Positions 1 to 64,000 of a DNA stretch of 64,000 bases are shown in pieces. The position numbers and the translations under genes were made by a program. Within the stretch, counting starts at the first letter, position 1; every line of letters begins with the position of its first letter. Source of the DNA: Fusobacterium necrophorum subsp. necrophorum (GTDB lineage: Bacteria > Fusobacteriota > Fusobacteriia > Fusobacteriales > Fusobacteriaceae). The notes below the pieces were generated by a model, which saw only the letters and a program-made list of their open reading frames with translations, did no database searches and had not been told where the DNA came from. The stretch covers positions 1,054,001 to 1,118,000 of the forward strand of contig NZ_CP034842.1 of the NCBI RefSeq assembly GCF_004006635.1. Direction: 5' to 3'.

Positions 1-368
1 GAGTTGGACATTTCTTGGGAGTTCATGACGGCTTGCATGGAATTCGTTTTCAATACAATGCACAAAGATTGGAAGAAAATATGGTCGTGACGAACGAACC
101 GGGAGTGTACATTGCAGGAAGTCATGGAATTCGAATTGAGAATGAATTGTTTATAAAAGCTTATTTGGAAACGGAACATGGAAAGTTTTTACAATTTGAG
201 ACCTTAACCTTTGTTCCCATTGATTTAGATGCTATTTTACCGGAATTATTATCTCCGGAGGAAAAAGAATGGTTAAATCATTATCATAAAGAAGTATTCA
301 CTAAAATTTCTCCATTTTTAAAAGAAGAAGAAAAAGAATGGTTAAAAATCTATACGAGAAGTATTTAA
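1..368 (+). CDS. pepP: M24B family aminopeptidase P (Xaa-Pro), C-terminal part
   Basis: Open reading frame runs in from the left edge (frame of base 3), so only the last 122 residues are present. The visible part has the end of the creatinase/aminopeptidase fold: GHFLGVHDG supplies the metal-binding and catalytic histidines, TNEPGVYI and GIRIENEL supply the last two glutamate metal ligands. The remaining ~60 residues match the small C-terminal extension of M24B enzymes. Known role of the family: a two-metal cytosolic exopeptidase removing an N-terminal residue before proline. The next gene starts 12 bases downstream, so the two are probably co-transcribed. The first residues and any promoter lie outside the window. 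Confidence 0.9.
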   Translation, partial: VGHFLGVHDGLHGIRFQYNAQRLEENMVVTNEPGVYIAGSHGIRIENELFIKAYLETEHGKFLQFETLTFVPIDLDAILPELLSPEEKEWLNHYHKEVFTKISPFLKEEEKEWLKIYTRSI

Positions 369-380
369 GGAGGGAAGACA

Positions 381-860
381 ATGCCTTTATATATCAAAGT
401 ATTGACAGATTATTATCACTTTTTAGTCGGAGATTTGGAAGAAGCGAGAAAAGTATTTTTAATGCAATTGTTGGAGTATTTATTATTGAAAGATGAGTAC
501 GGCTATGATCCTTTTTTTGAAGGAGAAAGCGAAAGAGTTGTGTTTCTCTTGAAACGTATTCAAGAAGAAGAAGTTCCTATGAGTTTTGAAACTTATATTA
601 AACTTCAAACATGGCACCGAGAAGATGCTTGGTCCGATGGAGAATTGCAAGAATATTTCCTACATCAGAGAAAGGAAAAGGAAGTTAAAATTATGTTTGA
701 CTTTGATAATGCAAGCTCTGAAGAAATCGAAATCTTAGAATATCTCAATCGATTTTTAGAGGGAAAAGGAAGAAAGTTCCAAGTATTAAATATTCACAAT
801 GCCAGATATGTCGATGTATCGGAGTTAATTACAGAAATTAAAAATAAGGGTTGTTGCTAA
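381..860 (+). CDS. Conserved hypothetical protein, 159 aa
   Basis: Good Shine-Dalgarno (GGAGGGAAG) just before ATG 381. I do not recognise the family. The product is soluble and strongly acidic, with many Glu/Lys and aromatic residues, no signal peptide and no membrane segment; it ends in two cysteines. The middle (FETYIKLQTWHRED) looks helical and the last ~55 residues could be an alpha/beta unit. It follows pepP by 12 bases and its stop codon lies inside the terminator hairpin, so it is the last gene of that operon. Function unknown. Confidence 0.75.
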   Translation: MPLYIKVLTDYYHFLVGDLEEARKVFLMQLLEYLLLKDEYGYDPFFEGESERVVFLLKRIQEEEVPMSFETYIKLQTWHREDAWSDGELQEYFLHQRKEKEVKIMFDFDNASSEEIEILEYLNRFLEGKGRKFQVLNIHNARYVDVSELITEIKNKGCC

Positions 861-880
861 GACAACCCTTATGCTTTTTC
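845..880 (+). terminator. Intrinsic terminator of the pepP operon
   Basis: Perfect 11-bp stem (845-855 with 863-873), 7-base loop, followed by GCTTTTTC. It overlaps the stop codon of the 381-860 gene and may also act for the convergent gene ending at 885. Confidence 0.85.
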
Positions 881-884
881 TTTT

Positions 885-1472
885 CTACATATTTTTCGCT
901 AAATCACAGATGATATCCACACATTTGTCTATTCCTATTTCGCTGCTGTTCAGAGAAATCGTATAGTTTTTTGCCATTCCCCAAGTTCTCTCCGTATAAT
1001 ACTTATAATTCATCGCTCTTTTTTTATCTTTGTCTCGTAATCTTTTTTCCGGTTTTTCATCTGTTTCTCCATAGAGATTGACAATTCTTTCAATCTTAAA
1101 AGACAAATCTGCATAGATATAAATATGTAAACAGTCTTTTCGATCTTTTAGAAGAAAATCGGCACATCTTCCCATGATGACACAATTTCCCGTTTCCGCC
1201 AATTCCAAAATCACTTCTTTTTGTTGTTTCCATAGATAATCTTCGGAATAATGAAATAAATTAGGACCTAAAAAAGCATATTTAAAAGATGATTCCGGTT
1301 TTGAAGATTCCGTTTTTTCTTCAATGTATTCTTTGGACAAACCTGATTTTTCTGCAATTTTTTCAATAAGTTCTTTGTCATAATAATGGTAATGTAATCT
1401 TTCTGCAACTGCTTTTCCAATACTTCTCCCACCACTTCCAAACTCTCTGCTGATTGTAATAATTTTTTTCAT
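885..1472 (-). CDS. Cytidylate kinase-like family protein
   Basis: 195 aa. The N-terminus (ITISREFGSGGRSIGKAVAE) is the P-loop of the cytidylate-kinase-like group, followed by YYDKELIEKIAEKSGLS and a C-terminal region with the RDKKRAxxYKYYT pattern typical of the family. Members are P-loop kinases related to CMP kinase but shorter and of unproven substrate, so it should not be taken as the essential cmk. Start ATG 1472 has an AGGAGGCC ribosome site. It stands alone on the minus strand. Confidence 0.85.
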   Translation of the reverse strand: MKKIITISREFGSGGRSIGKAVAERLHYHYYDKELIEKIAEKSGLSKEYIEEKTESSKPESSFKYAFLGPNLFHYSEDYLWKQQKEVILELAETGNCVIMGRCADFLLKDRKDCLHIYIYADLSFKIERIVNLYGETDEKPEKRLRDKDKKRAMNYKYYTERTWGMAKNYTISLNSSEIGIDKCVDIICDLAKNM

Positions 1473-1588
1473 AGTGTAAGGCCTCCTTTATTTAGCTTTA
1501 AAAATGTAGCAAAATGATCTTTCCTTTTCTTATTACTATAAGGATACCCCATTTTTTCCATTTTTTCAAATAGTTTTTTCTAAAAGTT

Positions 1589-2212
1589 CTATATTAAGAA
1601 AAAAACGGAAAAAAATCCGAGAGTGCTGCCGGCTAAAACAAAGAGATGCCAAATAGCGTGGGTAAAACGAATTTTATCCAATAGGAAAGGAATCGTTCCC
1701 AAGGAATAAGCAATCCCGCTTGCCAATAAGAATCCGAAAGACAAAGGAGAAAGACTGGTATAAATATCACGAAATACAAAGACAACAGTCCAACCCATAG
1801 CCAAATACAGCAAGGTGGAAAGCAGTTGAAATCGTCCTGTAAAAAGAATTTTAAAAAAAATTCCCAATAAAGTGATTCCCCATTGTATTCCAAAGATAAT
1901 CCATTTTTTAGGACCTGTTAATACTATAAAAATATAGGGAGTGTAAGAGGCTGCAATTAAAAAATAAATTCCAATGTGATCTAAAACATGGAAAATCTTT
2001 TTTGCTTTTCCGGGTTTTAAAATATGATAAGTACCGGAAATACTATATAAAAGGATAAGGGCTATTCCAAAGACAATAACACTTCCAAGATAACTAACAT
2101 TAGAAAAATGTACCGCTCTGATAATTAAAAGGACTAAAGCTGCTATGGCGGCAAGAGTTCCTATATAATGAGTCCAAGCATTCCAATGCTCTTCTATTCT
2201 ATCTAAAGTCAT
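1589..2212 (-). CDS. Hemolysin III family (PAQR/TrhA) membrane protein
   Basis: 207 aa with seven predicted membrane segments. The hallmarks of the PAQR/hemolysin III family are present: N-terminal EEHWNAWTHYIG, SGTYHIL, LDHIGIYFLIAASYTP in the middle, and a C-terminal HAIWHLFVLAG. The conserved His and Asp residues resemble a metal-dependent hydrolase site in the membrane. The name hemolysin is historical; bacterial members are linked to membrane fluidity homeostasis, so virulence should not be inferred. AGGAGGTTTACC precedes ATG 2212. The terminator of the gene upstream lies just ahead, suggesting a separate transcript. Confidence 0.9.
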   Translation of the reverse strand: MTLDRIEEHWNAWTHYIGTLAAIAALVLLIIRAVHFSNVSYLGSVIVFGIALILLYSISGTYHILKPGKAKKIFHVLDHIGIYFLIAASYTPYIFIVLTGPKKWIIFGIQWGITLLGIFFKILFTGRFQLLSTLLYLAMGWTVVFVFRDIYTSLSPLSFGFLLASGIAYSLGTIPFLLDKIRFTHAIWHLFVLAGSTLGFFSVFFLI

Positions 2213-2230
2213 GGTAAACCTCCTATATGA

Positions 2231-2258
2231 AAAAACCTCACAGAAAAACAGTGAGGTT
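2231..2258 (-). terminator. Terminator of the P-type ATPase gene
   Basis: On the minus strand AACCTCAC / GTGAGGTT (2258-2251 with 2241-2234), 9-base loop, followed by a T run. Confidence 0.85.
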
Positions 2259-2339
2259 CTCTTTCGTTGACAATTTGTATTTGCACTGTTTTATTTATAG
2301 AAATTATAAATTTCTTTGGCAAAAAAGTCAACCGTATTT

Positions 2340-4409
2340 TTAGTATCGACGAAAAGAAAATGCGGAATATAGAATGCAAAGAAGAGTAACTCCCACATCT
2401 GCAAAGATAGCGAACCACATATTCGCAATTCCGAATACTCCTAAAATCATGACTAATATTTTGACTCCCAGTGCAAAGGAGATACAAGTCCATAAGGTCT
2501 TTTTATTTTCCTTTGCCAGTTGAAATAGGAAGAGTAATTTTTCAATATGGTCATCCATGAAGACAATGTCGGAAGCTTCAATGGCAACATCACTTCCCAT
2601 GCTTCCCATAGAAATTCCAATATCAGATAGGGCCAATACGGGAGCATCATTGATTCCGTCTCCGATATAAAGTGTTTTTCCGCTTTGTTGTATTTTTTGT
2701 AAGCTTTCCACTTTTTGTTCCGGTAGTAAGTTGCTAAAGATATGTTTCGGAGCAATTCCTAAAGATTGTCCCACCGCTTCTGCGATTTCTTTTCCGTCTC
2801 CTGTTAAAATATAAGGAGAAAAACCAAGTGTTTGCAATTGTGAAATGGTTTCCAGAGCTTCTTTTTTGATTTGATCCTGTACAACGATATATCCTTGATA
2901 TTCTTGTTCCTGTGTTATAAATATGACACTTCCCTTTTCTTTTACCTCAGGATGAGCAATCTTTTGCTCCATCAGATAAGTTTCCTTCCCTAAAAAAATA
3001 TTTTTTCCTTTATATTCCAAGCTGACACCATAGCCAGCTATGTTTCTATAATTTTTAATATCTTTCTCCTCAATTGGAAATGAAATATTTTCATAAATCG
3101 CTATTCCAATGGGATGCTTGGAATAAAATTCTCCGGCTTTTGCCAATTCCTTGACAAGCTTTATATCATTTCCCACTATTTTTTCAATTTGAAATTTTGC
3201 TTTTGTTAAAGTTCCCGTTTTATCAAAGACAATGTTTTTAATATTGGAGAGAGCTTCCAAGTAGTTGGCCCCCTTAATTAAAATTCCATGTTTTGAAGCT
3301 TTTCCAATACTATGGAAAAAGGTTAGAGGAATGGAAATTACTAAGGCACAAGGACAGGAAATAACCAGAAATAAAATAGCTCTTTCAAACCATAACAAAA
3401 AATTTCCCAAGAAAAGAGGAAAAATAAGTCCCACCAGAACTGCAAAACCTACTACGATAGGGGTATAATATTTTGCAAACTTGGACATGAATTTTTCCAC
3501 TTTGGATTTTTTAGCATTGGCATGTTCCACCATATCAATAATTTTACTGATGGTAGAATCTGAAAATTTTCGAAGAACCTTTAATTCTAAGATACGATCT
3601 CCATTGATACTTCCACTTAGTACAGTATCTCCTGTTTTCACATCCACGGGAAGAGATTCTCCGGTTAAAGCGGAAATGTCCAAGTAGCTTTCCCCCTGAA
3701 TAATTTCAGCATCGATGGGAATTCGTTCTCCTTCTTTGACCTGAATAATATCTCCGATATGCAAAGAAGCTGTTGGAACCTCTTGAAAACTTCCATTGCT
3801 CTGCTTTTGAAAAGCTGTTTCAGGACGAAGTTCCAATAGAGAAGAAATGGATTTCTTTGATTTTGAAACGGCTTTTTCTTCCAAAATTTCTCCTATTTTA
3901 TAGAAAAACATGACTCCAATTGCTTCATGATATTCTCTTAGATACATCGCCCCCAGAGATGCAAGACTCATTAGGAAATTTTCATCCAAAAATTTTCCTT
4001 TTCCAATGTTTCGGACAGCCTTCCATAAAATATCTCCGGAGATAAAAAAGTAGGCCAATAGATAATACAGAAATTGTAAATTAGAAGATGTCACCAGAAA
4101 TGCAGCAATACAAAATACGAACATTCCCATAAAACTGATGATTTTAAAGTAGTCTTCTTTATTTTCTTCTTCCTTCTCTTCTTCTTTTTTATAAAATAGA
4201 GTTCCGGGCTCTATTTTATTTCCAATTTCATTGATTGTTTTTAACAAGGAGACATCTTCTATATCATCCTCATACTCCAATATTATTTTTTCTTCATAAA
4301 TATCTATGTTGACACCTGTCATACCGGGAAGTTTTAATATCATGGATTGAATGACGGCAGAACAACCAGAACAGTGTAAATTTTTAACAGAATATTCACG
4401 AGTTTTCAT
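2340..4409 (-). CDS. Heavy-metal P1B-type ATPase, Zn/Cd/Pb exporter type
   Basis: 689 aa. N-terminal heavy-metal-associated domain with CSGCS (Cys13, Cys16), an acidic/lysine-rich linker, then a P1B core: TGESLP actuator motif, CPC in the transmembrane site (ISCPCALVIS), DKTGTLTK phosphorylation site, SKHPIG with the P1B histidine, GDGINDAP hinge. The final membrane helix carries FADVGVTLL, the aspartate-glycine pattern of the Zn/Cd/Pb (CadA/ZntA, P1B-2) subgroup rather than the copper subgroup. Expected role: ATP-driven efflux of divalent soft metals across the inner membrane. Single gene with its own promoter, G-tract operator and terminator. Substrate is assigned from motifs only. Confidence 0.92.
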   Translation of the reverse strand: MKTREYSVKNLHCSGCSAVIQSMILKLPGMTGVNIDIYEEKIILEYEDDIEDVSLLKTINEIGNKIEPGTLFYKKEEEKEEENKEDYFKIISFMGMFVFCIAAFLVTSSNLQFLYYLLAYFFISGDILWKAVRNIGKGKFLDENFLMSLASLGAMYLREYHEAIGVMFFYKIGEILEEKAVSKSKKSISSLLELRPETAFQKQSNGSFQEVPTASLHIGDIIQVKEGERIPIDAEIIQGESYLDISALTGESLPVDVKTGDTVLSGSINGDRILELKVLRKFSDSTISKIIDMVEHANAKKSKVEKFMSKFAKYYTPIVVGFAVLVGLIFPLFLGNFLLWFERAILFLVISCPCALVISIPLTFFHSIGKASKHGILIKGANYLEALSNIKNIVFDKTGTLTKAKFQIEKIVGNDIKLVKELAKAGEFYSKHPIGIAIYENISFPIEEKDIKNYRNIAGYGVSLEYKGKNIFLGKETYLMEQKIAHPEVKEKGSVIFITQEQEYQGYIVVQDQIKKEALETISQLQTLGFSPYILTGDGKEIAEAVGQSLGIAPKHIFSNLLPEQKVESLQKIQQSGKTLYIGDGINDAPVLALSDIGISMGSMGSDVAIEASDIVFMDDHIEKLLFLFQLAKENKKTLWTCISFALGVKILVMILGVFGIANMWFAIFADVGVTLLCILYSAFSFRRY

Positions 4410-4426
4410 AAATTCCCTCCTAATTC

Positions 4427-4448
4427 ATAGTATACCCCCCTATAGTAT
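4427..4448 (-). promoter_or_regulatory. CsoR/RcnR-type G-tract operator
   Basis: On the minus strand ATACTATA, six G, TATACTAT: two arms matching as inverted repeats in 7 of 8 positions around a G6 tract. This is the layout of operators bound by the CsoR/RcnR/FrmR family. It lies immediately downstream of the -10 of the ATPase promoter, where binding would block transcription. No regulator gene of this family lies nearby. Confidence 0.6.
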
Positions 4449-4452
4449 TTAA

Positions 4453-4481
4453 ATCATAACATAGTTTATCAGAACTGTCAA
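4453..4481 (-). promoter_or_regulatory. Promoter of the P-type ATPase gene
   Basis: Consensus TTGACA (4481-4476), 17-base spacer, TATGAT (4458-4453) on the minus strand, ~45 bases before the ATG. Confidence 0.8.
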
Positions 4482-4514
4482 TAATAAAATTTTGGGGAAG
4501 AAAAGCTGTGGAAA

Positions 4515-4557
4515 AGAAAAAAGGATTGCGTTCTGCGAAAGCAGTATGTAATCCTTA
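4515..4557 (-). terminator. Terminator of the aminotransferase gene
   Basis: Minus-strand AAGGATTAC / GCAATCCTT outer stem with an inner CTGC-TTTC-GCAG stem, followed by TTTTTTC. Confidence 0.8.
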
Positions 4558-4597
4558 TCATTTCTATCAAATATAGTTCTATAGTAAAAAAATTTTT

Positions 4598-5815
4598 TTA
4601 TTGAGCCTTCTGATCTGTTAAAAATAATCTTTGATATTCCACCAAAGCTCTTTTTAATACGATCATGGCATTTTCAATATCATCTACATTAGTACAGAAA
4701 GAGAAACGCACTTCTTGTCTTCCTTTTCCGGGACTCATATAGAAACCGGGTCCGGGGGCAATCAGAAGAGTCATATTTTCGTAAGAATAGTCTGTCAACA
4801 ACCATTTTGCAAATTTCTCAGAGTCATCTACTGGAAGTTTTGCAATGATATAAAAAGCTCCTTCTGGTTTGGAACAAACTACACCGGGAATTCTGCTTAA
4901 ATAGCTGAATAATAAATCTCTACGATTCTTATACTTTAATTTTACGTCCTCAAAATAACTGTTCATGGTATTGATAAGATTTGCAGCAGAATGTTGTTCT
5001 ATGGTAGAAACGCATAATCTGGCTTGACAAAATTTTAAAATTTGAGCCATCAATTCATGATTTTTACTTGCGATTAAACCGATTCTGGCACCACAGGCAC
5101 TGTAGTGTTTTGAGATGCTATCCACGATGACAACACGGTCTTGCAAATGATCCAATTTCATAATAGATAAAAATTCTGTTTCTTCGTCATAGACAAATTG
5201 TCGATATACTTCATCTCCGATGATGTATAAATCATGTTCAATTGCTAATTCTCCAATCATTCGAATTTCTTTTTCCGTGAAGACGGTACCTGTCGGGTTT
5301 ACCGGGTTGGAAAAAAGAATGGCTCTCGTCTTGGGAGTGATAAGAGTTTCAATTTCTTTTTTGTCAGGCAGATGGAAACCGGTTTCAATACTTGTTGCGA
5401 TAGGAACTACTTTTGCCCCGGCAAATCTTGAGAAACTGCTGTAATTGGAATAGAAAGGCTCCGGTACTAAGACTTCATCTCCCTCATCACAAATCGCCAT
5501 TAGGGTGAAAAAAATGGCTTCACTTCCTCCCTGTGTAATCAAAATATCCTCTTTTTCCAGTTCAATTCCACTTTGAGAGTAACTTCTGACAAAGCTGTCC
5601 AATAAAGAGGGAATTCCTCTGGAATCGGAATATTTTACGATTTTTTCTTTATAACTGTGCAGACCCTCAAAAAAAGAGTCCGGAGTTACAATATTCGGTT
5701 GCCCGATGTTTAACTTATATACTTTAATTCCACGTTTTTCTGCTTCATCTGCATATGGGATTAGTTTACGAATCGGGGAATATCCCATTTCTTCTGCTCT
5801 TTTTGATATTTTCAT
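4598..5815 (-). CDS. PLP-dependent class I/II aminotransferase (aspartate-type)
   Basis: 405 aa, full length for fold-type I aminotransferases. Recognisable: LNIGQPN near the N-terminus, SNPVNPTGTV in the middle, GDEVYRQFVY (cofactor-binding Asp and Tyr) and the PLP lysine in DSISKHYSACGARIG, then a C-terminal arginine region (VRFSFC). Related enzymes exchange amino groups between aspartate, aromatic or branched amino acids and 2-oxoglutarate; the sequence does not fix the substrate. AGGAGGAAGG precedes ATG 5815 and a TATAAT box sits ~50 bases upstream, so it is probably monocistronic with the terminator downstream. Confidence 0.88.
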   Translation of the reverse strand: MKISKRAEEMGYSPIRKLIPYADEAEKRGIKVYKLNIGQPNIVTPDSFFEGLHSYKEKIVKYSDSRGIPSLLDSFVRSYSQSGIELEKEDILITQGGSEAIFFTLMAICDEGDEVLVPEPFYSNYSSFSRFAGAKVVPIATSIETGFHLPDKKEIETLITPKTRAILFSNPVNPTGTVFTEKEIRMIGELAIEHDLYIIGDEVYRQFVYDEETEFLSIMKLDHLQDRVVIVDSISKHYSACGARIGLIASKNHELMAQILKFCQARLCVSTIEQHSAANLINTMNSYFEDVKLKYKNRRDLLFSYLSRIPGVVCSKPEGAFYIIAKLPVDDSEKFAKWLLTDYSYENMTLLIAPGPGFYMSPGKGRQEVRFSFCTNVDDIENAMIVLKRALVEYQRLFLTDQKAQ

Positions 5816-5982
5816 ATCCTTCCTCCTTGCTATGATAAACTATGTAAATATTTAGTATTCATTATAGCATAATGATACTAAGAAATAAAGCTTTTTGTTT
5901 CTTATTTTTGACTTTTCCAAAAATAATATTTTACGATTTCTATCAACTTTTTTGATAATTTCATAAAAGTAAAAATTTGTTT

Positions 5983-6138
5983 CTAAAAAATTATATAAGC
6001 GAGTGCTAAGAGAAAAGAGAACAGAAACAATATAATCGTATCAATATTTCCAATGACGTTTACTAAAGTTAATTCTAAGAAAATAGGAATTGCAAATGCA
6101 AAGAATTTTTTATTTTGCTTTGATTTAAATAACAGCAT
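5983..6138 (-). pseudogene. Relic of a MATE-family efflux transporter gene
   Basis: A 51-codon minus-strand frame, too short to be a functional transporter. Its first ~37 residues (FFAFAIPIFLELTLVN and GNIDTIIL) read like the first membrane helix of MATE (NorM/DinF-type) exporters, which are ~450 aa. The remaining 14 residues are hydrophobic and end in a stop, as if the start and end of a MATE gene were joined by a large internal deletion. No strong ribosome site. The rest of 5816-6147 holds only AT-rich DNA and the upstream region of the aminotransferase. Confidence 0.4.
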
Positions 6139-6147
6139 AAATTTTTT

Positions 6148-6969
6148 TTACCCCAATAAATAAATCACTAAAACAATAATACCCAGTAAAATTCGGTACC
6201 AACCAAATAAAGAAAAATCTCTTTTTTGAATGTAGTTCATAAACCAACTGATGACAATATATGCTACCAGAAAGGCAATGGAAGTTCCTATTCCTAAGTA
6301 GTACCATTCTTGTTTTGTGTAAACAATGCCTCCCTTTAAAAGTTTTAATAGGCTTGCTCCGAACATAGTAGGAATCGCCAGATAAAAAGAAAATTCCGTT
6401 GCTAGAGGTCTGGAAACTCCTAATAGCAGAGCTCCGATAATCGTAGCTCCGGAACGGGAAGTTCCGGGAATCATAGCCAGACATTGAAAACATCCAATGA
6501 AGAGAGCGGTACGGTAACGTAATTTTCGGAAATTTCCATAACGAACTTTCATAGCTGTTTTTTTGTGATGATGCTCAATTCCCATGAGCAAAACCCCATA
6601 GAAAATTAAAGTAAAAATGACGATATAAATATTATTCATGAAATGTTGTTCGATATAGTCATCAAAGAGAAGACCGATTACCGCAGCTGGAAAAACTCCA
6701 ACAATAATTTTGGCCCACAATTGAAATTTTTTTCGAAATTCTTCTTTGGATCTGCTGAAAGGATTCAGTTTTTTCCAAGAAAAAAACACAACTGCCAAAA
6801 TGGCACCCAATTGAACAATAATTAAAAAATGATTCATAAATTCTTGACGAAAGCTGTTTTTTCCTAAGAAGAATTCTGCTAAAATCATATGTCCTGTGCT
6901 ACTTACCGGTAAAAATTCTGTCAATCCTTCGACAACAGCTAAGATAATAATAATGAAAAATGGATTCAT
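6148..6969 (-). CDS. uppP: Undecaprenyl-diphosphatase
   Basis: 273 aa, the usual length of UppP/BacA. It has the two diagnostic motifs: EGLTEFLPVSSTGH near the N-terminus and PGTSRSGATI around residue 165, and about eight membrane helices. The enzyme dephosphorylates undecaprenyl diphosphate so that the lipid carrier of peptidoglycan and LPS sugars can be reused; it also gives bacitracin resistance. GGAGGTTGAT precedes ATG 6969. It lies 9 bases after hldD in the same operon, so an envelope-synthesis function is consistent for both. Confidence 0.95.
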   Translation of the reverse strand: MNPFFIIIILAVVEGLTEFLPVSSTGHMILAEFFLGKNSFRQEFMNHFLIIVQLGAILAVVFFSWKKLNPFSRSKEEFRKKFQLWAKIIVGVFPAAVIGLLFDDYIEQHFMNNIYIVIFTLIFYGVLLMGIEHHHKKTAMKVRYGNFRKLRYRTALFIGCFQCLAMIPGTSRSGATIIGALLLGVSRPLATEFSFYLAIPTMFGASLLKLLKGGIVYTKQEWYYLGIGTSIAFLVAYIVISWFMNYIQKRDFSLFGWYRILLGIIVLVIYLLG

Positions 6970-6978
6970 ATCAACCTC

Positions 6979-7977
6979 CTACAAATATGCATCTTCTTGA
7001 CTTAGATAATTTTGGACATAATCTTTGACCCCTTCTTCTAAGCTGTGCATATGTAAGGGATAGCTTGTTTTGGCTAGTTTCTCCATCGTGGCTTGCGTAA
7101 AATATTGATACTTTCCTCTTAAATCTTCCGGCATAGGGATAAATTCGATTACATCGGAAACCTGAATATCTTCTTTTCCGGAAGCGGCTCTTATGGTTGC
7201 CATTGCTAAATCTAAAAAACTTCTGGCTTTTCCAGTTCCAATATTGTAGATACCGGAAGAAAAATCTTGGGTAAGCATATAATAAATAATATCGACAACA
7301 TCTTTCAGATAGACAAAATCACGTAATTGTCCTCCGTCTTCATATCCTTCTTTATGGGATTGGAATAATTTTACCTTTCCGGTTTTTTTGTATTGGCAAA
7401 AGCTGTGAAATACCATAGAGGCCATACGTCCTTTATGATATTCTTGAGGACCGTAGACATTGAAGAATTTCAAACCTGCCCATGTACTGGGTTGCATTTT
7501 TTGTTTGAATGCCCAATCATCAAAACGTTTTTTGGAATATCCGTATTTATTTAAAGGTTGTAAAGATTTTAATTCTTCAGGACCGACCTCATCGTTATAT
7601 CCTTTTTCTCCCGCTCCATAGGTTGCTGCAGAGGAAGCATAGATAAAGCGAATATTTCTTTGAGAACAATAATCCCAAAGAGCCTTGGTATATCCATAGT
7701 TATTTTCCATTAAATAGTCTCCATCGGTTTCGGTGGTAGCAGAGCAAGCTCCCATATGTACAATGGCAGTAATTTCATTGGCTTCCGCATCTTGAAAAAG
7801 CCAATCCAAAAAGCAGTCCCGATCCATCCAATCACGATAATCTCTTTTTCGAATATTTAGCCATTTATCTTCATTTCGTAATTTATCGACTAACAGAATA
7901 TCATGAATCCCCATTTCATTTAACTTCCATACGACAGCACTTCCAATCATTCCCGCTGCACCCGTTACAACAATCAT
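6979..7977 (-). CDS. hldD: ADP-L-glycero-D-manno-heptose 6-epimerase
   Basis: 332 aa extended SDR protein. Rossmann motif TGAAGMIGSAVVWKL at the N-terminus, MGACSATTETDGDYL, the active-site YGYSKKRFDDW, and FNVYGPQEYHKGRMASM are all characteristic of HldD/RfaD. It interconverts ADP-D- and ADP-L-glycero-manno-heptose, the precursor of the LPS inner core, so the host makes heptose-containing LPS. Its ribosome site overlaps the end of the PHP gene upstream, only 2 bases separate the genes, and uppP follows: a three-gene operon. Confidence 0.95.
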   Translation of the reverse strand: MIVVTGAAGMIGSAVVWKLNEMGIHDILLVDKLRNEDKWLNIRKRDYRDWMDRDCFLDWLFQDAEANEITAIVHMGACSATTETDGDYLMENNYGYTKALWDYCSQRNIRFIYASSAATYGAGEKGYNDEVGPEELKSLQPLNKYGYSKKRFDDWAFKQKMQPSTWAGLKFFNVYGPQEYHKGRMASMVFHSFCQYKKTGKVKLFQSHKEGYEDGGQLRDFVYLKDVVDIIYYMLTQDFSSGIYNIGTGKARSFLDLAMATIRAASGKEDIQVSDVIEFIPMPEDLRGKYQYFTQATMEKLAKTSYPLHMHSLEEGVKDYVQNYLSQEDAYL

Positions 7978-7979
7978 GA

Positions 7980-8798
7980 TTACCTCCTAAATTTATTAAA
8001 TTGACTATAATCCAAGCCTTGCATTCCGATTTCAATATTTTTTCGATTGCTTCCATGAAAATCGGAGCCTCCTGTTACCAATAAGTCGAATGTTTTTGCC
8101 CAAGAACGATATTTACGAATTTCATAGGATTTAAAGCCGGCATAATTTGCTTCAATCGCATTTAAACCTATATTTTTTAATTCTTGTATTAATTGTAAAA
8201 TTTCGTTTTCGTCTTTTGAAATGAATTTGGGATGAGCTAAGGAAGAAAAAGCGGAATTTTCTTTTAAGAGCTGCACCGCCATATGAGGAGTTAGTCCCTC
8301 TTTTTCAACATAGGCTAAGCCTCCCTGAGCTAAATATTTGGAAAAGGCTTCCTTCATATCTTTCACCCTTCCCTGTTCTATCATTTCCTTTGCAATATGA
8401 ACTCTTCCGATACTTTGATTTGGATATTTTTCTTGTAAAGAAGTCATATTCAATATTATATCATAATTTTGTAGAAGCTGTATTATTTTTTTATTTCTCT
8501 CTTCTCTTAGGAATTTTAAATTTTCAATCGCTTGGACAAAGCGGGTATCTTCTAGGTTTAGAAAATATCCTAAGATATGAACTTCATGATTTTTCCAGTA
8601 GGTAGAAAATTCGATTCCCATGACGAACTCCAATCCCCATTTTTCTGCTTCACATTTTGCTTCCAAGAGACCATCTATTGTGTCATGGTCAGTCAAAGCG
8701 ATTGCTCTCATTTTTTTCATTATTGCCAATTGCACGATCTGTTTTGGAGAGAAACTTCCATCAGAGGCAGTACTGTGAAGATGTAAATCTACTTTCAT
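7980..8798 (-). CDS. PHP-domain phosphoesterase (YciV/TrpH type)
   Basis: 272 aa from ATG 8798. The PHP motifs are in order: DLHLHSTASDGSFSP, TDHDTIDG, GIEFSTYW with EVHILGY, LAHPKFI and GGSDFHG near the end, giving the His/Asp/Glu set for a three-metal centre. The YciV/TrpH group includes 5'-3' exoribonucleases (RNase AM) and nucleotide 3',5'-bisphosphate phosphatases. I chose ATG 8798 because AGGAGGATGG lies just ahead and because an in-frame ATG 60 bases upstream would place the start inside the previous gene's terminator. Confidence 0.88.
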   Translation of the reverse strand: MKVDLHLHSTASDGSFSPKQIVQLAIMKKMRAIALTDHDTIDGLLEAKCEAEKWGLEFVMGIEFSTYWKNHEVHILGYFLNLEDTRFVQAIENLKFLREERNKKIIQLLQNYDIILNMTSLQEKYPNQSIGRVHIAKEMIEQGRVKDMKEAFSKYLAQGGLAYVEKEGLTPHMAVQLLKENSAFSSLAHPKFISKDENEILQLIQELKNIGLNAIEANYAGFKSYEIRKYRSWAKTFDLLVTGGSDFHGSNRKNIEIGMQGLDYSQFNKFRR

Positions 8799-8835
8799 AT
8801 CTACTCCATCCTCCTTTCTGAGTAAATGAATCAAA

Positions 8836-8864
8836 AGAAAAAAAGAGGATTGTAGCATCCTCTT
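8836..8864 (-). terminator. Terminator of the secA/lipoprotein operon
   Basis: Minus strand AAGAGGAT / ATCCTCTT (8-bp stem, 6-base loop) followed by seven T. Confidence 0.85.
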
Positions 8865-8876
8865 TTCTTTCTTGAA

Positions 8877-9617
8877 TTATTTATCCCATTTGTCTAATTT
8901 TGAAAAGTATTCCGGATATGCAAGATATAGTGCTTTCGCATTGATATTATTTTGTTCCATTTTTGTTAAATTCCCAGCTTTTTGCATATTGCTTAATTCC
9001 AACATTCGTTCGGAAACCTCTCTTCGATACCAAACTTCCGGATTGTACAATTCCGGATCTTTGATGAAAGAGTTTAAGATTTTCCTCAATTTTTTAACAT
9101 CTTTTTCACTTAAATCATCTTGAGAAGCAAATGTTACAATTTGTTTCCATTCTTCCGGAGAAGCAATGTTTTCCTTGATATAACGAGAAGGATTGTCCAA
9201 AGTGGAATTACTTTCCCTCACCATCAGTTTTACCAATCCTTTCGGATCTTTAATATTGGTATTGGATAAGAAAAATTTACGAGGTAAGGAATTCACATAA
9301 GAGGTTAACAAATCTAAAAATTGTTCGTATTCATCTTTGGAAATTTGTTCCGCCTTTTTTTGAGACAGAGAAACCAAGAAATTGAAATCTTTTTCTTTCA
9401 TTTTTCCTGTTTTTTGTAAATAGTTGATAGGATTTTCATTTCCATACCAATCAGCAAGCTTGGCTTCTGCCGGAATAACTTGTATCATGGTTTGATCCCA
9501 ATGTACTGCCGAATTTGGTGTTAACTGATATTTTTGTACTAAATCTTTTTCTTTTACGGCTCCACCACAGGCTACTAATATCATAGATAGGGCCGAAATC
9601 ATAAGTAATTTTTTCAT
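8877..9617 (-). CDS. Predicted lipoprotein, 246 aa
   Basis: Begins with a lysine-containing signal peptide and a clear lipobox (ILVACGG, lipid-modified Cys17), so it is expected to be a membrane-anchored lipoprotein. The rest (WDQTMIQVIPAEAKLADWYG, a long helical Lys/Glu-rich middle, and YPEYFSKLDKWDK at the end) is not from a family I can name. It is the last gene of the operon behind secA (20 bases apart) and before a strong terminator; the location suggests an envelope role but that is inference. Confidence 0.8.
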   Translation of the reverse strand: MKKLLMISALSMILVACGGAVKEKDLVQKYQLTPNSAVHWDQTMIQVIPAEAKLADWYGNENPINYLQKTGKMKEKDFNFLVSLSQKKAEQISKDEYEQFLDLLTSYVNSLPRKFFLSNTNIKDPKGLVKLMVRESNSTLDNPSRYIKENIASPEEWKQIVTFASQDDLSEKDVKKLRKILNSFIKDPELYNPEVWYRREVSERMLELSNMQKAGNLTKMEQNNINAKALYLAYPEYFSKLDKWDK

Positions 9618-9637
9618 GGATAACCTCCTAATTAAAT

Positions 9638-12307
9638 CTATTTTTTAACTCTTCCGCAACAATTTTTATATTTTTTTCCACTTCCGCAAGAACATTTGTC
9701 TTCCGGAGTCATTTCTTTTGGGTGTTTAGGGATAAATTGAATTTTTTCCGCTTTTTTAGGAGAAATTTCTTCTAGTCTTTCCGACTCTTCCGTCTTAATG
9801 ACAATTTTAAATAGGAAAGAAGTAATTTCTTCCTGAATGGTTTCCAACATTTTTTCGTAAATTTCACTCGAAATTAATTTATATTCCGTGACAGGATTTT
9901 TTTGACCGTAGGCTCTTAGATAAATTCCTTCTCGTAATCCGTCCAAAGCCTTCAAATGTTCTCTCCAACGAGCATCTACGACTTCGAATAAAATGTATTT
10001 TTCAATTTTTCTCATGACTTCAGAGCCGATACGATTTTCTTTTTCTTCATAGGCGGAAGCCAAGCGGTCATACAAAAGAGCGGCATAGTCTTCCACATTC
10101 ATTGCCATATATTCTTTTTCATCTTCTATGACATAGTCAAACCGTTCTGCAAGGTATTTGGCAAGAGCTTGAATATCCCAATCTTCTTTGACTTCTCCTT
10201 GTAGGAACTGAAAAGTTTTTGTGTAGATGACATCATGTAGCATGGATAGAATATTTTCTTTCAAATCTTCTTTTACCAAAGCTTCATTTCTGCTTGCATA
10301 GATGGCAGTTCTTTGCTTGTTCATAACATCGTCGAATTCCAACAGATTTTTACGAATACCGAAGTTTCGTGATTCGATTTTCGTTTGTGCATTTTCAATT
10401 GCTTTGTTAATCATACTGTGAGTGATAGGCTCTCCATGAGGAAGACCTAATTTTTCCATCACCGCTTTTACACGATCGGAACCGAACAGACGCATCAAAT
10501 CATCTTCTAAGGATAAGAAAAATTGAGACTCTCCGGGATCTCCCTGTCTTCCGGAACGTCCTCGCAATTGATTGTCGATCCGTCTTGACTCGTGTCGTTC
10601 CGTTCCAAGAATATAAAGCCCTCCTAAAGACAAGACTTCCTTTCTTTCTTCTTCGCATTGTTTTACATATTTTGCGAAAACTTCAAGATAATTTTCAGCT
10701 TCTCGACTTCCCAACTCATGAATTGCCAGAAATTCGGGATTTCCTCCCAGCATAATATCCGTTCCTCTTCCCGCCATATTTGTAGCTATGGTTACGGAAT
10801 TTTTTCTTCCCGCTTGAGCTACAATTTCCGCTTCTTGAGCATGGTATTTTGCATTTAATACATTATGAGGAATTCCTTTTTTATGAATCAAATCGGATAA
10901 TTCCTCAGAGCTTTGGATAGAAACGGTTCCTACTAATACCGGTTGTCCTTTTTGATACAGCTCTTCTATTTTTGCAATGATGGCTTCTAATTTTTCTTCT
11001 TTTGTTTTATATACCAAATCGCTGTGATCTTTTCGAATCACCGGTTCATTGGTAGGAATGACCACAACTTCCAATCCGTAGGTATGAACAAATTCAGTGG
11101 CTTCCGTTTCGGCAGTTCCGGTCATTCCTGATAATTTTTGATACATTCTGAAATAGTTTTGTAGAGTGATTGTCGCCAAGGTTTGGTTTTCCCCGGCAAT
11201 TCTAACATCTTCTTTCGCTTCAATGGCTTGATGTAATCCGTCAGAATAACGTCTTCCTTCCATGGCTCTTCCTGTAAATTCATCAATAATAACGACTTCA
11301 CCGGTATCTCGTACCAAATAGTCACGATCTCGCTTGAATAATTCTTTCGCCTTTAAAGCTTGATTGATATAATGTGTAATTTCTACATTTTCAGGGGAAT
11401 ATAAGTTATCCAGTTTTAATAATTTTTCAACTTTACTAACTCCTTTTTCTGTCAGTACAATATTTTTTGCCTTTTCATCTACTTCGTAATCTCCCCATTT
11501 TTCATCAGGGATATTCATTTCTTTTTTTTCTTTGATATTTTTAATTTTTTCTGTTTCATAACTACGATTTAATAAAGATACGACTTGATAAGCCACTTGA
11601 TACCATTTAATCGTATCGGAGCTGGCTCCGGAAATAATAAGAGGAGTTCTGGCTTCATCAATCAGAATGGAATCGACTTCGTCGACGATGCAGTAATTCA
11701 GTTCTCGTTGTACTTTTTCTCCCACACTCGCTACCATGTTATCTCGTAGGTAGTCGAAGCCGAATTCAGAGTTGGTTCCATAGGTAATATCACATTGGTA
11801 AGCGGCTCTTCTATCTTTTCCGTACATTCCATTGACAATGACTCCCGATGTCAAGCCAAGAAAACTATAGACTCTTCCCATCATTTCCCTATCTCTGGTT
11901 GCCAGATAATCATTGACTGTAATGACATGGACTCCTCTTCCGGAAAGAGCATTTAAGTACACGGGAGCCGTTGCAACAAGTGTCTTTCCTTCCCCGGTTT
12001 TCATTTCGGTAATTTTACCCTCATGAAGAACAATTCCACCAATCAATTGGACATCGTAATGTCTTAAACCTAAAACTCTTGTGGAAGCTTCTCGGACTGT
12101 TGCGAAAGCTTCTACTAAAATGTCATCTAAGGTTTCTCCTTTTTGTAAACGTTCTTTAAAAATTTCTGTTTTTTTTCTTAATTCTTCATCACTTAATGAA
12201 GAATATTCATCACTTAAAGCGTTGATTTTTGCTACAGTTTTTTGAATTCTTTTTATTTCTCTTTCATTTTTTGTCCCAAAAATGGCTTTTAAAAGATTTG
12301 CTATCAT
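9638..12307 (-). CDS. secA: Preprotein translocase ATPase SecA
   Basis: 889 aa. Walker [12 protein letters not shown] near residue 105, [13 protein letters not shown] (Walker B region), the preprotein cross-linking domain, the second nucleotide-binding fold ([25 protein letters not shown]), the helical scaffold and wing, and a C-terminal zinc-binding SEC-C motif ([14 protein letters not shown]) that normally contacts SecB and phospholipid. SecA drives export of unfolded proteins through SecYEG. Nothing unusual in length or motifs. It lies between ligA and the lipoprotein on the minus strand. Confidence 0.98.
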
Positions 12308-12364
12308 ATTTTTTTACTTCCTTTTATTTTTATATTCATCCATACTTATGCTATCACATAATCC

Positions 12365-14386
12365 TTATTTCGTCAACTTTTCCTTAAAGGATAAGAACTC
12401 TTCCTCCTTTAAGATTGTCACCGTACCCAGTGCCTTTGCCTTTTCCAATTTGCTTCCCGCCTTCTCTCCCACAATAAGATAGTCAAGTTTTTTACTGACG
12501 GAGCTTAGATTACTTCCCCCCAGTTTTTCAATTTCTTCCTGTAATTCCGCTCTCGTGTAATGAGAAAGAGTTCCTGTTACTAGAAAAGTTTTTCCTTGTA
12601 GAAATTTTGCTGCTGTTGTATCTTTGTCTGTTTCTTCAAAACGAAGACCGACCTTTCTCAGTTTTTCAATTAATTCCTTCTTCCTTTCGTTTTGAAAGAA
12701 CTCTACAATGGAGCGAGCCATTTTATCGCCGATTCCCTCTATTTCTTTTAAGTCTTCTTCTGTCATGGATTGAAGCTGATTGATATTTTTACTTTCTTTT
12801 GCCAACAGTTTTGCAGCAACTTTTCCGACAAAAGGAATCCCTAAAGCATAGAGAACTTTTTCATAGCTGGCGTTTTTACTCTCTTCAATGGAGGTCAAAA
12901 GGTTTTCAATACTCTTTTTTCCCATTTTTTCCAACTGTTCCAATTCTTCTTTTTTCTCTTTTAAATAGTAAATATCTCCCACATCTTCTAAATAGTGCAA
13001 CTCCAAAAATTTCTCTAAAATTTTTCCACCCAAACCGGAAATATTCATTCCGTCTCTGGAAACAAAATATTCCATTTCTCCTTGAATTTTTCCCGGACAG
13101 TGTTTGTTTTCACATTTTAAATCTACAAGCCCCTCTTCCTTCTCTAAAAGAGAATGACAAATCGGACAATGTTCAGGAGCCTTAATTTCTTTTTCTTCTC
13201 CGGTTCTATCTTGTTTTACCGCTTTAACAACCTGTGGAATAATTTCAGCCGCTTTTTCTATAAAAACAGTATCTCCGATTCGAATATCTTTTCTCAGAAT
13301 TTCATCATAATTATGAAGGCTGGCTCTTTTGACACGACTTCCGGACAATTCTACTTCTTCCAGTTCCGCTACAGGGGTAATTTTTCCTGTTCTGCCCACC
13401 TGCCAAGTAATATCCAATAATTTTGTCGTTACCTGTTTGGCAGGAAATTTATAGGCAACCGCCCAACGAGGACTTTTTCCCGTACTTCCTAATTTTTCCC
13501 AAAAGGCAATATGATTGATTTTTAAAACCAAGCCGTCGGTTTCATAGGGTAAATTTTCTCGTTCCATGCTCCAATAGGAAATTCTCTCTTCCAATTCCTG
13601 AAGATTTTGAAAAACTTCACAAATTTTTGTAGTGGGAAGAGAGAGTTTCTCTAAGAATGAAATACTTTCTTTTTGCGAGGAAATTCCATATTGTTCCGCA
13701 TTTACAATAAAGTAAAAATAAGCTGCCAAATGTCGTTCCTTTACAACTCGAGGATCCAATTGTCGAAGAGTTCCGCTGGCTGCATTTCGTGGATTTGCAA
13801 ATACTTCTTCTCCCTTTGCAATACGCATTTGATTTAGTGTTTCAAATTCTGTAAAAGGAAGGACAATTTCTCCTCGAATTTCAATATCCAGTTTTTCAGA
13901 AAGCTCTTGAGGGATCGTTTCAATTTGTAGAACATTTTCCGTGACATCTTCTCCTATCACTCCGTCTCCTCTCGTTACAGCTCTTTGTAATTTTCCCTGT
14001 TCATAGATGACACTGATCGAAAGTCCGTCCAGTTTAATTTCCATTTCCATTTCCAAATTTTCTGTGATATTCAGATTTTTTTTGGCTCGAAGAATAAAAT
14101 CTTCCACTTCCCCAATTTGATAGGTATTGGACAAACTTAACATGGGAGTCCTATGAGCCGTTTTTTTAAATTTTGTATTTTTCAAACTGGAACCTACTTT
14201 TTGAGTGATAGAAGTCTCATCCGCTATCTGTAATTCCGCTTCTAAGGTTTCCAATTCTTTTAATAACATATCATATTCATAATCTGAAATTAAACTTTCA
14301 TTTTGACTATAATAGGCATCGCTATAGCTTCGCAGTTTTTTTTGGAGTTCCTCTCTCCTCTTTTCTTTTTTTTCTTTTGAAATCAT
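12365..14386 (-). CDS. ligA: NAD-dependent DNA ligase
   Basis: 673 aa, standard length. Order: Ia domain (YDMLLKEL), adenylation domain with the nucleotidyl lysine in MEIKLDGLSIS, RGDGVIGEDVTENV and NPRNAASGTLRQLD, OB-fold (WQVGRTGKITPVAELEEV), four-cysteine zinc finger (CPICHSLL ... CENKHCPG), helix-hairpin-helix units (IEGIGDKMA), and a C-terminal BRCT domain (LQGKTFLVTGTLSHYTR). It seals nicks in replication and repair using NAD+. The start overlaps the end of mnmA by 4 bases, showing translational coupling. Confidence 0.98.
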   Translation of the reverse strand: MISKEKKEKRREELQKKLRSYSDAYYSQNESLISDYEYDMLLKELETLEAELQIADETSITQKVGSSLKNTKFKKTAHRTPMLSLSNTYQIGEVEDFILRAKKNLNITENLEMEMEIKLDGLSISVIYEQGKLQRAVTRGDGVIGEDVTENVLQIETIPQELSEKLDIEIRGEIVLPFTEFETLNQMRIAKGEEVFANPRNAASGTLRQLDPRVVKERHLAAYFYFIVNAEQYGISSQKESISFLEKLSLPTTKICEVFQNLQELEERISYWSMERENLPYETDGLVLKINHIAFWEKLGSTGKSPRWAVAYKFPAKQVTTKLLDITWQVGRTGKITPVAELEEVELSGSRVKRASLHNYDEILRKDIRIGDTVFIEKAAEIIPQVVKAVKQDRTGEEKEIKAPEHCPICHSLLEKEEGLVDLKCENKHCPGKIQGEMEYFVSRDGMNISGLGGKILEKFLELHYLEDVGDIYYLKEKKEELEQLEKMGKKSIENLLTSIEESKNASYEKVLYALGIPFVGKVAAKLLAKESKNINQLQSMTEEDLKEIEGIGDKMARSIVEFFQNERKKELIEKLRKVGLRFEETDKDTTAAKFLQGKTFLVTGTLSHYTRAELQEEIEKLGGSNLSSVSKKLDYLIVGEKAGSKLEKAKALGTVTILKEEEFLSFKEKLTK

Positions 14387-15420
14387 CGAATGATTCCTCC
14401 TCCTACCACATAATTTTTATAAAATAGAACCAGATGTTGTCCGGGAGTATTGTGAGCATTCTTTTCAAAATAATGAAAAGTAAGTTCTCCCTCTTCTTCT
14501 TTCAGTTTTCCGAAAAAGCCCGTACTGGAAAATCTCGGTCTGGCTAAGAGTTCCATGTCTTTTAATCTCTCAAAGGGGAGATGTAGGACAGTATCTTCCA
14601 GTTGCACTTTGTCTTTCATTAAAGATTCAAAGTTGCCCAGGGTAATTTCATTTTTTCCGGGATCAATTTTGGTAATGAAACAAATTTCTTTTGTTTTGAT
14701 CCCCAACCCTCGTCTCTGTCCTAAGGTATAGAGAGGGTATCCAAAATGTTGTCCCAGAATATTTCCCTTTTCATCTATAAAATTTCCCTTTTGTATTTTA
14801 TTAGCTAAATGTTTTTTTAAAAAATTTTGATATCCTTCCGGAGCAAAACAAATTCCTTGACTGTCCTTTTTTTCAGAAACAAATAAACCAATATCTCTAG
14901 CCAATTCTCTTACTTCCGCTTTTTCAAGAGAAGCTAAAGGAAATAAGATTTTGTTTAGTTTTTTCGGGCTAAGTCGATATAACATATAACATTGATCTTT
15001 ATGGATGTGGTGTTTCACTTCCAATAGAATGGTATTACAAATATTGTTTCGGGAGACACTCGCATAGTGCCCTGTAGCAACATAGTTTGCTTTCCGTTTT
15101 TCCGCTTCTTGAAAAAGTAAATGGAATTTTATGCTATCATCGCAGAGAGGGCAAGGAGAAGGTGTTTTTCCCTTTCCCGTTTCTGTCAAATAATAGGAGA
15201 TAATTTTCTCTTGAAATTCTTTTTCTAAAGAATACGAATAGAGAGTTAGGGAGAATTTGTCTGCAATTTTTTGACAATCTTGCAACTCTTTTTGTGTAGC
15301 TTCTGTGTTATGGACGGAAAAATGAACTGCAATGACTTCATATCCTTCTTTTTGCAAAAGATAAGCGGCGACAGCGGAATCCACTCCGCCGCTCATCCCT
15401 AAAATTACTTTTTCTTTCAT
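14383..15420 (-). CDS. mnmA: tRNA 2-thiouridine(34) synthase
   Basis: 345 aa. PP-loop GMSGGVDSAVAAYLL at the N-terminus, the first catalytic cysteine in PSPCPLCDDSIKF, the second in SQGICFAPEG, and the RRGLGI motif before the C-terminal beta-barrel. MnmA thiolates uridine 34 of the Lys, Glu and Gln tRNAs using persulfide sulfur. Some genomes carry several paralogues; only one is in this window. ATG 15420 is 9 bases after the permease gene stop. Confidence 0.93.
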   Translation of the reverse strand: MKEKVILGMSGGVDSAVAAYLLQKEGYEVIAVHFSVHNTEATQKELQDCQKIADKFSLTLYSYSLEKEFQEKIISYYLTETGKGKTPSPCPLCDDSIKFHLLFQEAEKRKANYVATGHYASVSRNNICNTILLEVKHHIHKDQCYMLYRLSPKKLNKILFPLASLEKAEVRELARDIGLFVSEKKDSQGICFAPEGYQNFLKKHLANKIQKGNFIDEKGNILGQHFGYPLYTLGQRRGLGIKTKEICFITKIDPGKNEITLGNFESLMKDKVQLEDTVLHLPFERLKDMELLARPRFSSTGFFGKLKEEEGELTFHYFEKNAHNTPGQHLVLFYKNYVVGGGIIR

Positions 15421-15429
15421 AAGTTTCCT

Positions 15430-16704
15430 CTAATATCGAAAATATAGATATAAACTGGCAATGATTAAATTTTCAACGGCAATCAAAGAGCCGAACTTCA
15501 TAAATTTCATAAAATCAATTTTACATCCGGCTTTGGCTGCTGCTCCCACCGCCACGACGTTGGTAGCGGAGCCAAGCAAAGTAATGTTTCCTCCTAAACA
15601 GGAACCGAAAGATAAGGCCCACCAAAAAATAGTAGTATCTCCGAGTGTATGAAAACTTGGAATCATAACTTGAATAATCTTAGACATCGTAGCTGCATTT
15701 GCCACGTTTCCAATGATAGAAGTAAAAATAGCGGAAAGCCATGTAATAGAAAAAATAGCTAGGTGAAAATTTCCTTCTGTGGCGGTGATGAGATGTTCCC
15801 CAATCATCTTCATAATCTGCAATTCCTCTATCCCCTTTATCATCATAAATAATCCCATGAAAAAGAAGAGAGTTTCCCATTCCAGATTTTCCAAAATTTC
15901 TTTTGGCTTTCTTTTTGCTAAAACTACCAAATAGAAAGCTCCGGACAAAGAAATGACAGCCAAGCCTTTATTGATAAAATTATTTAAAATAAATCCCAAG
16001 ATGACAAGAGAAAAAATGACACCGGCTAATTTTAAAAGACTTGGTTCTTTTAAAGTTCTGGAAGAATCCAATTCCATAATACGAGCTTTCAATTCGTTGC
16101 TGACTTTCATCTTTCTTCCGTAGAGAAGATAAGTTGTCGTTAACAAGGAGAGCATGGACAAAATGGAAACGGGGGCGGTATTCATTAAAAATTGATTGAA
16201 GTTTAAGTGTCCCTCCGCACCGATGATAAGTTGTGTAGGATCTCCAATCAAAGTTGCCAGACCACCGATATTTGCCGACATGACCTCCGTGATTACAAAA
16301 GGAAAGGGATCCAATTGTAATTGTTTTGCCAATAAAATGGAAACAGGAGCCATCAATAAAATGGTAGTAACATTATCTAAAAAGGCGGAACAGGCGGCAG
16401 TAATAATCGCTAACAGAATTATCAAACGGAAAGGTTCTCCATGAACCAACTGAGCTACTTTGATTGCAAACCATTGAAAGACTCCCGTCTCTGAAATAAG
16501 AAGAACAATAATCATCATTCCGATAAGAAGTAGAAGAATTTCCAATCTTTCCGAGATGGCTTCCAAGACCTTTTCTTGACTGATAATTCCCAATAAACTC
16601 ATGGTCAATCCTCCCAACATCGTTGCCCAAGGAGTGGGAATTTTTTCAGTAATAATACAATAAAAAACAGCTATGAAAATACATAGTGCTAATATTAGGA
16701 ACAT
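15430..16704 (-). CDS. NhaD/ArsB-like ion transporter (SLC13-type permease)
   Basis: 424 aa from ATG 16704, about 11 membrane helices. The two inverted halves carry the family signatures: CSAFLDNVTTILLMAPVS and ANIGGLATLIGDPTQLIIG in the first half, TSIIGNVANAATM and CLGGNITLLGSATNVVA in the second. Relatives include the NhaD Na+/H+ antiporter, the ArsB arsenite permease and the P protein, so sodium or anion transport is likely but the ion is undetermined. I chose ATG 16704 because AGGAGGATAGC lies ahead; a longer reading would overlap the upstream gene. It follows an EIIA-CBS protein by 14 bases. Confidence 0.85.
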   Translation of the reverse strand: MFLILALCIFIAVFYCIITEKIPTPWATMLGGLTMSLLGIISQEKVLEAISERLEILLLLIGMMIIVLLISETGVFQWFAIKVAQLVHGEPFRLIILLAIITAACSAFLDNVTTILLMAPVSILLAKQLQLDPFPFVITEVMSANIGGLATLIGDPTQLIIGAEGHLNFNQFLMNTAPVSILSMLSLLTTTYLLYGRKMKVSNELKARIMELDSSRTLKEPSLLKLAGVIFSLVILGFILNNFINKGLAVISLSGAFYLVVLAKRKPKEILENLEWETLFFFMGLFMMIKGIEELQIMKMIGEHLITATEGNFHLAIFSITWLSAIFTSIIGNVANAATMSKIIQVMIPSFHTLGDTTIFWWALSFGSCLGGNITLLGSATNVVAVGAAAKAGCKIDFMKFMKFGSLIAVENLIIASLYLYFRY

Positions 16705-16718
16705 TGCTATCCTCCTGA

Positions 16719-17648
16719 CTAAATATGTAAAACTTTTTTGATAATATCTGATCTTGTAATCATACCGCAATATTTTCCGTTGTCAATGACATAAAGACGA
16801 TGGATTCCCTTATAAACCATAATAAAACAAATTTCCATAATCGGCGTTTTTCTGTCAATTTTTATCATCTTTTTATCTTTTCGATATAATTCTTCAATGC
16901 TTGTCGTTTGCTCATGAATGAGATATTCTTCAAAGGGTTCTCCGACTGTTAAAAAGTTTAAATCTCCCATCAAAGAAAGATAATCCGGCATTCCATACTC
17001 AATTAATTCTCTTTCTGTAATTTCTCCCAAAAAAGTTCCATCTGTATCGACGACAGGAAGTCCTGTTTTTTGCTCCAAGATAAATCTTTTGGCAACATTT
17101 TCCAAAGTATCTTCCGGATGAACGGGAATAATATCAGGACTGAGAACATCTTCCGCTATGATTTTATGACTGATTTCAATTCCTGTCTCTTCAATGTAAT
17201 CAATGATTTTGGACGGATTTTTTTCTGTTTTCATTTTACGAAAAACATCCGGGTTTTTCATAACAATTCTGGAAATAGCACTCATGACTTTCAGAATATT
17301 TTTATTTTTCAAAACATCTGAGATAATCAAAAAGACAAGGCTGACTTCCTCAAATTTGTTGCTAGCTCCGATTTCAGCCAAAACAGGTTTTTCTAAGATA
17401 GCAATCGCCACGATAAAATCTCCAAAATTTTCAATTCTTGCATGGGGAATCGCCACGCCTTCTCCGATGCCGGTAGAAATTTCATGTTCTCTTTTTAAAA
17501 CCATTTTTTGAATCAATGCTTCTTTTTCTTTTATGTTGGAATCTTTTGCTGCAATGCGGCGAATCATTTCCTGAATGACTTCTTCTTTTGTTTCTTTCCG
17601 GATGTCCGGAAAGATAAATTGTGGGTGTAAATAACTGGCAAATTTCAT
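16719..17648 (-). CDS. PTS EIIA type-2 domain fused to CBS-domain pair
   Basis: 309 aa. Residues ~1-155 form an EIIA domain of the fructose/nitrogen-PTS class with the phosphorylatable histidine in GVAIPHARI (near residue 70). Residues ~165-309 hold two CBS repeats (PVVDTDGTFLGEITERELIEYG and RLYVIDNGKYCGMITRSDI), which usually bind adenine nucleotides. No sugar-permease domain is fused or adjacent, so this looks like a sensor rather than a sugar transporter. Being directly upstream of the NhaD/ArsB-like gene in one transcript suggests it controls that permease by phosphorylation or nucleotide state; this is inference. Confidence 0.85.
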   Translation of the reverse strand: MKFASYLHPQFIFPDIRKETKEEVIQEMIRRIAAKDSNIKEKEALIQKMVLKREHEISTGIGEGVAIPHARIENFGDFIVAIAILEKPVLAEIGASNKFEEVSLVFLIISDVLKNKNILKVMSAISRIVMKNPDVFRKMKTEKNPSKIIDYIEETGIEISHKIIAEDVLSPDIIPVHPEDTLENVAKRFILEQKTGLPVVDTDGTFLGEITERELIEYGMPDYLSLMGDLNFLTVGEPFEEYLIHEQTTSIEELYRKDKKMIKIDRKTPIMEICFIMVYKGIHRLYVIDNGKYCGMITRSDIIKKVLHI

Positions 17649-17670
17649 AAATACCTCCCTTATATATTTA

Positions 17671-17700
17671 AGAAAAGGCTGGAGAGATTTTTCCAGCCTT
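17671..17700 (-). terminator. Terminator after the DAK2-DegV gene
   Basis: Minus strand AAGGCTGGA / TCCAGCCTT stem with 8-base loop and a short T tail. Confidence 0.7.
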
Positions 17701-17711
17701 CCGAATAAACA

Positions 17712-20237
17712 TTATCGAATTTTAGAAATCATTCCAAAACCATAGACAGGCCCGCTGTGGGAACCGATTGTAGGACCGATTTCAAAACGACTTCGATGTT
17801 CTATTTTACGAGAATCTTCGGAGGTTTTTTTCAAAATATCCGCGTTGTGCAATTCTTGATTGCTTCCTCCCCAAGCAGTATAAAGAATAATACTGTTTTT
17901 CTTTCCTTCATTCTTAATTAATTTTTCCATATAGGACAAAGCTCCTCTTTCTCCAATTACTTTGGTTTCTAAGGTAACTTCTCCGTCTTCCAGTTTTAAA
18001 ATAGGCTTTACTTTTAAGAGACCTCCAATGATGGAGGAAGCTCTTCCGATTCTTCCTCCTTTTTGCAGATAGCTAATGTCATTCACGGCAAAATATATTT
18101 TCATTTGATCTTGTAATTCATAAAGTCTTTCTAAGATAGCTTTTGTACTAGCCCCCTCTTTTACCAGTCTCGCAGCTTCCAGTACTTGATGAGCTTCTGC
18201 AAAAGTGACCGCCTTAGAATCGACAATGTAAATTTCTTTGTCATTTCCAATCATTTCTTTTGCAATTTTAGCGGCTTGTTGTGTCCCGCTCAGCTTGCTG
18301 GATAATAAAATAGTAATGATCGATTCATAGCCCTTATCAAATAAATTTTGATATAATCTATGTAACTCTGCCGGAGAAGGTTGAGATGTTTTGGGTAAAA
18401 TTTTTTCTCGCAAAATTCTATTCCAAAATTCTTTTCGGGTAATAGTAACCCCATCTTCATAATTTTTGTCTCCAATTTTTAAACGAAGCGGAATAATATG
18501 AATATCATAGCCTTTCATCAACTCCGGCGTTAAATCGGAGGCGGAATCCGTTACAATAGCAATTCGAGGTAGATTCGGATCTCGTTGTTCCACATAGATG
18601 TAGTAAGGATAATTTTCCTGCTTTGCTTCGAATTCCTGGTATCGAATACGAGAAGAATGTTCTTTTAGAGCTTTGATTCCCTCTTCTTCTTTATCTTTTC
18701 CCAAAACAGCAAAAATGCTCAAACTGTCTCGATTTAAATATCTCGCATAGAGTGTTTTAATCAATGTGGCATTGTTTTTTGCTTTTTCTACAATTCTTCC
18801 ATTGACCAGAGCAATGCAATCTCCTTTTTCAATTTCCAAATCATCTACTTTTGTATTTCTGGATGCCTTTGTAATTTCTATAGAATAATTTCTAGTGAGT
18901 TGTTGCAATAAAATTTCCATAGATTCTTCTTTATGCTTTACAACGTAATGACCTTCCAACATGGATTTGGTTTCAAAGACAATGACCTCTTTTTCAGAAC
19001 GTTCCGCAGCCATTTTTGCGGAAGAGATGATATTTTTGTTATTTGGCAGAATGATAATGGTTTTTGCATGAATTTTTTTCAAACCGGTTTCAATGTCCGA
19101 AATACTAGGATTTTTTGTCTGTCCCCCTACTAGGACAGCAGTAGCTCCATCGTCTAAGAAACGATTTCCTAAATCTATGTTATCAGCAATTGCAAAGTAG
19201 GCAATCGGAGTTGCATTTTCGCTTCGTAATAGAAAAGTTTCTGCCGGTGATTTGGACAAGCCTTCCACTTGAGAAAGTTCCGCCTCCGTGACTAAAAGAT
19301 TTCGGTGCTGAATTAACATATTTTCAATTTTAATATTATTTAAATTTCCTAAGGCAGCAGCAATTTCCAAAACTTGTCCGGGATGATTTGTATGGATATG
19401 TGTTTTTGTTTTTTTGGTTGTTTGAGCACAAACCATAGAGTCTCCCAAGGGACTTATTTTAGATTTATATTCCTCCAAAGGAAAATTGCCATTTTCAATG
19501 ATAAATTCCGTACAATATTTAAAAGCAATTTCTTTTTCTTGAGCCATTTCCATTTTGTCACGTTTTACTGTTTTTGCTTTGGCAATTCTTGCTAAATCTT
19601 TTAGCATTTCCGGATCGGTAACGGACTTTTCAAATCCTTCCAGAACATAAAAAATACCCTTTCCTCCGGCATCCACAACTCCGGCTTCCTTTAATTTTGC
19701 AAGTTCATTCGGGGTATTTTCCACCGCCTCATTTGCTACGTTCTTTAGATGGACTAAGAATAAAATGAAATCATCCTGGGGACCTTGATATCTCATAGCA
19801 GCTTCCGCCACTTTTCGAATGACCGTTAAAATAGTCCCTTCCACCGGTTGACTTACCGCCTGATAGGCTTTATCTTTTGCCGCCATAAAAGCCTTTGCAG
19901 CAACTTCGATGCTAATTTCTTCCGTATTTTCCACTACAGATAAGAATCCCTGAATAATTTGTGATAAAATAGTTCCGGAATTTCCTCTGGCTCCCAATAG
20001 GATATTTTCAGAGACAATTTCGGAGAGCTCTTTCATATTGGGTTCGTGATCTAATTTGACCAATTCATTTTCCACCACCTGCAATGTCATAGACATGTTT
20101 GTTCCGGTATCTCCGTCCGGGACAGGGTATACATTCAAATCATTTAAAACATCGGCATATTTGGAAAGCCAACGGCTTGCCGCAATGAATAACTTGGTTA
20201 ATCTCACTGCATTCAAGCTCTTTATTTCTATTTTCAT
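17712..20237 (-). CDS. DAK2-DegV fusion (fatty acid kinase FakA plus FakB-like domain)
   Basis: 841 aa. Residues ~1-205 are a DAK2/DhaL kinase domain with the Mg-nucleotide motif YPVPDGDTGTNMS (Asp41, Asp43), ARGNSGTILS and DAGGKGIFYVLEG. Residues ~230-550 match the middle/C-terminal part of FakA (YloV). Residues ~558-841 are a full DegV fatty-acid-binding domain: VTDSASDLTPEL, LSSKLSGTQQAA, YLQKGGRIG, with a C-terminal GPTIGSHSGPVYGFG. In many Gram-positive bacteria FakA and FakB are separate proteins that phosphorylate and present exogenous fatty acids; here both are one chain. It follows the XRE-cupin gene by 24 bases. Confidence 0.88.
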   Translation of the reverse strand: MKIEIKSLNAVRLTKLFIAASRWLSKYADVLNDLNVYPVPDGDTGTNMSMTLQVVENELVKLDHEPNMKELSEIVSENILLGARGNSGTILSQIIQGFLSVVENTEEISIEVAAKAFMAAKDKAYQAVSQPVEGTILTVIRKVAEAAMRYQGPQDDFILFLVHLKNVANEAVENTPNELAKLKEAGVVDAGGKGIFYVLEGFEKSVTDPEMLKDLARIAKAKTVKRDKMEMAQEKEIAFKYCTEFIIENGNFPLEEYKSKISPLGDSMVCAQTTKKTKTHIHTNHPGQVLEIAAALGNLNNIKIENMLIQHRNLLVTEAELSQVEGLSKSPAETFLLRSENATPIAYFAIADNIDLGNRFLDDGATAVLVGGQTKNPSISDIETGLKKIHAKTIIILPNNKNIISSAKMAAERSEKEVIVFETKSMLEGHYVVKHKEESMEILLQQLTRNYSIEITKASRNTKVDDLEIEKGDCIALVNGRIVEKAKNNATLIKTLYARYLNRDSLSIFAVLGKDKEEEGIKALKEHSSRIRYQEFEAKQENYPYYIYVEQRDPNLPRIAIVTDSASDLTPELMKGYDIHIIPLRLKIGDKNYEDGVTITRKEFWNRILREKILPKTSQPSPAELHRLYQNLFDKGYESIITILLSSKLSGTQQAAKIAKEMIGNDKEIYIVDSKAVTFAEAHQVLEAARLVKEGASTKAILERLYELQDQMKIYFAVNDISYLQKGGRIGRASSIIGGLLKVKPILKLEDGEVTLETKVIGERGALSYMEKLIKNEGKKNSIILYTAWGGSNQELHNADILKKTSEDSRKIEHRSRFEIGPTIGSHSGPVYGFGMISKIR

Positions 20238-20261
20238 TCTTTCTTTACCTCCAAGTTTCTA

Positions 20262-20810
20262 TTAAAATCCGGGCGGACTCACAACCCAAATAGCTTTTGT
20301 TTCTTTTTTAGAAGAATTTTTAAAACGATGTTGTTGGTTGGATTTAAAATACAAACTATCTCCTTCCTTTAGCTTGTAAACTGTATCATTGATATAGACT
20401 TCCAACTCTCCTTGCGTAATATAAATAAACTCTTCTCCACTGTGAGAATAAGAATTTCTTCCACTTTCTCCTCCGGGACCGATTTCATACAAAATAGGTT
20501 CCATTGTCTTTTCAGCATGAGAAACTGTCAATAAAGCCATTTTTGTATTGGAATCTCTACTTTCAATATACTTGATATTTTCTTTTTTTACGAAATCAAC
20601 ATTTTTTTGAACTTCATCATCTTCAATTAAATAGCTGACTCGAACGTCCAAAGCAGTCGCTATTTTTTTTAAATTTTCAATAGAAGGAGATGCCTTCCCT
20701 TGCTCGATTTGAGATAAGAAACTTGCAGATAAATCCACCTTTACTGCCAATTCCCTTAAAGATAAACTTTTTTCATTTCTGCTTTTCTTAATTTTTTCCC
20801 CGATACTCAT
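20262..20810 (-). CDS. XRE-family regulator with cupin domain
   Basis: 182 aa. Residues ~5-60 are a Cro/CI helix-turn-helix (LSLRELAVKVDLSASFLSQIEQGKASPS) and ~105-180 a cupin barrel (GPGGESGRNSYSHSGEEFIYITQGELEV). This arrangement is common in regulators of polyamine, amino-acid or sulfur metabolism that sense a small ligand with the cupin. It sits between cinA (3 bases upstream) and the DAK2-DegV gene in a housekeeping operon, so it may regulate that operon or act elsewhere. Confidence 0.9.
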   Translation of the reverse strand: MSIGEKIKKSRNEKSLSLRELAVKVDLSASFLSQIEQGKASPSIENLKKIATALDVRVSYLIEDDEVQKNVDFVKKENIKYIESRDSNTKMALLTVSHAEKTMEPILYEIGPGGESGRNSYSHSGEEFIYITQGELEVYINDTVYKLKEGDSLYFKSNQQHRFKNSSKKETKAIWVVSPPGF

Positions 20811-20813
20811 TTT

Positions 20814-22022
20814 TCACATTTCACACCCTTTAGTTAAAATTTGAAAAAGGCTTACTAAGGCCTCTAAAACGGTACGTTTTCGAATTTGTTGTCGATTCCC
20901 GTGAAATTGTTTTTTGATAATATAGGTCTTGTCTAGAACTCGAATCCCTATGTAAACAAGTCCAACAGGTTTTTCTTTGCTTCCACCTCCCGGTCCTGCG
21001 ATACCGGTAGTAGAAACGGCTACTTCTGTAGAAAGTCCCAAAAGCATTTCTTTTGCCGTATTTTCACTGACGGCTCCATAGTAGTCCAGAGTTTCTTTTT
21101 GAACTCCGAGTCGTTTTTGTTTTGCTTCATTATCATAGGAAACGATAGCTTCATAAAAAACGTCCGAAACTCCTGCTAAACGAATAAAATGGTCTGCAAG
21201 CAGTCCACCGGTACATGACTCTGCAAGAGATATTTTCCAATGTTTTTCTTTTAAATACTCTACAATTTTTTCTTCTATTTTGACAGAATCTTCGCCAATA
21301 ATAAAATTGCCTATGATATTATATATCTTTTCTTTGATTTTTTCCACTTTATTTTTTTGGGAAGCGTTTGTTTGCATACGAATTAAGATTCCATAATTTT
21401 TTACTAAAAATTCATAAAAAATTCCCTTTTCCTGAAAACAATCTTTTACCCGATTCTCCAGAAGTGACTCCGGAATTCCGTAGGTAATAATATCTTTGAT
21501 GTAAATTTCCTGTTTCCAATTTTTTTCTTGGGTGAAATAAGATAAAAATTTGGGGAACATATCGTAAAGTTCTCTGGGAACTCCCGGAAAGGCTGCAATT
21601 TTATCGAGATAGATAGCAGGAGCCATACCCACAGAATTTTCAAAGGAGATTGCTCCCTCCGGTTTTTCAACTTCTTTTGTATTCATTTCTAAAATAGGAA
21701 GACCTCGAGAGGCAAATTTTTGATGTAATACTTCTAATTCTTCCGCTTCCACAATCATTTTTTTCCCTAAAAAATCAGCGATAGCTTCTTTGGTAATATC
21801 ATCCAAAGTGGGACCTAAGCCTCCGGAAAGAATTACAAGATCCACACGAGAATGGCAGAATTGAAGAGCATCTATAATTTCCTCTTTGACATCTCGAACT
21901 GTCATTTTATAAGGTAATTCAATTCCCACTTTATTTAATTCTTCCGCCATATATAAGCTATTGGTATCTACCATAGCCCCATTTAATAGTTCCGTACCCA
22001 CCAGAATACAAGCTGCTTTCAT
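20814..22022 (-). CDS. cinA: CinA, nicotinamide-nucleotide amidohydrolase / ADP-ribose pyrophosphatase family
   Basis: 402 aa, the full two-domain form. Residues ~1-170 are the MoCF/COG1058 domain (VGTELLNGAMVDTNS, SGGLGPTLDDITKEAI); residues ~245-402 are the PncC-type amidohydrolase domain (SLAESCTGGLLADHFIRLAG, STTGIAGPGGGSKEKPVG). Family role: salvage of pyridine nucleotide by-products; its competence link comes from Gram-positive operons with recA, which is not seen here. Located 12 bases after pgpA. Confidence 0.93.
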   Translation of the reverse strand: MKAACILVGTELLNGAMVDTNSLYMAEELNKVGIELPYKMTVRDVKEEIIDALQFCHSRVDLVILSGGLGPTLDDITKEAIADFLGKKMIVEAEELEVLHQKFASRGLPILEMNTKEVEKPEGAISFENSVGMAPAIYLDKIAAFPGVPRELYDMFPKFLSYFTQEKNWKQEIYIKDIITYGIPESLLENRVKDCFQEKGIFYEFLVKNYGILIRMQTNASQKNKVEKIKEKIYNIIGNFIIGEDSVKIEEKIVEYLKEKHWKISLAESCTGGLLADHFIRLAGVSDVFYEAIVSYDNEAKQKRLGVQKETLDYYGAVSENTAKEMLLGLSTEVAVSTTGIAGPGGGSKEKPVGLVYIGIRVLDKTYIIKKQFHGNRQQIRKRTVLEALVSLFQILTKGCEM

Positions 22023-22034
22023 AAGTATTTCCTC

Positions 22035-22538
22035 CTAGAAAAAAATGGTCCAAAGACAAACCAATAAAAAGTTTCCGATAATTCCTGCCAAAAAATCATC
22101 CATGACAACACCAATTCCCATTTTTAAATGTTGAGATTTGTCAATGGGTCCCAATTTGGTAATATCGAAAAAACGAAAAATCAGAAAGGCTAAACCGATT
22201 GCCCAAAGAGTTTGTGAAATACCGACGGGATTGATAAAAGCTAAGGTAGTCAAATATCCTAAAACTTCATCAATCACAACAGCTTGAGGATCTTCTTTTT
22301 GAAAGATTTCTCGTTCACAAATATCTGCCACATAGACAGATACTGCAAAAAATGTCATTAAAAAGATAAAATAAAAGGAATTATACATCAGGATATTTGG
22401 AAAAATTTTTCGTAGATAACATAGTAAAAGATAGAAAGGAATGGCTCCTAAGGTTCCCAAAGTTCCCGGAGCCTTTGGAAAATCTCCCAAACCAAACCAT
22501 GTGCCTAAGCTTCGAATTCTTTTTAATCGTTTGTCCAT
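22035..22538 (-). CDS. pgpA: Phosphatidylglycerophosphatase A
   Basis: 167 aa from ATG 22538. Diagnostic motifs: GLGDFPKAPGTLGTLGAIP, VIDEVLGYLTTLAF and FDITKLGPIDKSQ followed by GVVMDDFLAGI, with four membrane helices. It removes phosphate from phosphatidylglycerophosphate to make phosphatidylglycerol. ATG 22538 was chosen because AGAGGTG is well placed ahead of it and it begins one base after the stop of the U32 peptidase gene; an in-frame ATG 21 bases upstream lies inside that gene and lacks a ribosome site. Confidence 0.92.
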   Translation of the reverse strand: MDKRLKRIRSLGTWFGLGDFPKAPGTLGTLGAIPFYLLLCYLRKIFPNILMYNSFYFIFLMTFFAVSVYVADICEREIFQKEDPQAVVIDEVLGYLTTLAFINPVGISQTLWAIGLAFLIFRFFDITKLGPIDKSQHLKMGIGVVMDDFLAGIIGNFLLVCLWTIFF

Positions 22539-22539
22539 A

Positions 22540-24708
22540 TTAATATACACCTCTTTCATAATTATAGGCTTGGTACCTTCCGGTCTGCTCTCGTAATTCT
22601 TGGAGAACGAGCTCCATTTCTTTCAAATCCTCATAGGTAAATTCTATGATTACAACAGAAATTCCCAATTCTTTGATTAAATCCTGTTTAGAAAGAATAT
22701 TCAGAGCTTTTTCCAGATAGACTTCCGTATGCCCTAAATCATTGGTCATGACTTGAAAAGTATCTTTTTCCTGATTTTCAAGCATAGTATTTTTCCCTTG
22801 CGTGAGATCGAGTTCAATATACATTCCTCGTAGTTTTGAATAAGCTAAAATAGCTTTTTTCTGTTTCGTAGCCCCTATTTTTTTCATCTTTTCAAAACTC
22901 ATTTCAGGGGAAAGGGTCAGAATTTCTAATTGCGGGAAACATTCCAAACATTTAAAACTATAAAGATTACTGATATTTAAATTCCAATTCCCAAGAAGAC
23001 CGGAAGAGTTTTGATTTTTCAAAATTTGATATAGATTGGCAGCCAGTAAGCTGTTAGTACTTTGTTTTTCCAATTCTCCTTCTCTTGCAATGTCATAAGA
23101 ACGGTACAAGATCTTAGAATATCCTTTTTCTTCCAGATATTTTTTTTGTTCTTTTGTTCGAACAATAAAGTAATATTCCAATGTGTCAATTTTTTCCTTT
23201 AAGACAGATTGTAATTTCCATTCAGGACCGGATATTCGCAAATAAGAACTTAGTAATTTTTTCTCCAACTCTTCTATTGCAGAACGTTTTAGAGATTTTA
23301 CAAGGGAAGCGGGAACAAAAAGATTTTTTTCCAAGTCTATGTCGGCATGTTTTAGAACAAAAGAAGTATTTCCCAATTCCGCTATTTTTTGAAAGATTTC
23401 TTCTTCTGTACTTGCTTTTTTCTTTGCCGTTTCCAATTTGACTTCACTTGAGATAGTCACAATGATTTCTTTTCCCCGTTCATTGTCAGTCTGTAAAGAC
23501 AGAATAGCTTTTTTTCCTATTTTTCCAATAAAAGAGGCAATAATTTCCTTTCTTTTTTCTTTTTGCTTCTTTTCGAAGTCAATCTTGTCTTGGATTGCCT
23601 TGGAATAGCTTCGATACAGGTATTTACTTCCACGAGCAAGTTCTTTCAGAATTAAAATTTCTCCTTTGAAAGCTTTTTTTCGTTTTTCCTGCTTTCCTTT
23701 CACTACAATCCGATTCAGATAGCAGCCTCCCAGTTTTTCAAAGCTGGAGGAAAGATAGCTGAAACCGTCCCCCAAGATGACTTCTTTTTCTAAATGAATT
23801 TCTTTTCCTTGAATGAGTCCGACTCTTTCTCCTAAATTCGAAGAAAAATACGGATTCATGATTTCCGTTGTCTTTTGATAAAAATAGCCTTTAGAGTAGC
23901 CTCGATTAAAGAGAGAAGAACTTTTTTCTTCCACACTTAGATTGTCGATGATATTTCGATAATATTGAACGGTGGCAAAAACGTAGTTGGCTTCTTTCAT
24001 ACGTCCCTCCAATTTAATGCTGTCAATACCGATTTCTTTTAATTTTTGAATTTCTTCTTTCTCCAAAAGTTGATCTTTCGGGCTTAAAAAATAAGCTTTC
24101 TTCTTTTGATTGATTTGGTAGTTTTTTCGACAAGGCTGAGCACACATACCACGATTTCCGCTTCTTCCTCCTAAAAAACTGCTCAGATAACAATTTCCGG
24201 AATAACAGATACACAAGGCTCCCGACACAAATACTTCCAATTCTATGCTGCAATGTTCTCGAATGGATTTGATTTCTTCAAAAGATAATTCTCTGGGAAG
24301 AACAACTCGAGTAAAACCGATAGATTGTAGGAAATTGATTTCGACATGGTTTGCCACGCTGAGTTGAGTACTGCCATGTAGTTCCAAGTCCGGAAAATTT
24401 TGGTGCAAATAATAAGCAAGACCTAAGTCTTGAACAATCACAGCATCCAAACCGTGTTCATATAATTTTTTTAAATTGAGATAAAGAAATTCGATTTCTT
24501 CTTGGAACATCAGAGTGTTTAGAGTCAAAAAGATACGACTTCCTCGTAAATGAGCATAGTCCAAAGCTTCTATAAATTCTTCCACACTAAAATTTTCAGC
24601 AGCTCTTCTAGCTCCGAACCCCTGTAATCCCATATAAATTTCTTCTGCTCCTGCCTTTATGGCTGCATAAAGACGCTCTTTATTTCCTGCCGGAGCGACA
24701 ATTTTCAT
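22540..24708 (-). CDS. Peptidase U32 family protein, long form
   Basis: 722 aa. The N-terminal ~300 residues form the U32 barrel: LVAPAGN-like start (IVAPAGNKERLYAAIKAGA), ARRAAENFS, and the family signature ELEVFVSGALCICYSGNCYLS followed by RGMCAQPCRKNY. The clustered cysteines resemble those that bind an iron-sulfur cluster in U32 tRNA/rRNA hydroxylases such as RlhA and TrhP; the collagenase name is historical. The C-terminal ~400 residues carry the DUF3656-like extension of the long U32 forms. Its start overlaps coaE by 29 bases. Confidence 0.88.
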   Translation of the reverse strand: MKIVAPAGNKERLYAAIKAGAEEIYMGLQGFGARRAAENFSVEEFIEALDYAHLRGSRIFLTLNTLMFQEEIEFLYLNLKKLYEHGLDAVIVQDLGLAYYLHQNFPDLELHGSTQLSVANHVEINFLQSIGFTRVVLPRELSFEEIKSIREHCSIELEVFVSGALCICYSGNCYLSSFLGGRSGNRGMCAQPCRKNYQINQKKKAYFLSPKDQLLEKEEIQKLKEIGIDSIKLEGRMKEANYVFATVQYYRNIIDNLSVEEKSSSLFNRGYSKGYFYQKTTEIMNPYFSSNLGERVGLIQGKEIHLEKEVILGDGFSYLSSSFEKLGGCYLNRIVVKGKQEKRKKAFKGEILILKELARGSKYLYRSYSKAIQDKIDFEKKQKEKRKEIIASFIGKIGKKAILSLQTDNERGKEIIVTISSEVKLETAKKKASTEEEIFQKIAELGNTSFVLKHADIDLEKNLFVPASLVKSLKRSAIEELEKKLLSSYLRISGPEWKLQSVLKEKIDTLEYYFIVRTKEQKKYLEEKGYSKILYRSYDIAREGELEKQSTNSLLAANLYQILKNQNSSGLLGNWNLNISNLYSFKCLECFPQLEILTLSPEMSFEKMKKIGATKQKKAILAYSKLRGMYIELDLTQGKNTMLENQEKDTFQVMTNDLGHTEVYLEKALNILSKQDLIKELGISVVIIEFTYEDLKEMELVLQELREQTGRYQAYNYERGVY

Positions 24709-25282
24709 TGAATATTTCCTCCCATTTGCTTAATTTTTGATATAAGTCTTCGATACTACCGTTGTTTTCAATGATGTAGTGAGACTTTTTTTTCTTCTCT
24801 TCCTCTTTTGCCTGAGAGGCAATTATCTTTTCCGCTAATTCACGAGAACTTCCGTCTCGTTGCATAATACGAGTGATTTGTACTTCTCTGTCTGCATAGA
24901 CAAGAAGAATTTTTTCACAGAGATTTTCAAAATGTGCTTCAAATAAAAGAGGAATGTCAAAAAAAATAATTTTTTCTTGGGCATGTTCTCTTTTTCTTTT
25001 TTCAAATTCCTCTCTGACTTTGGGATGCATAATTTGATTGATTTTTTCCAAAGCTTCTGCATTTTGGAAAACCATTTCTCGTAGTCTGGTACGATTTAGA
25101 GTTTTATTTTCCAACAGTACTTCTTCTCCAAATATTTCTCGAAATTCTTCGAGTACTTCTTTTTTTTGTTGTAGTTCTTTGGTAATTTTATCTGCATCGA
25201 TGACTTCATAGCCTTGTTTTATAAAGTAATCGCTCACCGTACTCTTACCACTGGCAATGGTTCCCGTAATTCCAATAATCAC
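24680..25282 (-). CDS. coaE: Dephospho-CoA kinase
   Basis: 200 aa. P-loop GITGTIASGKSTVSDYF at the N-terminus, DADKI, HPKVREEFEK and DIPLLFEAHFENLCEKIL are all typical of CoaE, which phosphorylates the 3'-hydroxyl of dephospho-CoA in the last step of CoA synthesis. It is the first gene of the minus-strand run coaE, U32, pgpA, cinA, XRE, DAK2-DegV. AGGAGGAAGT precedes ATG 25282; the ~140-base gap to the plus-strand AraC gene holds divergent promoters. Confidence 0.95.
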   Translation of the reverse strand: MIIGITGTIASGKSTVSDYFIKQGYEVIDADKITKELQQKKEVLEEFREIFGEEVLLENKTLNRTRLREMVFQNAEALEKINQIMHPKVREEFEKRKREHAQEKIIFFDIPLLFEAHFENLCEKILLVYADREVQITRIMQRDGSSRELAEKIIASQAKEEEKKKKSHYIIENNGSIEDLYQKLSKWEEIFNENCRSGRK

Positions 25283-25359
25283 GATGACTTCCTCCTAATA
25301 GTCTATTTATTATCAAGACATTATAGCATATTTTTTCAAAAAATGTGGGAGGAATATTC

Positions 25360-25387
25360 TTGACAATTCCCATAAAGTATGTATTAA
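25360..25387 (+). promoter_or_regulatory. Promoter of the AraC-ABC operon
   Basis: TTGACA (25360-25365), 16-base spacer, TATTAA (25382-25387), about 35 bases before ATG 25424. Confidence 0.6.
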
Positions 25388-25423
25388 ATAAAAAAAAATA
25401 ATAAAATTCGGAAGAGGTTCTTT

Positions 25424-26413
25424 ATGAAAAGAGAAGATTTTATTGAAATGTATTTTCAAAGATTGTCAAATATTGAAAATTTGACGGAAATAGCGGACTT
25501 ATTCGGAAATCGTTATGTCTTTCCCAATTCTCATGGAAAATATTGGTTTTATCGAGTTTCCTTGGAGGAAGGAATGGACATTACCTTTACTTCCCTGCCC
25601 AATAGACTGAACTATAGCTTTGAATCCGAGAATTGGCAGGAAGAAGTCTTGGAGTTGGGGGTATGTACGGAGGGAAGTATGGAAATCCTCTGTTATCCGA
25701 GTTTAGAAAAATATTCTTATCAAAAAGGACAGGCTTGCCTGTATTATTCTAAGAATACCGTGGAAAGATTTGAGTTTTCTGTCAAGAATTGTAAGAGCTT
25801 TTCCATTCATCTTCATTTGGATTATTTTGAATCTTTTTTCAAACTGGGAAAACATTCTTGGTTGGAACAAGAGTGGAGAAAAAACATAAAACATATGCTG
25901 CAGGAAAAAATTTTACGAGTTTGGAATTCCAGTATTTATTTACAGGCTTTGGCGGCAGAGATTACAGATTTTAAAATAAAGTCCATTTTGGATTACTTTG
26001 ACTTTAAAGGAAAAATCAATTATTTTTTAGCGAAGCTGATGTTGGAGGCGATAGGAATAGTGGATAACGAGGACGAGAAAATTCAACACTTGAAATTTTT
26101 AGTTTCTCGAGATTATGAAAAAGTGTATTCTCTACCGGAAATTTCTAAATTTTTGGGAACTCCTATTTTTCGTTTGCAAACTATGATGAAAGAGAAGAAA
26201 GGAATGACGGTATCACAGTATATTCGAGATGTCAAAATGGAATATGCAAAAATACTTCTGGAAAAAAATACATACACCGTAGCGGAAGTAGCTGCCATGA
26301 TAGGCTATAGTAATCCAAGCAAATTTTCAAAAAACTTTTTTCAGAAGTATCAAAAAAATCCAAAAGAGTTTAAGCATAGCAAAATATATGAAAAGAAAGA
26401 CTTCAAGAAATAG
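25424..26413 (+). CDS. AraC-family transcriptional regulator
   Basis: 329 aa. The C-terminal ~100 residues have the double helix-turn-helix (YSLPEISKFLGTPIFRLQTMMKEKKGMTVSQYIRD and TVAEVAAMIGYSNPSKFSKNFFQKYQKNP). The N-terminal ~215 residues are a ligand-sensing region of no recognised fold. The placement, AraC gene followed by two ABC exporter-fold genes on the same strand, parallels ybtA-ybtP-ybtQ of the yersiniabactin system, in which the AraC protein senses siderophore. The regulated operon here is most likely the two downstream genes. Confidence 0.9.
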   Translation: MKREDFIEMYFQRLSNIENLTEIADLFGNRYVFPNSHGKYWFYRVSLEEGMDITFTSLPNRLNYSFESENWQEEVLELGVCTEGSMEILCYPSLEKYSYQKGQACLYYSKNTVERFEFSVKNCKSFSIHLHLDYFESFFKLGKHSWLEQEWRKNIKHMLQEKILRVWNSSIYLQALAAEITDFKIKSILDYFDFKGKINYFLAKLMLEAIGIVDNEDEKIQHLKFLVSRDYEKVYSLPEISKFLGTPIFRLQTMMKEKKGMTVSQYIRDVKMEYAKILLEKNTYTVAEVAAMIGYSNPSKFSKNFFQKYQKNPKEFKHSKIYEKKDFKK

Positions 26414-26526
26414 AAATATTTTTTGGAGCTTTTTTTTCTTTTTTGGAGTAGATAAAAAAAGAGAAGAGATTTATAGTAGAAAAAAGAAAATAATGAAAGA
26501 AAGAATTTCTTTGGAAAGGAAGAACT

Positions 26527-28272
26527 ATGAAAATGTATCAAAAACTAAAACAGTATGCTTCGGAAAAAATAGGATATGCCTATTTGTCCATTTTTTTATC
26601 CTTTTTGGCTTCTTTATTCTTGTTATTGCCTTATTGGCTATTTTGGAAATTTTTGAAAGAATTGATTCTTTTTCAAAATATACAAAATGTGCAATATTAT
26701 GCAAAAGGAATCGTCATTTTTATGGTAATTTACGGGATTTTATATTTTTTCTCTCTTTGGTGTTCACATCTCTTGGCATTTCGCTTGGAAACGAATTTAC
26801 GAAAGGAAGGAATTAAACATCTATTAGATGCCTCTTTTTCTTTTTTTGATAAAAATCCTTCCGGAAAAATTCGAAAACTCATTGATGACAATGCTGCGGA
26901 AACACATATGATAGTGGCACATTTACTACCTGATTTGGTAGGAACGGCTCTTTTGCCATTGGGAATGTTGATTATTCTGTTTCAGGTTGACATTTTATTG
27001 GGTTGCAGTTCCGTTATTATGATAGGAATCGGTCTATGGCAGTTGAAATACATGATGGGGAATCAGGAATTTATGAGGATCTATATGCAGTCTTTGGAAA
27101 AATTGAATGCGGAAGCGGTAGAATATGTGAGAGGAATGCAGGTTATTAAAATTTTTAATACAACGATTCAATCTTTCAAAAGCTTTTATGATGCTATTTT
27201 ATCTTATTCCCGTTACGCCCTGGATTATTCTATGAGTTGTCGAAGAGCTTACGTTTGGTTTCAAGTTTTATTTCATCTTTTTATTACCTTCCCTCTGCCT
27301 GCTGCTATTCTTCTTATGAGACAGGGAGCGGATGAGAGGATTATTTTTGTTAAAATTGTCTTTTATGCAGTATTTGCAGGTTTATTATTTCTTGCTTTCA
27401 TGAGAGTCATGTATGTGGGAATGTATCATTTTCAAGCTTTGGAAGTGATTTCCAGGTTGGAAACTCTTTTTACAGAAATGGAAGAAAATAAATTGGAACA
27501 TGGAAGTTTAGAGAAAGCGGATCATTTCGATTTAGAGTTTAAACATGTTTCCTTTCGTTATGAGGAACAATATATATGTAGGGATTTGAGTTTTTTATTG
27601 GAAGAAAAAAAGACCTATGCCTTGGTAGGTTCTTCCGGAGGAGGAAAGTCGACGATTGCAAAACTTCTTTCAGGCTTTTATAAGATTCAGGAGGGAGAAA
27701 TTTTGTTAGGAGGAAGAAATATTACGGAGTATTCTGAAAAATTTTTAAGTCAACACATTGCTTTTGTGTTTCAAAATACAAAATTATGGAAGAAAACAAT
27801 TTTTGAAAATGTAAAAGTGGGAAGAGAGGATGCAAGTTATGAAGAAGTAATGGAAGCTTTAAAAAAAGCTCAATGTGAAGATATTTTAAATAAATTTGAA
27901 ACGAGGGAGCATACGTTGATTGGCTCCAAGGGAGTATATTTGTCCGGAGGAGAGATCCAAAGAATTGCAATTGCAAGAGCTATTTTGAAAAATGCGGATA
28001 TTATTATTTTAGATGAAGCTTCGGCGGCTGCGGATCCGGAAAATGAGTATGAACTCCAACAGGCTTTTTCTAATTTGATGAAAGAAAAAACGGTCATTAT
28101 GATAGCTCATAGACTTAGTTCCATTCGGAATGTGGATGAAATTTTGGTCATTGATAGAGGAAATATTGTTGAAAGAGGAAATCACAAGGAATTGATGAAA
28201 AAGAATGCTCGTTATGCGGAATTACAAAAATTCTTTTCGCAAGCAAATGATTGGAGGATTGCAAATGATTAA
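26527..28272 (+). CDS. ABC transporter, permease-ATPase half-transporter 1
   Basis: 581 aa. Residues ~1-310 form six membrane helices of the ABC exporter fold; ~340-581 the ATPase: Walker A GSSGGGKSTIAKL, Q-loop FVFQNTKLW, signature LSGGEIQRIAIARAIL, Walker B ADIIILDEAS, H-loop AHRLSS. Start ATG 26527 follows GGAAAGGAAG. It overlaps the next gene by 8 bases, so the two probably form a heterodimer. Family members with this fold include both exporters and the YbtPQ/IrtAB-type siderophore importers; the AraC neighbour favours the latter, but direction cannot be read from sequence. Confidence 0.9.
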   Translation: MKMYQKLKQYASEKIGYAYLSIFLSFLASLFLLLPYWLFWKFLKELILFQNIQNVQYYAKGIVIFMVIYGILYFFSLWCSHLLAFRLETNLRKEGIKHLLDASFSFFDKNPSGKIRKLIDDNAAETHMIVAHLLPDLVGTALLPLGMLIILFQVDILLGCSSVIMIGIGLWQLKYMMGNQEFMRIYMQSLEKLNAEAVEYVRGMQVIKIFNTTIQSFKSFYDAILSYSRYALDYSMSCRRAYVWFQVLFHLFITFPLPAAILLMRQGADERIIFVKIVFYAVFAGLLFLAFMRVMYVGMYHFQALEVISRLETLFTEMEENKLEHGSLEKADHFDLEFKHVSFRYEEQYICRDLSFLLEEKKTYALVGSSGGGKSTIAKLLSGFYKIQEGEILLGGRNITEYSEKFLSQHIAFVFQNTKLWKKTIFENVKVGREDASYEEVMEALKKAQCEDILNKFETREHTLIGSKGVYLSGGEIQRIAIARAILKNADIIILDEASAAADPENEYELQQAFSNLMKEKTVIMIAHRLSSIRNVDEILVIDRGNIVERGNHKELMKKNARYAELQKFFSQANDWRIAND

Positions 28273-29983
28273 GAAGAAACATTTTTTTGGATTGACGGAA
28301 CAAGGAAGCAAAGGATTGATTCGAGCCTCGTTTTCCTCCTTTTTCATGCATTTTGCTTATATGGCACCCATCATGCTTGTATTTTCTTTTATGGAAAATA
28401 TATTAATAGGAAGAGAAAACTCTTTCAGCATTTTAATTTTGGAAATTCTTCTTCTTTGCGGGATTATGTATTTCCTGATTTTTTATAATTACAATACCTT
28501 ATTTAATGCAACCTATCAGGAAAGTGCAAATTTGAGGATCAATCTTGCCAATATTTTGAAAGAGTTGCCGCTTTCTTATTTTTCCAAGCATGATACTTCG
28601 GATTTATCACAAACCATTATGAAGGATGTGGCCGATATAGAACATGCCATGAGTCATGCAATACCACAGGCTTTGGGATTTTTATTGTATCTGATTGTTA
28701 TCAGTATTATGATGTTTTTTGGAAATGTGATTTTGACTTTATGTATTTTATTTCCAATTTTTGTCAGTTTTATCTGTTTAATTCTTTCTAAAAAAGCTCA
28801 AATCACTTCTTCGAATAAGTATTATAAGAAGTTAAGAGAGAATTCGGAATTTTTTCAGGAAAGCATTGAATTGCAGCAGGAAATAAAAAGTTATGGGCAA
28901 AAGGAAACGATACGGCAAGCACTGATGGAGCAAATGGAAGAAACGGAAACACTTCATAAAAAAACGGAAATAGGACAAGCACTTCCAACAACCTTTTCTC
29001 AATCTATTTTGAGATTTATTCTGGGTTTGACTATTTTTATAGGTGCAGGACTTTATTTGCAGGGGAAAATTTCTCTCCTATATTTATTAGGCTTTACGAT
29101 AGCCGCTTCCAAGATCATGGACGGGGTTAACGGGCTGTATTTGAATATGGCGGAGATCATGTATATTGATGCCCGAATGAAAAGGATTCAAGAATTGAGG
29201 AAGCTAAGAAAGCAATCGGGGAAAAAGATGGAGTTATCCTCTTATGAGATTGAGTTTCAAGGAGTATCTTTTTCTTATCAAAAGGATTATAAGGTCATTG
29301 ACACTCTTTCCTTTGTTGCAAAACAAAATGAAGTGACTGCTTTTGTAGGTCCTTCCGGTTGTGGAAAAACAACCGTATTACGATTAATTTCTCGTTTATA
29401 CGATTATGATAACGGAAAAATTTTGATTGGAGGAAAAGAAATTGCAAATATTGATATAGATTGTTTTTTTGAAAATATTTCGATCGTGTTTCAAGAAGTA
29501 CTCCTATTCAATACCAGTGTTATGGAAAATATCAGAATGGGAAAAAAATCTGCAACGGATGAAGAAGTGATTCAAGCTGCAAAATTGGCGAATTGTCATG
29601 AATTTATTTCCAATCTTCCCGAGGGGTATCAAAGCATGATTGGAGAAAACGGAAGCAAGCTATCCGGAGGAGAGCGACAAAGAATTTCCATTGCTCGTGC
29701 CATTTTGAAAGATGCTCCTATTATTTTATTGGATGAAATCAGCGCCTCTCTGGACGTTGAAAATGAGATGAAAATACAGGAAAGCTTAAAGTATCTGTTA
29801 AAAAATAAGACCGTGATTATTATTTCTCATCGAATGAAATCCATTGAAAAGGCGGATAAGATTGTGGTCATGCATCAAGGGAAAGTGGAAAGTATCGGAA
29901 GGCATGAAGAATTATTAAAAATATCTCCTATTTATAGAAATATGCTGGAAAAATCAAATATGACAGAAAACTTTATGTACTAA
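28265..29983 (+). CDS. ABC transporter, permease-ATPase half-transporter 2
   Basis: 572 aa from ATG 28265. Six-helix membrane domain (SFFMHFAYMAPIMLVFSFMENILIG, IVISIMMFFGNVILTL) and ATPase with Walker A GPSGCGKTTVLRL, signature LSGGERQRISIARA, Walker B PIILLDEISAS and H-loop SHRMKS. ATG 28265 is preferred over an in-frame ATG 60 bases earlier because GGAGG lies at the right distance and it gives the 8-base stop/start overlap with the first half-transporter. The two proteins are similar in design but not near-identical, as expected of a heterodimer. Confidence 0.88.
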   Translation: MIKKKHFFGLTEQGSKGLIRASFSSFFMHFAYMAPIMLVFSFMENILIGRENSFSILILEILLLCGIMYFLIFYNYNTLFNATYQESANLRINLANILKELPLSYFSKHDTSDLSQTIMKDVADIEHAMSHAIPQALGFLLYLIVISIMMFFGNVILTLCILFPIFVSFICLILSKKAQITSSNKYYKKLRENSEFFQESIELQQEIKSYGQKETIRQALMEQMEETETLHKKTEIGQALPTTFSQSILRFILGLTIFIGAGLYLQGKISLLYLLGFTIAASKIMDGVNGLYLNMAEIMYIDARMKRIQELRKLRKQSGKKMELSSYEIEFQGVSFSYQKDYKVIDTLSFVAKQNEVTAFVGPSGCGKTTVLRLISRLYDYDNGKILIGGKEIANIDIDCFFENISIVFQEVLLFNTSVMENIRMGKKSATDEEVIQAAKLANCHEFISNLPEGYQSMIGENGSKLSGGERQRISIARAILKDAPIILLDEISASLDVENEMKIQESLKYLLKNKTVIIISHRMKSIEKADKIVVMHQGKVESIGRHEELLKISPIYRNMLEKSNMTENFMY

Positions 29984-30038
29984 CATGAGGATAAAAACAT
30001 GGTTTTTCATTTTGGAGGCGAAGGCTGTTGCCTTTTCT

Positions 30039-30076
30039 AAGGGTTATCTCAAGGAGATAGCCCTTTCCTTCTTTTT
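30039..30076 (+). terminator. Terminator after the ABC transporter pair
   Basis: AAGGGTTATCTC / GAGATAGCCCTT (30039-30050 with 30054-30065; one G-T pair), followed by a T-rich tail. The same design recurs at 43663-43685. Confidence 0.75.
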
Positions 30077-30161
30077 ATACTTATTTAAAAAACTTTGTTG
30101 TTTTTTAATACAAAATAAATTAATTATAGATAAAAAATAAAATAAATAGAACAAAAAAGCT

Positions 30162-30190
30162 TGACAATCTTTTGCTGCTATGGTATTCTT
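30162..30190 (+). promoter_or_regulatory. Promoter of the tyrosine phenol-lyase gene
   Basis: TTGACA (30162-30167), 17-base spacer, TATTCT (30185-30190). The transcript would start near 30197, leaving a ~120-base leader. Confidence 0.75.
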
Positions 30191-30201
30191 AATTTATAAA
30201 G

Positions 30202-30225
30202 CATTATGCATGATACATTATGCAT
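30202..30225 (+). promoter_or_regulatory. Direct repeat, candidate operator at the tpl start site
   Basis: CATTATGCAT occurs twice (30202-30211 and 30216-30225), 14 bases apart, directly at the expected transcription start. Each copy contains the palindrome ATGCAT. Candidate site for the GntR regulator encoded 3 kb downstream; inference. Confidence 0.4.
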
Positions 30226-30308
30226 TATAAAAAAGGTGCTCTATGTTACATTTTGTTTGGAATGTTATTTTGGACATTTCATGGTTTTATTTTTTATAGC
30301 TTATTTAG

Positions 30309-31721
<1,413 letters not shown>

Positions 31722-31764
31722 GGAGAGATATCAAAAAAGAGTTAAAGGAAAATAAAAAACATTT

Positions 31765-31872
31765 ATAGACTTTCATACATGAATTTATTTTGAAATCAGT
31801 GAATTACAATTTAATATAAGGGTGAGTTCCTTATAATTTCACTAAGATATGTATGGAAGTCTATTTTTTTAA
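31765..31872 (+). ncRNA. Nested hairpin RNA between tpl and the symporter gene
   Basis: Outer 16-bp stem (31765-31780 with 31849-31864, one G-T pair), middle stem AGTGAATT / AATTTCACT with a one-base bulge (31798-31805 with 31835-31843), and inner TATAAGG / CCTTATA around a 7-base loop (31815-31821 with 31829-31835). Seven T follow, so it can act as a terminator or attenuator in front of the symporter gene. No match to a riboswitch class I know. Confidence 0.55.
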
Positions 31873-31879
31873 AAGATTT

Positions 31880-31938
31880 CATATTTTTTATCAAAGTTTG
31901 TCGATGAAGAATAGAAGTGGAAATTTTTAAGAGAATTT
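31880..31938 (+). repeat. Copy 1 of a ~53-base intergenic repeat
   Basis: TTTATCAAAG...GATGAAGAATAGA...GAAATTTTTAAGAG; about three quarters identical to 53338-53392. Lies just upstream of the symporter ribosome site. Confidence 0.45.
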
Positions 31939-31962
31939 TTATTCAGGAAAGGGGGAAACAGA

Positions 31963-33288
31963 ATGAGTCATAATAATGAAAAGAAATTTCAGTCAAGATG
32001 GGGATTTATACTTGCCTGCGTGGGTTCCGCAGTCGGAATGGCAAATGTATGGGGATTTCCCTATAAATTAGGAAGTAATGGAGGAGCAGCCTTTTTAATT
32101 CCCTATCTTCTATTTATTATTTTATTCAGCTATGTAGGATTATCAACGGAATATGCCGTTGGTAGAAGAGCAAAAACAGGAACTTTAGGTTCTTATGAAA
32201 AAGCATGGAAGTCCGGAAATAAAGACAATGCTTTCGGTAAAAATATAGGTTGGCTTCCTTTGGCAGGTTCTATGTGTATTGCCATTGGATATGCCGTGAT
32301 TATTTCTTATGTATTGAATGGATTATTACATGCAATTACGGGGAATTTAATGACAGTCAATCCGGGAAAATGGTTTGAATCTTTTGCTTTTCATGATTTC
32401 TCCGTGGTTCCTTTGCATTTGGCAATTGTGGTGATCACTTTGTTAACTCTTATTTTTGGAGCCGACAGTATTGAAAAAACAAATAAAATCATGATGCCTC
32501 TATTTTTTCTTTTGTTTGTTTTCATGGCAATTCGAATTTTATTATTGCCGAATGCTTTCGAAGGATATAAATTTATTTTTACTCCTGATTGGGTCAAACT
32601 TGCCAATCCAATGGTATGGGTGTGGGCAATGGGACAAGCCTTCTTCTCCCTTTCCATTACAGGAAGCGGAATGATTGTTTATGGAGCCTACTTGTCGGAT
32701 GAAGAAGATGTTATTGGAGGAGCCAGAGATACCGCATTTTTTGATACGATAGCCGCTATGGTGGCAACTTTTGTTATGATTCCGGCTTGTTTTGCCTATG
32801 GGTTGGATCCTGCCGGAGGACCGGGATTGTTATTTGTGACCTTACCTACGATTTTACAAGACATGCCGGGAGGACAATTGTTTGCAATTGCACTATATTT
32901 GGCAGTTGTTTTTGGGGGAATTTCTTCTCTTCAAAATATGTTGGAAGTTGTTTTGGAATCGGTTCGTTATAGATTTCCAAAGTTAAAAAGAAATTATGTT
33001 TTAGCCATATTATTTCTAATCTGTATGGGAATTGGTCTTTTCATGGAACCGATTACCAAATGGGGACCTTGGATGGATATCGTATCCATTTATATTATTC
33101 CGATAGGAGCAACGATTGGGGCGATTTCTTGGTTCTGGATTATGAAAAAAGAAGATTTATTGGAGGAAATTAATAAAGGAAGAAAAGAACCTGTTTCTGT
33201 TAGTTGGTATTGGATAGGTAAATTTGTCTATGTTCCTTTGGCATTGATTTTATGTATTATTGCTCTGGTAAAAGGAATTTCTTTTTAA
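31963..33288 (+). CDS. Sodium-dependent amino-acid symporter, Tyt1-like (SNF/NSS family)
   Basis: 441 aa with about 11 membrane helices. First-helix signature ACVGSAVGMANVWGFPY followed by SNGGAAFLIPYLLF, and the Na-site helices SLSITGSGMIVYGAYL and ISSLQNMLE. The 11-helix length and the neighbouring tyrosine phenol-lyase match Tyt1, the sodium-tyrosine symporter described from Fusobacterium nucleatum. Oddity: the family arginine of the WRFPY motif is glycine here (WGFPY). Strong AAAGGGGGAAACAG ribosome site before ATG 31963; transcription from tpl would have to read through the hairpin. Confidence 0.88.
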   Translation: MSHNNEKKFQSRWGFILACVGSAVGMANVWGFPYKLGSNGGAAFLIPYLLFIILFSYVGLSTEYAVGRRAKTGTLGSYEKAWKSGNKDNAFGKNIGWLPLAGSMCIAIGYAVIISYVLNGLLHAITGNLMTVNPGKWFESFAFHDFSVVPLHLAIVVITLLTLIFGADSIEKTNKIMMPLFFLLFVFMAIRILLLPNAFEGYKFIFTPDWVKLANPMVWVWAMGQAFFSLSITGSGMIVYGAYLSDEEDVIGGARDTAFFDTIAAMVATFVMIPACFAYGLDPAGGPGLLFVTLPTILQDMPGGQLFAIALYLAVVFGGISSLQNMLEVVLESVRYRFPKLKRNYVLAILFLICMGIGLFMEPITKWGPWMDIVSIYIIPIGATIGAISWFWIMKKEDLLEEINKGRKEPVSVSWYWIGKFVYVPLALILCIIALVKGISF

Positions 33289-33315
33289 GAATAGAAGAAG
33301 CGGATAGATATGAAG

Positions 33316-33341
33316 GTATGCTTTCCGGAAAGCATACTTTT
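33316..33341 (+). terminator. Terminator of the symporter gene
   Basis: Perfect 22-base palindrome (33316-33337) followed by TTTT. Confidence 0.75.
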
Positions 33342-33415
33342 GTATCTAAGCTTTTTTTCATGTGAAAAATATCATAGCTATAACGGAGAAAAAAATCTAT
33401 TTTTCAAGAAATAGA

Positions 33416-33444
33416 TTGAATTTTTATTGTCCTGAGAGTATAAT
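33416..33444 (+). promoter_or_regulatory. Promoter of the gntR gene
   Basis: TTGAAT (33416-33421), 17-base spacer, TATAAT (33439-33444). An AATCTATTT / AAATAGATT inverted repeat overlaps the -35 box and could be an operator. Confidence 0.7.
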
Positions 33445-33479
33445 ATCAAAAGTATGACTTTACACTGGGGAGGAGAAAC

Positions 33480-34163
33480 ATGGCTATTGTAAGGAAATCA
33501 CTGAGTGATCAAATTTATGATGAATTGAAAATGGAAATTATAGAGCAGAAGATAACTTTTGGTTCCAAAATTGTGAATCGGGTTTTACAGGAAAGATTTC
33601 AAGTGAGTTCATCTCCTATTCGGGACGCAATCAATCGTCTATATTCAGACGGCTTGATAGAACAGATTGACAATACAGGGGCAACAGTTGTAAATTTTGA
33701 TATTGTTTTCTATTTGGAAGTGAATGAAATCCTATTGGGGATTACAAATACAGCGGTTAAATTGGCATTTAAAAAATCAGACCACAGAGAGATTGCCGAG
33801 TATTTAAATCGATGTATCGCATTACAAGTTCAATACATGGGAAAAGTGGAATATTTTAAATATGACTATGAATTTCATAAGACCTTTGTAGAATTTTCTA
33901 AAAATTCCCGTTTGAAAAAATTATACAAACAATTTAATGTTTTGCATGAAGTTCTTCTACGTTGTTTTTATGGAAAAGAATTATTGAAGAGTCAAAAGGA
34001 CAGTATAGAAACTCATAGAAATATTGTGTCAAGTTTTTTGGAAAATAATTTGGAGCTATGTATCCAATTAAATGAGGAACATTACAACAAAGCCGAAAAA
34101 TTGTTTAAAAATATGTTACATAAAAGTTTTAAATCTCATCCTAAAATCATAGTAGATGAATAA
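33480..34163 (+). CDS. GntR-family transcriptional regulator (FCD type)
   Basis: 227 aa. Residues ~5-70 are a GntR winged helix (SLSDQIYDELKMEI, SSSPIRDAINRLYSDGLIEQ); the remaining ~150 residues are an all-helical FCD effector domain with the histidines/acidic residues that often bind a metal (EFHKTFVEFS, ETHRNIVSSF). Members typically sense an amino acid or organic acid. It follows the tyrosine lyase and symporter genes on the same strand but has its own promoter, so it is the obvious candidate regulator of tyrosine catabolism. Strong ribosome site GGGGAGGAG. Confidence 0.88.
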   Translation: MAIVRKSLSDQIYDELKMEIIEQKITFGSKIVNRVLQERFQVSSSPIRDAINRLYSDGLIEQIDNTGATVVNFDIVFYLEVNEILLGITNTAVKLAFKKSDHREIAEYLNRCIALQVQYMGKVEYFKYDYEFHKTFVEFSKNSRLKKLYKQFNVLHEVLLRCFYGKELLKSQKDSIETHRNIVSSFLENNLELCIQLNEEHYNKAEKLFKNMLHKSFKSHPKIIVDE

Positions 34164-34172
34164 TATCTTGGC

Positions 34173-35039
34173 TCAGTCAGCTTTTTTTTCTTCCTCCTGT
34201 AATTTTTTGAAACCGTTTCCTAAAACTTCATGTACGTTTGTAACCGTAACAAAAGCTTGGGAGTCCAAATCTTTGACAATTTTCTTCAGAGAAAGTAATT
34301 GATATTTTCCCACAACGCAATAAAGAATTTTTAAATTTTCTCCCGAAAATCCTCCTTCTCCATGAAGAAAGGTAACACCTCGACCGATTTGTTCTATGAT
34401 GGCAGTTTTCATTTCTTTTGGTTTGGAAGTAATGATAAAAATTCCCTTTGCCTCATCAATTCCTTCTTGAATCAAATCTATCATTTTTGAACTGACAGTC
34501 ACTGCAATTAAGGTATACATGAAAATCAATTTTCCAAAAAGGAAAGCCACAAAGGACAGGATAATAAAATCTAAAATAAGTAAAGTTTTTCCAATAGAAA
34601 TTCCGAAATAATGATGAATTAATTTGGCGATAATATCTGTTCCTCCGCTTGAACCGCCCGATATAAAAATAATTCCTAAACTGATTCCGACTAAAGCTCC
34701 TCCAAACAAAGAGGCCAATAAAAAATCGGGAATGGGAGTTCTCAGATAGGAGAAAAATTCAATAAAAAAACTGAGAACAAAGGTTCCATAAATAGTTTTT
34801 AGACTAAAATCTTTTCCTAAAAATTTCCAAGAAATTACCAATAAAGGAAGATTAATGATTAAGTATAGATAGCTCGCAGAAATATCACTTAAATAATGAA
34901 GAATCAGAGTAATTCCGGCAACTCCACCCTCTGCCAATTTGTTGCTAATATAGAAATAATTAATGGCAAAGCCCATTAAGATACAGGCAAAAGAAATATA
35001 ACCATAATCTCGAATAAGAAGTAAGTGCTTTTTTTTCAT
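34173..35039 (-). CDS. YitT family membrane protein
   Basis: 288 aa. Residues ~1-200 form five to six membrane helices (YGYISFACILMGFAINYFYI, GGVAGITLILHYL, GISLGIIFISGGSSGGTDIIAKLI), and the C-terminal ~80 residues are the DUF2179 domain (GIFIITSKPKEMKTAIIEQIGRGVTFL and ENLKILYCVV). This is the standard YitT arrangement. The function is not established; some family members have been linked to transport. ATG 35039 lies 14 bases after the upstream PHP gene, so both are one transcript. Confidence 0.88.
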   Translation of the reverse strand: MKKKHLLLIRDYGYISFACILMGFAINYFYISNKLAEGGVAGITLILHYLSDISASYLYLIINLPLLVISWKFLGKDFSLKTIYGTFVLSFFIEFFSYLRTPIPDFLLASLFGGALVGISLGIIFISGGSSGGTDIIAKLIHHYFGISIGKTLLILDFIILSFVAFLFGKLIFMYTLIAVTVSSKMIDLIQEGIDEAKGIFIITSKPKEMKTAIIEQIGRGVTFLHGEGGFSGENLKILYCVVGKYQLLSLKKIVKDLDSQAFVTVTNVHEVLGNGFKKLQEEEKKAD

Positions 35040-35053
35040 TGTTCTCCCTCAAT

Positions 35054-35818
35054 TTATGATATGATGTTTTTATAGCTCATGACAAAATGCATTAGATGTT
35101 TTTCTCCGATTCCGGCAAGGCTACCGGCCTTCCAAAGAGAAGATACAACTTTGGAAAATTGAGTTTCCCGTTGATTGCAAATGTCATAAAAACGCTTCAG
35201 ATCTGTAACACTGTGAGCGTCACTTCCAAAGGTAGCAAATTTTTGATATTTTTCTTGTAAATACGAGGCTTTTTTATTTTTTGCCTCAGATAGGCTGTGA
35301 TTATGAATTTCCAAAGAATCCACCATGGAAATCAGTTCATAGATATAAGTTTTATTTTCCAAGAAATTTTTCTGCATATATCCTGCAATATGTGGAATGG
35401 ATAAATGGCAGGAATATTCTTTCAAAATTTCCAAGTATTCAAAGATATGTCGATTTGTTTTTGCCATTCTAAACACATTCTGATAGGGTCTTACTTCTCT
35501 TTCATAGAATTCAACCAAGGCATCATGGGTTTTAAAATATACCAGAAGCTCAAAGCCGTCTTGGCAACCGAGTTCTAAACCGGGAATTACAGAAATTCCG
35601 GATTGGAACAGAGAAAGATTTCCTGCGATAGCATTGTGATCGGTGATGGCAATCAGATATTTTTTATCCTCTAAGAATTGCTTTAAAAACTCTATTTTGA
35701 TAAATCCGTCGGAGGCCGGAGTATGAATATGCATATCTTGAAAAAATCCGTTGTTTTCGTACTCTGATTGTTGAATAAAATCTCGAAAAAATGGGGCTAA
35801 TTTTATACTTGAAATCAA
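35054..35818 (-). CDS. PHP-domain phosphoesterase, second copy
   Basis: 254 aa. Metal-site motifs in order: DMHIHTPASDG, ITDHNA, IPGLELG, LSIPHIAG and FGSDAHS. Unlike the PHP protein at 7980-8798, the chain has a ~28-residue N-terminal extension and a divergent middle, so the two are not a recent duplication. Probably a metal-dependent phosphoesterase acting on a nucleotide or nucleic acid; substrate unknown. AGGAGAAG precedes ATG 35818, and the YitT gene follows. Confidence 0.85.
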   Translation of the reverse strand: MISSIKLAPFFRDFIQQSEYENNGFFQDMHIHTPASDGFIKIEFLKQFLEDKKYLIAITDHNAIAGNLSLFQSGISVIPGLELGCQDGFELLVYFKTHDALVEFYEREVRPYQNVFRMAKTNRHIFEYLEILKEYSCHLSIPHIAGYMQKNFLENKTYIYELISMVDSLEIHNHSLSEAKNKKASYLQEKYQKFATFGSDAHSVTDLKRFYDICNQRETQFSKVVSSLWKAGSLAGIGEKHLMHFVMSYKNIIS

Positions 35819-35984
35819 TGTCTTCTCCTTTACTAACTCACTACGATATCTTGTTGATTGATGTTAAAATCTATCCTTATCATTATAACATATTTTTCAA
35901 AAGTCTTCTATCTTTTTTGAAAAAATTTATGATATAATTCATAATTATAGTATAAAAAACATGACAAATAGAAAGGGAGTTATT

Positions 35985-36173
35985 ATGAAACACACTTTTT
36001 GGAAAAATAAAAAGAACGGAAAGGTATATGAAATTTTGGGAGAAGGCATTGATTGTACCAATATACGAGATGGAGTTAAGGTCTTTGTTTATCAGCCTTT
36101 AGACAGGAGAGAAGAATATTTTGTAAGAGAGCAAGAAGAATTTTATGAGAAATTCGAAAAAATTTTAAAGTGA
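35985..36173 (+). CDS. Small protein, DUF1653-like, 62 aa
   Basis: From ATG 35985, which has GAAAGGGAG at the right distance; an in-frame ATG 24 bases upstream has no ribosome site. The chain (FWKNKKNGKVYEILGEGI, VFVYQPL, EYFVREQEEFYEKFEKI) has the order K-x-Y-x-V-L, V-x-Y-Q-x-L, R-x-x-E-F of the DUF1653 family, small beta-rich proteins of unknown role. Assignment by pattern only. A TATAAT-like box lies ~40 bases upstream. Confidence 0.7.
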   Translation: MKHTFWKNKKNGKVYEILGEGIDCTNIRDGVKVFVYQPLDRREEYFVREQEEFYEKFEKILK

Positions 36174-36264
36174 CATTATCACTCTTTATTTTACTAAAAA
36201 CTTTTATAATGTAGAAACAATTGGAATATCGTATCGTATTTTTAGAAAATTAGGAGGAAGGAAA

Positions 36265-36543
36265 ATGAATAAAATTGTACTGATTGAAGAAGAAAAAAAG
36301 GGAAGTTTTGAAATTAGAGACAATGGTATCGTATTAGCGGAATTAAATTTTAATAAGGTGGATCCTGAGAAAATTGATGCCTATCATACTTTTGTCGATT
36401 CCAGTTTACGAGGGCAAGGAATCGCTGAAAAATTATATGCGGAACTTTTGAAGTATGCAAAAGAAAATGCTTACAAAATCATTCCAACTTGCTCTTATGT
36501 TGAGAAAAGAATTCAGAAGGATTCCGATATGATTGCAAAATAA
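36265..36543 (+). CDS. GNAT-like N-acetyltransferase (YjdJ type)
   Basis: 92 aa, the short single-domain form. FVDSSLRGQGIAEKLYAELLKYAKEN is the acetyl-CoA-binding loop and helix; IIPTCSYVEKRIQ is the C-terminal strand with the cysteine-serine-tyrosine motif of the YjdJ/GNAT_acetyltr_2 group. The acceptor is not known. AGGAGGAAG precedes ATG 36265. Monocistronic, closed by a strong terminator. Confidence 0.85.
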   Translation: MNKIVLIEEEKKGSFEIRDNGIVLAELNFNKVDPEKIDAYHTFVDSSLRGQGIAEKLYAELLKYAKENAYKIIPTCSYVEKRIQKDSDMIAK

Positions 36544-36588
36544 AATACAAAAGAAAGCATGGATTTATTATTTTTATGGAAATTTTAG

Positions 36589-36627
36589 AAAAGCTCGGAA
36601 ATATTAAAAAAATTCCGAGCTTTTTAA
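36589..36627 (+). terminator. Terminator of the GNAT gene
   Basis: AAAAGCTCGGAA / TTCCGAGCTTTTT stem (36589-36600 with 36613-36624), T run included. Confidence 0.88.
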
Positions 36628-36655
36628 ATAATTAGTATAGTTGTACTAATTATTT
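36626..36655 (+). promoter_or_regulatory. Perfect inverted repeat upstream of the abgT-type gene
   Basis: AAATAATTAGTA / TACTAATTATTT, 12-bp perfect arms, 6-base spacer, ending seven bases before the -35 box. It has no T-run of its own and looks like an operator for a dimeric regulator. Confidence 0.55.
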
Positions 36656-36661
36656 TGCTTA

Positions 36662-36690
36662 TTGAAATATTTATTTTTTTAAGATATAAT
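36662..36690 (+). promoter_or_regulatory. Promoter of the AbgT-family transporter gene
   Basis: TTGAAA (36662-36667), 17-base spacer, TATAAT (36685-36690). Confidence 0.75.
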
Positions 36691-36727
36691 AAAATTATTA
36701 AAAATGTTATTAAAAAGGAGATGAACT

Positions 36728-38269
36728 ATGGAAGTTAAACAAAAGAAGAATTTTATGAACAAATTTCTAGATTTTATTGAAGCGGGAGGAAATAAATTAC
36801 CACATCCGGTGACTCTATTCTTTATTTTGTGTGTCATTATTGTTATCGTATCAGGAATTGCAGCGAAAATGGGAGCTTCGGTAACTTATACTGCATTGGA
36901 TAGAAAAACTTTGGAAATTTCAGAAAAAACATTGGAAGTGAAATCTCTGATGTCTGCAGAAGGAATTCGCTATATTTTTAACTCCATGGTGACTAATTTC
37001 ACAGGCTTTGCTCCATTAGGAACTGTATTGGTTGCTTTGATTGGGATTGGAGTTTGTGAAGGTTCCGGTCTGATGTCGGCAACTCTACGAAAGGTAGTAA
37101 CCTCAACGCCGAAAAAAGCAATTACCGCTGTCGTTGTCTTAGCGGGAGTTATGTCAAATATTGCTTCTGACGCCGGGTATGTAGTTTTAGTTCCTTTGGG
37201 AGCATTGATTTTTTTATCTTTCGGAAGACATCCATTGGCAGGATTGGCAGCAGCCTTTGCAGGAGTATCCGGAGGATTTTCCGCGAACTTACTATTATCT
37301 ACAACGGATCCTTTGCTATCAGGATTGACAACGGAAGCTGCCAGATTGATGAGACCGGATTATTTTGTAAATCCTGCAAGTAACTATTATTTTATGTTTG
37401 TATCTACTTTTATCATCACGGTGTTAGGAACGATTATTACTGAAAAAATCGTAGAACCGCGATTGGGAAAATATGAGGGAGATATGGTAGACACTCATGA
37501 GGGAGATTTAACGGAAATAGAAAGAAAAGGATTACGATATGCAGCCATTTCCGTGATTCTTTATATAGTCCTTATGTTAGTATTGATGATACCTGAAAAT
37601 GCTATCTTACGAGAAGATGGAGTGTTAAAATCCTTTACTTCACATGGATTGGTTCCTGCTTTGATGTTATTTTTCTTAATTCCGGGATTGGTTTATGGAA
37701 TTGTGACTAAGAAAATTGCGAGTGATAAAGATGTTGCAAAAATGATGGGAAAAGCTTTAGGAACCATGGGAGGATATCTGGCTTTAGTGTTTGTTTCCGC
37801 ACAATTTGTAGCTTATTTCAATTTTAGTCACTTGGGAACTTATATTGCAGTAGAGGGAGCTGCGGGATTGAAAGCAATTGGATTTACCGGATTACCTCTG
37901 ATTTTAGCTTTTATTTTGGTTTCCGCTTTTATTAACTTATTTATGGGATCAGCTTCTGCAAAATGGGCAATTATGGCTCCGGTATTTGTCCCTATGTTGA
38001 TGCAATTAGGATATAGTCCAGAATTTACTCAAGTGGCATATCGAATTGGAGATTCCAGTACAAATATTATTTCTCCTTTGATGAGTTATTTTGCAATGAT
38101 TGTCGCATTTGCACAACAATATGATAAAAAAGCCGGTATGGGAACTTTAATTTCCATTATGCTGCCATATTCTATTTGTTTCTTGATTGGATGGAGTTTG
38201 TTGTTAGTGGTTTGGTTTATTTTCAACCTACCAATCGGACCGGAAGCCTTCATTCATTTGATAGGATAA
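36728..38269 (+). CDS. AbgT-family transporter
   Basis: 513 aa with 9-11 membrane segments and two re-entrant hairpins. Family features: FLDFIEAGGNKLPHPVTLFFILC at the N-terminus, GVMSNIASDAGYVVLVPLGA, GFSANLLLSTTDPLLSG, FMGSASAKWAIMAPVFVPML and YRIGDSSTNIISPLMSYFA. AbgT proteins were described as importers of p-aminobenzoyl-glutamate, and some relatives export sulfonamides or PABA. No abgAB hydrolase gene is adjacent, so the substrate here is unresolved. AAAAAGGAGATG precedes ATG 36728. Confidence 0.92.
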   Translation: MEVKQKKNFMNKFLDFIEAGGNKLPHPVTLFFILCVIIVIVSGIAAKMGASVTYTALDRKTLEISEKTLEVKSLMSAEGIRYIFNSMVTNFTGFAPLGTVLVALIGIGVCEGSGLMSATLRKVVTSTPKKAITAVVVLAGVMSNIASDAGYVVLVPLGALIFLSFGRHPLAGLAAAFAGVSGGFSANLLLSTTDPLLSGLTTEAARLMRPDYFVNPASNYYFMFVSTFIITVLGTIITEKIVEPRLGKYEGDMVDTHEGDLTEIERKGLRYAAISVILYIVLMLVLMIPENAILREDGVLKSFTSHGLVPALMLFFLIPGLVYGIVTKKIASDKDVAKMMGKALGTMGGYLALVFVSAQFVAYFNFSHLGTYIAVEGAAGLKAIGFTGLPLILAFILVSAFINLFMGSASAKWAIMAPVFVPMLMQLGYSPEFTQVAYRIGDSSTNIISPLMSYFAMIVAFAQQYDKKAGMGTLISIMLPYSICFLIGWSLLLVVWFIFNLPIGPEAFIHLIG

Positions 38270-38676
38270 TGAGTATATAATAAAATGAGATTTAGATTTT
38301 AGCATGTTTGATGATGGCCTCAAAAAAAGGAAAGAGAAGTCGAAAAAATTCTGGGGTAGCTGTTTATTTTTCGAGAAACTTAGAAAAAAAATATTATTTA
38401 GAAAACAAAAAGAGCCATGAACTCAAGGTTTGGCTCTTTTTGTTTTAGTAGTAGAAATTAAAACTTATATCATTTATAAGGAAACGATATGGTACTCATA
38501 TAATAGCACAGGCTTATTTGTTTGTCAATAATTTTTTTAAAAAAATATTTAGATAAACTTAATACTGAAAAGGATAGTATTTTTTAAGGGATGATATTGC
38601 ATAAAAAACTTGTGAAAAATATTTTTTTAAGGTACAATAAAAAAGAATGTTGTATTATCAAAGAAAGGGGTATGGG
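38270..38676 (+). other. Intergenic stretch with terminator and promoter
   Basis: Holds a terminator (38409-38441: AAAGAGCCA / TGGCTCTTT plus T run) and a promoter for the next gene (TTGTGA, 17-base spacer, TACAAT ending near 38639). No other convincing gene: a 45-residue frame from 38311 has no ribosome site and runs through the terminator. Confidence 0.75.
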
Positions 38677-39249
38677 ATGTTTGTCAATGTATCAAAAAAT
38701 AAAAATTGTGCCCAAGTGATTCAATATTTAAAGCAATATACTTCAGAGGAATTTCAAAAAGATCCGAAAGTCTTGGGACTTATTTTTGAAAGTCATTTTT
38801 TAGATGTTTCGAACGAGGTCTTGGAAAGTTTGAAACATTTGAATTGGGAGAATAAAAACTATAGTTTTGCTCTTTGTATTTCGAAAGGAATTCAAGGCAA
38901 CAGTTTATACCACATTCAGAAAGAAGTAGAAAATTTGGAGCAGAAATTAAACTATATGGAACATGTTATTTTGGGAGAAGATTTAAGTGGAGAAGCGAGT
39001 TTTCAAGGAGAAAAGAAATCTTCCGAATTAAAGGAGAAAATTAAAAAGATTTCGTCCGAGCTCTCCGGAAGGGAGAGAAAAGAGTTGAACGTGGGATACT
39101 CCAAGTTAAGTTCTTTTTTCGCCGGATTTTTAAGGATTCCCTTCCTTTATACTTTTTTGAATAACAGTTTGGATGGAAATCGTTGCAGAAAATGTGGTCA
39201 CTGTAGAGGTGTGTGCCCTACTCATAAAAAGATACAAAAAAGCAGTTAG
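38677..39249 (+). CDS. Protein with C-terminal single [4Fe-4S] motif, 190 aa
   Basis: From ATG 38677, chosen for the AAAGGGG site. Residues ~1-95 may be a flavodoxin-like alpha/beta region (SHFLDVSNEVLESLKHLNW, FALCISKGIQGNSLYHI); ~95-150 is a helical Lys/Glu-rich linker; the C-terminus has CRKCGHCRGVCP, i.e. Cys-x2-Cys-x2-Cys-x3-Cys-Pro, enough for one [4Fe-4S] cluster. The order resembles EFR1-type flavodoxin-ferredoxin proteins, which usually have two clusters; this one stops after the first. Probably an electron carrier. Its stop codon lies in a terminator arm shared with the convergent gene. Confidence 0.65.
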   Translation: MFVNVSKNKNCAQVIQYLKQYTSEEFQKDPKVLGLIFESHFLDVSNEVLESLKHLNWENKNYSFALCISKGIQGNSLYHIQKEVENLEQKLNYMEHVILGEDLSGEASFQGEKKSSELKEKIKKISSELSGRERKELNVGYSKLSSFFAGFLRIPFLYTFLNNSLDGNRCRKCGHCRGVCPTHKKIQKSS

Positions 39250-39270
39250 TTTGTTCTAGCTGCTTTTTTC
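39236..39270. terminator. Bidirectional terminator carrying both stop codons
   Basis: AAAAAAGCAGTTAG / CTAGCTGCTTTTTT (39236-39249 with 39256-39269, one G-T pair, loop TTTGTT). T runs on both strands. The TAG of the plus-strand gene ends the left arm and the TAG of the minus-strand gene starts the right arm. Confidence 0.85.
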
Positions 39271-40383
39271 TTCCCTATAATTTTCCAAGAAGGAAAGGAA
39301 GGCGTTTTTTTCTATTCTTCCCTTCAGATTCCCTTTTCTTTCATTTCCCCCTCCCTTAATTCCTTCAAATGATGTTGTAAGAGCTTGGATTAGAATTTTA
39401 CAATTCCAATGAGGAGAATAGAGAGTCCATGTATCTTCTTCTCCCAAAATGCAAGTATAGGTTTCTAGGGAAAGCAGACGAGCAAGTGCTTTTTGCAGAT
39501 TGGAGTTGCATGCAAAAATAATGCAGGGTTTTCCTTGAATGAAAATAGCTTCTTCCTCCAATTTTTTGGATAAGAGGGAAGCATACTTTTGGGTAATATA
39601 ATGATATTCTCTCTGTAGAGCTTCTTTTTCTTTGTTCTCTTTTTCTTGCATTTCTAAAATTTCTGAAATTTGACAAGAGTATCTATGAGATAGAGATTTT
39701 GTAATTTGATGTTTTTGAAAATAGTCCTGCAGGGCTCTTTTTCCTGCTAAAAAATAAAATCGGGTAAATTTTCCCCTAATGTTTTCCCGATGAATAATTT
39801 TAAAAGCTCGAATTTCTAAAGTATTTTTGACATGAAATCCTCCGCAAGCACAAAGATCAACACCCGGAACTTCTACAAAACGAACCTCTCCCTGAATTTT
39901 GGAGGAGATAGCTTTCCTCAAGGAAAGTTGGTGTGCTTTTTCGGAAGAAAGAGAAAAAATACGCAAAGAAAGAGACTGCTCTATGGTATTATTTACTTCT
40001 TGTTCCAAAAAACGGATCTGCTCGAAAGGAATATCTAAGTGATCCAAGTCCACCGTACTGTAATCTTCTGCCATACGAAATCCAACGGTATTCCAAGAAA
40101 AATATCGATGGACTAGAGAAGAAAAGATATGTTGTGCGGTGTGTTGTTGAGCAATTTCTTGTTGACGCTCACTATCGATGACATAGTCATATTCTTTCTT
40201 CTCTTCTAGGGGAGAATCCAGCCATAATTCCTTTTCAAATACTTGAAGAATTTTTGCCGTTCCAATCTTGCCACGATCTCCCAGTTGTCCTCCTTTTCCG
40301 TCCGGATAAAAAGGATTTTCCTGTATGCTCACTCTATAGAGATGTTTTTCTTTTTGTTCACATTTTTCTATATATATCATCAC
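39256..40383 (-). CDS. Alanyl-tRNA editing protein (AlaX type, long form)
   Basis: 375 aa. The AlaRS editing-domain zinc motifs are present: QQHTAQHIFS (HxxxH) around residue 80 and CACGGFHVKNT (Cys-x3-His) around residue 180, preceded by PFYPDGKGGQLGD, the usual start of this fold. The C-terminal half has a coiled region and a DHHA1-like end (GIKGGGNERKGNLKGRI). It hydrolyses mischarged Ser- or Gly-tRNA(Ala) in trans. It converges on the upstream Fe-S-tailed gene and shares its terminator. Confidence 0.88.
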   Translation of the reverse strand: MMIYIEKCEQKEKHLYRVSIQENPFYPDGKGGQLGDRGKIGTAKILQVFEKELWLDSPLEEKKEYDYVIDSERQQEIAQQHTAQHIFSSLVHRYFSWNTVGFRMAEDYSTVDLDHLDIPFEQIRFLEQEVNNTIEQSLSLRIFSLSSEKAHQLSLRKAISSKIQGEVRFVEVPGVDLCACGGFHVKNTLEIRAFKIIHRENIRGKFTRFYFLAGKRALQDYFQKHQITKSLSHRYSCQISEILEMQEKENKEKEALQREYHYITQKYASLLSKKLEEEAIFIQGKPCIIFACNSNLQKALARLLSLETYTCILGEEDTWTLYSPHWNCKILIQALTTSFEGIKGGGNERKGNLKGRIEKNAFLSFLENYREEKSS

Positions 40384-40504
40384 AGCCTCCCAAAATAAAA
40401 TTTTGTATATCGTATTATATCACATTTTCCTTTCCGTTTCGTGAGAAAATAAATCCTCTTCTCTTTTTATTTTAGTTATTTTAAAAATTTTAAATAGAAA
40501 CTAT

Positions 40505-40533
40505 TTGACTATGTTATTAAATTATACTATACT
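40505..40533 (+). promoter_or_regulatory. Promoter of pflB-pflA
   Basis: TTGACT (40505-40510), 17-base spacer, TATACT (40528-40533), ~55 bases before ATG 40589. Confidence 0.7.
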
Positions 40534-40588
40534 AATATTAAGTGAGAGTTCATTTAAAATATATTTTACGCGAAAGGAATGATGAAAG

Positions 40589-42820
40589 ATGCAAAATGCA
40601 TGGCGACATTTCAAAGAAGGGAATTGGGCACAAACGATTGATGTAACGGACTTTATCAAAAAAAACTATCAGGAATATTTGGGAGATGAAAGTTTTTTAG
40701 AAGGACCTACAGAAAATACAAAAAAACTATGGGAAATAGTATCTGTCATGTTGAAAGAAGAAAGAGAAAAAGGGATCTATGATGTCGAAACAAAAATTCC
40801 ATCCAGAATTGATGCCTATGGACCGGGATACATAAAAAAAGAACTCGAAACGATTGTAGGTTTGCAAACGGATAAACCACTAAAAAGAGCTATTTTTCCA
40901 AATGGTGGATTACGAATGATCAAGAATAGTTTAGAAGCTTTTGGTTACCGGTTGGATCCCGGTTTAGAAGAATTTTATTCTAAAAATAGAAAAACTCATA
41001 ATTCCGGAGTTTTTTCGGCTTATACTTCTGAAATTAAATTGGCGAGACATGCCGGAATTATCACAGGTTTACCGGATGCCTATGGACGAGGAAGAATTAT
41101 TGGGGACTATAGAAGAGTGGCTCTTTATGGGCTGAATTATCTTTTGGAAAAGAGAAGAGAAGAATTGGAAGCATGCAATCCGACCGAAATGACAGAAGAT
41201 GTGATTCGAAAAAGGGAAGAGATGTTTGATCAGATAGAAGCTTTGGAAGCCCTAAAAAGAATGGGAGCTTCTTATGGATTTGACCTGGGAAAGGCGGCTT
41301 CTACGGCTCAAGAAGCAATTCAATGGACTTATTTTGGATACTTGGCAGCGACTAAGGATCAAAATGGAGCGGCGATGAGCATCGGAAAAGTTTCTACTTT
41401 TTTAGATATTTACATTCAAAGAGATTTGGAAGAAGGAAGAATTACGGAAGAACAGGCTCAAGAATTTATGGATCATTTTGTCATGAAATTGAGAATGATT
41501 CGTTTTCTAAGAACCCCTGCCTATGATGCTCTATTTTCAGGAGATCCGGTGTGGGTAACGGAGTCCTTGGGAGGAATGGACAGCAATGGAAAGTCGATGG
41601 TTACCAAGAACAGTTATCGTATGTTGCATACCTTATATAATTTGGGACCTGCTCCTGAACCAAATTTGACTGTGCTTTGGAGCGAACATCTTCCTTTGGC
41701 TTGGAAAAAATATTGTGCAAAGGTTTCGATTGACACTTCTTCGTTACAGTATGAAAACGATGACATTATGAGGCCTCAGTTCGGAGATGACTATGGAATT
41801 GCCTGTTGTGTATCTCCTATGGCGATTGGAAAACAGATGCAATTTTTCGGAGCTAGAGTAAACTTACCGAAAGCTTTATTATATGCGATCAATGGAGGAA
41901 AAGACGAAAATAAAAAAATTCAAGTGACTCCGGAAATTTTTGAAAAAATTCAAGGAGATTATTTAGATTATGATGAGGTATGGGAAAAGTATGATAAGAT
42001 TTTGACATGGTTGGCAAATACCTATGTGAAGGCTTTGAATATTATCCATTATATGCACGATAAATACTCCTATGAGGCATTGGAAATGGCTTTACATGAT
42101 ATAAACATTAAAAGAACGGAAGCATTTGGAATTGCAGGATTATCCATTGTTGCAGATTCTCTAGCTGCGATTAAATATGGAAAAGTTCGAATGATTCGGG
42201 ATGAAGAGGGAGATGTTGTGGATTATGCCATTGAAAAGCCTTATGTTCCCTTTGGAAATAATGATGACAGAACCGATGAATTGGCTGTTTTGGTTCTAAA
42301 AACATTTATGAACAAGATTCGAAGTCATAAGATGTATCGAGATGCCATTCCGACGCAATCCATTCTAACCATTACTTCCAATGTCGTGTATGGAAAGAAA
42401 ACCGGAAATACTCCGGACGGAAGAAGAGCGGGAACACCGTTTGCTCCGGGAGCAAATCCTATGCATGGAAGAGATACCAAAGGAGCGGTAGCATCTTTGG
42501 CTTCCGTTGCCAAGTTACCGTTTGAACATGCGAATGACGGAATTTCTTATACTTTTGCCATTACTCCAAGTACGTTAGGAAAAACAATGGAAGAAAAGAG
42601 AAGCAATCTGGTAGGCTTGATGGATGGATATTTTAAACAGGCGGGACAACACTTGAACGTGAATGTATTTGGAAGAGAATTACTCGAAGATGCTATGGAA
42701 CATCCGGAAAAATATCCACAATTGACTATTCGAGTTTCCGGTTATGCTGTTAATTTTGTGAAGTTGACCCGAGAACAGCAATTGGATGTTATCAATAGAA
42801 CGATCAGCGATAAATTATAA
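40589..42820 (+). CDS. pflB: Pyruvate formate-lyase (formate C-acetyltransferase)
   Basis: 743 aa glycyl-radical enzyme. Catalytic pair Cys406-Cys407 in [12 protein letters not shown] and glycyl-radical Gly718 in [10 protein letters not shown] near the C-terminus. Other family segments: [55 protein letters not shown]. It splits pyruvate with CoA into acetyl-CoA and formate in anaerobic fermentation. The CC pair and overall length separate it from glycerol/diol dehydratases. The activating enzyme follows 26 bases downstream. Confidence 0.97.
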
Positions 42821-42846
42821 GAGAAAAGAGAAAATGGTGTAAAGTG

Positions 42847-43572
42847 ATGAAAGCATATATCAATTCTTTTGAGAGTTTTGGTACGAAAGATGGGCCGGGA
42901 ATTCGCTTTGTACTTTTTTTACAGGGCTGCCCTTTACGATGTCGTTATTGTCATAATGTGGATACTTGGAATTTACAACATCCGAATTATATATATACTG
43001 CGGAGGAAATTTTGCAAGAGGTAAATAGAGTACGAGCTTTTTTAACAGGAGGGGTGACCGTCTCCGGAGGAGAGCCCCTGCTACAGGCGGATTTTGTGAA
43101 AGAATTTTTTCAGCTCTGTCATAAAAATGGAATTCATACCGCTTTGGACACTTCCGGCTATATTTTTACGGAAAAATCAAAAGAGGTATTGGAAGAAACA
43201 GATTTGGTTTTACTGGATATAAAGCATATTGATCCTGAAAAGTATTATGATTTAACCTCTGTGGAATTATTTCCTAGCTTGCAATTTTTAGAGTATTTGC
43301 ATAAAATTCAAAAAGACACTTGGGTACGTTATGTACTTGTTCCCGGATATACAGATGATATAGAGGATTTAAAAAAATGGGCTGCATATGTATCTCAATA
43401 TTCTAATATAAAACGAGTTGATATTTTACCATTTCATCAGATGGCTATTTATAAATGGGAAAAAGAGAGAAGAGATTATAGCCTAAAAGATGTGCTTCCC
43501 CCAACAAAAGAAGAAATTATCTTGGCAGAGGAGCTATTTCGTTCCTATGGACTTCCCGTTTATTCAGAATAA
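42847..43572 (+). CDS. pflA: Pyruvate formate-lyase activating enzyme
   Basis: 241 aa radical-SAM protein. CPLRCRYCHNVDTW gives the Cys-x3-Cys-x2-Cys that binds the [4Fe-4S] cluster; GGVTVSGGEPLLQADF is the SAM-binding GGE motif. It abstracts hydrogen from Gly718 of PflB to create the radical. I use ATG 42847; a GTG immediately before is in frame but less likely. It closes the operon with a terminator. Confidence 0.95.
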   Translation: MKAYINSFESFGTKDGPGIRFVLFLQGCPLRCRYCHNVDTWNLQHPNYIYTAEEILQEVNRVRAFLTGGVTVSGGEPLLQADFVKEFFQLCHKNGIHTALDTSGYIFTEKSKEVLEETDLVLLDIKHIDPEKYYDLTSVELFPSLQFLEYLHKIQKDTWVRYVLVPGYTDDIEDLKKWAAYVSQYSNIKRVDILPFHQMAIYKWEKERRDYSLKDVLPPTKEEIILAEELFRSYGLPVYSE

Positions 43573-43580
43573 TTATGGAA

Positions 43581-43624
43581 TGCCTCTAATTTTTTACCTT
43601 GAAAAAGGATTAGAGGCAATTTTT
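43581..43624 (+). terminator. Terminator of pflB-pflA
   Basis: TGCCTCTAAT / ATTAGAGGCA (43581-43590 with 43609-43618) with further inner pairing, then ATTTTT. Confidence 0.85.
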
Positions 43625-43662
43625 ATGAAAAATTTCAGTTCTTTAGACTTCTAATGAACGAA

Positions 43663-43685
43663 GGGCTTGTCTCAAGAGACAGCCC
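43663..43685. terminator. Terminator-like hairpin before the exonuclease gene
   Basis: GGGCTTGTCTC / GAGACAGCCC with one bulged base; resembles the hairpin at 30039-30065. Probably ends the minus-strand exonuclease transcript. Confidence 0.5.
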
Positions 43686-43697
43686 CTTCCTTTAAAC

Positions 43698-44258
43698 TTA
43701 TTTATTTTGAAGATAATAGTATAGATTTCTCGCAGCAATCGCATCTGCTAAGGCATTGTGAGCATTTTCCAAAGGAATTTGAAAGGCTTCACATAATGTT
43801 TCCAATTTATTGTTTTCCGTCTGTGGAAGTCTTCCCAAAATTTTTAAACATTTTGTAAAAGCTAAGGTATCAAATTCATTTTTGAAATCTATATAGGAAG
43901 CAATGAATTTTTCATTGCAACGATAAGCCCAGTTTCGTAGCATGTCTAAATCAAATTTTACATTATGCCCGACCACTGTAAATTTATCATTTTTATTGTA
44001 TTTATCAACGTATTTCCCTAAAATTTGAGTGAACATTTCACAAGTTAGCTGTGGAGAATCAAAACGGAAAATTTCTTCCCGAGTTAATTTGGTAACAGCT
44101 AAGGCTTCTTCCGAAATATCACTATCGGGAAAAGGGGCAGAATATAAATTGACAGTTTCTTTTACTTCCCCATCAATTTCTATGATTGCTGCCAGTTGAA
44201 TAATAGTGGAACGATAAGTTAGTCCGGTTGTTTCTGTATCGAAATAAAGTATTTTCAT
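43698..44258 (-). CDS. 3'-5' exonuclease, DEDDh family (DnaQ-like)
   Basis: 186 aa. Exo I: YFDTETTGLTY; Exo II: VVGHNVKFDLDMLRNW; Exo III: HNALADAIAARNLY with the DEDDh histidine. Similar in size to the PolIII epsilon exonuclease core but without a polymerase-binding tail, so it may be an independent DNA or RNA exonuclease. The next genes upstream are cutC and aspA, 21 bases away. Confidence 0.9.
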   Translation of the reverse strand: MKILYFDTETTGLTYRSTIIQLAAIIEIDGEVKETVNLYSAPFPDSDISEEALAVTKLTREEIFRFDSPQLTCEMFTQILGKYVDKYNKNDKFTVVGHNVKFDLDMLRNWAYRCNEKFIASYIDFKNEFDTLAFTKCLKILGRLPQTENNKLETLCEAFQIPLENAHNALADAIAARNLYYYLQNK

Positions 44259-44279
44259 AAAGTTATTTCCTTTCTAAAG

Positions 44280-44897
44280 CTATAATAAAGTTACAATTTT
44301 TTTTCCATGAAACTCATCTGTATGAATTTTTTCAGAACATTCTTTGATATTTTCAGAAGTTACCTTTCCTGCTGCCACGATGATAATCTTTCCGTTTGCT
44401 TTTTCAATCATTTTATTGAGAAGGGGAACTCCTTCTAAAGCTCTTTCTTGTTTTCCTGAAGTCAAAATCCTGTTACATCCCAATTCTATCAGCTTAGGAA
44501 TAGCCTCCAAAGGATTTTCCATTTCATCAATGGCTTTATGAAAAGTTATTTTCATCGGTTTTGCAGCTTCTATCAGGTATTGCAAAGAAGAAAGATCCAA
44601 TTTTTTGTCTTTGGTAAGAACTCCCAAAACAATTCCCTGTACCCCCAGACTTTTTGCTACGAGAATATCTTCCTTCATACTTTCTATTTCCTCTTTTGTA
44701 TAACAAAAATCTCCTCCTCTAGGGCGAATCATGACAAAGATAGGAATGTTGAGATATTGTACCGCCATTTTCATACAACCGTAAGAGGGAGTTGTTCCCC
44801 CTTCCAAAAGATTATCACAGAGTTCAATACGATCCGCTCCGTTTTTTTCCGCCAAAACAGCTTCTTGAAAAGAGCCTACACAGGCTTCTTTAATCAT
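44280..44897 (-). CDS. cutC: CutC family protein
   Basis: 205 aa TIM barrel. Recognisable: IKEACVGSFQEAVLAEKNGADRIELC, GGTTPSYG, MIRPRGGDFCYTKEE, TFHKAIDE, LTSGKQERALEGVPLL and the C-terminal DEFHGKK. CutC was named for copper homeostasis, but a direct copper role is disputed; functions in other organisms vary. It starts 8 bases inside the end of aspA, so both are translated from one message. Confidence 0.92.
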   Translation of the reverse strand: MIKEACVGSFQEAVLAEKNGADRIELCDNLLEGGTTPSYGCMKMAVQYLNIPIFVMIRPRGGDFCYTKEEIESMKEDILVAKSLGVQGIVLGVLTKDKKLDLSSLQYLIEAAKPMKITFHKAIDEMENPLEAIPKLIELGCNRILTSGKQERALEGVPLLNKMIEKANGKIIIVAAGKVTSENIKECSEKIHTDEFHGKKIVTLL

Positions 44898-46305
44898 GCT
44901 TTAACAGCTCCTTTCCGGCGATTCCCGGTTTTGTCATTTCAAAAGGATTTAAAATGATATCCAATTTTTCTTTTTCTAATAAACCTTGCTCCAATACCAA
45001 ATCATAAACAGGTTTTCCTGTCTTCAATGATAATTTTGCAATTTCCGCTGCAACTTTATATCCGATATGAGGGCTCAGAGCAGTTACAACTCCGACACTT
45101 CTTGTCAACCAATATTTGCAATCTTCTTCATTGACTTGAATCCCTGCAATACAGTTGTCTATAAAGGTACGAATTCCATTTGTCAAAATTTGAATAGATT
45201 GGAATAAGTTAAAGAATAAAACAGGCTCAAACACATTCAGTTCCAATTGTCCAGCTTCGGCTGCTTTTGTAATGGTAACATCATTTCCAAAAATTTGGAA
45301 GCAGACTTGATTCATAACTTCCGGAATTACCGGATTTACTTTTCCGGGCATAATCGAAGAACCGGGTTGTTCCTGCGGCAGAATCAGTTCTGCAATTCCT
45401 GCTTTTGGTCCGGAGGACATCAGACGAATATCATTCGCCGTTTTAGAAAGATTGACTGCACAAGTTTTTAAAATGGACGATAAATAAACAAAAGAATCCA
45501 AATTTCTGGTTCCGTCTACGAGGTCTTCACATTGAGAAAAAGAAAAACCTGTGACTTCCGACAAGACTTCTACAACTCTTTGAATATAATTTATATCGGC
45601 ATTCAAACCGGTTCCTACTGCAGTTGCTCCCATATTCACGAAAGAAAGTTCATACATGGCTGATTTTAAACGTTCTATATCCCGTTTTACAGGGCCTGAA
45701 AAAGCTCTAAATTCTTGTCCGACTCGGATGGGAACGGCGTCTTGTAAATGAGTTCTTCCCATTTTTATAATATGATCGTATTGTGTTGCCTTGGATTGAA
45801 AAGTGGAATACAAATCTTCCAGATTTTTTAGTAAATCTCGTAATAAAAATTGGATTGTTAATTTTCCGGAGGTTGGAACCACATCATTTGTAGATTGACC
45901 AAAATTTACATGGTCATTCGGATGAACCTTATCGTAAGTTCCAAGAGCTCCTCCCAAGAGTTCATTTGCACGATTCGCGATGACTTCATTCATATTCATA
46001 TTCATAGAGGTTCCCGCTCCCCCCTGAATCACATCGGTAATAAATTGATCCCTAAATTTTCCGGATATAATTTCATCTGCTGCCTGAATGATAGCTTTTG
46101 CAACGTCTTCTTGAATGGTTTCTGCCTCCATATTACAAATGGCCGCCGCTTTCTTCACATAGGCTAACGAAGAAATAAAAATAGGATTTAGGCGATAACC
46201 GGTAATAAAAAAATTATTTTTTGCTCGTAAAGTTTGTACTCCATAATAGGCTTCACTAGGAACTTGTAAGCTTCCAATCGAATCACTTTCTAATCGAAAA
46301 GTCAT
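44890..46305 (-). CDS. aspA: Aspartate ammonia-lyase
   Basis: 471 aa fumarase/aspartase superfamily protein. Signature loop GSSIMPGKVNP, N-terminal RLESDSIGSLQVPSEAYYGVQT, GGAGTSMNMNMNEV and HPNDHVNFGQSTNDVVPT are all present. The substrate pocket sequence and length favour aspartase over class II fumarase, which is very similar; the reaction is aspartate to fumarate plus ammonia. Fits amino-acid fermentation with the tyrosine lyase. AAAGGGGTG precedes ATG 46305; a TATAAT box lies ~35 bases upstream. Confidence 0.9.
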   Translation of the reverse strand: MTFRLESDSIGSLQVPSEAYYGVQTLRAKNNFFITGYRLNPIFISSLAYVKKAAAICNMEAETIQEDVAKAIIQAADEIISGKFRDQFITDVIQGGAGTSMNMNMNEVIANRANELLGGALGTYDKVHPNDHVNFGQSTNDVVPTSGKLTIQFLLRDLLKNLEDLYSTFQSKATQYDHIIKMGRTHLQDAVPIRVGQEFRAFSGPVKRDIERLKSAMYELSFVNMGATAVGTGLNADINYIQRVVEVLSEVTGFSFSQCEDLVDGTRNLDSFVYLSSILKTCAVNLSKTANDIRLMSSGPKAGIAELILPQEQPGSSIMPGKVNPVIPEVMNQVCFQIFGNDVTITKAAEAGQLELNVFEPVLFFNLFQSIQILTNGIRTFIDNCIAGIQVNEEDCKYWLTRSVGVVTALSPHIGYKVAAEIAKLSLKTGKPVYDLVLEQGLLEKEKLDIILNPFEMTKPGIAGKELLKHD

Positions 46306-46481
46306 GATAACACCCCTTTAAACTTAAATATATTATAATAATTTCTTGTAATTTACTTTCTGAAGGATTGAGCTTCCAAATAACTTCAAAATCAGTATAT
46401 ATTTAATACCTATAATAAATAATACTCTATTTTTTCATTGAATTCAAGATGAATAAAAAATAAAAAAAGTAAAAAATATAG
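46306..46481 (-). other. Intergenic DNA upstream of aspA and the rrn operon
   Basis: Very AT-rich. Contains the aspA promoter region (TATAAT near 46333 on the minus strand). No gene seen; the rrn promoter begins at 46482. Confidence 0.6.
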
Positions 46482-46510
46482 TTGACATTTTTTTTATAAG
46501 ATGATATTAT
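46482..46510 (+). promoter_or_regulatory. rRNA operon promoter
   Basis: Consensus TTGACA (46482-46487), 17-base AT spacer, TATTAT (46505-46510). A perfect CTGTAA-GAG-TTACAG palindrome (46520-46534) lies at the expected transcript 5' end. Confidence 0.85.
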
Positions 46511-46552
46511 ACTGATTGTCTGTAAGAGTTACAGACTTCTGAACCTTGAAAA

Positions 46553-46574
46553 CGGAATAGAAAAAGACAACAAG
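46553..46574 (+). other. 16S rRNA processing stem, left arm
   Basis: Pairs in most positions with 48147-48168 (arms begin CGGAATAG and end CTATTCCG) and so closes a stem around the 16S sequence, the normal RNase III substrate. Confidence 0.65.
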
Positions 46575-46626
46575 CAAACAACACAAACAAGGTGTAAAAA
46601 ATCAAAACAGTGAAACTGAGAAACAT

Positions 46627-48134
<1,508 letters not shown>

Positions 48135-48171
48135 CTAAGGAGTATTCTTGTTGTTCTTATCTATTCCGAAT

Positions 48172-48248
48172 GCGTTCGTAGCTCAGCTGGTTAGAGCACA
48201 CGCCTGATAAGCGTGAGGTCGGTGGTTCAAGTCCACTCGAACGCACCA
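48172..48248 (+). tRNA. tRNA-Ile (anticodon GAT)
   Basis: Complete cloverleaf of 77 bases with encoded CCA. Acceptor GCGTTCG / CGAACGC; anticodon arm CACGC-CTGATAA-GCGTG. Located in the 16S-23S spacer. Confidence 0.97.
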
Positions 48249-48253
48249 TATAT

Positions 48254-48330
48254 GGGGATATAGCTCAGTTTGGGAGAGCGACGCACTTGCACTGCGTAGG
48301 TCAGCGGTTCGATCCCGCTTATCTCCACCA
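48254..48330 (+). tRNA. tRNA-Ala (anticodon TGC)
   Basis: 77-base cloverleaf with encoded CCA. Acceptor GGGGATA / TATCTCC; anticodon arm ACGCA-CTTGCAC-TGCGT. Second spacer tRNA, five bases after tRNA-Ile. Confidence 0.97.
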
Positions 48331-48353
48331 TGTATTTTTTTTATGGACCTTGG

Positions 48354-48367
48354 AAACTGTATAGTAG
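48354..48367 (+). other. 23S rRNA processing stem, left arm
   Basis: AAACTGTATAGTAG is exactly complementary to 51366-51379, forming a perfect 14-bp stem around the 23S. A separate perfect hairpin (AACTCTAG-TTT-CTAGAGTT) lies at 48399-48417. Confidence 0.75.
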
Positions 48368-48438
48368 ATCAAAAAACAAACAAGAATAAAGAACAAAGAA
48401 CTCTAGTTTCTAGAGTTAGCTGTCAAAGAAAAAAACAA

Positions 48439-51352
<2,914 letters not shown>

Positions 51353-51437
51353 GGAGTTTGAGAGACTACTATACAGTTTTGAAGGTCTATGGGAAAAAAG
51401 CGATAGACAAGAAAGAAAAAGTATGTTATAGTAACAA

Positions 51438-51557
51438 TGCTTGGTGAGTATAGCTATGGGGGTACACCTAGACACATTCCGAACCTAGAAGTTAAGCCCA
51501 TATACGCAGAAAGTACTTGGTTGGAAGCGACCCGGGAGGATATGTATTTGCCAAGCT
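51438..51557 (+). rRNA. 5S ribosomal RNA
   Basis: About 120 bases, closed by GCTTGG / CCAAGC; contains the CCGAAC segment and the usual 5S spacing. A T6 run follows directly. Confidence 0.93.
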
Positions 51558-51574
51558 TTTTTCTCATAATATGT

Positions 51575-51650
51575 GCTGAATTAGCTCAACTGGTAGAGCA
51601 ACGGTATCGTAAACCGTAGGTTAGGTGTTCGATTCACCTATTCAGCACCA
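51575..51650 (+). tRNA. tRNA-Thr (anticodon CGT)
   Basis: 76-base cloverleaf with encoded CCA. Acceptor GCTGAAT / ATTCAGC; anticodon arm ACGGT-ATCGTAA-ACCGT; T-arm AGGTG-TTCGATT-CACCT. It ends the rRNA operon, 17 bases behind 5S. Its last 18 bases are part of the 34-base direct repeat. Confidence 0.97.
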
Positions 51651-51666
51651 TTGTTTTTTGTATTTT
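51633..51666 (+). repeat. attL-like direct repeat, left copy (3' end of tRNA-Thr)
   Basis: 34 bases identical to 53275-53308: the final 18 bases of tRNA-Thr plus 16 downstream. Integrase-mediated insertion at a tRNA 3' end gives this arrangement. Confidence 0.8.
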
Positions 51667-51780
51667 GCGAACAGTTGCGAAATAGTGGAATTTACAGGGG
51701 TTTCAGAAAATGAGTAGAAAAGTATTTTGCGAGAAAAAGCGATGTTTTGCGAAAGATAAGTGGATTTTAAGGGGATTTTT

Positions 51781-51967
51781 TTAAGAATAAAATGGGTCTT
51801 GAATTTTTAATAAAGTATTGATAGAATAATGATGAGACATAGAAATCAACTCCTTATAATTGGGTTTGGCGATTTAATTATATCCGAGTTTTTCTAATGT
51901 CTCAATTTTTTTTGAAAAAAATGGTGTTGGATGATCCGAGACCACCAACACCAAAAATTATACAACC
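51781..51967 (-). mobile_element. 5' fragment of an ISL3-type insertion sequence
   Basis: On the minus strand: a terminal sequence GGTTGTATAATTTTTGGTGT (from 51967), a hairpin GGTGTTGG / CCAACACC with T run, AAGGAG, then ATG 51840 and MSHHYSINTLLKIQD before the frame stops after 19 residues. Start sequence and terminal repeat resemble ISL3-family transposases from memory. Only the first codons remain. Confidence 0.45.
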
Positions 51968-51980
51968 AATAAAATAAGAA

Positions 51981-52011
51981 GAGCAGGATTAGTTTCCTGC
52001 TCATTTTTTAT
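51981..52011 (+). terminator. Terminator within the island
   Basis: GAGCAGGA / TCCTGCTC (51981-51988 with 51995-52002), loop TTAGTT, tail ATTTTTTATT. May now end rRNA operon transcription. Confidence 0.8.
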
Positions 52012-52094
52012 TAATGTATAACTTTATGGAATTAAAAAAGTATTTAAAAATTTAAAATTATTGAAAAAAATACGCACAAAAAAAATAAAAAATA

Positions 52095-52123
52095 TTGAAA
52101 AATATTTTCCTTGATATTATAAT
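52095..52123 (+). promoter_or_regulatory. Promoter of the P63C-domain gene
   Basis: TTGAAA (52095-52100), 17-base spacer, TATAAT (52118-52123), then AAGGAGG before ATG 52145. Confidence 0.75.
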
Positions 52124-52144
52124 AGAAAAAAAGGAGGTATTTTT

Positions 52145-53029
52145 ATGAAAACACATTTTAAAGTAACACATAGTGGTAATTTATTTATAGGAGAAAAAGA
52201 AATTAATTGTGCAGTATTAGAAAATGGACAAAGAATTATTACCCAAAGTAGTATTTATAAAGTTTTTGGTAAAACTAGAAGAGGAAGTCAAAGAGATGAG
52301 AAAACAGTACTTCCTAACTTCGTAACTTCTAAAAATTTACTAGCTTTCATAGATACTGATACAAAAAAAACATTTGAAGAAGTTGAATATTTAACGAAAA
52401 CAGGGAAGACTGCGACAGGATATAAAGCTGAAGTTATCCCTTGCATATGTGATATAATAATAGAAGCACACAATAGAGGAGCGCTGAATCAATCACAACA
52501 AGTACTTTATGAGCAATCTATGATATTGCTAAGAGCATTAGCAAAAGTGGGAATTACGGCATTAATTGACGAGGCTACAGGCTTTCAAAATGATAGACAG
52601 GCTCAGGAATTACAAAATTTATTGGTTAAATTTATTGGAGAGGATTTATTAAAATGGCAAAAAAGATTTCCAAACCAATTTTACAAAGAAATGTTTAGGC
52701 TTCATAAGTGGGATTATGATCCAAATTCAACAAAAAGGCCTGGATATGCAGGAGCTTTCACTATGAAATATGTATATGATCTATTTCCAAAAAAAGTTAT
52801 GGAAATAATAAAAAGAGAAAATCCGAAGACAATATCAAACAATCATTTGTATAGACACCATCAATTTTTAAGTGTAGATATAGGGATTCCTGAATTAGAT
52901 AGACACATTTCAAAATTACTAGGTGTAATGGCTTTATCTGATGATGTTGAAGATTTTGAAAAGAAATTTAAAAAAGCATTTGCTATTGAATTAGAAAGAA
53001 TAAAAGAAGAAAAAACAACTAAAAAATAA
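52145..53029 (+). CDS. P63C-domain protein (phage-associated)
   Basis: 294 aa. The N-terminal ~100 residues (FIGEKEINCAVLENGQRIITQSSIYKVFGK, then RRGSQRDEKTVLPNFV) and the segment IPCICDIIIEAHNRGALNQSQQ match the usual layout of P63C proteins, found mainly in prophages and mobile islands; their function is not established, though antirepressor-like roles have been proposed. The C-terminal half is helical (KWQKRFPNQFYKEMFRLHKWDY, HLYRHHQFLSVDIG) and ends in a Lys-rich tail. It has its own promoter and ribosome site and is intact, so it may still be expressed. It is the only complete gene between the tRNA-Thr repeats. Confidence 0.75.
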   Translation: MKTHFKVTHSGNLFIGEKEINCAVLENGQRIITQSSIYKVFGKTRRGSQRDEKTVLPNFVTSKNLLAFIDTDTKKTFEEVEYLTKTGKTATGYKAEVIPCICDIIIEAHNRGALNQSQQVLYEQSMILLRALAKVGITALIDEATGFQNDRQAQELQNLLVKFIGEDLLKWQKRFPNQFYKEMFRLHKWDYDPNSTKRPGYAGAFTMKYVYDLFPKKVMEIIKRENPKTISNNHLYRHHQFLSVDIGIPELDRHISKLLGVMALSDDVEDFEKKFKKAFAIELERIKEEKTTKK

Positions 53030-53274
53030 AGGAGCTTTTTGGGGTCAGTACGAGTGTGTGAACTTTTTTCTGTAAATTTACCTTCTATGGTTTTTTAATA
53101 AAATAAGTTAGAGTTAGAAATTTTTAACTCTTTAAAAATAATATAATAAGTCATTCAAAAATGTCAAGGGGGGTATGATTATTCAAACTGAAATTTTAAT
53201 GCTGTTACATACAGATTACATACTACATTTATTAAGTTTTTGTAAAATCGAGGAAACTTGCATTTTTATGTGAT
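53030..53274 (+). other. Right part of the island, no gene
   Basis: Contains a weak terminator (AGAGTTA / TAACTCT, 53110-53116 with 53125-53131) for the P63C gene. No reading frame or further repeat seen. Confidence 0.55.
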
Positions 53275-53308
53275 TTCACCTATTCAGCACCATTGTTTTT
53301 TGTATTTT
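53275..53308 (+). repeat. attR-like direct repeat, right copy
   Basis: Same 34 bases as 51633-51666, starting 1642 bases later. It has the 3' end of tRNA-Thr but no tRNA body. Confidence 0.8.
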
Positions 53309-53337
53309 TCTGTAATACGAATAGGAGTATTTTTGAT

Positions 53338-53392
53338 TCTTTGTCAAATAATGTTGATGAAGAGTAGAGTATGAAATTTTCAAGAGGATTTT
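53338..53392 (+). repeat. Copy 2 of the ~53-base intergenic repeat
   Basis: About three quarters identical to 31880-31938, with conserved blocks TCAAA, GATGAAGA, TAGA, GAAATTTT and AAGAG. Just before the large terminator. Confidence 0.45.
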
Positions 53393-53429
53393 AGGGATTT
53401 TGGAGACAAAATCTTTAGAATCCTTTTTT
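53386..53429 (+). terminator. Large terminator, probable original end of the rrn operon
   Basis: 17-bp stem with two G-T pairs (53386-53402 with 53407-53423), GAGA loop, six T. It stands right of the second tRNA-Thr repeat with no gene between, as expected if the island was inserted between tRNA-Thr and this terminator. Confidence 0.85.
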
Positions 53430-53472
53430 CTATGGGCTAGATTTTTATAGGTCTGTATTTAAATCTTTTTAT

Positions 53473-53501
53473 TTGCTTTTTTATAAACGAAAGAGTATAC
53501 T
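53473..53501 (+). promoter_or_regulatory. Promoter of murQ-murP
   Basis: TTGCTT (53473-53478), 17-base spacer, TATACT (53496-53501), ~50 bases ahead of ATG 53553. Confidence 0.65.
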
Positions 53502-53552
53502 TTATGTATTGAAATATAGAAAAAAAATCAAATTATAAGAAAGCAGGTCAAG

Positions 53553-54461
53553 ATGATTGATTTAAGTAAGATGACAACTGAAAAAAGAAATCCGAATTCT
53601 TCAAACTTAAGCAGCTTAAGTATAAGAGAAGCAATAGAATTAATGAATCATGAAGATTACAAAGTTGTAGATTGTGTGAAAGAACAGATAAGTAACATTG
53701 AAAATGTGATTCAAATTTGCACAAAAGCTCTACAAAAAAAAGGTAGAATAATTTATATAGGAGCCGGAACCAGTGGGAGACTAGGTCTACTTGATGCCGT
53801 GGAGTGTCCACCTACCTTTGGTGTTGATTATAATACGGTAGTAGGCTTAATTGCCGGTGGGGAAAGGGCTTTTATAAAAGCGGTGGAAGGAGCGGAGGAC
53901 TCTAAAGAGCAAGCAGTGGAAGATCTAAAAGGTATAAATTTTTCAAAAGAGGATGTGCTGGTTGGAATAGCTGCCAGTGGAAGAACTCCTTATGTTATAG
54001 GGGCAATAAATTATGCGAAAGAAATTTTTGCCGAAGTATGTGCAGTGGTATGCAATAAGAATAGTGAAATTAGTAAAATTTGTAAAAATATTATTGAAGT
54101 AGAAGTAGGACCGGAAATTTTAACCGGCTCTACTCGACTGAAAGCAGGTACGGCAACTAAAATGGTTTTGAATATGATAAGTACGATATCTATGGTAAAT
54201 ATAGGAAAAGTATATAAAAACTATATGGTTGATGTAAAAACTTCTAATCAAAAATTAATGCTTAGAGCTAAAAATATCGTGAAAGAAGTAACTGGATGTA
54301 GCGAAGAAGAAGCAAATTTTGTACTTGAGAAATCAGAGGGGAGTGCAAAAATAGCAATTGTTATGTTACTTTTCAATTGTGATGTAAATAAGGCGAAGGA
54401 GAAGCTGGAGAAGGTGAATGGAAGAATACAGGATTTGAAAAGGAGTGATCATTATGACTAA
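53553..54461 (+). CDS. murQ: N-acetylmuramic acid 6-phosphate etherase
   Basis: 302 aa SIS-domain protein. GAGTSGRLGLLDAVECPPTFG and ASGRTPYVIGAI are the diagnostic MurQ segments, and the C-terminus has the helical LEKSEGSAKIAIVM unit. It cleaves the lactyl ether of MurNAc-6-phosphate to give GlcNAc-6-phosphate and lactate in peptidoglycan recycling or uptake. The PTS gene for the substrate overlaps its end by 8 bases. Confidence 0.96.
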   Translation: MIDLSKMTTEKRNPNSSNLSSLSIREAIELMNHEDYKVVDCVKEQISNIENVIQICTKALQKKGRIIYIGAGTSGRLGLLDAVECPPTFGVDYNTVVGLIAGGERAFIKAVEGAEDSKEQAVEDLKGINFSKEDVLVGIAASGRTPYVIGAINYAKEIFAEVCAVVCNKNSEISKICKNIIEVEVGPEILTGSTRLKAGTATKMVLNMISTISMVNIGKVYKNYMVDVKTSNQKLMLRAKNIVKEVTGCSEEEANFVLEKSEGSAKIAIVMLLFNCDVNKAKEKLEKVNGRIQDLKRSDHYD

Positions 54462-55866
54462 TTTGGAATTGGCAAAAAAAATGATTGAAAAGTTGGGAGG
54501 AAATGAAAATATTTCTCAAGCAACAAATTGTATGACTCGTTTGAGAGTCGATGTAAAAAATGTTAATCTTGTGAAAGTAGAAGAATTAAAAGCACTTGAA
54601 GGTGTTTTAGGGCTTATGGTAGCTGACAATCATTATCAAGTGATATTGGGACCGGGAAAAGTTCAAAAAATAGCAGATATTTGTTTTGGAGAACTGGGTC
54701 TAGCAAAACATACTGCAAGCTGGGAAGAAAATAAAGAAGCTATGAAGGCAAAACAAAGTCAAAATATGCTGCAAAGAACATTAAAGTCCATAGCCAGTAT
54801 ATTTGCTCCATTGATACCTGCAATTATAGCAGCCGGGCTACTGAATGGTTTTGGAAGTTTAATTGCTCAACTTATGAAGAATGGGACTTTATCTGAATCA
54901 TTTCAAATAGTTCAGTTATTCTTTACTTTAATCGGTGGAGGTTTCCTCGGATATTTTGCAATTTATACCGGTATCCGTTCTGCCGAAGTATTTGGAGCAA
55001 CTCCGGCTTTAGGTGGAATTATCGGTGGAATGAGTATAGGTGCCAATATTGTAGCAATCTCTAAAATATTAGGACTATTTAACGAAACAACACCACTGGA
55101 ATCTATATTAACCACCGGAAAAGGTGGAATTATTGGTGTGATTTTTGGAGTTTGGGTATTAGCTAAAGTTGAAAAATTTTTAAGAAAGAGAATTCCTGAT
55201 GTTTTAGAGTTAGTACTAACACCATTTTTATCAATGTTACTAACAGGTTTAATCTTTGTATTTGTAATAATGCCGCTTGCCGGATATGTTAGCGATGGAT
55301 TGGTTTTTGTTTTAAGTCTTATTATAAATTCCCCTATCCCCACCGTTAGAATCATAAGCGGGTTTGTACTGTCTGCTCTTTTCTTACCGATGGTGTTATT
55401 AGGATTACATCATGGTTTAATACCTATTTATGCTGTTCAATTAAGTGAAATGGGAGGAGTTTCTTTATTCCCTGTGCTTGCTATGGCAGGAGCAGGGCAA
55501 GTTGGAGCTGCTATTGCTATATATATAATGGCAAAGAGAGTTGGAAATAAAAAACTTATGGGAATAATTACAGGAGCCTTACCCGCAGGTTTCTTAGGAG
55601 TTGGAGAACCATTAATATACGGAGTTACATTACCTTTGTTTGTGCCGTTTATAACTGCGGGATTAGGAGCAGGGTTTGGTGGAGCTTATGTAACGTTGAC
55701 TCAAGTGATGTCAACGGCTTGGGGACCAAGTGGACTGGTAGCAATCCCTCTTATGTCAACTCCCGGTGGAATGAAAAATTACTTTATAGGACTTATTATT
55801 GCATATATTGCAGGCTTTATTGTTACAAAACTCGTAATGAAAGAAGAAAGTGTTAAAAATTTATAG
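54454..55866 (+). CDS. murP: PTS EIIBC for N-acetylmuramic acid (MurP-type)
   Basis: 470 aa from ATG 54454, which has AAAGGAG ahead and lies inside the end of murQ. Residues ~1-90 are an EIIB domain with phospho-cysteine Cys26 in ATNCMTRLRV; ~105-470 an EIIC membrane domain (SIFAPLIPAIIAAGLLNGFGSL, GFLGVGEPLIYGVTLPLF). No EIIA is fused, as in E. coli MurP, so an EIIA from elsewhere must phosphorylate it. Substrate inferred from the murQ partner. Confidence 0.92.
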   Translation: MTNLELAKKMIEKLGGNENISQATNCMTRLRVDVKNVNLVKVEELKALEGVLGLMVADNHYQVILGPGKVQKIADICFGELGLAKHTASWEENKEAMKAKQSQNMLQRTLKSIASIFAPLIPAIIAAGLLNGFGSLIAQLMKNGTLSESFQIVQLFFTLIGGGFLGYFAIYTGIRSAEVFGATPALGGIIGGMSIGANIVAISKILGLFNETTPLESILTTGKGGIIGVIFGVWVLAKVEKFLRKRIPDVLELVLTPFLSMLLTGLIFVFVIMPLAGYVSDGLVFVLSLIINSPIPTVRIISGFVLSALFLPMVLLGLHHGLIPIYAVQLSEMGGVSLFPVLAMAGAGQVGAAIAIYIMAKRVGNKKLMGIITGALPAGFLGVGEPLIYGVTLPLFVPFITAGLGAGFGGAYVTLTQVMSTAWGPSGLVAIPLMSTPGGMKNYFIGLIIAYIAGFIVTKLVMKEESVKNL

Positions 55867-55882
55867 GGAGAAATAAAAAAGA

Positions 55883-55928
55883 CCGATTAGAGATTTAAAA
55901 AAATCTATTCTAATCGGCTTTTTTATTT
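55883..55928 (+). terminator. Terminator of murQ-murP
   Basis: CCGATTAGA / TCTAATCGG (55883-55891 with 55909-55917) with inner pairing, tail CTTTTTTATTTT. Confidence 0.88.
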
Positions 55929-56139
55929 TGCCCTTTGATTTTGATTGAAAATTCTTAGAGTATCGATGGTAAATTTATCAGCATATGATTGAAAGGAGAA
56001 AAGTCTGGTGGACTTTACCGATATTTGATTTGAAATAGTGAATACATCTACAAGATAGAAGTAATATCTATTGATAAAAATAACATTATTTCTGTTGATT
56101 AAGAAGAAACAATGAAGGAAAGAATAAAATGACATACTC

Positions 56140-57264
56140 TTATTCTTCAATTCCGTTTTGTAGATAGAATAATAAATTTTTTAAAAATTTATCTCTTTTA
56201 GTGAAATTTCCTGTGTAAAAAAAATCAATTCCCATATAGTGAGAATACCCTAGTAATAGTACCGCAATCAGTTGTTTTTTTTGAAAATTCAAAAATAAAT
56301 CCCCGAGCAAGTTTTTGATGTAGAAATGGATATCCTCTTCTACAAATTGACTGTACACCTTAGGATAAATGAGTTCCAACTCCCGTATCAGGCTATATTT
56401 AAAAGGACTGTCCTTATAATATTCAAACAATAGATACAGAAAAGTAAGATAATTATCCAAGGTAGTTTGTTCTTGACGATAGTTATCTTTTAAAAAGTAA
56501 AAAACTTGCTTTCTTATACGGAATAAAATAATTTTTAAAAAATCCTCTTTATCTCTGAAATAGTTATAGAAAGTTCCGGTAGACAAATTCACTTTTTCTA
56601 CAAGGTCCTGAATTCTGAAAGAGGAGAACGATGTCGTTTTTAAGATTTCCAATCCGGAATTCAAGAAAGTACATCGAATATTGGAGCTGTTAAAAGGAAC
56701 TCTTAGATAAAAAGAAGAATCGTCCAACTCGGAAATATTCAGTTTAAGCGGTTCTGACAGACCGTACAATAATGTTTTAGCCAAAAAAGGGACATCGACA
56801 GTCAGTTCTTTTGTAGTATAGAAAATATTGATATATCGAATTCCGGACATCAAAAAAAAATGCTCATATTTATCCAAAGGTCTTTGATAAACTTTCTCCA
56901 ATGCTTCATGATAAACGAGCTTTAAATTTTTTTCATATTCTAAAAACTTATATTGTCCTTCTCGATAAACTTTAATTAAAGGAAATTCTTCCTTTGTTAA
57001 CGATAAATTGATTTTGATGAAAGACGTTAATCTTTCGAAGATACTATTTCCCTCTATATTCTGAAAATATGCATTGATTCTAACCGAAGTTTCTTGAAGT
57101 AAAAAGCAAAACAAATCCGTTTTATCCTTAAAATAAGTATAAAAAATACCGTTAGATACTTCGGCATTTCTACAAATCTCAACAATAGATACAGCTTCAT
57201 AATTTTTTTGACTGAAAAGCTGAATTGCGGAGTCTATTATTTTCTTTTTTTTCCCTTTTTTCAT
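56140..57264 (-). CDS. Double TetR-type regulator (two TetR units in one chain)
   Basis: 374 aa, about twice a normal TetR protein. First unit: residues ~8-52 give a full TetR helix-turn-helix (AIQLFSQKNYEAVSIVEICR, NAEVSNGIFYTYFKDKTDL) followed by a ~130-residue helical ligand domain. Second unit: residues ~195-248 repeat the fold (LEILKTTSFSSFRIQDLVEK, VNLSTGTFYNYFRDKEDF) and again a helical domain to the end. A single chain could form an intramolecular pseudo-dimer with two non-identical DNA-reading heads. No frameshift joins them; it reads through. Divergent from the CoA-transferase operon, its most likely target. Confidence 0.85.
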   Translation of the reverse strand: MKKGKKKKIIDSAIQLFSQKNYEAVSIVEICRNAEVSNGIFYTYFKDKTDLFCFLLQETSVRINAYFQNIEGNSIFERLTSFIKINLSLTKEEFPLIKVYREGQYKFLEYEKNLKLVYHEALEKVYQRPLDKYEHFFLMSGIRYINIFYTTKELTVDVPFLAKTLLYGLSEPLKLNISELDDSSFYLRVPFNSSNIRCTFLNSGLEILKTTSFSSFRIQDLVEKVNLSTGTFYNYFRDKEDFLKIILFRIRKQVFYFLKDNYRQEQTTLDNYLTFLYLLFEYYKDSPFKYSLIRELELIYPKVYSQFVEEDIHFYIKNLLGDLFLNFQKKQLIAVLLLGYSHYMGIDFFYTGNFTKRDKFLKNLLFYLQNGIEE

Positions 57265-57482
57265 AAATCCCCTCTTTTTCTTTTCTTTTTTTTATTATAT
57301 CACAAAAATTTTTCTTTATACATAAAAAAATAAATATTCATAAATAAACATTTTATATAGAGAACTTAGTGTTCTATTTAAGGAAAAAATAAACTTTTTT
57401 AAAAAAGTATTTACATTTTTTAAAAAATATTGTATATATAATTGAGAGTATATTCATTTTAGAAAACAAAAAGGAGGAGATT
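57265..57482. promoter_or_regulatory. Divergent control region between the TetR pair and its operon
   Basis: 218 bases, nearly all A/T. Contains AGAAC-TTAGT-GTTCT (57361-57375), two TATTCAT motifs (near 57335 and 57451) and a plus-strand promoter-like TTTACA, 17-base spacer, TATATA near 57411-57439. Likely holds the operator of the divergent regulator; exact site not proven. Confidence 0.45.
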
Positions 57483-59027
57483 ATGAAAATAATAGAAGCG
57501 AAGGATGTCCCTGGCTTAATAAAAAACGGATATTTTATTGCTGTTGACGGGTTTGTAGGAATAGGAATTCCTGAAGAAATTTTAAAAGAAATTGAGAATT
57601 CATTTTTATGCGAAAATGAACCTAGAAATCTTTCTTTAATTTTTGCTGCCGGATTTGGAGACGGTTCAGAAAAAGGATTAAACAGATTAGCACACAGAGG
57701 ATTGCTGAAAAAAGTGATAGGAGGGCATTGGGGATTGGCACCTTCACTGGGAAAATTGGCAGTTGAGGAAGAGATTGAGGCATATAATTTTCCACAGGGA
57801 GTTCTTTCACAAATGTTTCGAGATATGGCAGCGGGAAAACCGGGAACATTATCTTATGTAGGTTTAGAGACTTTTGTGGATCCGGATATCAATGGGGGAA
57901 AATTAAATTCCAAAACTTCTGAAAATTTGGTACAAAAAATAAAAATTGAGGAAGAAGACATTTTATTTTTTAAGGCTCCCAAATTGGATGTGGCAATATT
58001 GAGAGGAACTTCATCCGATAAAGACGGAAATATTTCCTTTGAAAAAGAAGCTTTGACTTTGGAAGCTTTATCCATTGCTACTGCAGTGAAAAATAATGGA
58101 GGAAAAGTATTTGTACAAGTGGAGAGAATGGTAAAATCAATTTCACCGAAAGATGTAAAAATACCGGGAATTTTAGTGGATTATGTTGTGATATCTGAAG
58201 CTTCCAATCACATGCAGACGCTTTCCGAGCAATTTAATGAAATGTACGTAAGTAATCATTTGATGCTTCAGGAGGGAGGTTTATCAGATTTTATATTGGA
58301 TGAACGTAAAATAATTGCCAGACGTTCCGCTATGGTTTTAGGAAAAGAAAAGAGAATCTTGAATTATGGAATCGGAATGCCGGAAATGATTCCTCTTGTT
58401 TTACGAGAAGAAAAACAGGAAAAATGGTTTATTCCGACAGTGGAACCGGGAGCCATAGGAGGAACTCCTATGGGAGGGCTAAATTTCGGGGCTTCTATCA
58501 ATCCGACTTGTATTATCGACCAACCTTATCAATTTGACTTTTATGATGGAGGAGGTTTGGATGTGGCTTTTTTAGGATTAGCTCAATGTGATGCAGTCGG
58601 AAACATCAATGTTTCCAAATTTGGACCTAAAATTGCCGGATGTGGAGGATTTATTAATATTACACAAAATGCAAAAGAAGTAGTATTTTGTGGGACCTTT
58701 ACTGCAGGGGGATTGAAAATAAAAGTAGAAAATGGAGAACTTAGAATTATTCAAGAAGGAAAAATTAAAAAATTTGTTTCCAATTTAGATCAAATTACAT
58801 TTTCAGGAAACTTGGCTGCCGGAAAAGGAAAAAAAGTCCTATATATTACAGAAAGAGCTGTTTTTGAATTGAGAAAAGAAGGACTTACTTTGATAGAAAT
58901 TGCACCGGGAATTGATTTACAAAAAGATATCTTGAATCAAATGGATTTTGTTCCCCTGATTGCAAAAGATTTGAAGCAAATAGATGCGAAGATTTATAAA
59001 GAAGAGAAAATGGAATTGGAATTTTAA
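57483..59027 (+). CDS. Family I CoA-transferase (YdiF/propionate-CoA-transferase type)
   Basis: 514 aa with both alpha and beta halves in one chain. The catalytic glutamate is Glu321 in PTVEPGAIGG. GGHWGLAPSLGKL and VDYVVISEASNHMQT match the alpha part; FYDGGGLDVAFLGLAQ with FVPLIA at the end the beta part. It moves CoA between acyl groups, e.g. from acetyl- or butyryl-CoA to an imported acid. AAAAGGAGGAG precedes ATG 57483. First gene of a three-gene operon with a permease and a hydratase. Confidence 0.9.
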   Translation: MKIIEAKDVPGLIKNGYFIAVDGFVGIGIPEEILKEIENSFLCENEPRNLSLIFAAGFGDGSEKGLNRLAHRGLLKKVIGGHWGLAPSLGKLAVEEEIEAYNFPQGVLSQMFRDMAAGKPGTLSYVGLETFVDPDINGGKLNSKTSENLVQKIKIEEEDILFFKAPKLDVAILRGTSSDKDGNISFEKEALTLEALSIATAVKNNGGKVFVQVERMVKSISPKDVKIPGILVDYVVISEASNHMQTLSEQFNEMYVSNHLMLQEGGLSDFILDERKIIARRSAMVLGKEKRILNYGIGMPEMIPLVLREEKQEKWFIPTVEPGAIGGTPMGGLNFGASINPTCIIDQPYQFDFYDGGGLDVAFLGLAQCDAVGNINVSKFGPKIAGCGGFINITQNAKEVVFCGTFTAGGLKIKVENGELRIIQEGKIKKFVSNLDQITFSGNLAAGKGKKVLYITERAVFELRKEGLTLIEIAPGIDLQKDILNQMDFVPLIAKDLKQIDAKIYKEEKMELEF

Positions 59028-59063
59028 TCATATTGAAATGAAGGAAAAAATAAGGAGGAAAGG

Positions 59064-60443
59064 ATGACTTTAGGAGTAATAGGAATTGTTATATCATTAG
59101 TATTATTGATGTATTTGGCATATCGAGGAATTTCCGTATTAATATTGGCACCTATTTTAGCATGTTTGGCAGCTTTTTTAGGCGGAGGAAGTCACTTGTT
59201 GGCTACATACACGGAAGTTTTCATGACAAGTTTAGGAGGATATGTTAGAAATTATTTTCCCATCTTTTTATTAGGAGCTATTTTTGGGAAGGTAATGGAG
59301 GATACGGGTTGTGCAAAAGCGATTGCTTATTTTATTTGTGAAAAATTAGGAAAAGAGAGAGCTATCTTGGCTGTTGTATTATCCTGTGCTATTTTGACTT
59401 ATGGAGGAGTTTCCTTATTTGTAGTGGCATTCGCAGTTTATCCTGTGGCGGTGGAATTGTATCGGGAAAGTCAAATTCCTAAAAGGTTTATTCCGGCTTC
59501 CATTGCGATTGGAGCTTTCACTTTTACTATGACTGCTTTACCGGGAACACCGCAAATTCAAAATGCAATTCCGATGAAATTTTTTGGGACGGATGTGTAT
59601 GCTGCACCTGTTTTAGGAATTATTGCTTCTGCCATTATGTTGTTCGGAGGCTTGGCATGGGTACAATTGAGAGCAAGAAATGCTATGGCACAAGGAGAAG
59701 GATACGGAAAGCATGAAAATGAGAAAATTACAAAATTAGATGTATCAAATCTTCCTTCTTTTTTCATTGCAATTTTACCTATTCTTCTAGTGTTGGTCGT
59801 GAGTTTTATTTTATCGAGAGAAATTTTTCCTGCTATGGATTTGTCTTATTTAGAATCGGAATATAGTACGGAAGCAAAAAAAGTAGTTGGAAACTGGAGT
59901 TTGATTATTTCTTTATTTTTAGCTATTGTAATTGCCATTATAACCAATATCAAGAGAATGAATCATGTGGTAAAGACTTTAAGTGATGGAGTACAGGGAT
60001 CTTTGTTGGCAATCATGAATACAGCTTCTGAGGTAGGATACGGAAATGTGATTGCAGGATTGGCAGCTTTTACAGTTGTAAAGGGAGCATTGCTGGGATT
60101 GTCTTCTAATCCTTTGATTTCAGAAGCGGTATCAGTATCTTCCCTAGCAGGAATTACCGGGTCGGCTTCCGGAGGATTGAGTATTGCATTGGGAGCTTTG
60201 GGAAGTACATATTTACAACAAGCTCAAGAATTGGGAATATCTCCGGAAGTACTTCATAGAATTGCTGCAATTGCATGCGGTGGTTTGGATACTATGCCTC
60301 ACAATGGAGCCGTGATTACCTTATTAGGTGTAACGGGCTTAACTCACCGTGAATCTTATGCGGATATTGGAATGTGTACGGTTGTTATCCCTACTATTTC
60401 CGTGATTTTCTGTGTAATTTTTGCAACACTTGGAGTCGTTTAA
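59064..60443 (+). CDS. GntP-family permease
   Basis: 459 aa with 11-12 membrane helices. GntP-family pattern: GGYVRNYFPIFLLGAIFGKVMEDTG, AILTYGGVSLFVVAFAVYPVA, TALPGTPQIQNAIPMKFFGT and the C-terminal IACGGLDTMPHNGAVITLLGVTGL. GntP relatives carry gluconate or other hydroxy acids and short-chain acids. The neighbours (CoA-transferase and enoyl-CoA hydratase) point to a hydroxy or short-chain carboxylate rather than gluconate. AAGGAGGAAAGG precedes ATG 59064. Confidence 0.88.
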   Translation: MTLGVIGIVISLVLLMYLAYRGISVLILAPILACLAAFLGGGSHLLATYTEVFMTSLGGYVRNYFPIFLLGAIFGKVMEDTGCAKAIAYFICEKLGKERAILAVVLSCAILTYGGVSLFVVAFAVYPVAVELYRESQIPKRFIPASIAIGAFTFTMTALPGTPQIQNAIPMKFFGTDVYAAPVLGIIASAIMLFGGLAWVQLRARNAMAQGEGYGKHENEKITKLDVSNLPSFFIAILPILLVLVVSFILSREIFPAMDLSYLESEYSTEAKKVVGNWSLIISLFLAIVIAIITNIKRMNHVVKTLSDGVQGSLLAIMNTASEVGYGNVIAGLAAFTVVKGALLGLSSNPLISEAVSVSSLAGITGSASGGLSIALGALGSTYLQQAQELGISPEVLHRIAAIACGGLDTMPHNGAVITLLGVTGLTHRESYADIGMCTVVIPTISVIFCVIFATLGVV

Positions 60444-60473
60444 GAGAGAAAGAAAAAATATCAGGAGGAAATT

Positions 60474-60878
60474 ATGAAATTTGAAGATTTGAAAATAGGA
60501 ATGAAAGATAGTATTACAAAAACAATTACAGAAACGGATGTCATCTTATATTCCGGAATTACACTTGATGTAAATCCCGCTCATTTAAATGAAGAGCATG
60601 CAAAAAAAACAATGTTTAAAAAGAGAATTGCTCATGGTATGTTGACAGCCGGTTTAATTTCTGCTGTTCTAGGAACAAAATTACCCGGAGAAGGTACTAT
60701 TTATATGGGGCAAGAAATTGCTTTTACAGCACCTGTTTATTTTGGAGATACGATTACTGCAAATGTAGAAATTATAGAGCTTATTCCGGAGAAGAAAAGA
60801 GTTTTATTATCTACGGTTTGTACCAATCAAGACGGAGTGGTTGTGTTAAGCGGAAAAGCAAAGGTAATGAAAGCATAA
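60474..60878 (+). CDS. MaoC-type (R)-specific enoyl-CoA hydratase
   Basis: 134 aa hot-dog protein. The PhaJ hydratase signature SGITLDVNPAHLNEEHA has catalytic Asp32 and His37 at the PhaJ spacing; RIAHGMLTAG completes the pocket. It adds or removes water at (R)-3-hydroxyacyl-CoA. Members of the same fold can act on other acyl-CoA substrates. Third gene of the operon, 30 bases behind the permease, closed by a strong terminator. AGGAGGAA precedes ATG 60474. Confidence 0.9.
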   Translation: MKFEDLKIGMKDSITKTITETDVILYSGITLDVNPAHLNEEHAKKTMFKKRIAHGMLTAGLISAVLGTKLPGEGTIYMGQEIAFTAPVYFGDTITANVEIIELIPEKKRVLLSTVCTNQDGVVVLSGKAKVMKA

Positions 60879-60905
60879 ATTTTAGAGGTATTTTAATTTA
60901 GAATA

Positions 60906-60940
60906 AAGAGCTGGATTCGAAAGAATCCAGCTCTTATTTT
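60906..60940. terminator. Terminator of the CoA-transferase operon, possibly bidirectional
   Basis: Perfect 13-bp stem (60906-60918 with 60923-60935), GAAA tetraloop, short T tail. It could also serve the minus-strand adhesin gene ending at 61005. Confidence 0.85.
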
Positions 60941-61004
60941 CTCCACCTTTGAAAAGCTATATTTTGTTGTTAAGGAGGAGGAAAGAGATTTCAAGATAGT
61001 GGTT

Positions 61005-64000
61005 TTATTTTTTTATAGCTTCTTCTAATCTTCGAATTCTTTCGTTCAATTCTCGATTTTCAGCCGTTAAACGTTGCAATTCGGTCGAGAAGTTTTCTTG
61101 TGGCATTTCTTCACTACCTTTTCCAATTTTCCATGTAAATCCAAGATTTGCCATAGTATTTACTTTGGATTCATTGCCTAAGGCTACTCCTGCATTTACC
61201 ATGAAGTTCGGACTAAAATAGTGATTTAGCCCTACTGCAACAGCTTGCTTGTCTTTGTAATGTCCTACCGCTGCCATGATTTGATTAGGAGCTTTCGGAT
61301 CATATTGCATAGGATGTAATGCTGAAAGTGCCGCACTTAAAGAACCGACATGATTTATTTTCGATTTGACATCTGCAAATTTTTCATTTACTTCATTTCT
61401 TAGATTTTCTACACCACTTGTATTTTTCATAGCACTATAAAGTTGTTTTCCTGTTACCGCATCAGATGAAGTTTCCGATATTTCTCCATCCGCTACATTC
61501 GTTATCTTTCTTTTGTTTGCAGAGGATCCTACTGAAACTTCGTTAGAACCGCTTACTGTTGAATTATTTCCAAGTGCAACCGAATTTGTAATTCCCGCTT
61601 TTATCTTTACATTAGAACCTAGAACAAAATTATCATCACCGGCTATCGTATTATCATTACCAAAGGCATAGGAACGATTACCAGTAACGATATTTGGATC
61701 CCCGAAGGCTCCTGAATTATTTCCACTTACTTTATTTTTATATCCAATAGCTGTGGAATAATTTCCACTAATAACATTTCCATGTCCCAGACCTGTACTT
61801 TGGCTTCCTGCGGCAGTATTGGCAATACTACTAACAGTGGTAACGGCGAGTTTTTCTTTCCAAATGGCAATATCGTCTACAGATAGATTGCTTCCATCTT
61901 TGTTCACTTTACTATCCAATTCTGTTTTGGTTGCAAAGCTTGCCTTATCCTCATTATAGGTAGTTTTATCCAAGTATTTGCCATCAGTTTCAGCTTTAGT
62001 GTAAACATTTGTTTTTTCAGCAAATTTACTGTCACTTTCTGCTTTTGTATACACGTTGCTTTTATCGGCTTTAGCATCTAATTTATTATCGGTTTCTGCT
62101 TTTGTATAGGTATCTATTACGGTTCCATGATCGGAATTAACCCCTAACTTAGCCTTCCAAGCATCCACATCAATGGTGGTATCTGTTGCATTAGCAAAGT
62201 TATCTATTCTGCTACTAACATTAAATAATTGCTTTCCGCTAACTGCTTCTTTTGAGGATGAACTTACTGTGCCGTCTGCCAAATTAGTTATTTTTTGATT
62301 TGCCAAATCTATTCCGGTTGCACTCATTTTAACCATAGCTGTTTTTATAGAATTTAAATTTATATCAGAATTTAATCTTATTAACAGTGTATCGGCATTA
62401 GAAGCTGTTGTACTTATATTGTCATCTCCATTGATTGCTAATACGTTTGATAAATTATGATTTTGTTCTGTTCCTGTATTTCCTTTAAATTTAAAACTGG
62501 AGGTTCCGCTTCCTCCAATGGCGGCAATAGCGTCTTCCATTTGCTTTTTGTTAACTGCATCGGTATCAGAAGTTCCTTTTGCTACATGTACTATTTTTCT
62601 TTGCTTGTTTTCAGAACCTATAGAAAGAGTATCGCTTTCTTCAACAGTAGATTTATCTCCTAAAACTATAGAGCCGGTAATTCCTGCACCAATAGCTATA
62701 TTATTTCCTAATATATGATTATTATCTGCTCCCGCTGCGATACTGTTATAAGAACCTATCGCCCAAGAATTGTTTCCTTCTATTTTATATCTGTGACCTC
62801 CACTATAATTATATTCTCCTCTACCAAAAACACCTGAACCCTCTCCCGACACAAGTGTTTCATACCCGAAAGCTGAACTATTATTTCCTTTTACACTATT
62901 ATTATATCCGAAAGCGGAAGCGGAATTTCCGTCTACTGTGTTATCAATACCAAAGGCAGAAGAATTAAAACTGTTTGCTTTATTTACATACCCAAAGGCA
63001 AAACTGTTCGTACCGCCCGCTCTATTACCACGTCCAAAAGCAAAACTGTCTTCTCCCTCTGCTTCATTACTATTCCCAAAAGCAGCACTACGTTTTCCAC
63101 TGGCTGTGTTCTTATACCCAAAGGCGGAACTATTGATTCCTGATGCTGTATTTTCAAAACCGAAAGCGGAACTATTTTCTTTTTGAGCTTTATTTCCATA
63201 TCCAAAAGCAGAGCTGGCATGTTTTGTTGCCGTATTGGTATTTCCAAAAGCTGAGCTGTAATCTCCTTCTGCTATATTTTTAAAACCGAAAGCGGAACTG
63301 TGATCATTAGTTGCTTCATTATCGTGTCCAAAAGCAGAACTTTGCCAATCGGTTGCTTTATTATTTATTCCGGCAACTATGCTGTAGTCACTTTCTCCTT
63401 TTTTGAAAACCGGATCAGTTTCACTTTCCGAAGTTGTTCCTGTACCTGAAGCGATTAAATTCTTAACTTGTCCCACAGTTGCAGCGTCGGTATCTTGAGT
63501 TCCGTCTGCAACATTGGCTATTCTTCTTCTTTCTGTTGCCGATCCGACAGATACGGCATTATTTACTGCTGTTGAGTCACTTCCCAATACTACGGCTCTA
63601 TGGATTCCTTTACCAATGGTAACACGATTTCCCAGTATAAAATTATTATTGGTATGAGCTGCTATTACATTGCTACTTCCAAGAATAAAATTATATTCTC
63701 CTTGATTTAGGTCGTAAGTATTGTCGGGACCTTCTATTTTATTTCCGCTACCGATAGCAGTACTTGTAATTCCTTTTACAATATTTGAATTTCCGAAGGC
63801 GTTATTACCTCCCCATACCAAGTTTCTATATCCGACGGAAGTAGCATGTGAGTGTGCCTCATTTTCAAATCCGATAGCGGTGCTTTTTGTTCCTTTAGCT
63901 TCATTACGGGATCCGAAGGCGGAAGCATATCTTCCGGTTGCGAAATTCCAATACCCAAAGGCGGAAGCTTGACTGGCAGTGGCTTCATTTCCCATACCGA
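61005..64000 (-). CDS. Trimeric autotransporter adhesin (YadA-like), 5' part missing
   Basis: At least 998 residues; the frame is open to the right edge, so the signal peptide and start lie outside. Numbering from ATG 63995: three YadA-type heads of beta-roll repeats (about 1-150, 203-455, 724-825), each followed by a neck (e.g. NVADGTQDTDAATVGQVKNL). Between heads 2 and 3 is a stalk with FhaB-like repeats (YTKAETDNK, VYTKAESDSK) and coiled coil. The membrane anchor is near 855-955 (ALSALHPMQYDP, VAVGLNHYFSPNFMVNAGVALG, MANLGFTWKIG). A ~38-residue tail follows, ending in ELQRLTAENRELNERIRRLE, a heptad coiled coil that would lie in the periplasm. Probable adhesin. Confidence 0.93.
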   Translation of the reverse strand, partial: GMGNEATASQASAFGYWNFATGRYASAFGSRNEAKGTKSTAIGFENEAHSHATSVGYRNLVWGGNNAFGNSNIVKGITSTAIGSGNKIEGPDNTYDLNQGEYNFILGSSNVIAAHTNNNFILGNRVTIGKGIHRAVVLGSDSTAVNNAVSVGSATERRRIANVADGTQDTDAATVGQVKNLIASGTGTTSESETDPVFKKGESDYSIVAGINNKATDWQSSAFGHDNEATNDHSSAFGFKNIAEGDYSSAFGNTNTATKHASSAFGYGNKAQKENSSAFGFENTASGINSSAFGYKNTASGKRSAAFGNSNEAEGEDSFAFGRGNRAGGTNSFAFGYVNKANSFNSSAFGIDNTVDGNSASAFGYNNSVKGNNSSAFGYETLVSGEGSGVFGRGEYNYSGGHRYKIEGNNSWAIGSYNSIAAGADNNHILGNNIAIGAGITGSIVLGDKSTVEESDTLSIGSENKQRKIVHVAKGTSDTDAVNKKQMEDAIAAIGGSGTSSFKFKGNTGTEQNHNLSNVLAINGDDNISTTASNADTLLIRLNSDINLNSIKTAMVKMSATGIDLANQKITNLADGTVSSSSKEAVSGKQLFNVSSRIDNFANATDTTIDVDAWKAKLGVNSDHGTVIDTYTKAETDNKLDAKADKSNVYTKAESDSKFAEKTNVYTKAETDGKYLDKTTYNEDKASFATKTELDSKVNKDGSNLSVDDIAIWKEKLAVTTVSSIANTAAGSQSTGLGHGNVISGNYSTAIGYKNKVSGNNSGAFGDPNIVTGNRSYAFGNDNTIAGDDNFVLGSNVKIKAGITNSVALGNNSTVSGSNEVSVGSSANKRKITNVADGEISETSSDAVTGKQLYSAMKNTSGVENLRNEVNEKFADVKSKINHVGSLSAALSALHPMQYDPKAPNQIMAAVGHYKDKQAVAVGLNHYFSPNFMVNAGVALGNESKVNTMANLGFTWKIGKGSEEMPQENFSTELQRLTAENRELNERIRRLEEAIKK
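62817..63341 (-). repeat. 42-bp tandem repeats of the adhesin head
   Basis: About 13 units of exactly 14 codons with the core S-S/A-A-F-G-Y/F-x-N (residues ~219-393 of the adhesin). Similar but not identical units, so the array is old or diversified. May vary in copy number between strains. Confidence 0.8.

What the first reader, a model, noticed from the sequence alone, without database searches (positions are those of the whole stretch)
51633..53308. Small island integrated into tRNA-Thr, bounded by exact 34-base repeats
The last 18 bases of tRNA-Thr plus 16 flanking bases reappear unchanged 1642 bases later. This is the footprint of integrase-mediated insertion at a tRNA 3' end. The element inserted within a ribosomal RNA operon and now keeps only a P63C-domain gene and an IS fragment, with no integrase. 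The single intact gene may be cargo retained by selection.
Basis: partly seen in the sequence, partly recalled or inferred. Interest (0 to 1): 0.75.

Follow-up and report, generated by a model that had tools for sequence, protein, structure and literature searches.

The report
Prophage remnant beside a tRNA gene
A 1.6-kb scar of a virus that once inserted itself at a threonine tRNA gene of a Fusobacterium still carries one intact viral gene of unknown function; the scar is ordinary, but the gene family deserves a test.

Summary
Confirmed: an exact 34-mer lies at 51633-51666 and 53275-53308; the left copy holds the last 18 bases of tRNA-Thr(CGT). Colinearity with the only other held genome of the genus ends one base past that tRNA. 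The 143 bases after the tRNA match, at 142 of 143, the left end of a ~54-kb prophage at tRNA-Leu of the same chromosome, which has a 19-base att repeat and an integrase. Best reading: a prophage or satellite eroded to its left arm, a terminator, one gene and attR. The IS fragment is real (174 bases of ISL3 type, 8-base target duplication). The insertion follows the last gene of the rRNA operon; it does not split it. The gene encodes a P63C protein, found in 2 of 96 genomes of the order, 78% identical to one at the end of a prophage in another family. In 6 of 13 phage-type contexts read it stands directly behind the lysogeny repressor, the slot of bstA in phage BTP1, but it is not BstA by sequence. 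Selection for the gene and a defence role are hypotheses. A two-flank empty site could not be shown: the right flank is rearranged.

The parts
51575..51650 (+). tRNA-Thr(CGT), last gene of the rRNA operon; insertion target
51633..51666 (+). left copy of the 34-base repeat (attL core)
51651..51793 (+). left-end module of the element; 142 of 143 bases identical to the left end of the tRNA-Leu prophage (G000:C1:489107-489249)
51665..51752 (+). four TTGCGA motifs (starts 51665, 51675, 51727, 51747), candidate integrase arm-binding sites (inference)
51786..51793 (.). AATAAAAT, left copy of the 8-base target duplication of the IS fragment
51794..51967 (-). fragment of an ISL3-family insertion sequence (5' end of the transposase gene and one outer end); absent from the same module at tRNA-Leu
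51968..51975 (.). AATAAAAT, right copy of the 8-base target duplication
51981..52012 (+). intrinsic terminator (8-pair stem, T tail), also present at the left end of the tRNA-Leu prophage
52095..52123 (+). promoter-like TTGAAA-17-TATAAT (11 of 12); consensus match only, such matches are not enriched over shuffles here
52145..53029 (+). P63C-domain gene, 294 aa, intact; AAGGAGG seven bases upstream of the ATG
53052..53168 (+). intergenic repeat also at G000:C1:1878748-1878861 and 2044733-2044621; nature unknown
53275..53308 (+). right copy of the 34-base repeat (attR core, or internal att of a former tandem)
53330..53434 (.). solo end of an ISL3-type IS with many genomic copies, just outside the island

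Best explanation
A temperate phage or satellite with a tyrosine integrase recombined its attP with the 3' end of tRNA-Thr(CGT), rebuilding the tRNA and leaving the element behind it. At least at its left end it was a close relative of the prophage now at tRNA-Leu. Deletions then removed the integrase, the phage body and most of an ISL3-family IS that had landed in the left arm. What is left is attL with its arm region, a terminator, one gene with its own start signals (P63C) and attR. The P63C protein most likely is an accessory protein that prophages make during lysogeny, binding DNA through a Bro-N/KilA-N-like N-terminal domain and acting in conflict between phages or between phage and host. 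Shown: the repeats, the shared left end, the colinearity break at the tRNA, the IS with its target duplication, the prophage context of the closest homologue. Inferred: the integrase, the order of losses, the function of P63C and why it was kept.
For: Exact 34-mer, 2 copies, 0 in shuffles. Window 43694-51651 aligns to the other genome of the genus at 91% and stops one base past the tRNA; that genome has its tRNA 3' end once in the 44 kb read, at up to 3 mismatches, and no insert. The left-end module is 99% identical over 152 bases in one other place of the own genome, directly behind tRNA-Leu; in 61 genomes of the family, own included, the search found it in full only in the own one. tRNA-Leu element: 19-base repeat at 489089-489107 and 543239-543257, integrase, terminase small subunit, DNA polymerase, helicase, baseplate J; it overlaps the prophage the genome paper gives at 477708-543489 (PMC6386562, whole text). 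Four TTGCGA in 88 bases against at most one per 100 bases elsewhere in the window. P63C is a mobile gene: 47 phage and 17 plasmid records, 549 of 600 kept candidate stretches of a viral scan; the 78% homologue in G035 follows tail, fibre and endolysin genes.
Against: No integrase, capsid or other recognisable phage gene is left in the 1.6 kb, so its phage nature rests on the ends and on P63C. The right part (53170-53274) gave no match at the right end of the tRNA-Leu prophage (blastn, E up to 0.1), and that prophage has no P63C gene. The right flank is rearranged: the post-tRNA genes of G001 are at G000 2423338, and window 54445-63900 has only weak or short matches in G001 (40 of 191 candidates scored). 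The 16 bases after CCA in the right copy equal element DNA at tRNA-Leu, whose own attR reads differently; one simple insertion does not by itself explain this.
Confidence: 0.8

Rival explanations
1. Tandem-array remnant: two related elements stood one behind the other at tRNA-Thr. The second 34-mer is the internal att plus the first 16 bases of the second element, whose body was deleted, so 53309 onwards is not the old attB flank.
For: The 16 bases after CCA in the right copy are identical to the left end of the element family, which at tRNA-Leu is element DNA, while the Leu attR continues differently. An IS end starts 21 bases beyond, and colinearity with the sister genome is lost there.
Against: An attP that shares 34 bases with attB would give the same repeat; no other trace of a second element was found.
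Confidence: 0.3
2. Integrase-less mobile unit: the island is not dead but is moved in trans by the integrase of the tRNA-Leu prophage, with which it shares the left arm (a cis-mobilisable element).
For: Both att copies are exact, the arm region is 99% shared, and an integrase with a 374-aa open frame is in the same genome.
Against: The right arms are unlike; the target tRNA differs (Thr against Leu); no second copy of the gene was found in this genome, and none in the other 60 genomes searched of the family.
Confidence: 0.1
3. Chance or non-integrative duplication: the 34-mer arose by slippage, IS-driven rearrangement or gene conversion, without integrase.
For: The region holds IS ends and the right flank is rearranged.
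Against: The left copy is in register with the tRNA 3' end; the adjoining 143 bases recur at another tRNA 3' end that carries a prophage; 0 in 100 shuffles.
Confidence: 0.05

Closest known systems
The prophage of F. necrophorum ATCC 25286 (PMC6386562; repeat-bounded here at 489107-543257, tRNA-Leu)
   Same: Left-end module, terminator, insertion at a tRNA 3' end, same genome
   Different: Carries an integrase and phage genes; other tRNA; no P63C gene; other right end
Decayed prophages and tRNA-associated islands with att repeats but no integrase (kind recalled)
   Same: Direct repeat of the tRNA 3' end around foreign DNA, integrase lost, cargo gene left
   Different: Only 1.6 kb with one gene; right boundary ambiguous
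P63C-domain proteins (PF10546; phrog_2384; p63 of Myxococcus phage Mx8)
   Same: PF10546 E 2.7e-29, phrog_2384 E 4.5e-95, predicted fold matches p63 of Mx8 at E 6.3e-7
   Different: Here the gene stands alone, without its phage
BstA abortive-infection protein of prophage BTP1 (PMC8585504)
   Different: No significant sequence homology (hhalign probability 1.1%; blastp of the ST104 protein E 0.038), other PHROG, no PADLOC BstA match
Streptococcus satellite phage Javan441
   Same: P63C gene 36% identical, next to the integrase at the element end
   Different: 8.3 kb, 19 annotated genes, integrase in three annotated pieces

Membership tests
Element integrated at a tRNA 3' end by a tyrosine integrase | Direct repeat that includes the tRNA 3' end | tested here: met
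Element integrated at a tRNA 3' end by a tyrosine integrase | Integrase gene in the element | tested here: not met
   5 PF00589 matches in the genome, none in the island; so it is filed as a remnant, not as an element able to move by itself
Element integrated at a tRNA 3' end by a tyrosine integrase | Relatives with one copy and no insert (empty site, both flanks) | tested here: inconclusive
   G001 has the tRNA end once, without insert, and a colinear left flank, but the right flank is rearranged; a genome-contig scan for the tRNA end found 0
Element integrated at a tRNA 3' end by a tyrosine integrase | End shared with a related integrated element at another site | tested here: met
   152 bases, 99%, behind tRNA-Leu
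Cis-mobilisable (integrase-less) element | Excision or transfer with a helper | not testable with these tools
   needs PCR or reads
P63C protein family | PF10546 match above the gathering score | tested here: met
   102.1 bits against 26.1
BstA | Sequence match to BstA models or protein | tested here: not met
   the true BstA does match the PADLOC model
BstA | Blocks phage DNA replication, cognate aba element | not testable with these tools
   phenotype
Bro-N/KilA-N-type DNA-binding domain | Fold of the N-terminal domain | tested here: inconclusive
   Viral library: below E 0.001 only K7YPE6 and p63 of Mx8; weaker Bro-N, KilA and antirepressor rows. PDB: best Foldseek E 1.4; VIA rows up to Z 6.0, among them 1bm8 Z 2.8 and 4ux5 Z 2.5. 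No Pfam match to such a domain
ISL3 insertion sequence (51794-51967) | Transposase with DDE_Tnp_ISL3 | tested here: not met
   fragment only; the copy at G000:C1:2401615-2402817 matches PF01610 E 1.4e-51
ISL3 insertion sequence (51794-51967) | 8-base target duplication (recalled for the family) | tested here: met
   AATAAAAT on both sides, single at tRNA-Leu

The most novel reading that the evidence does not exclude
P63C proteins are a second family, unrelated in sequence to BstA, of anti-phage proteins made during lysogeny, sharing the slot behind the repressor of temperate phages; this Fusobacterium kept the gene after losing the phage because it protects the cell.
Probability: 0.3. Interest if true: 0.65.

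Novelty: new member of a known kind. Interest (0 to 1): 0.33.

Why it matters
The scar itself is a routine product of phage integration and decay. Its use is that a prophage has been stripped down to one gene of a widespread phage family for which I found no functional study, and that this family turns up behind the lysogeny repressor in phages or prophages of Salmonella, E. coli, Erwinia and Gordonia. That makes a concrete, cheap test of a defence or exclusion role possible. It also adds a second phage attachment site, at tRNA-Thr, to a genome whose paper lists one prophage region.

Tried and rejected
Empty site in other species: genome-contig scan for the tRNA-Thr end, 0 hits. Relatives of the protein by single-sequence scans: genome contigs, 81 candidate stretches, none confirmed; viral contigs, 5, none confirmed. 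Left-end sequence in viral contigs: two exact patterns, 0 hits each.

BstA identity of P63C: rejected by sequence. hhalign (P63C alignment) and blastp (ST104 protein) both touch the same N-terminal stretch of BstA, E about 0.04 in a single comparison, too weak to count.

Inversion between the IS ends at 53332 and 2420191 as cause of the broken right flank: considered; it does not put the right genes together. Left open.

P63C regularly beside the integrase: not supported. I scanned 81 neighbour proteins, 78 nearest neighbours at 41 viral loci plus 3 more picked by hand (so the count leans towards integrase); 3 matched the integrase family phrog_1.

Solved structures: phmmer best E 0.52; Foldseek against PDB, none at E 0.001 or better; VIA rows up to Z 6.0 are not used as a claim of fold. 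The promoter match counts little: 13 promoter-like sites found against 11.4 expected; terminators 4 against 0.4. NCBIfam gave nothing for the window protein.

Full report
Where it is. The window lies at 1054001-1118000 of a single 2,678,415-base chromosome. That length equals the published chromosome of Fusobacterium necrophorum subsp. necrophorum ATCC 25286 (PMC6386562, whole text read), so I take this to be the strain; the identification rests on the length and on the position of the prophage.

The observation. The 34-mer is exact at 51633-51666 and 53275-53308, with 0 matches in each of 100 shuffles. tRNA-Thr(CGT), 51575-51650, ends in the left copy; it follows 16S, tRNA-Ile, tRNA-Ala, 23S and 5S. 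The insertion is therefore behind the last gene of the operon and splits no rRNA gene. Between the copies there is one substantial gene, P63C, 52145-53029. Of the 5 integrase-domain matches in the genome none is here. No third copy of the 34-mer was seen; the genome search that could show one scored 40 of 179 candidate places, and ten other held stretches of the chromosome have none at up to 5 mismatches.

Comparison with the sister genome. One other genome of the genus is held (G001, 1.7 Mb). The two are colinear, with gaps, from window 22032; the last block, window 43694-51651, is 91% identical and ends one base past the tRNA. In G001 the tRNA is followed by other DNA and other genes, and its 3' end occurs once in the 44 kb read. 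In G000 the orthologues of those genes are 1.3 Mb away at 2423338-2427443. Window 54445-63900 has only weak or short matches in G001 (40 of 191 candidates scored), and from about 1120467 the chromosome matches G001 1400739-1415916 in reverse. So the left boundary of the insertion is supported, while the right flank was rearranged in one of the lineages and cannot serve as the other half of an empty-site test.

The shared left end. Window 51642-51793 has a 99% copy at G000:C1:489098-489249, directly behind tRNA-Leu(CAA) at 489020-489106; after the tRNA 142 of 143 bases agree. The 19 bases GTCCCACCATCGGCACCAT stand at 489089-489107 and again at 543239-543257. Between them are an integrase near the left end (490724-491848, minus), terminase small subunit, DNA polymerase, helicase, baseplate J and other phage genes, and a second integrase-domain ORF of 217 aa near the right end. 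The genome paper lists one prophage region at 477708-543489; the repeat places the left end at tRNA-Leu. In 61 genomes of the family, own included, the search found the full module only in the own genome; three others gave matches of 21 to 40 bases (which scored at most 14 candidates a genome). The module holds four TTGCGA motifs, starts 51665, 51675, 51727 and 51747; elsewhere in the window no 100-base stretch has more than one on either strand, and 0 of 20,000 mononucleotide shuffles of the module reached four. Direct repeats beside a core are what integrase arm sites look like (recalled); that these are arm sites is inference.

The IS fragment. At tRNA-Leu the module runs through a single AATAAAAT into a terminator. 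At tRNA-Thr AATAAAAT is doubled, with 174 bases in between (51794-51967) that are 98-99% identical to the ends of ISL3-family elements at 2402842 and 1506841. So an ISL3 element inserted in the arm and later lost most of itself. A solo IS end (53330-53434) lies 21 bases beyond the right copy; similar ends are numerous in both genomes.

A caveat on the right copy. At tRNA-Leu, TTGTTTTTTGTATTTT after CCA is element DNA, and the Leu attR continues with TATAGAAAGC. At tRNA-Thr the same 16 bases follow CCA in both copies. Either the phage's attP shared 34 bases with the host site, or the right copy is the internal att of a former tandem, with 16 bases of a second element left. I cannot decide; I give the second 0.3.

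The gene. P63C is preceded by AAGGAGG, a TTGAAA-17-TATAAT match at 52095-52123 and a terminator at 51981-52012; terminators are enriched over shuffles (4 against 0.4), promoter-like sites are not (13 against 11.4). By PF10546 the gene is in 2 of 96 genomes of the order, some of them incomplete. The other, G035 of another family, has a 78% identical protein that follows baseplate, fibre and endolysin genes; after it come one 139-aa ORF of unclear origin and a dihydroorotase-like gene (my reading of the sequence), so it lies at the end of that prophage, whose exact ends I did not determine. Nei-Gojobori dN 0.149, dS 1.70, ratio 0.088 over 294 codons: purifying selection over that divergence, with dS near saturation; it does not show selection since the phage was lost.

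The family. I read 15 of those 64 records with their annotation: 13 phage-type contexts and two small plasmids. They were chosen for variety, not at random. In 6 of the 13 the gene is the next gene behind, and on the strand of, the repressor or the regulator in the repressor's place: ST104, SPN9CC, SI8, Midgardsormr38, Kuwabara and the prophage-like stretch in plasmid CP098966. Five of these share a P22/lambda-like layout, so they are not independent; Kuwabara (Gordonia) is. In two it neighbours the integrase (Javan441, DC1); in Petra and Lodos it is two and three genes from the integrase; in SEN34 and ST2-8624 it is among nin-type genes; in Pkon1 beside tail genes. Among 81 neighbour proteins of viral loci only 3 matched the integrase family. 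In BTP1 the slot behind the repressor is held by bstA, an abortive-infection gene that suppresses phage DNA replication (PMC8585504, passages). P63C is not BstA by sequence.

Structure. AlphaFold2 on 42 sequences gave mean pLDDT 90.5 but pTM 0.61, so the domains are trusted more than their arrangement. In the viral library the two matches under E 0.001 are an unnamed protein and p63 of phage Mx8, followed by weaker Bro-N, KilA and antirepressor rows. PDB gave no significant match. A Bro-N/KilA-N-like N-terminal domain is the likely reading, not a proven one.

Literature. Searches for 'P63C domain', 'P63C', 'Fusobacterium' with 'P63C', and 'Mx8' with 'p63' and 'Myxococcus' gave three papers that mention the bacterial domain (passages read): a Paracoccus phage study, a strain-marker study, and a Clostridium study in which a P63C gene lies in a mobile element with capsid, portal and recombinase genes. 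None of the passages tests its function. The library holds open-licence papers only.

I re-counted against the calls and ran, which placed the tRNA-Leu repeat at 543239-543257 and confirmed the single tRNA end in G001.

Verdict. A prophage remnant at tRNA-Thr, well supported on the left, ambiguous on the right; ordinary as a kind. The P63C family in lysogeny regions is the part worth a test.

Noticed in passing
G000:C1:489107-543257 (L082, L083, L086, L087): The prophage region published at 477708-543489 has a 19-base att repeat that places its left end at tRNA-Leu(CAA); an integrase-domain ORF lies near each end, which hints at two elements or a composite.
   Followed up: partly
window 51651 against G001:C1:935814: A large rearrangement between the two held genomes of the genus has its breakpoint at or near the tRNA-Thr 3' end; the genes that follow the tRNA in G001 lie 1.3 Mb away in G000.
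   Followed up: partly
window 53330-53434: A solo ISL3-type end of about 100 bases with many similar copies in both genomes of the genus; may act as a small non-autonomous element or terminator.
   Followed up: no
window 53052-53168; G000:C1:1878748-1878861 and 2044733-2044621: An intergenic repeat of about 115 bases, 87-91% identical, of unknown nature, once in the island and twice elsewhere.
   Followed up: no
G000 489410-489880 (L082:19410-19880), with 489278-489499 repeated at 516105 and 536530: An IS91-type transposase-like sequence (family named from recall) in at least three copies in the tRNA-Leu prophage region, one between its attL and integrase.
   Followed up: no
viral P63C loci, e.g. 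L107, L113, L140: Several P63C proteins carry an extra N-terminal stretch of the type KARAxxLTPEQRxEIA, absent from the Fusobacterium protein.
   Followed up: no
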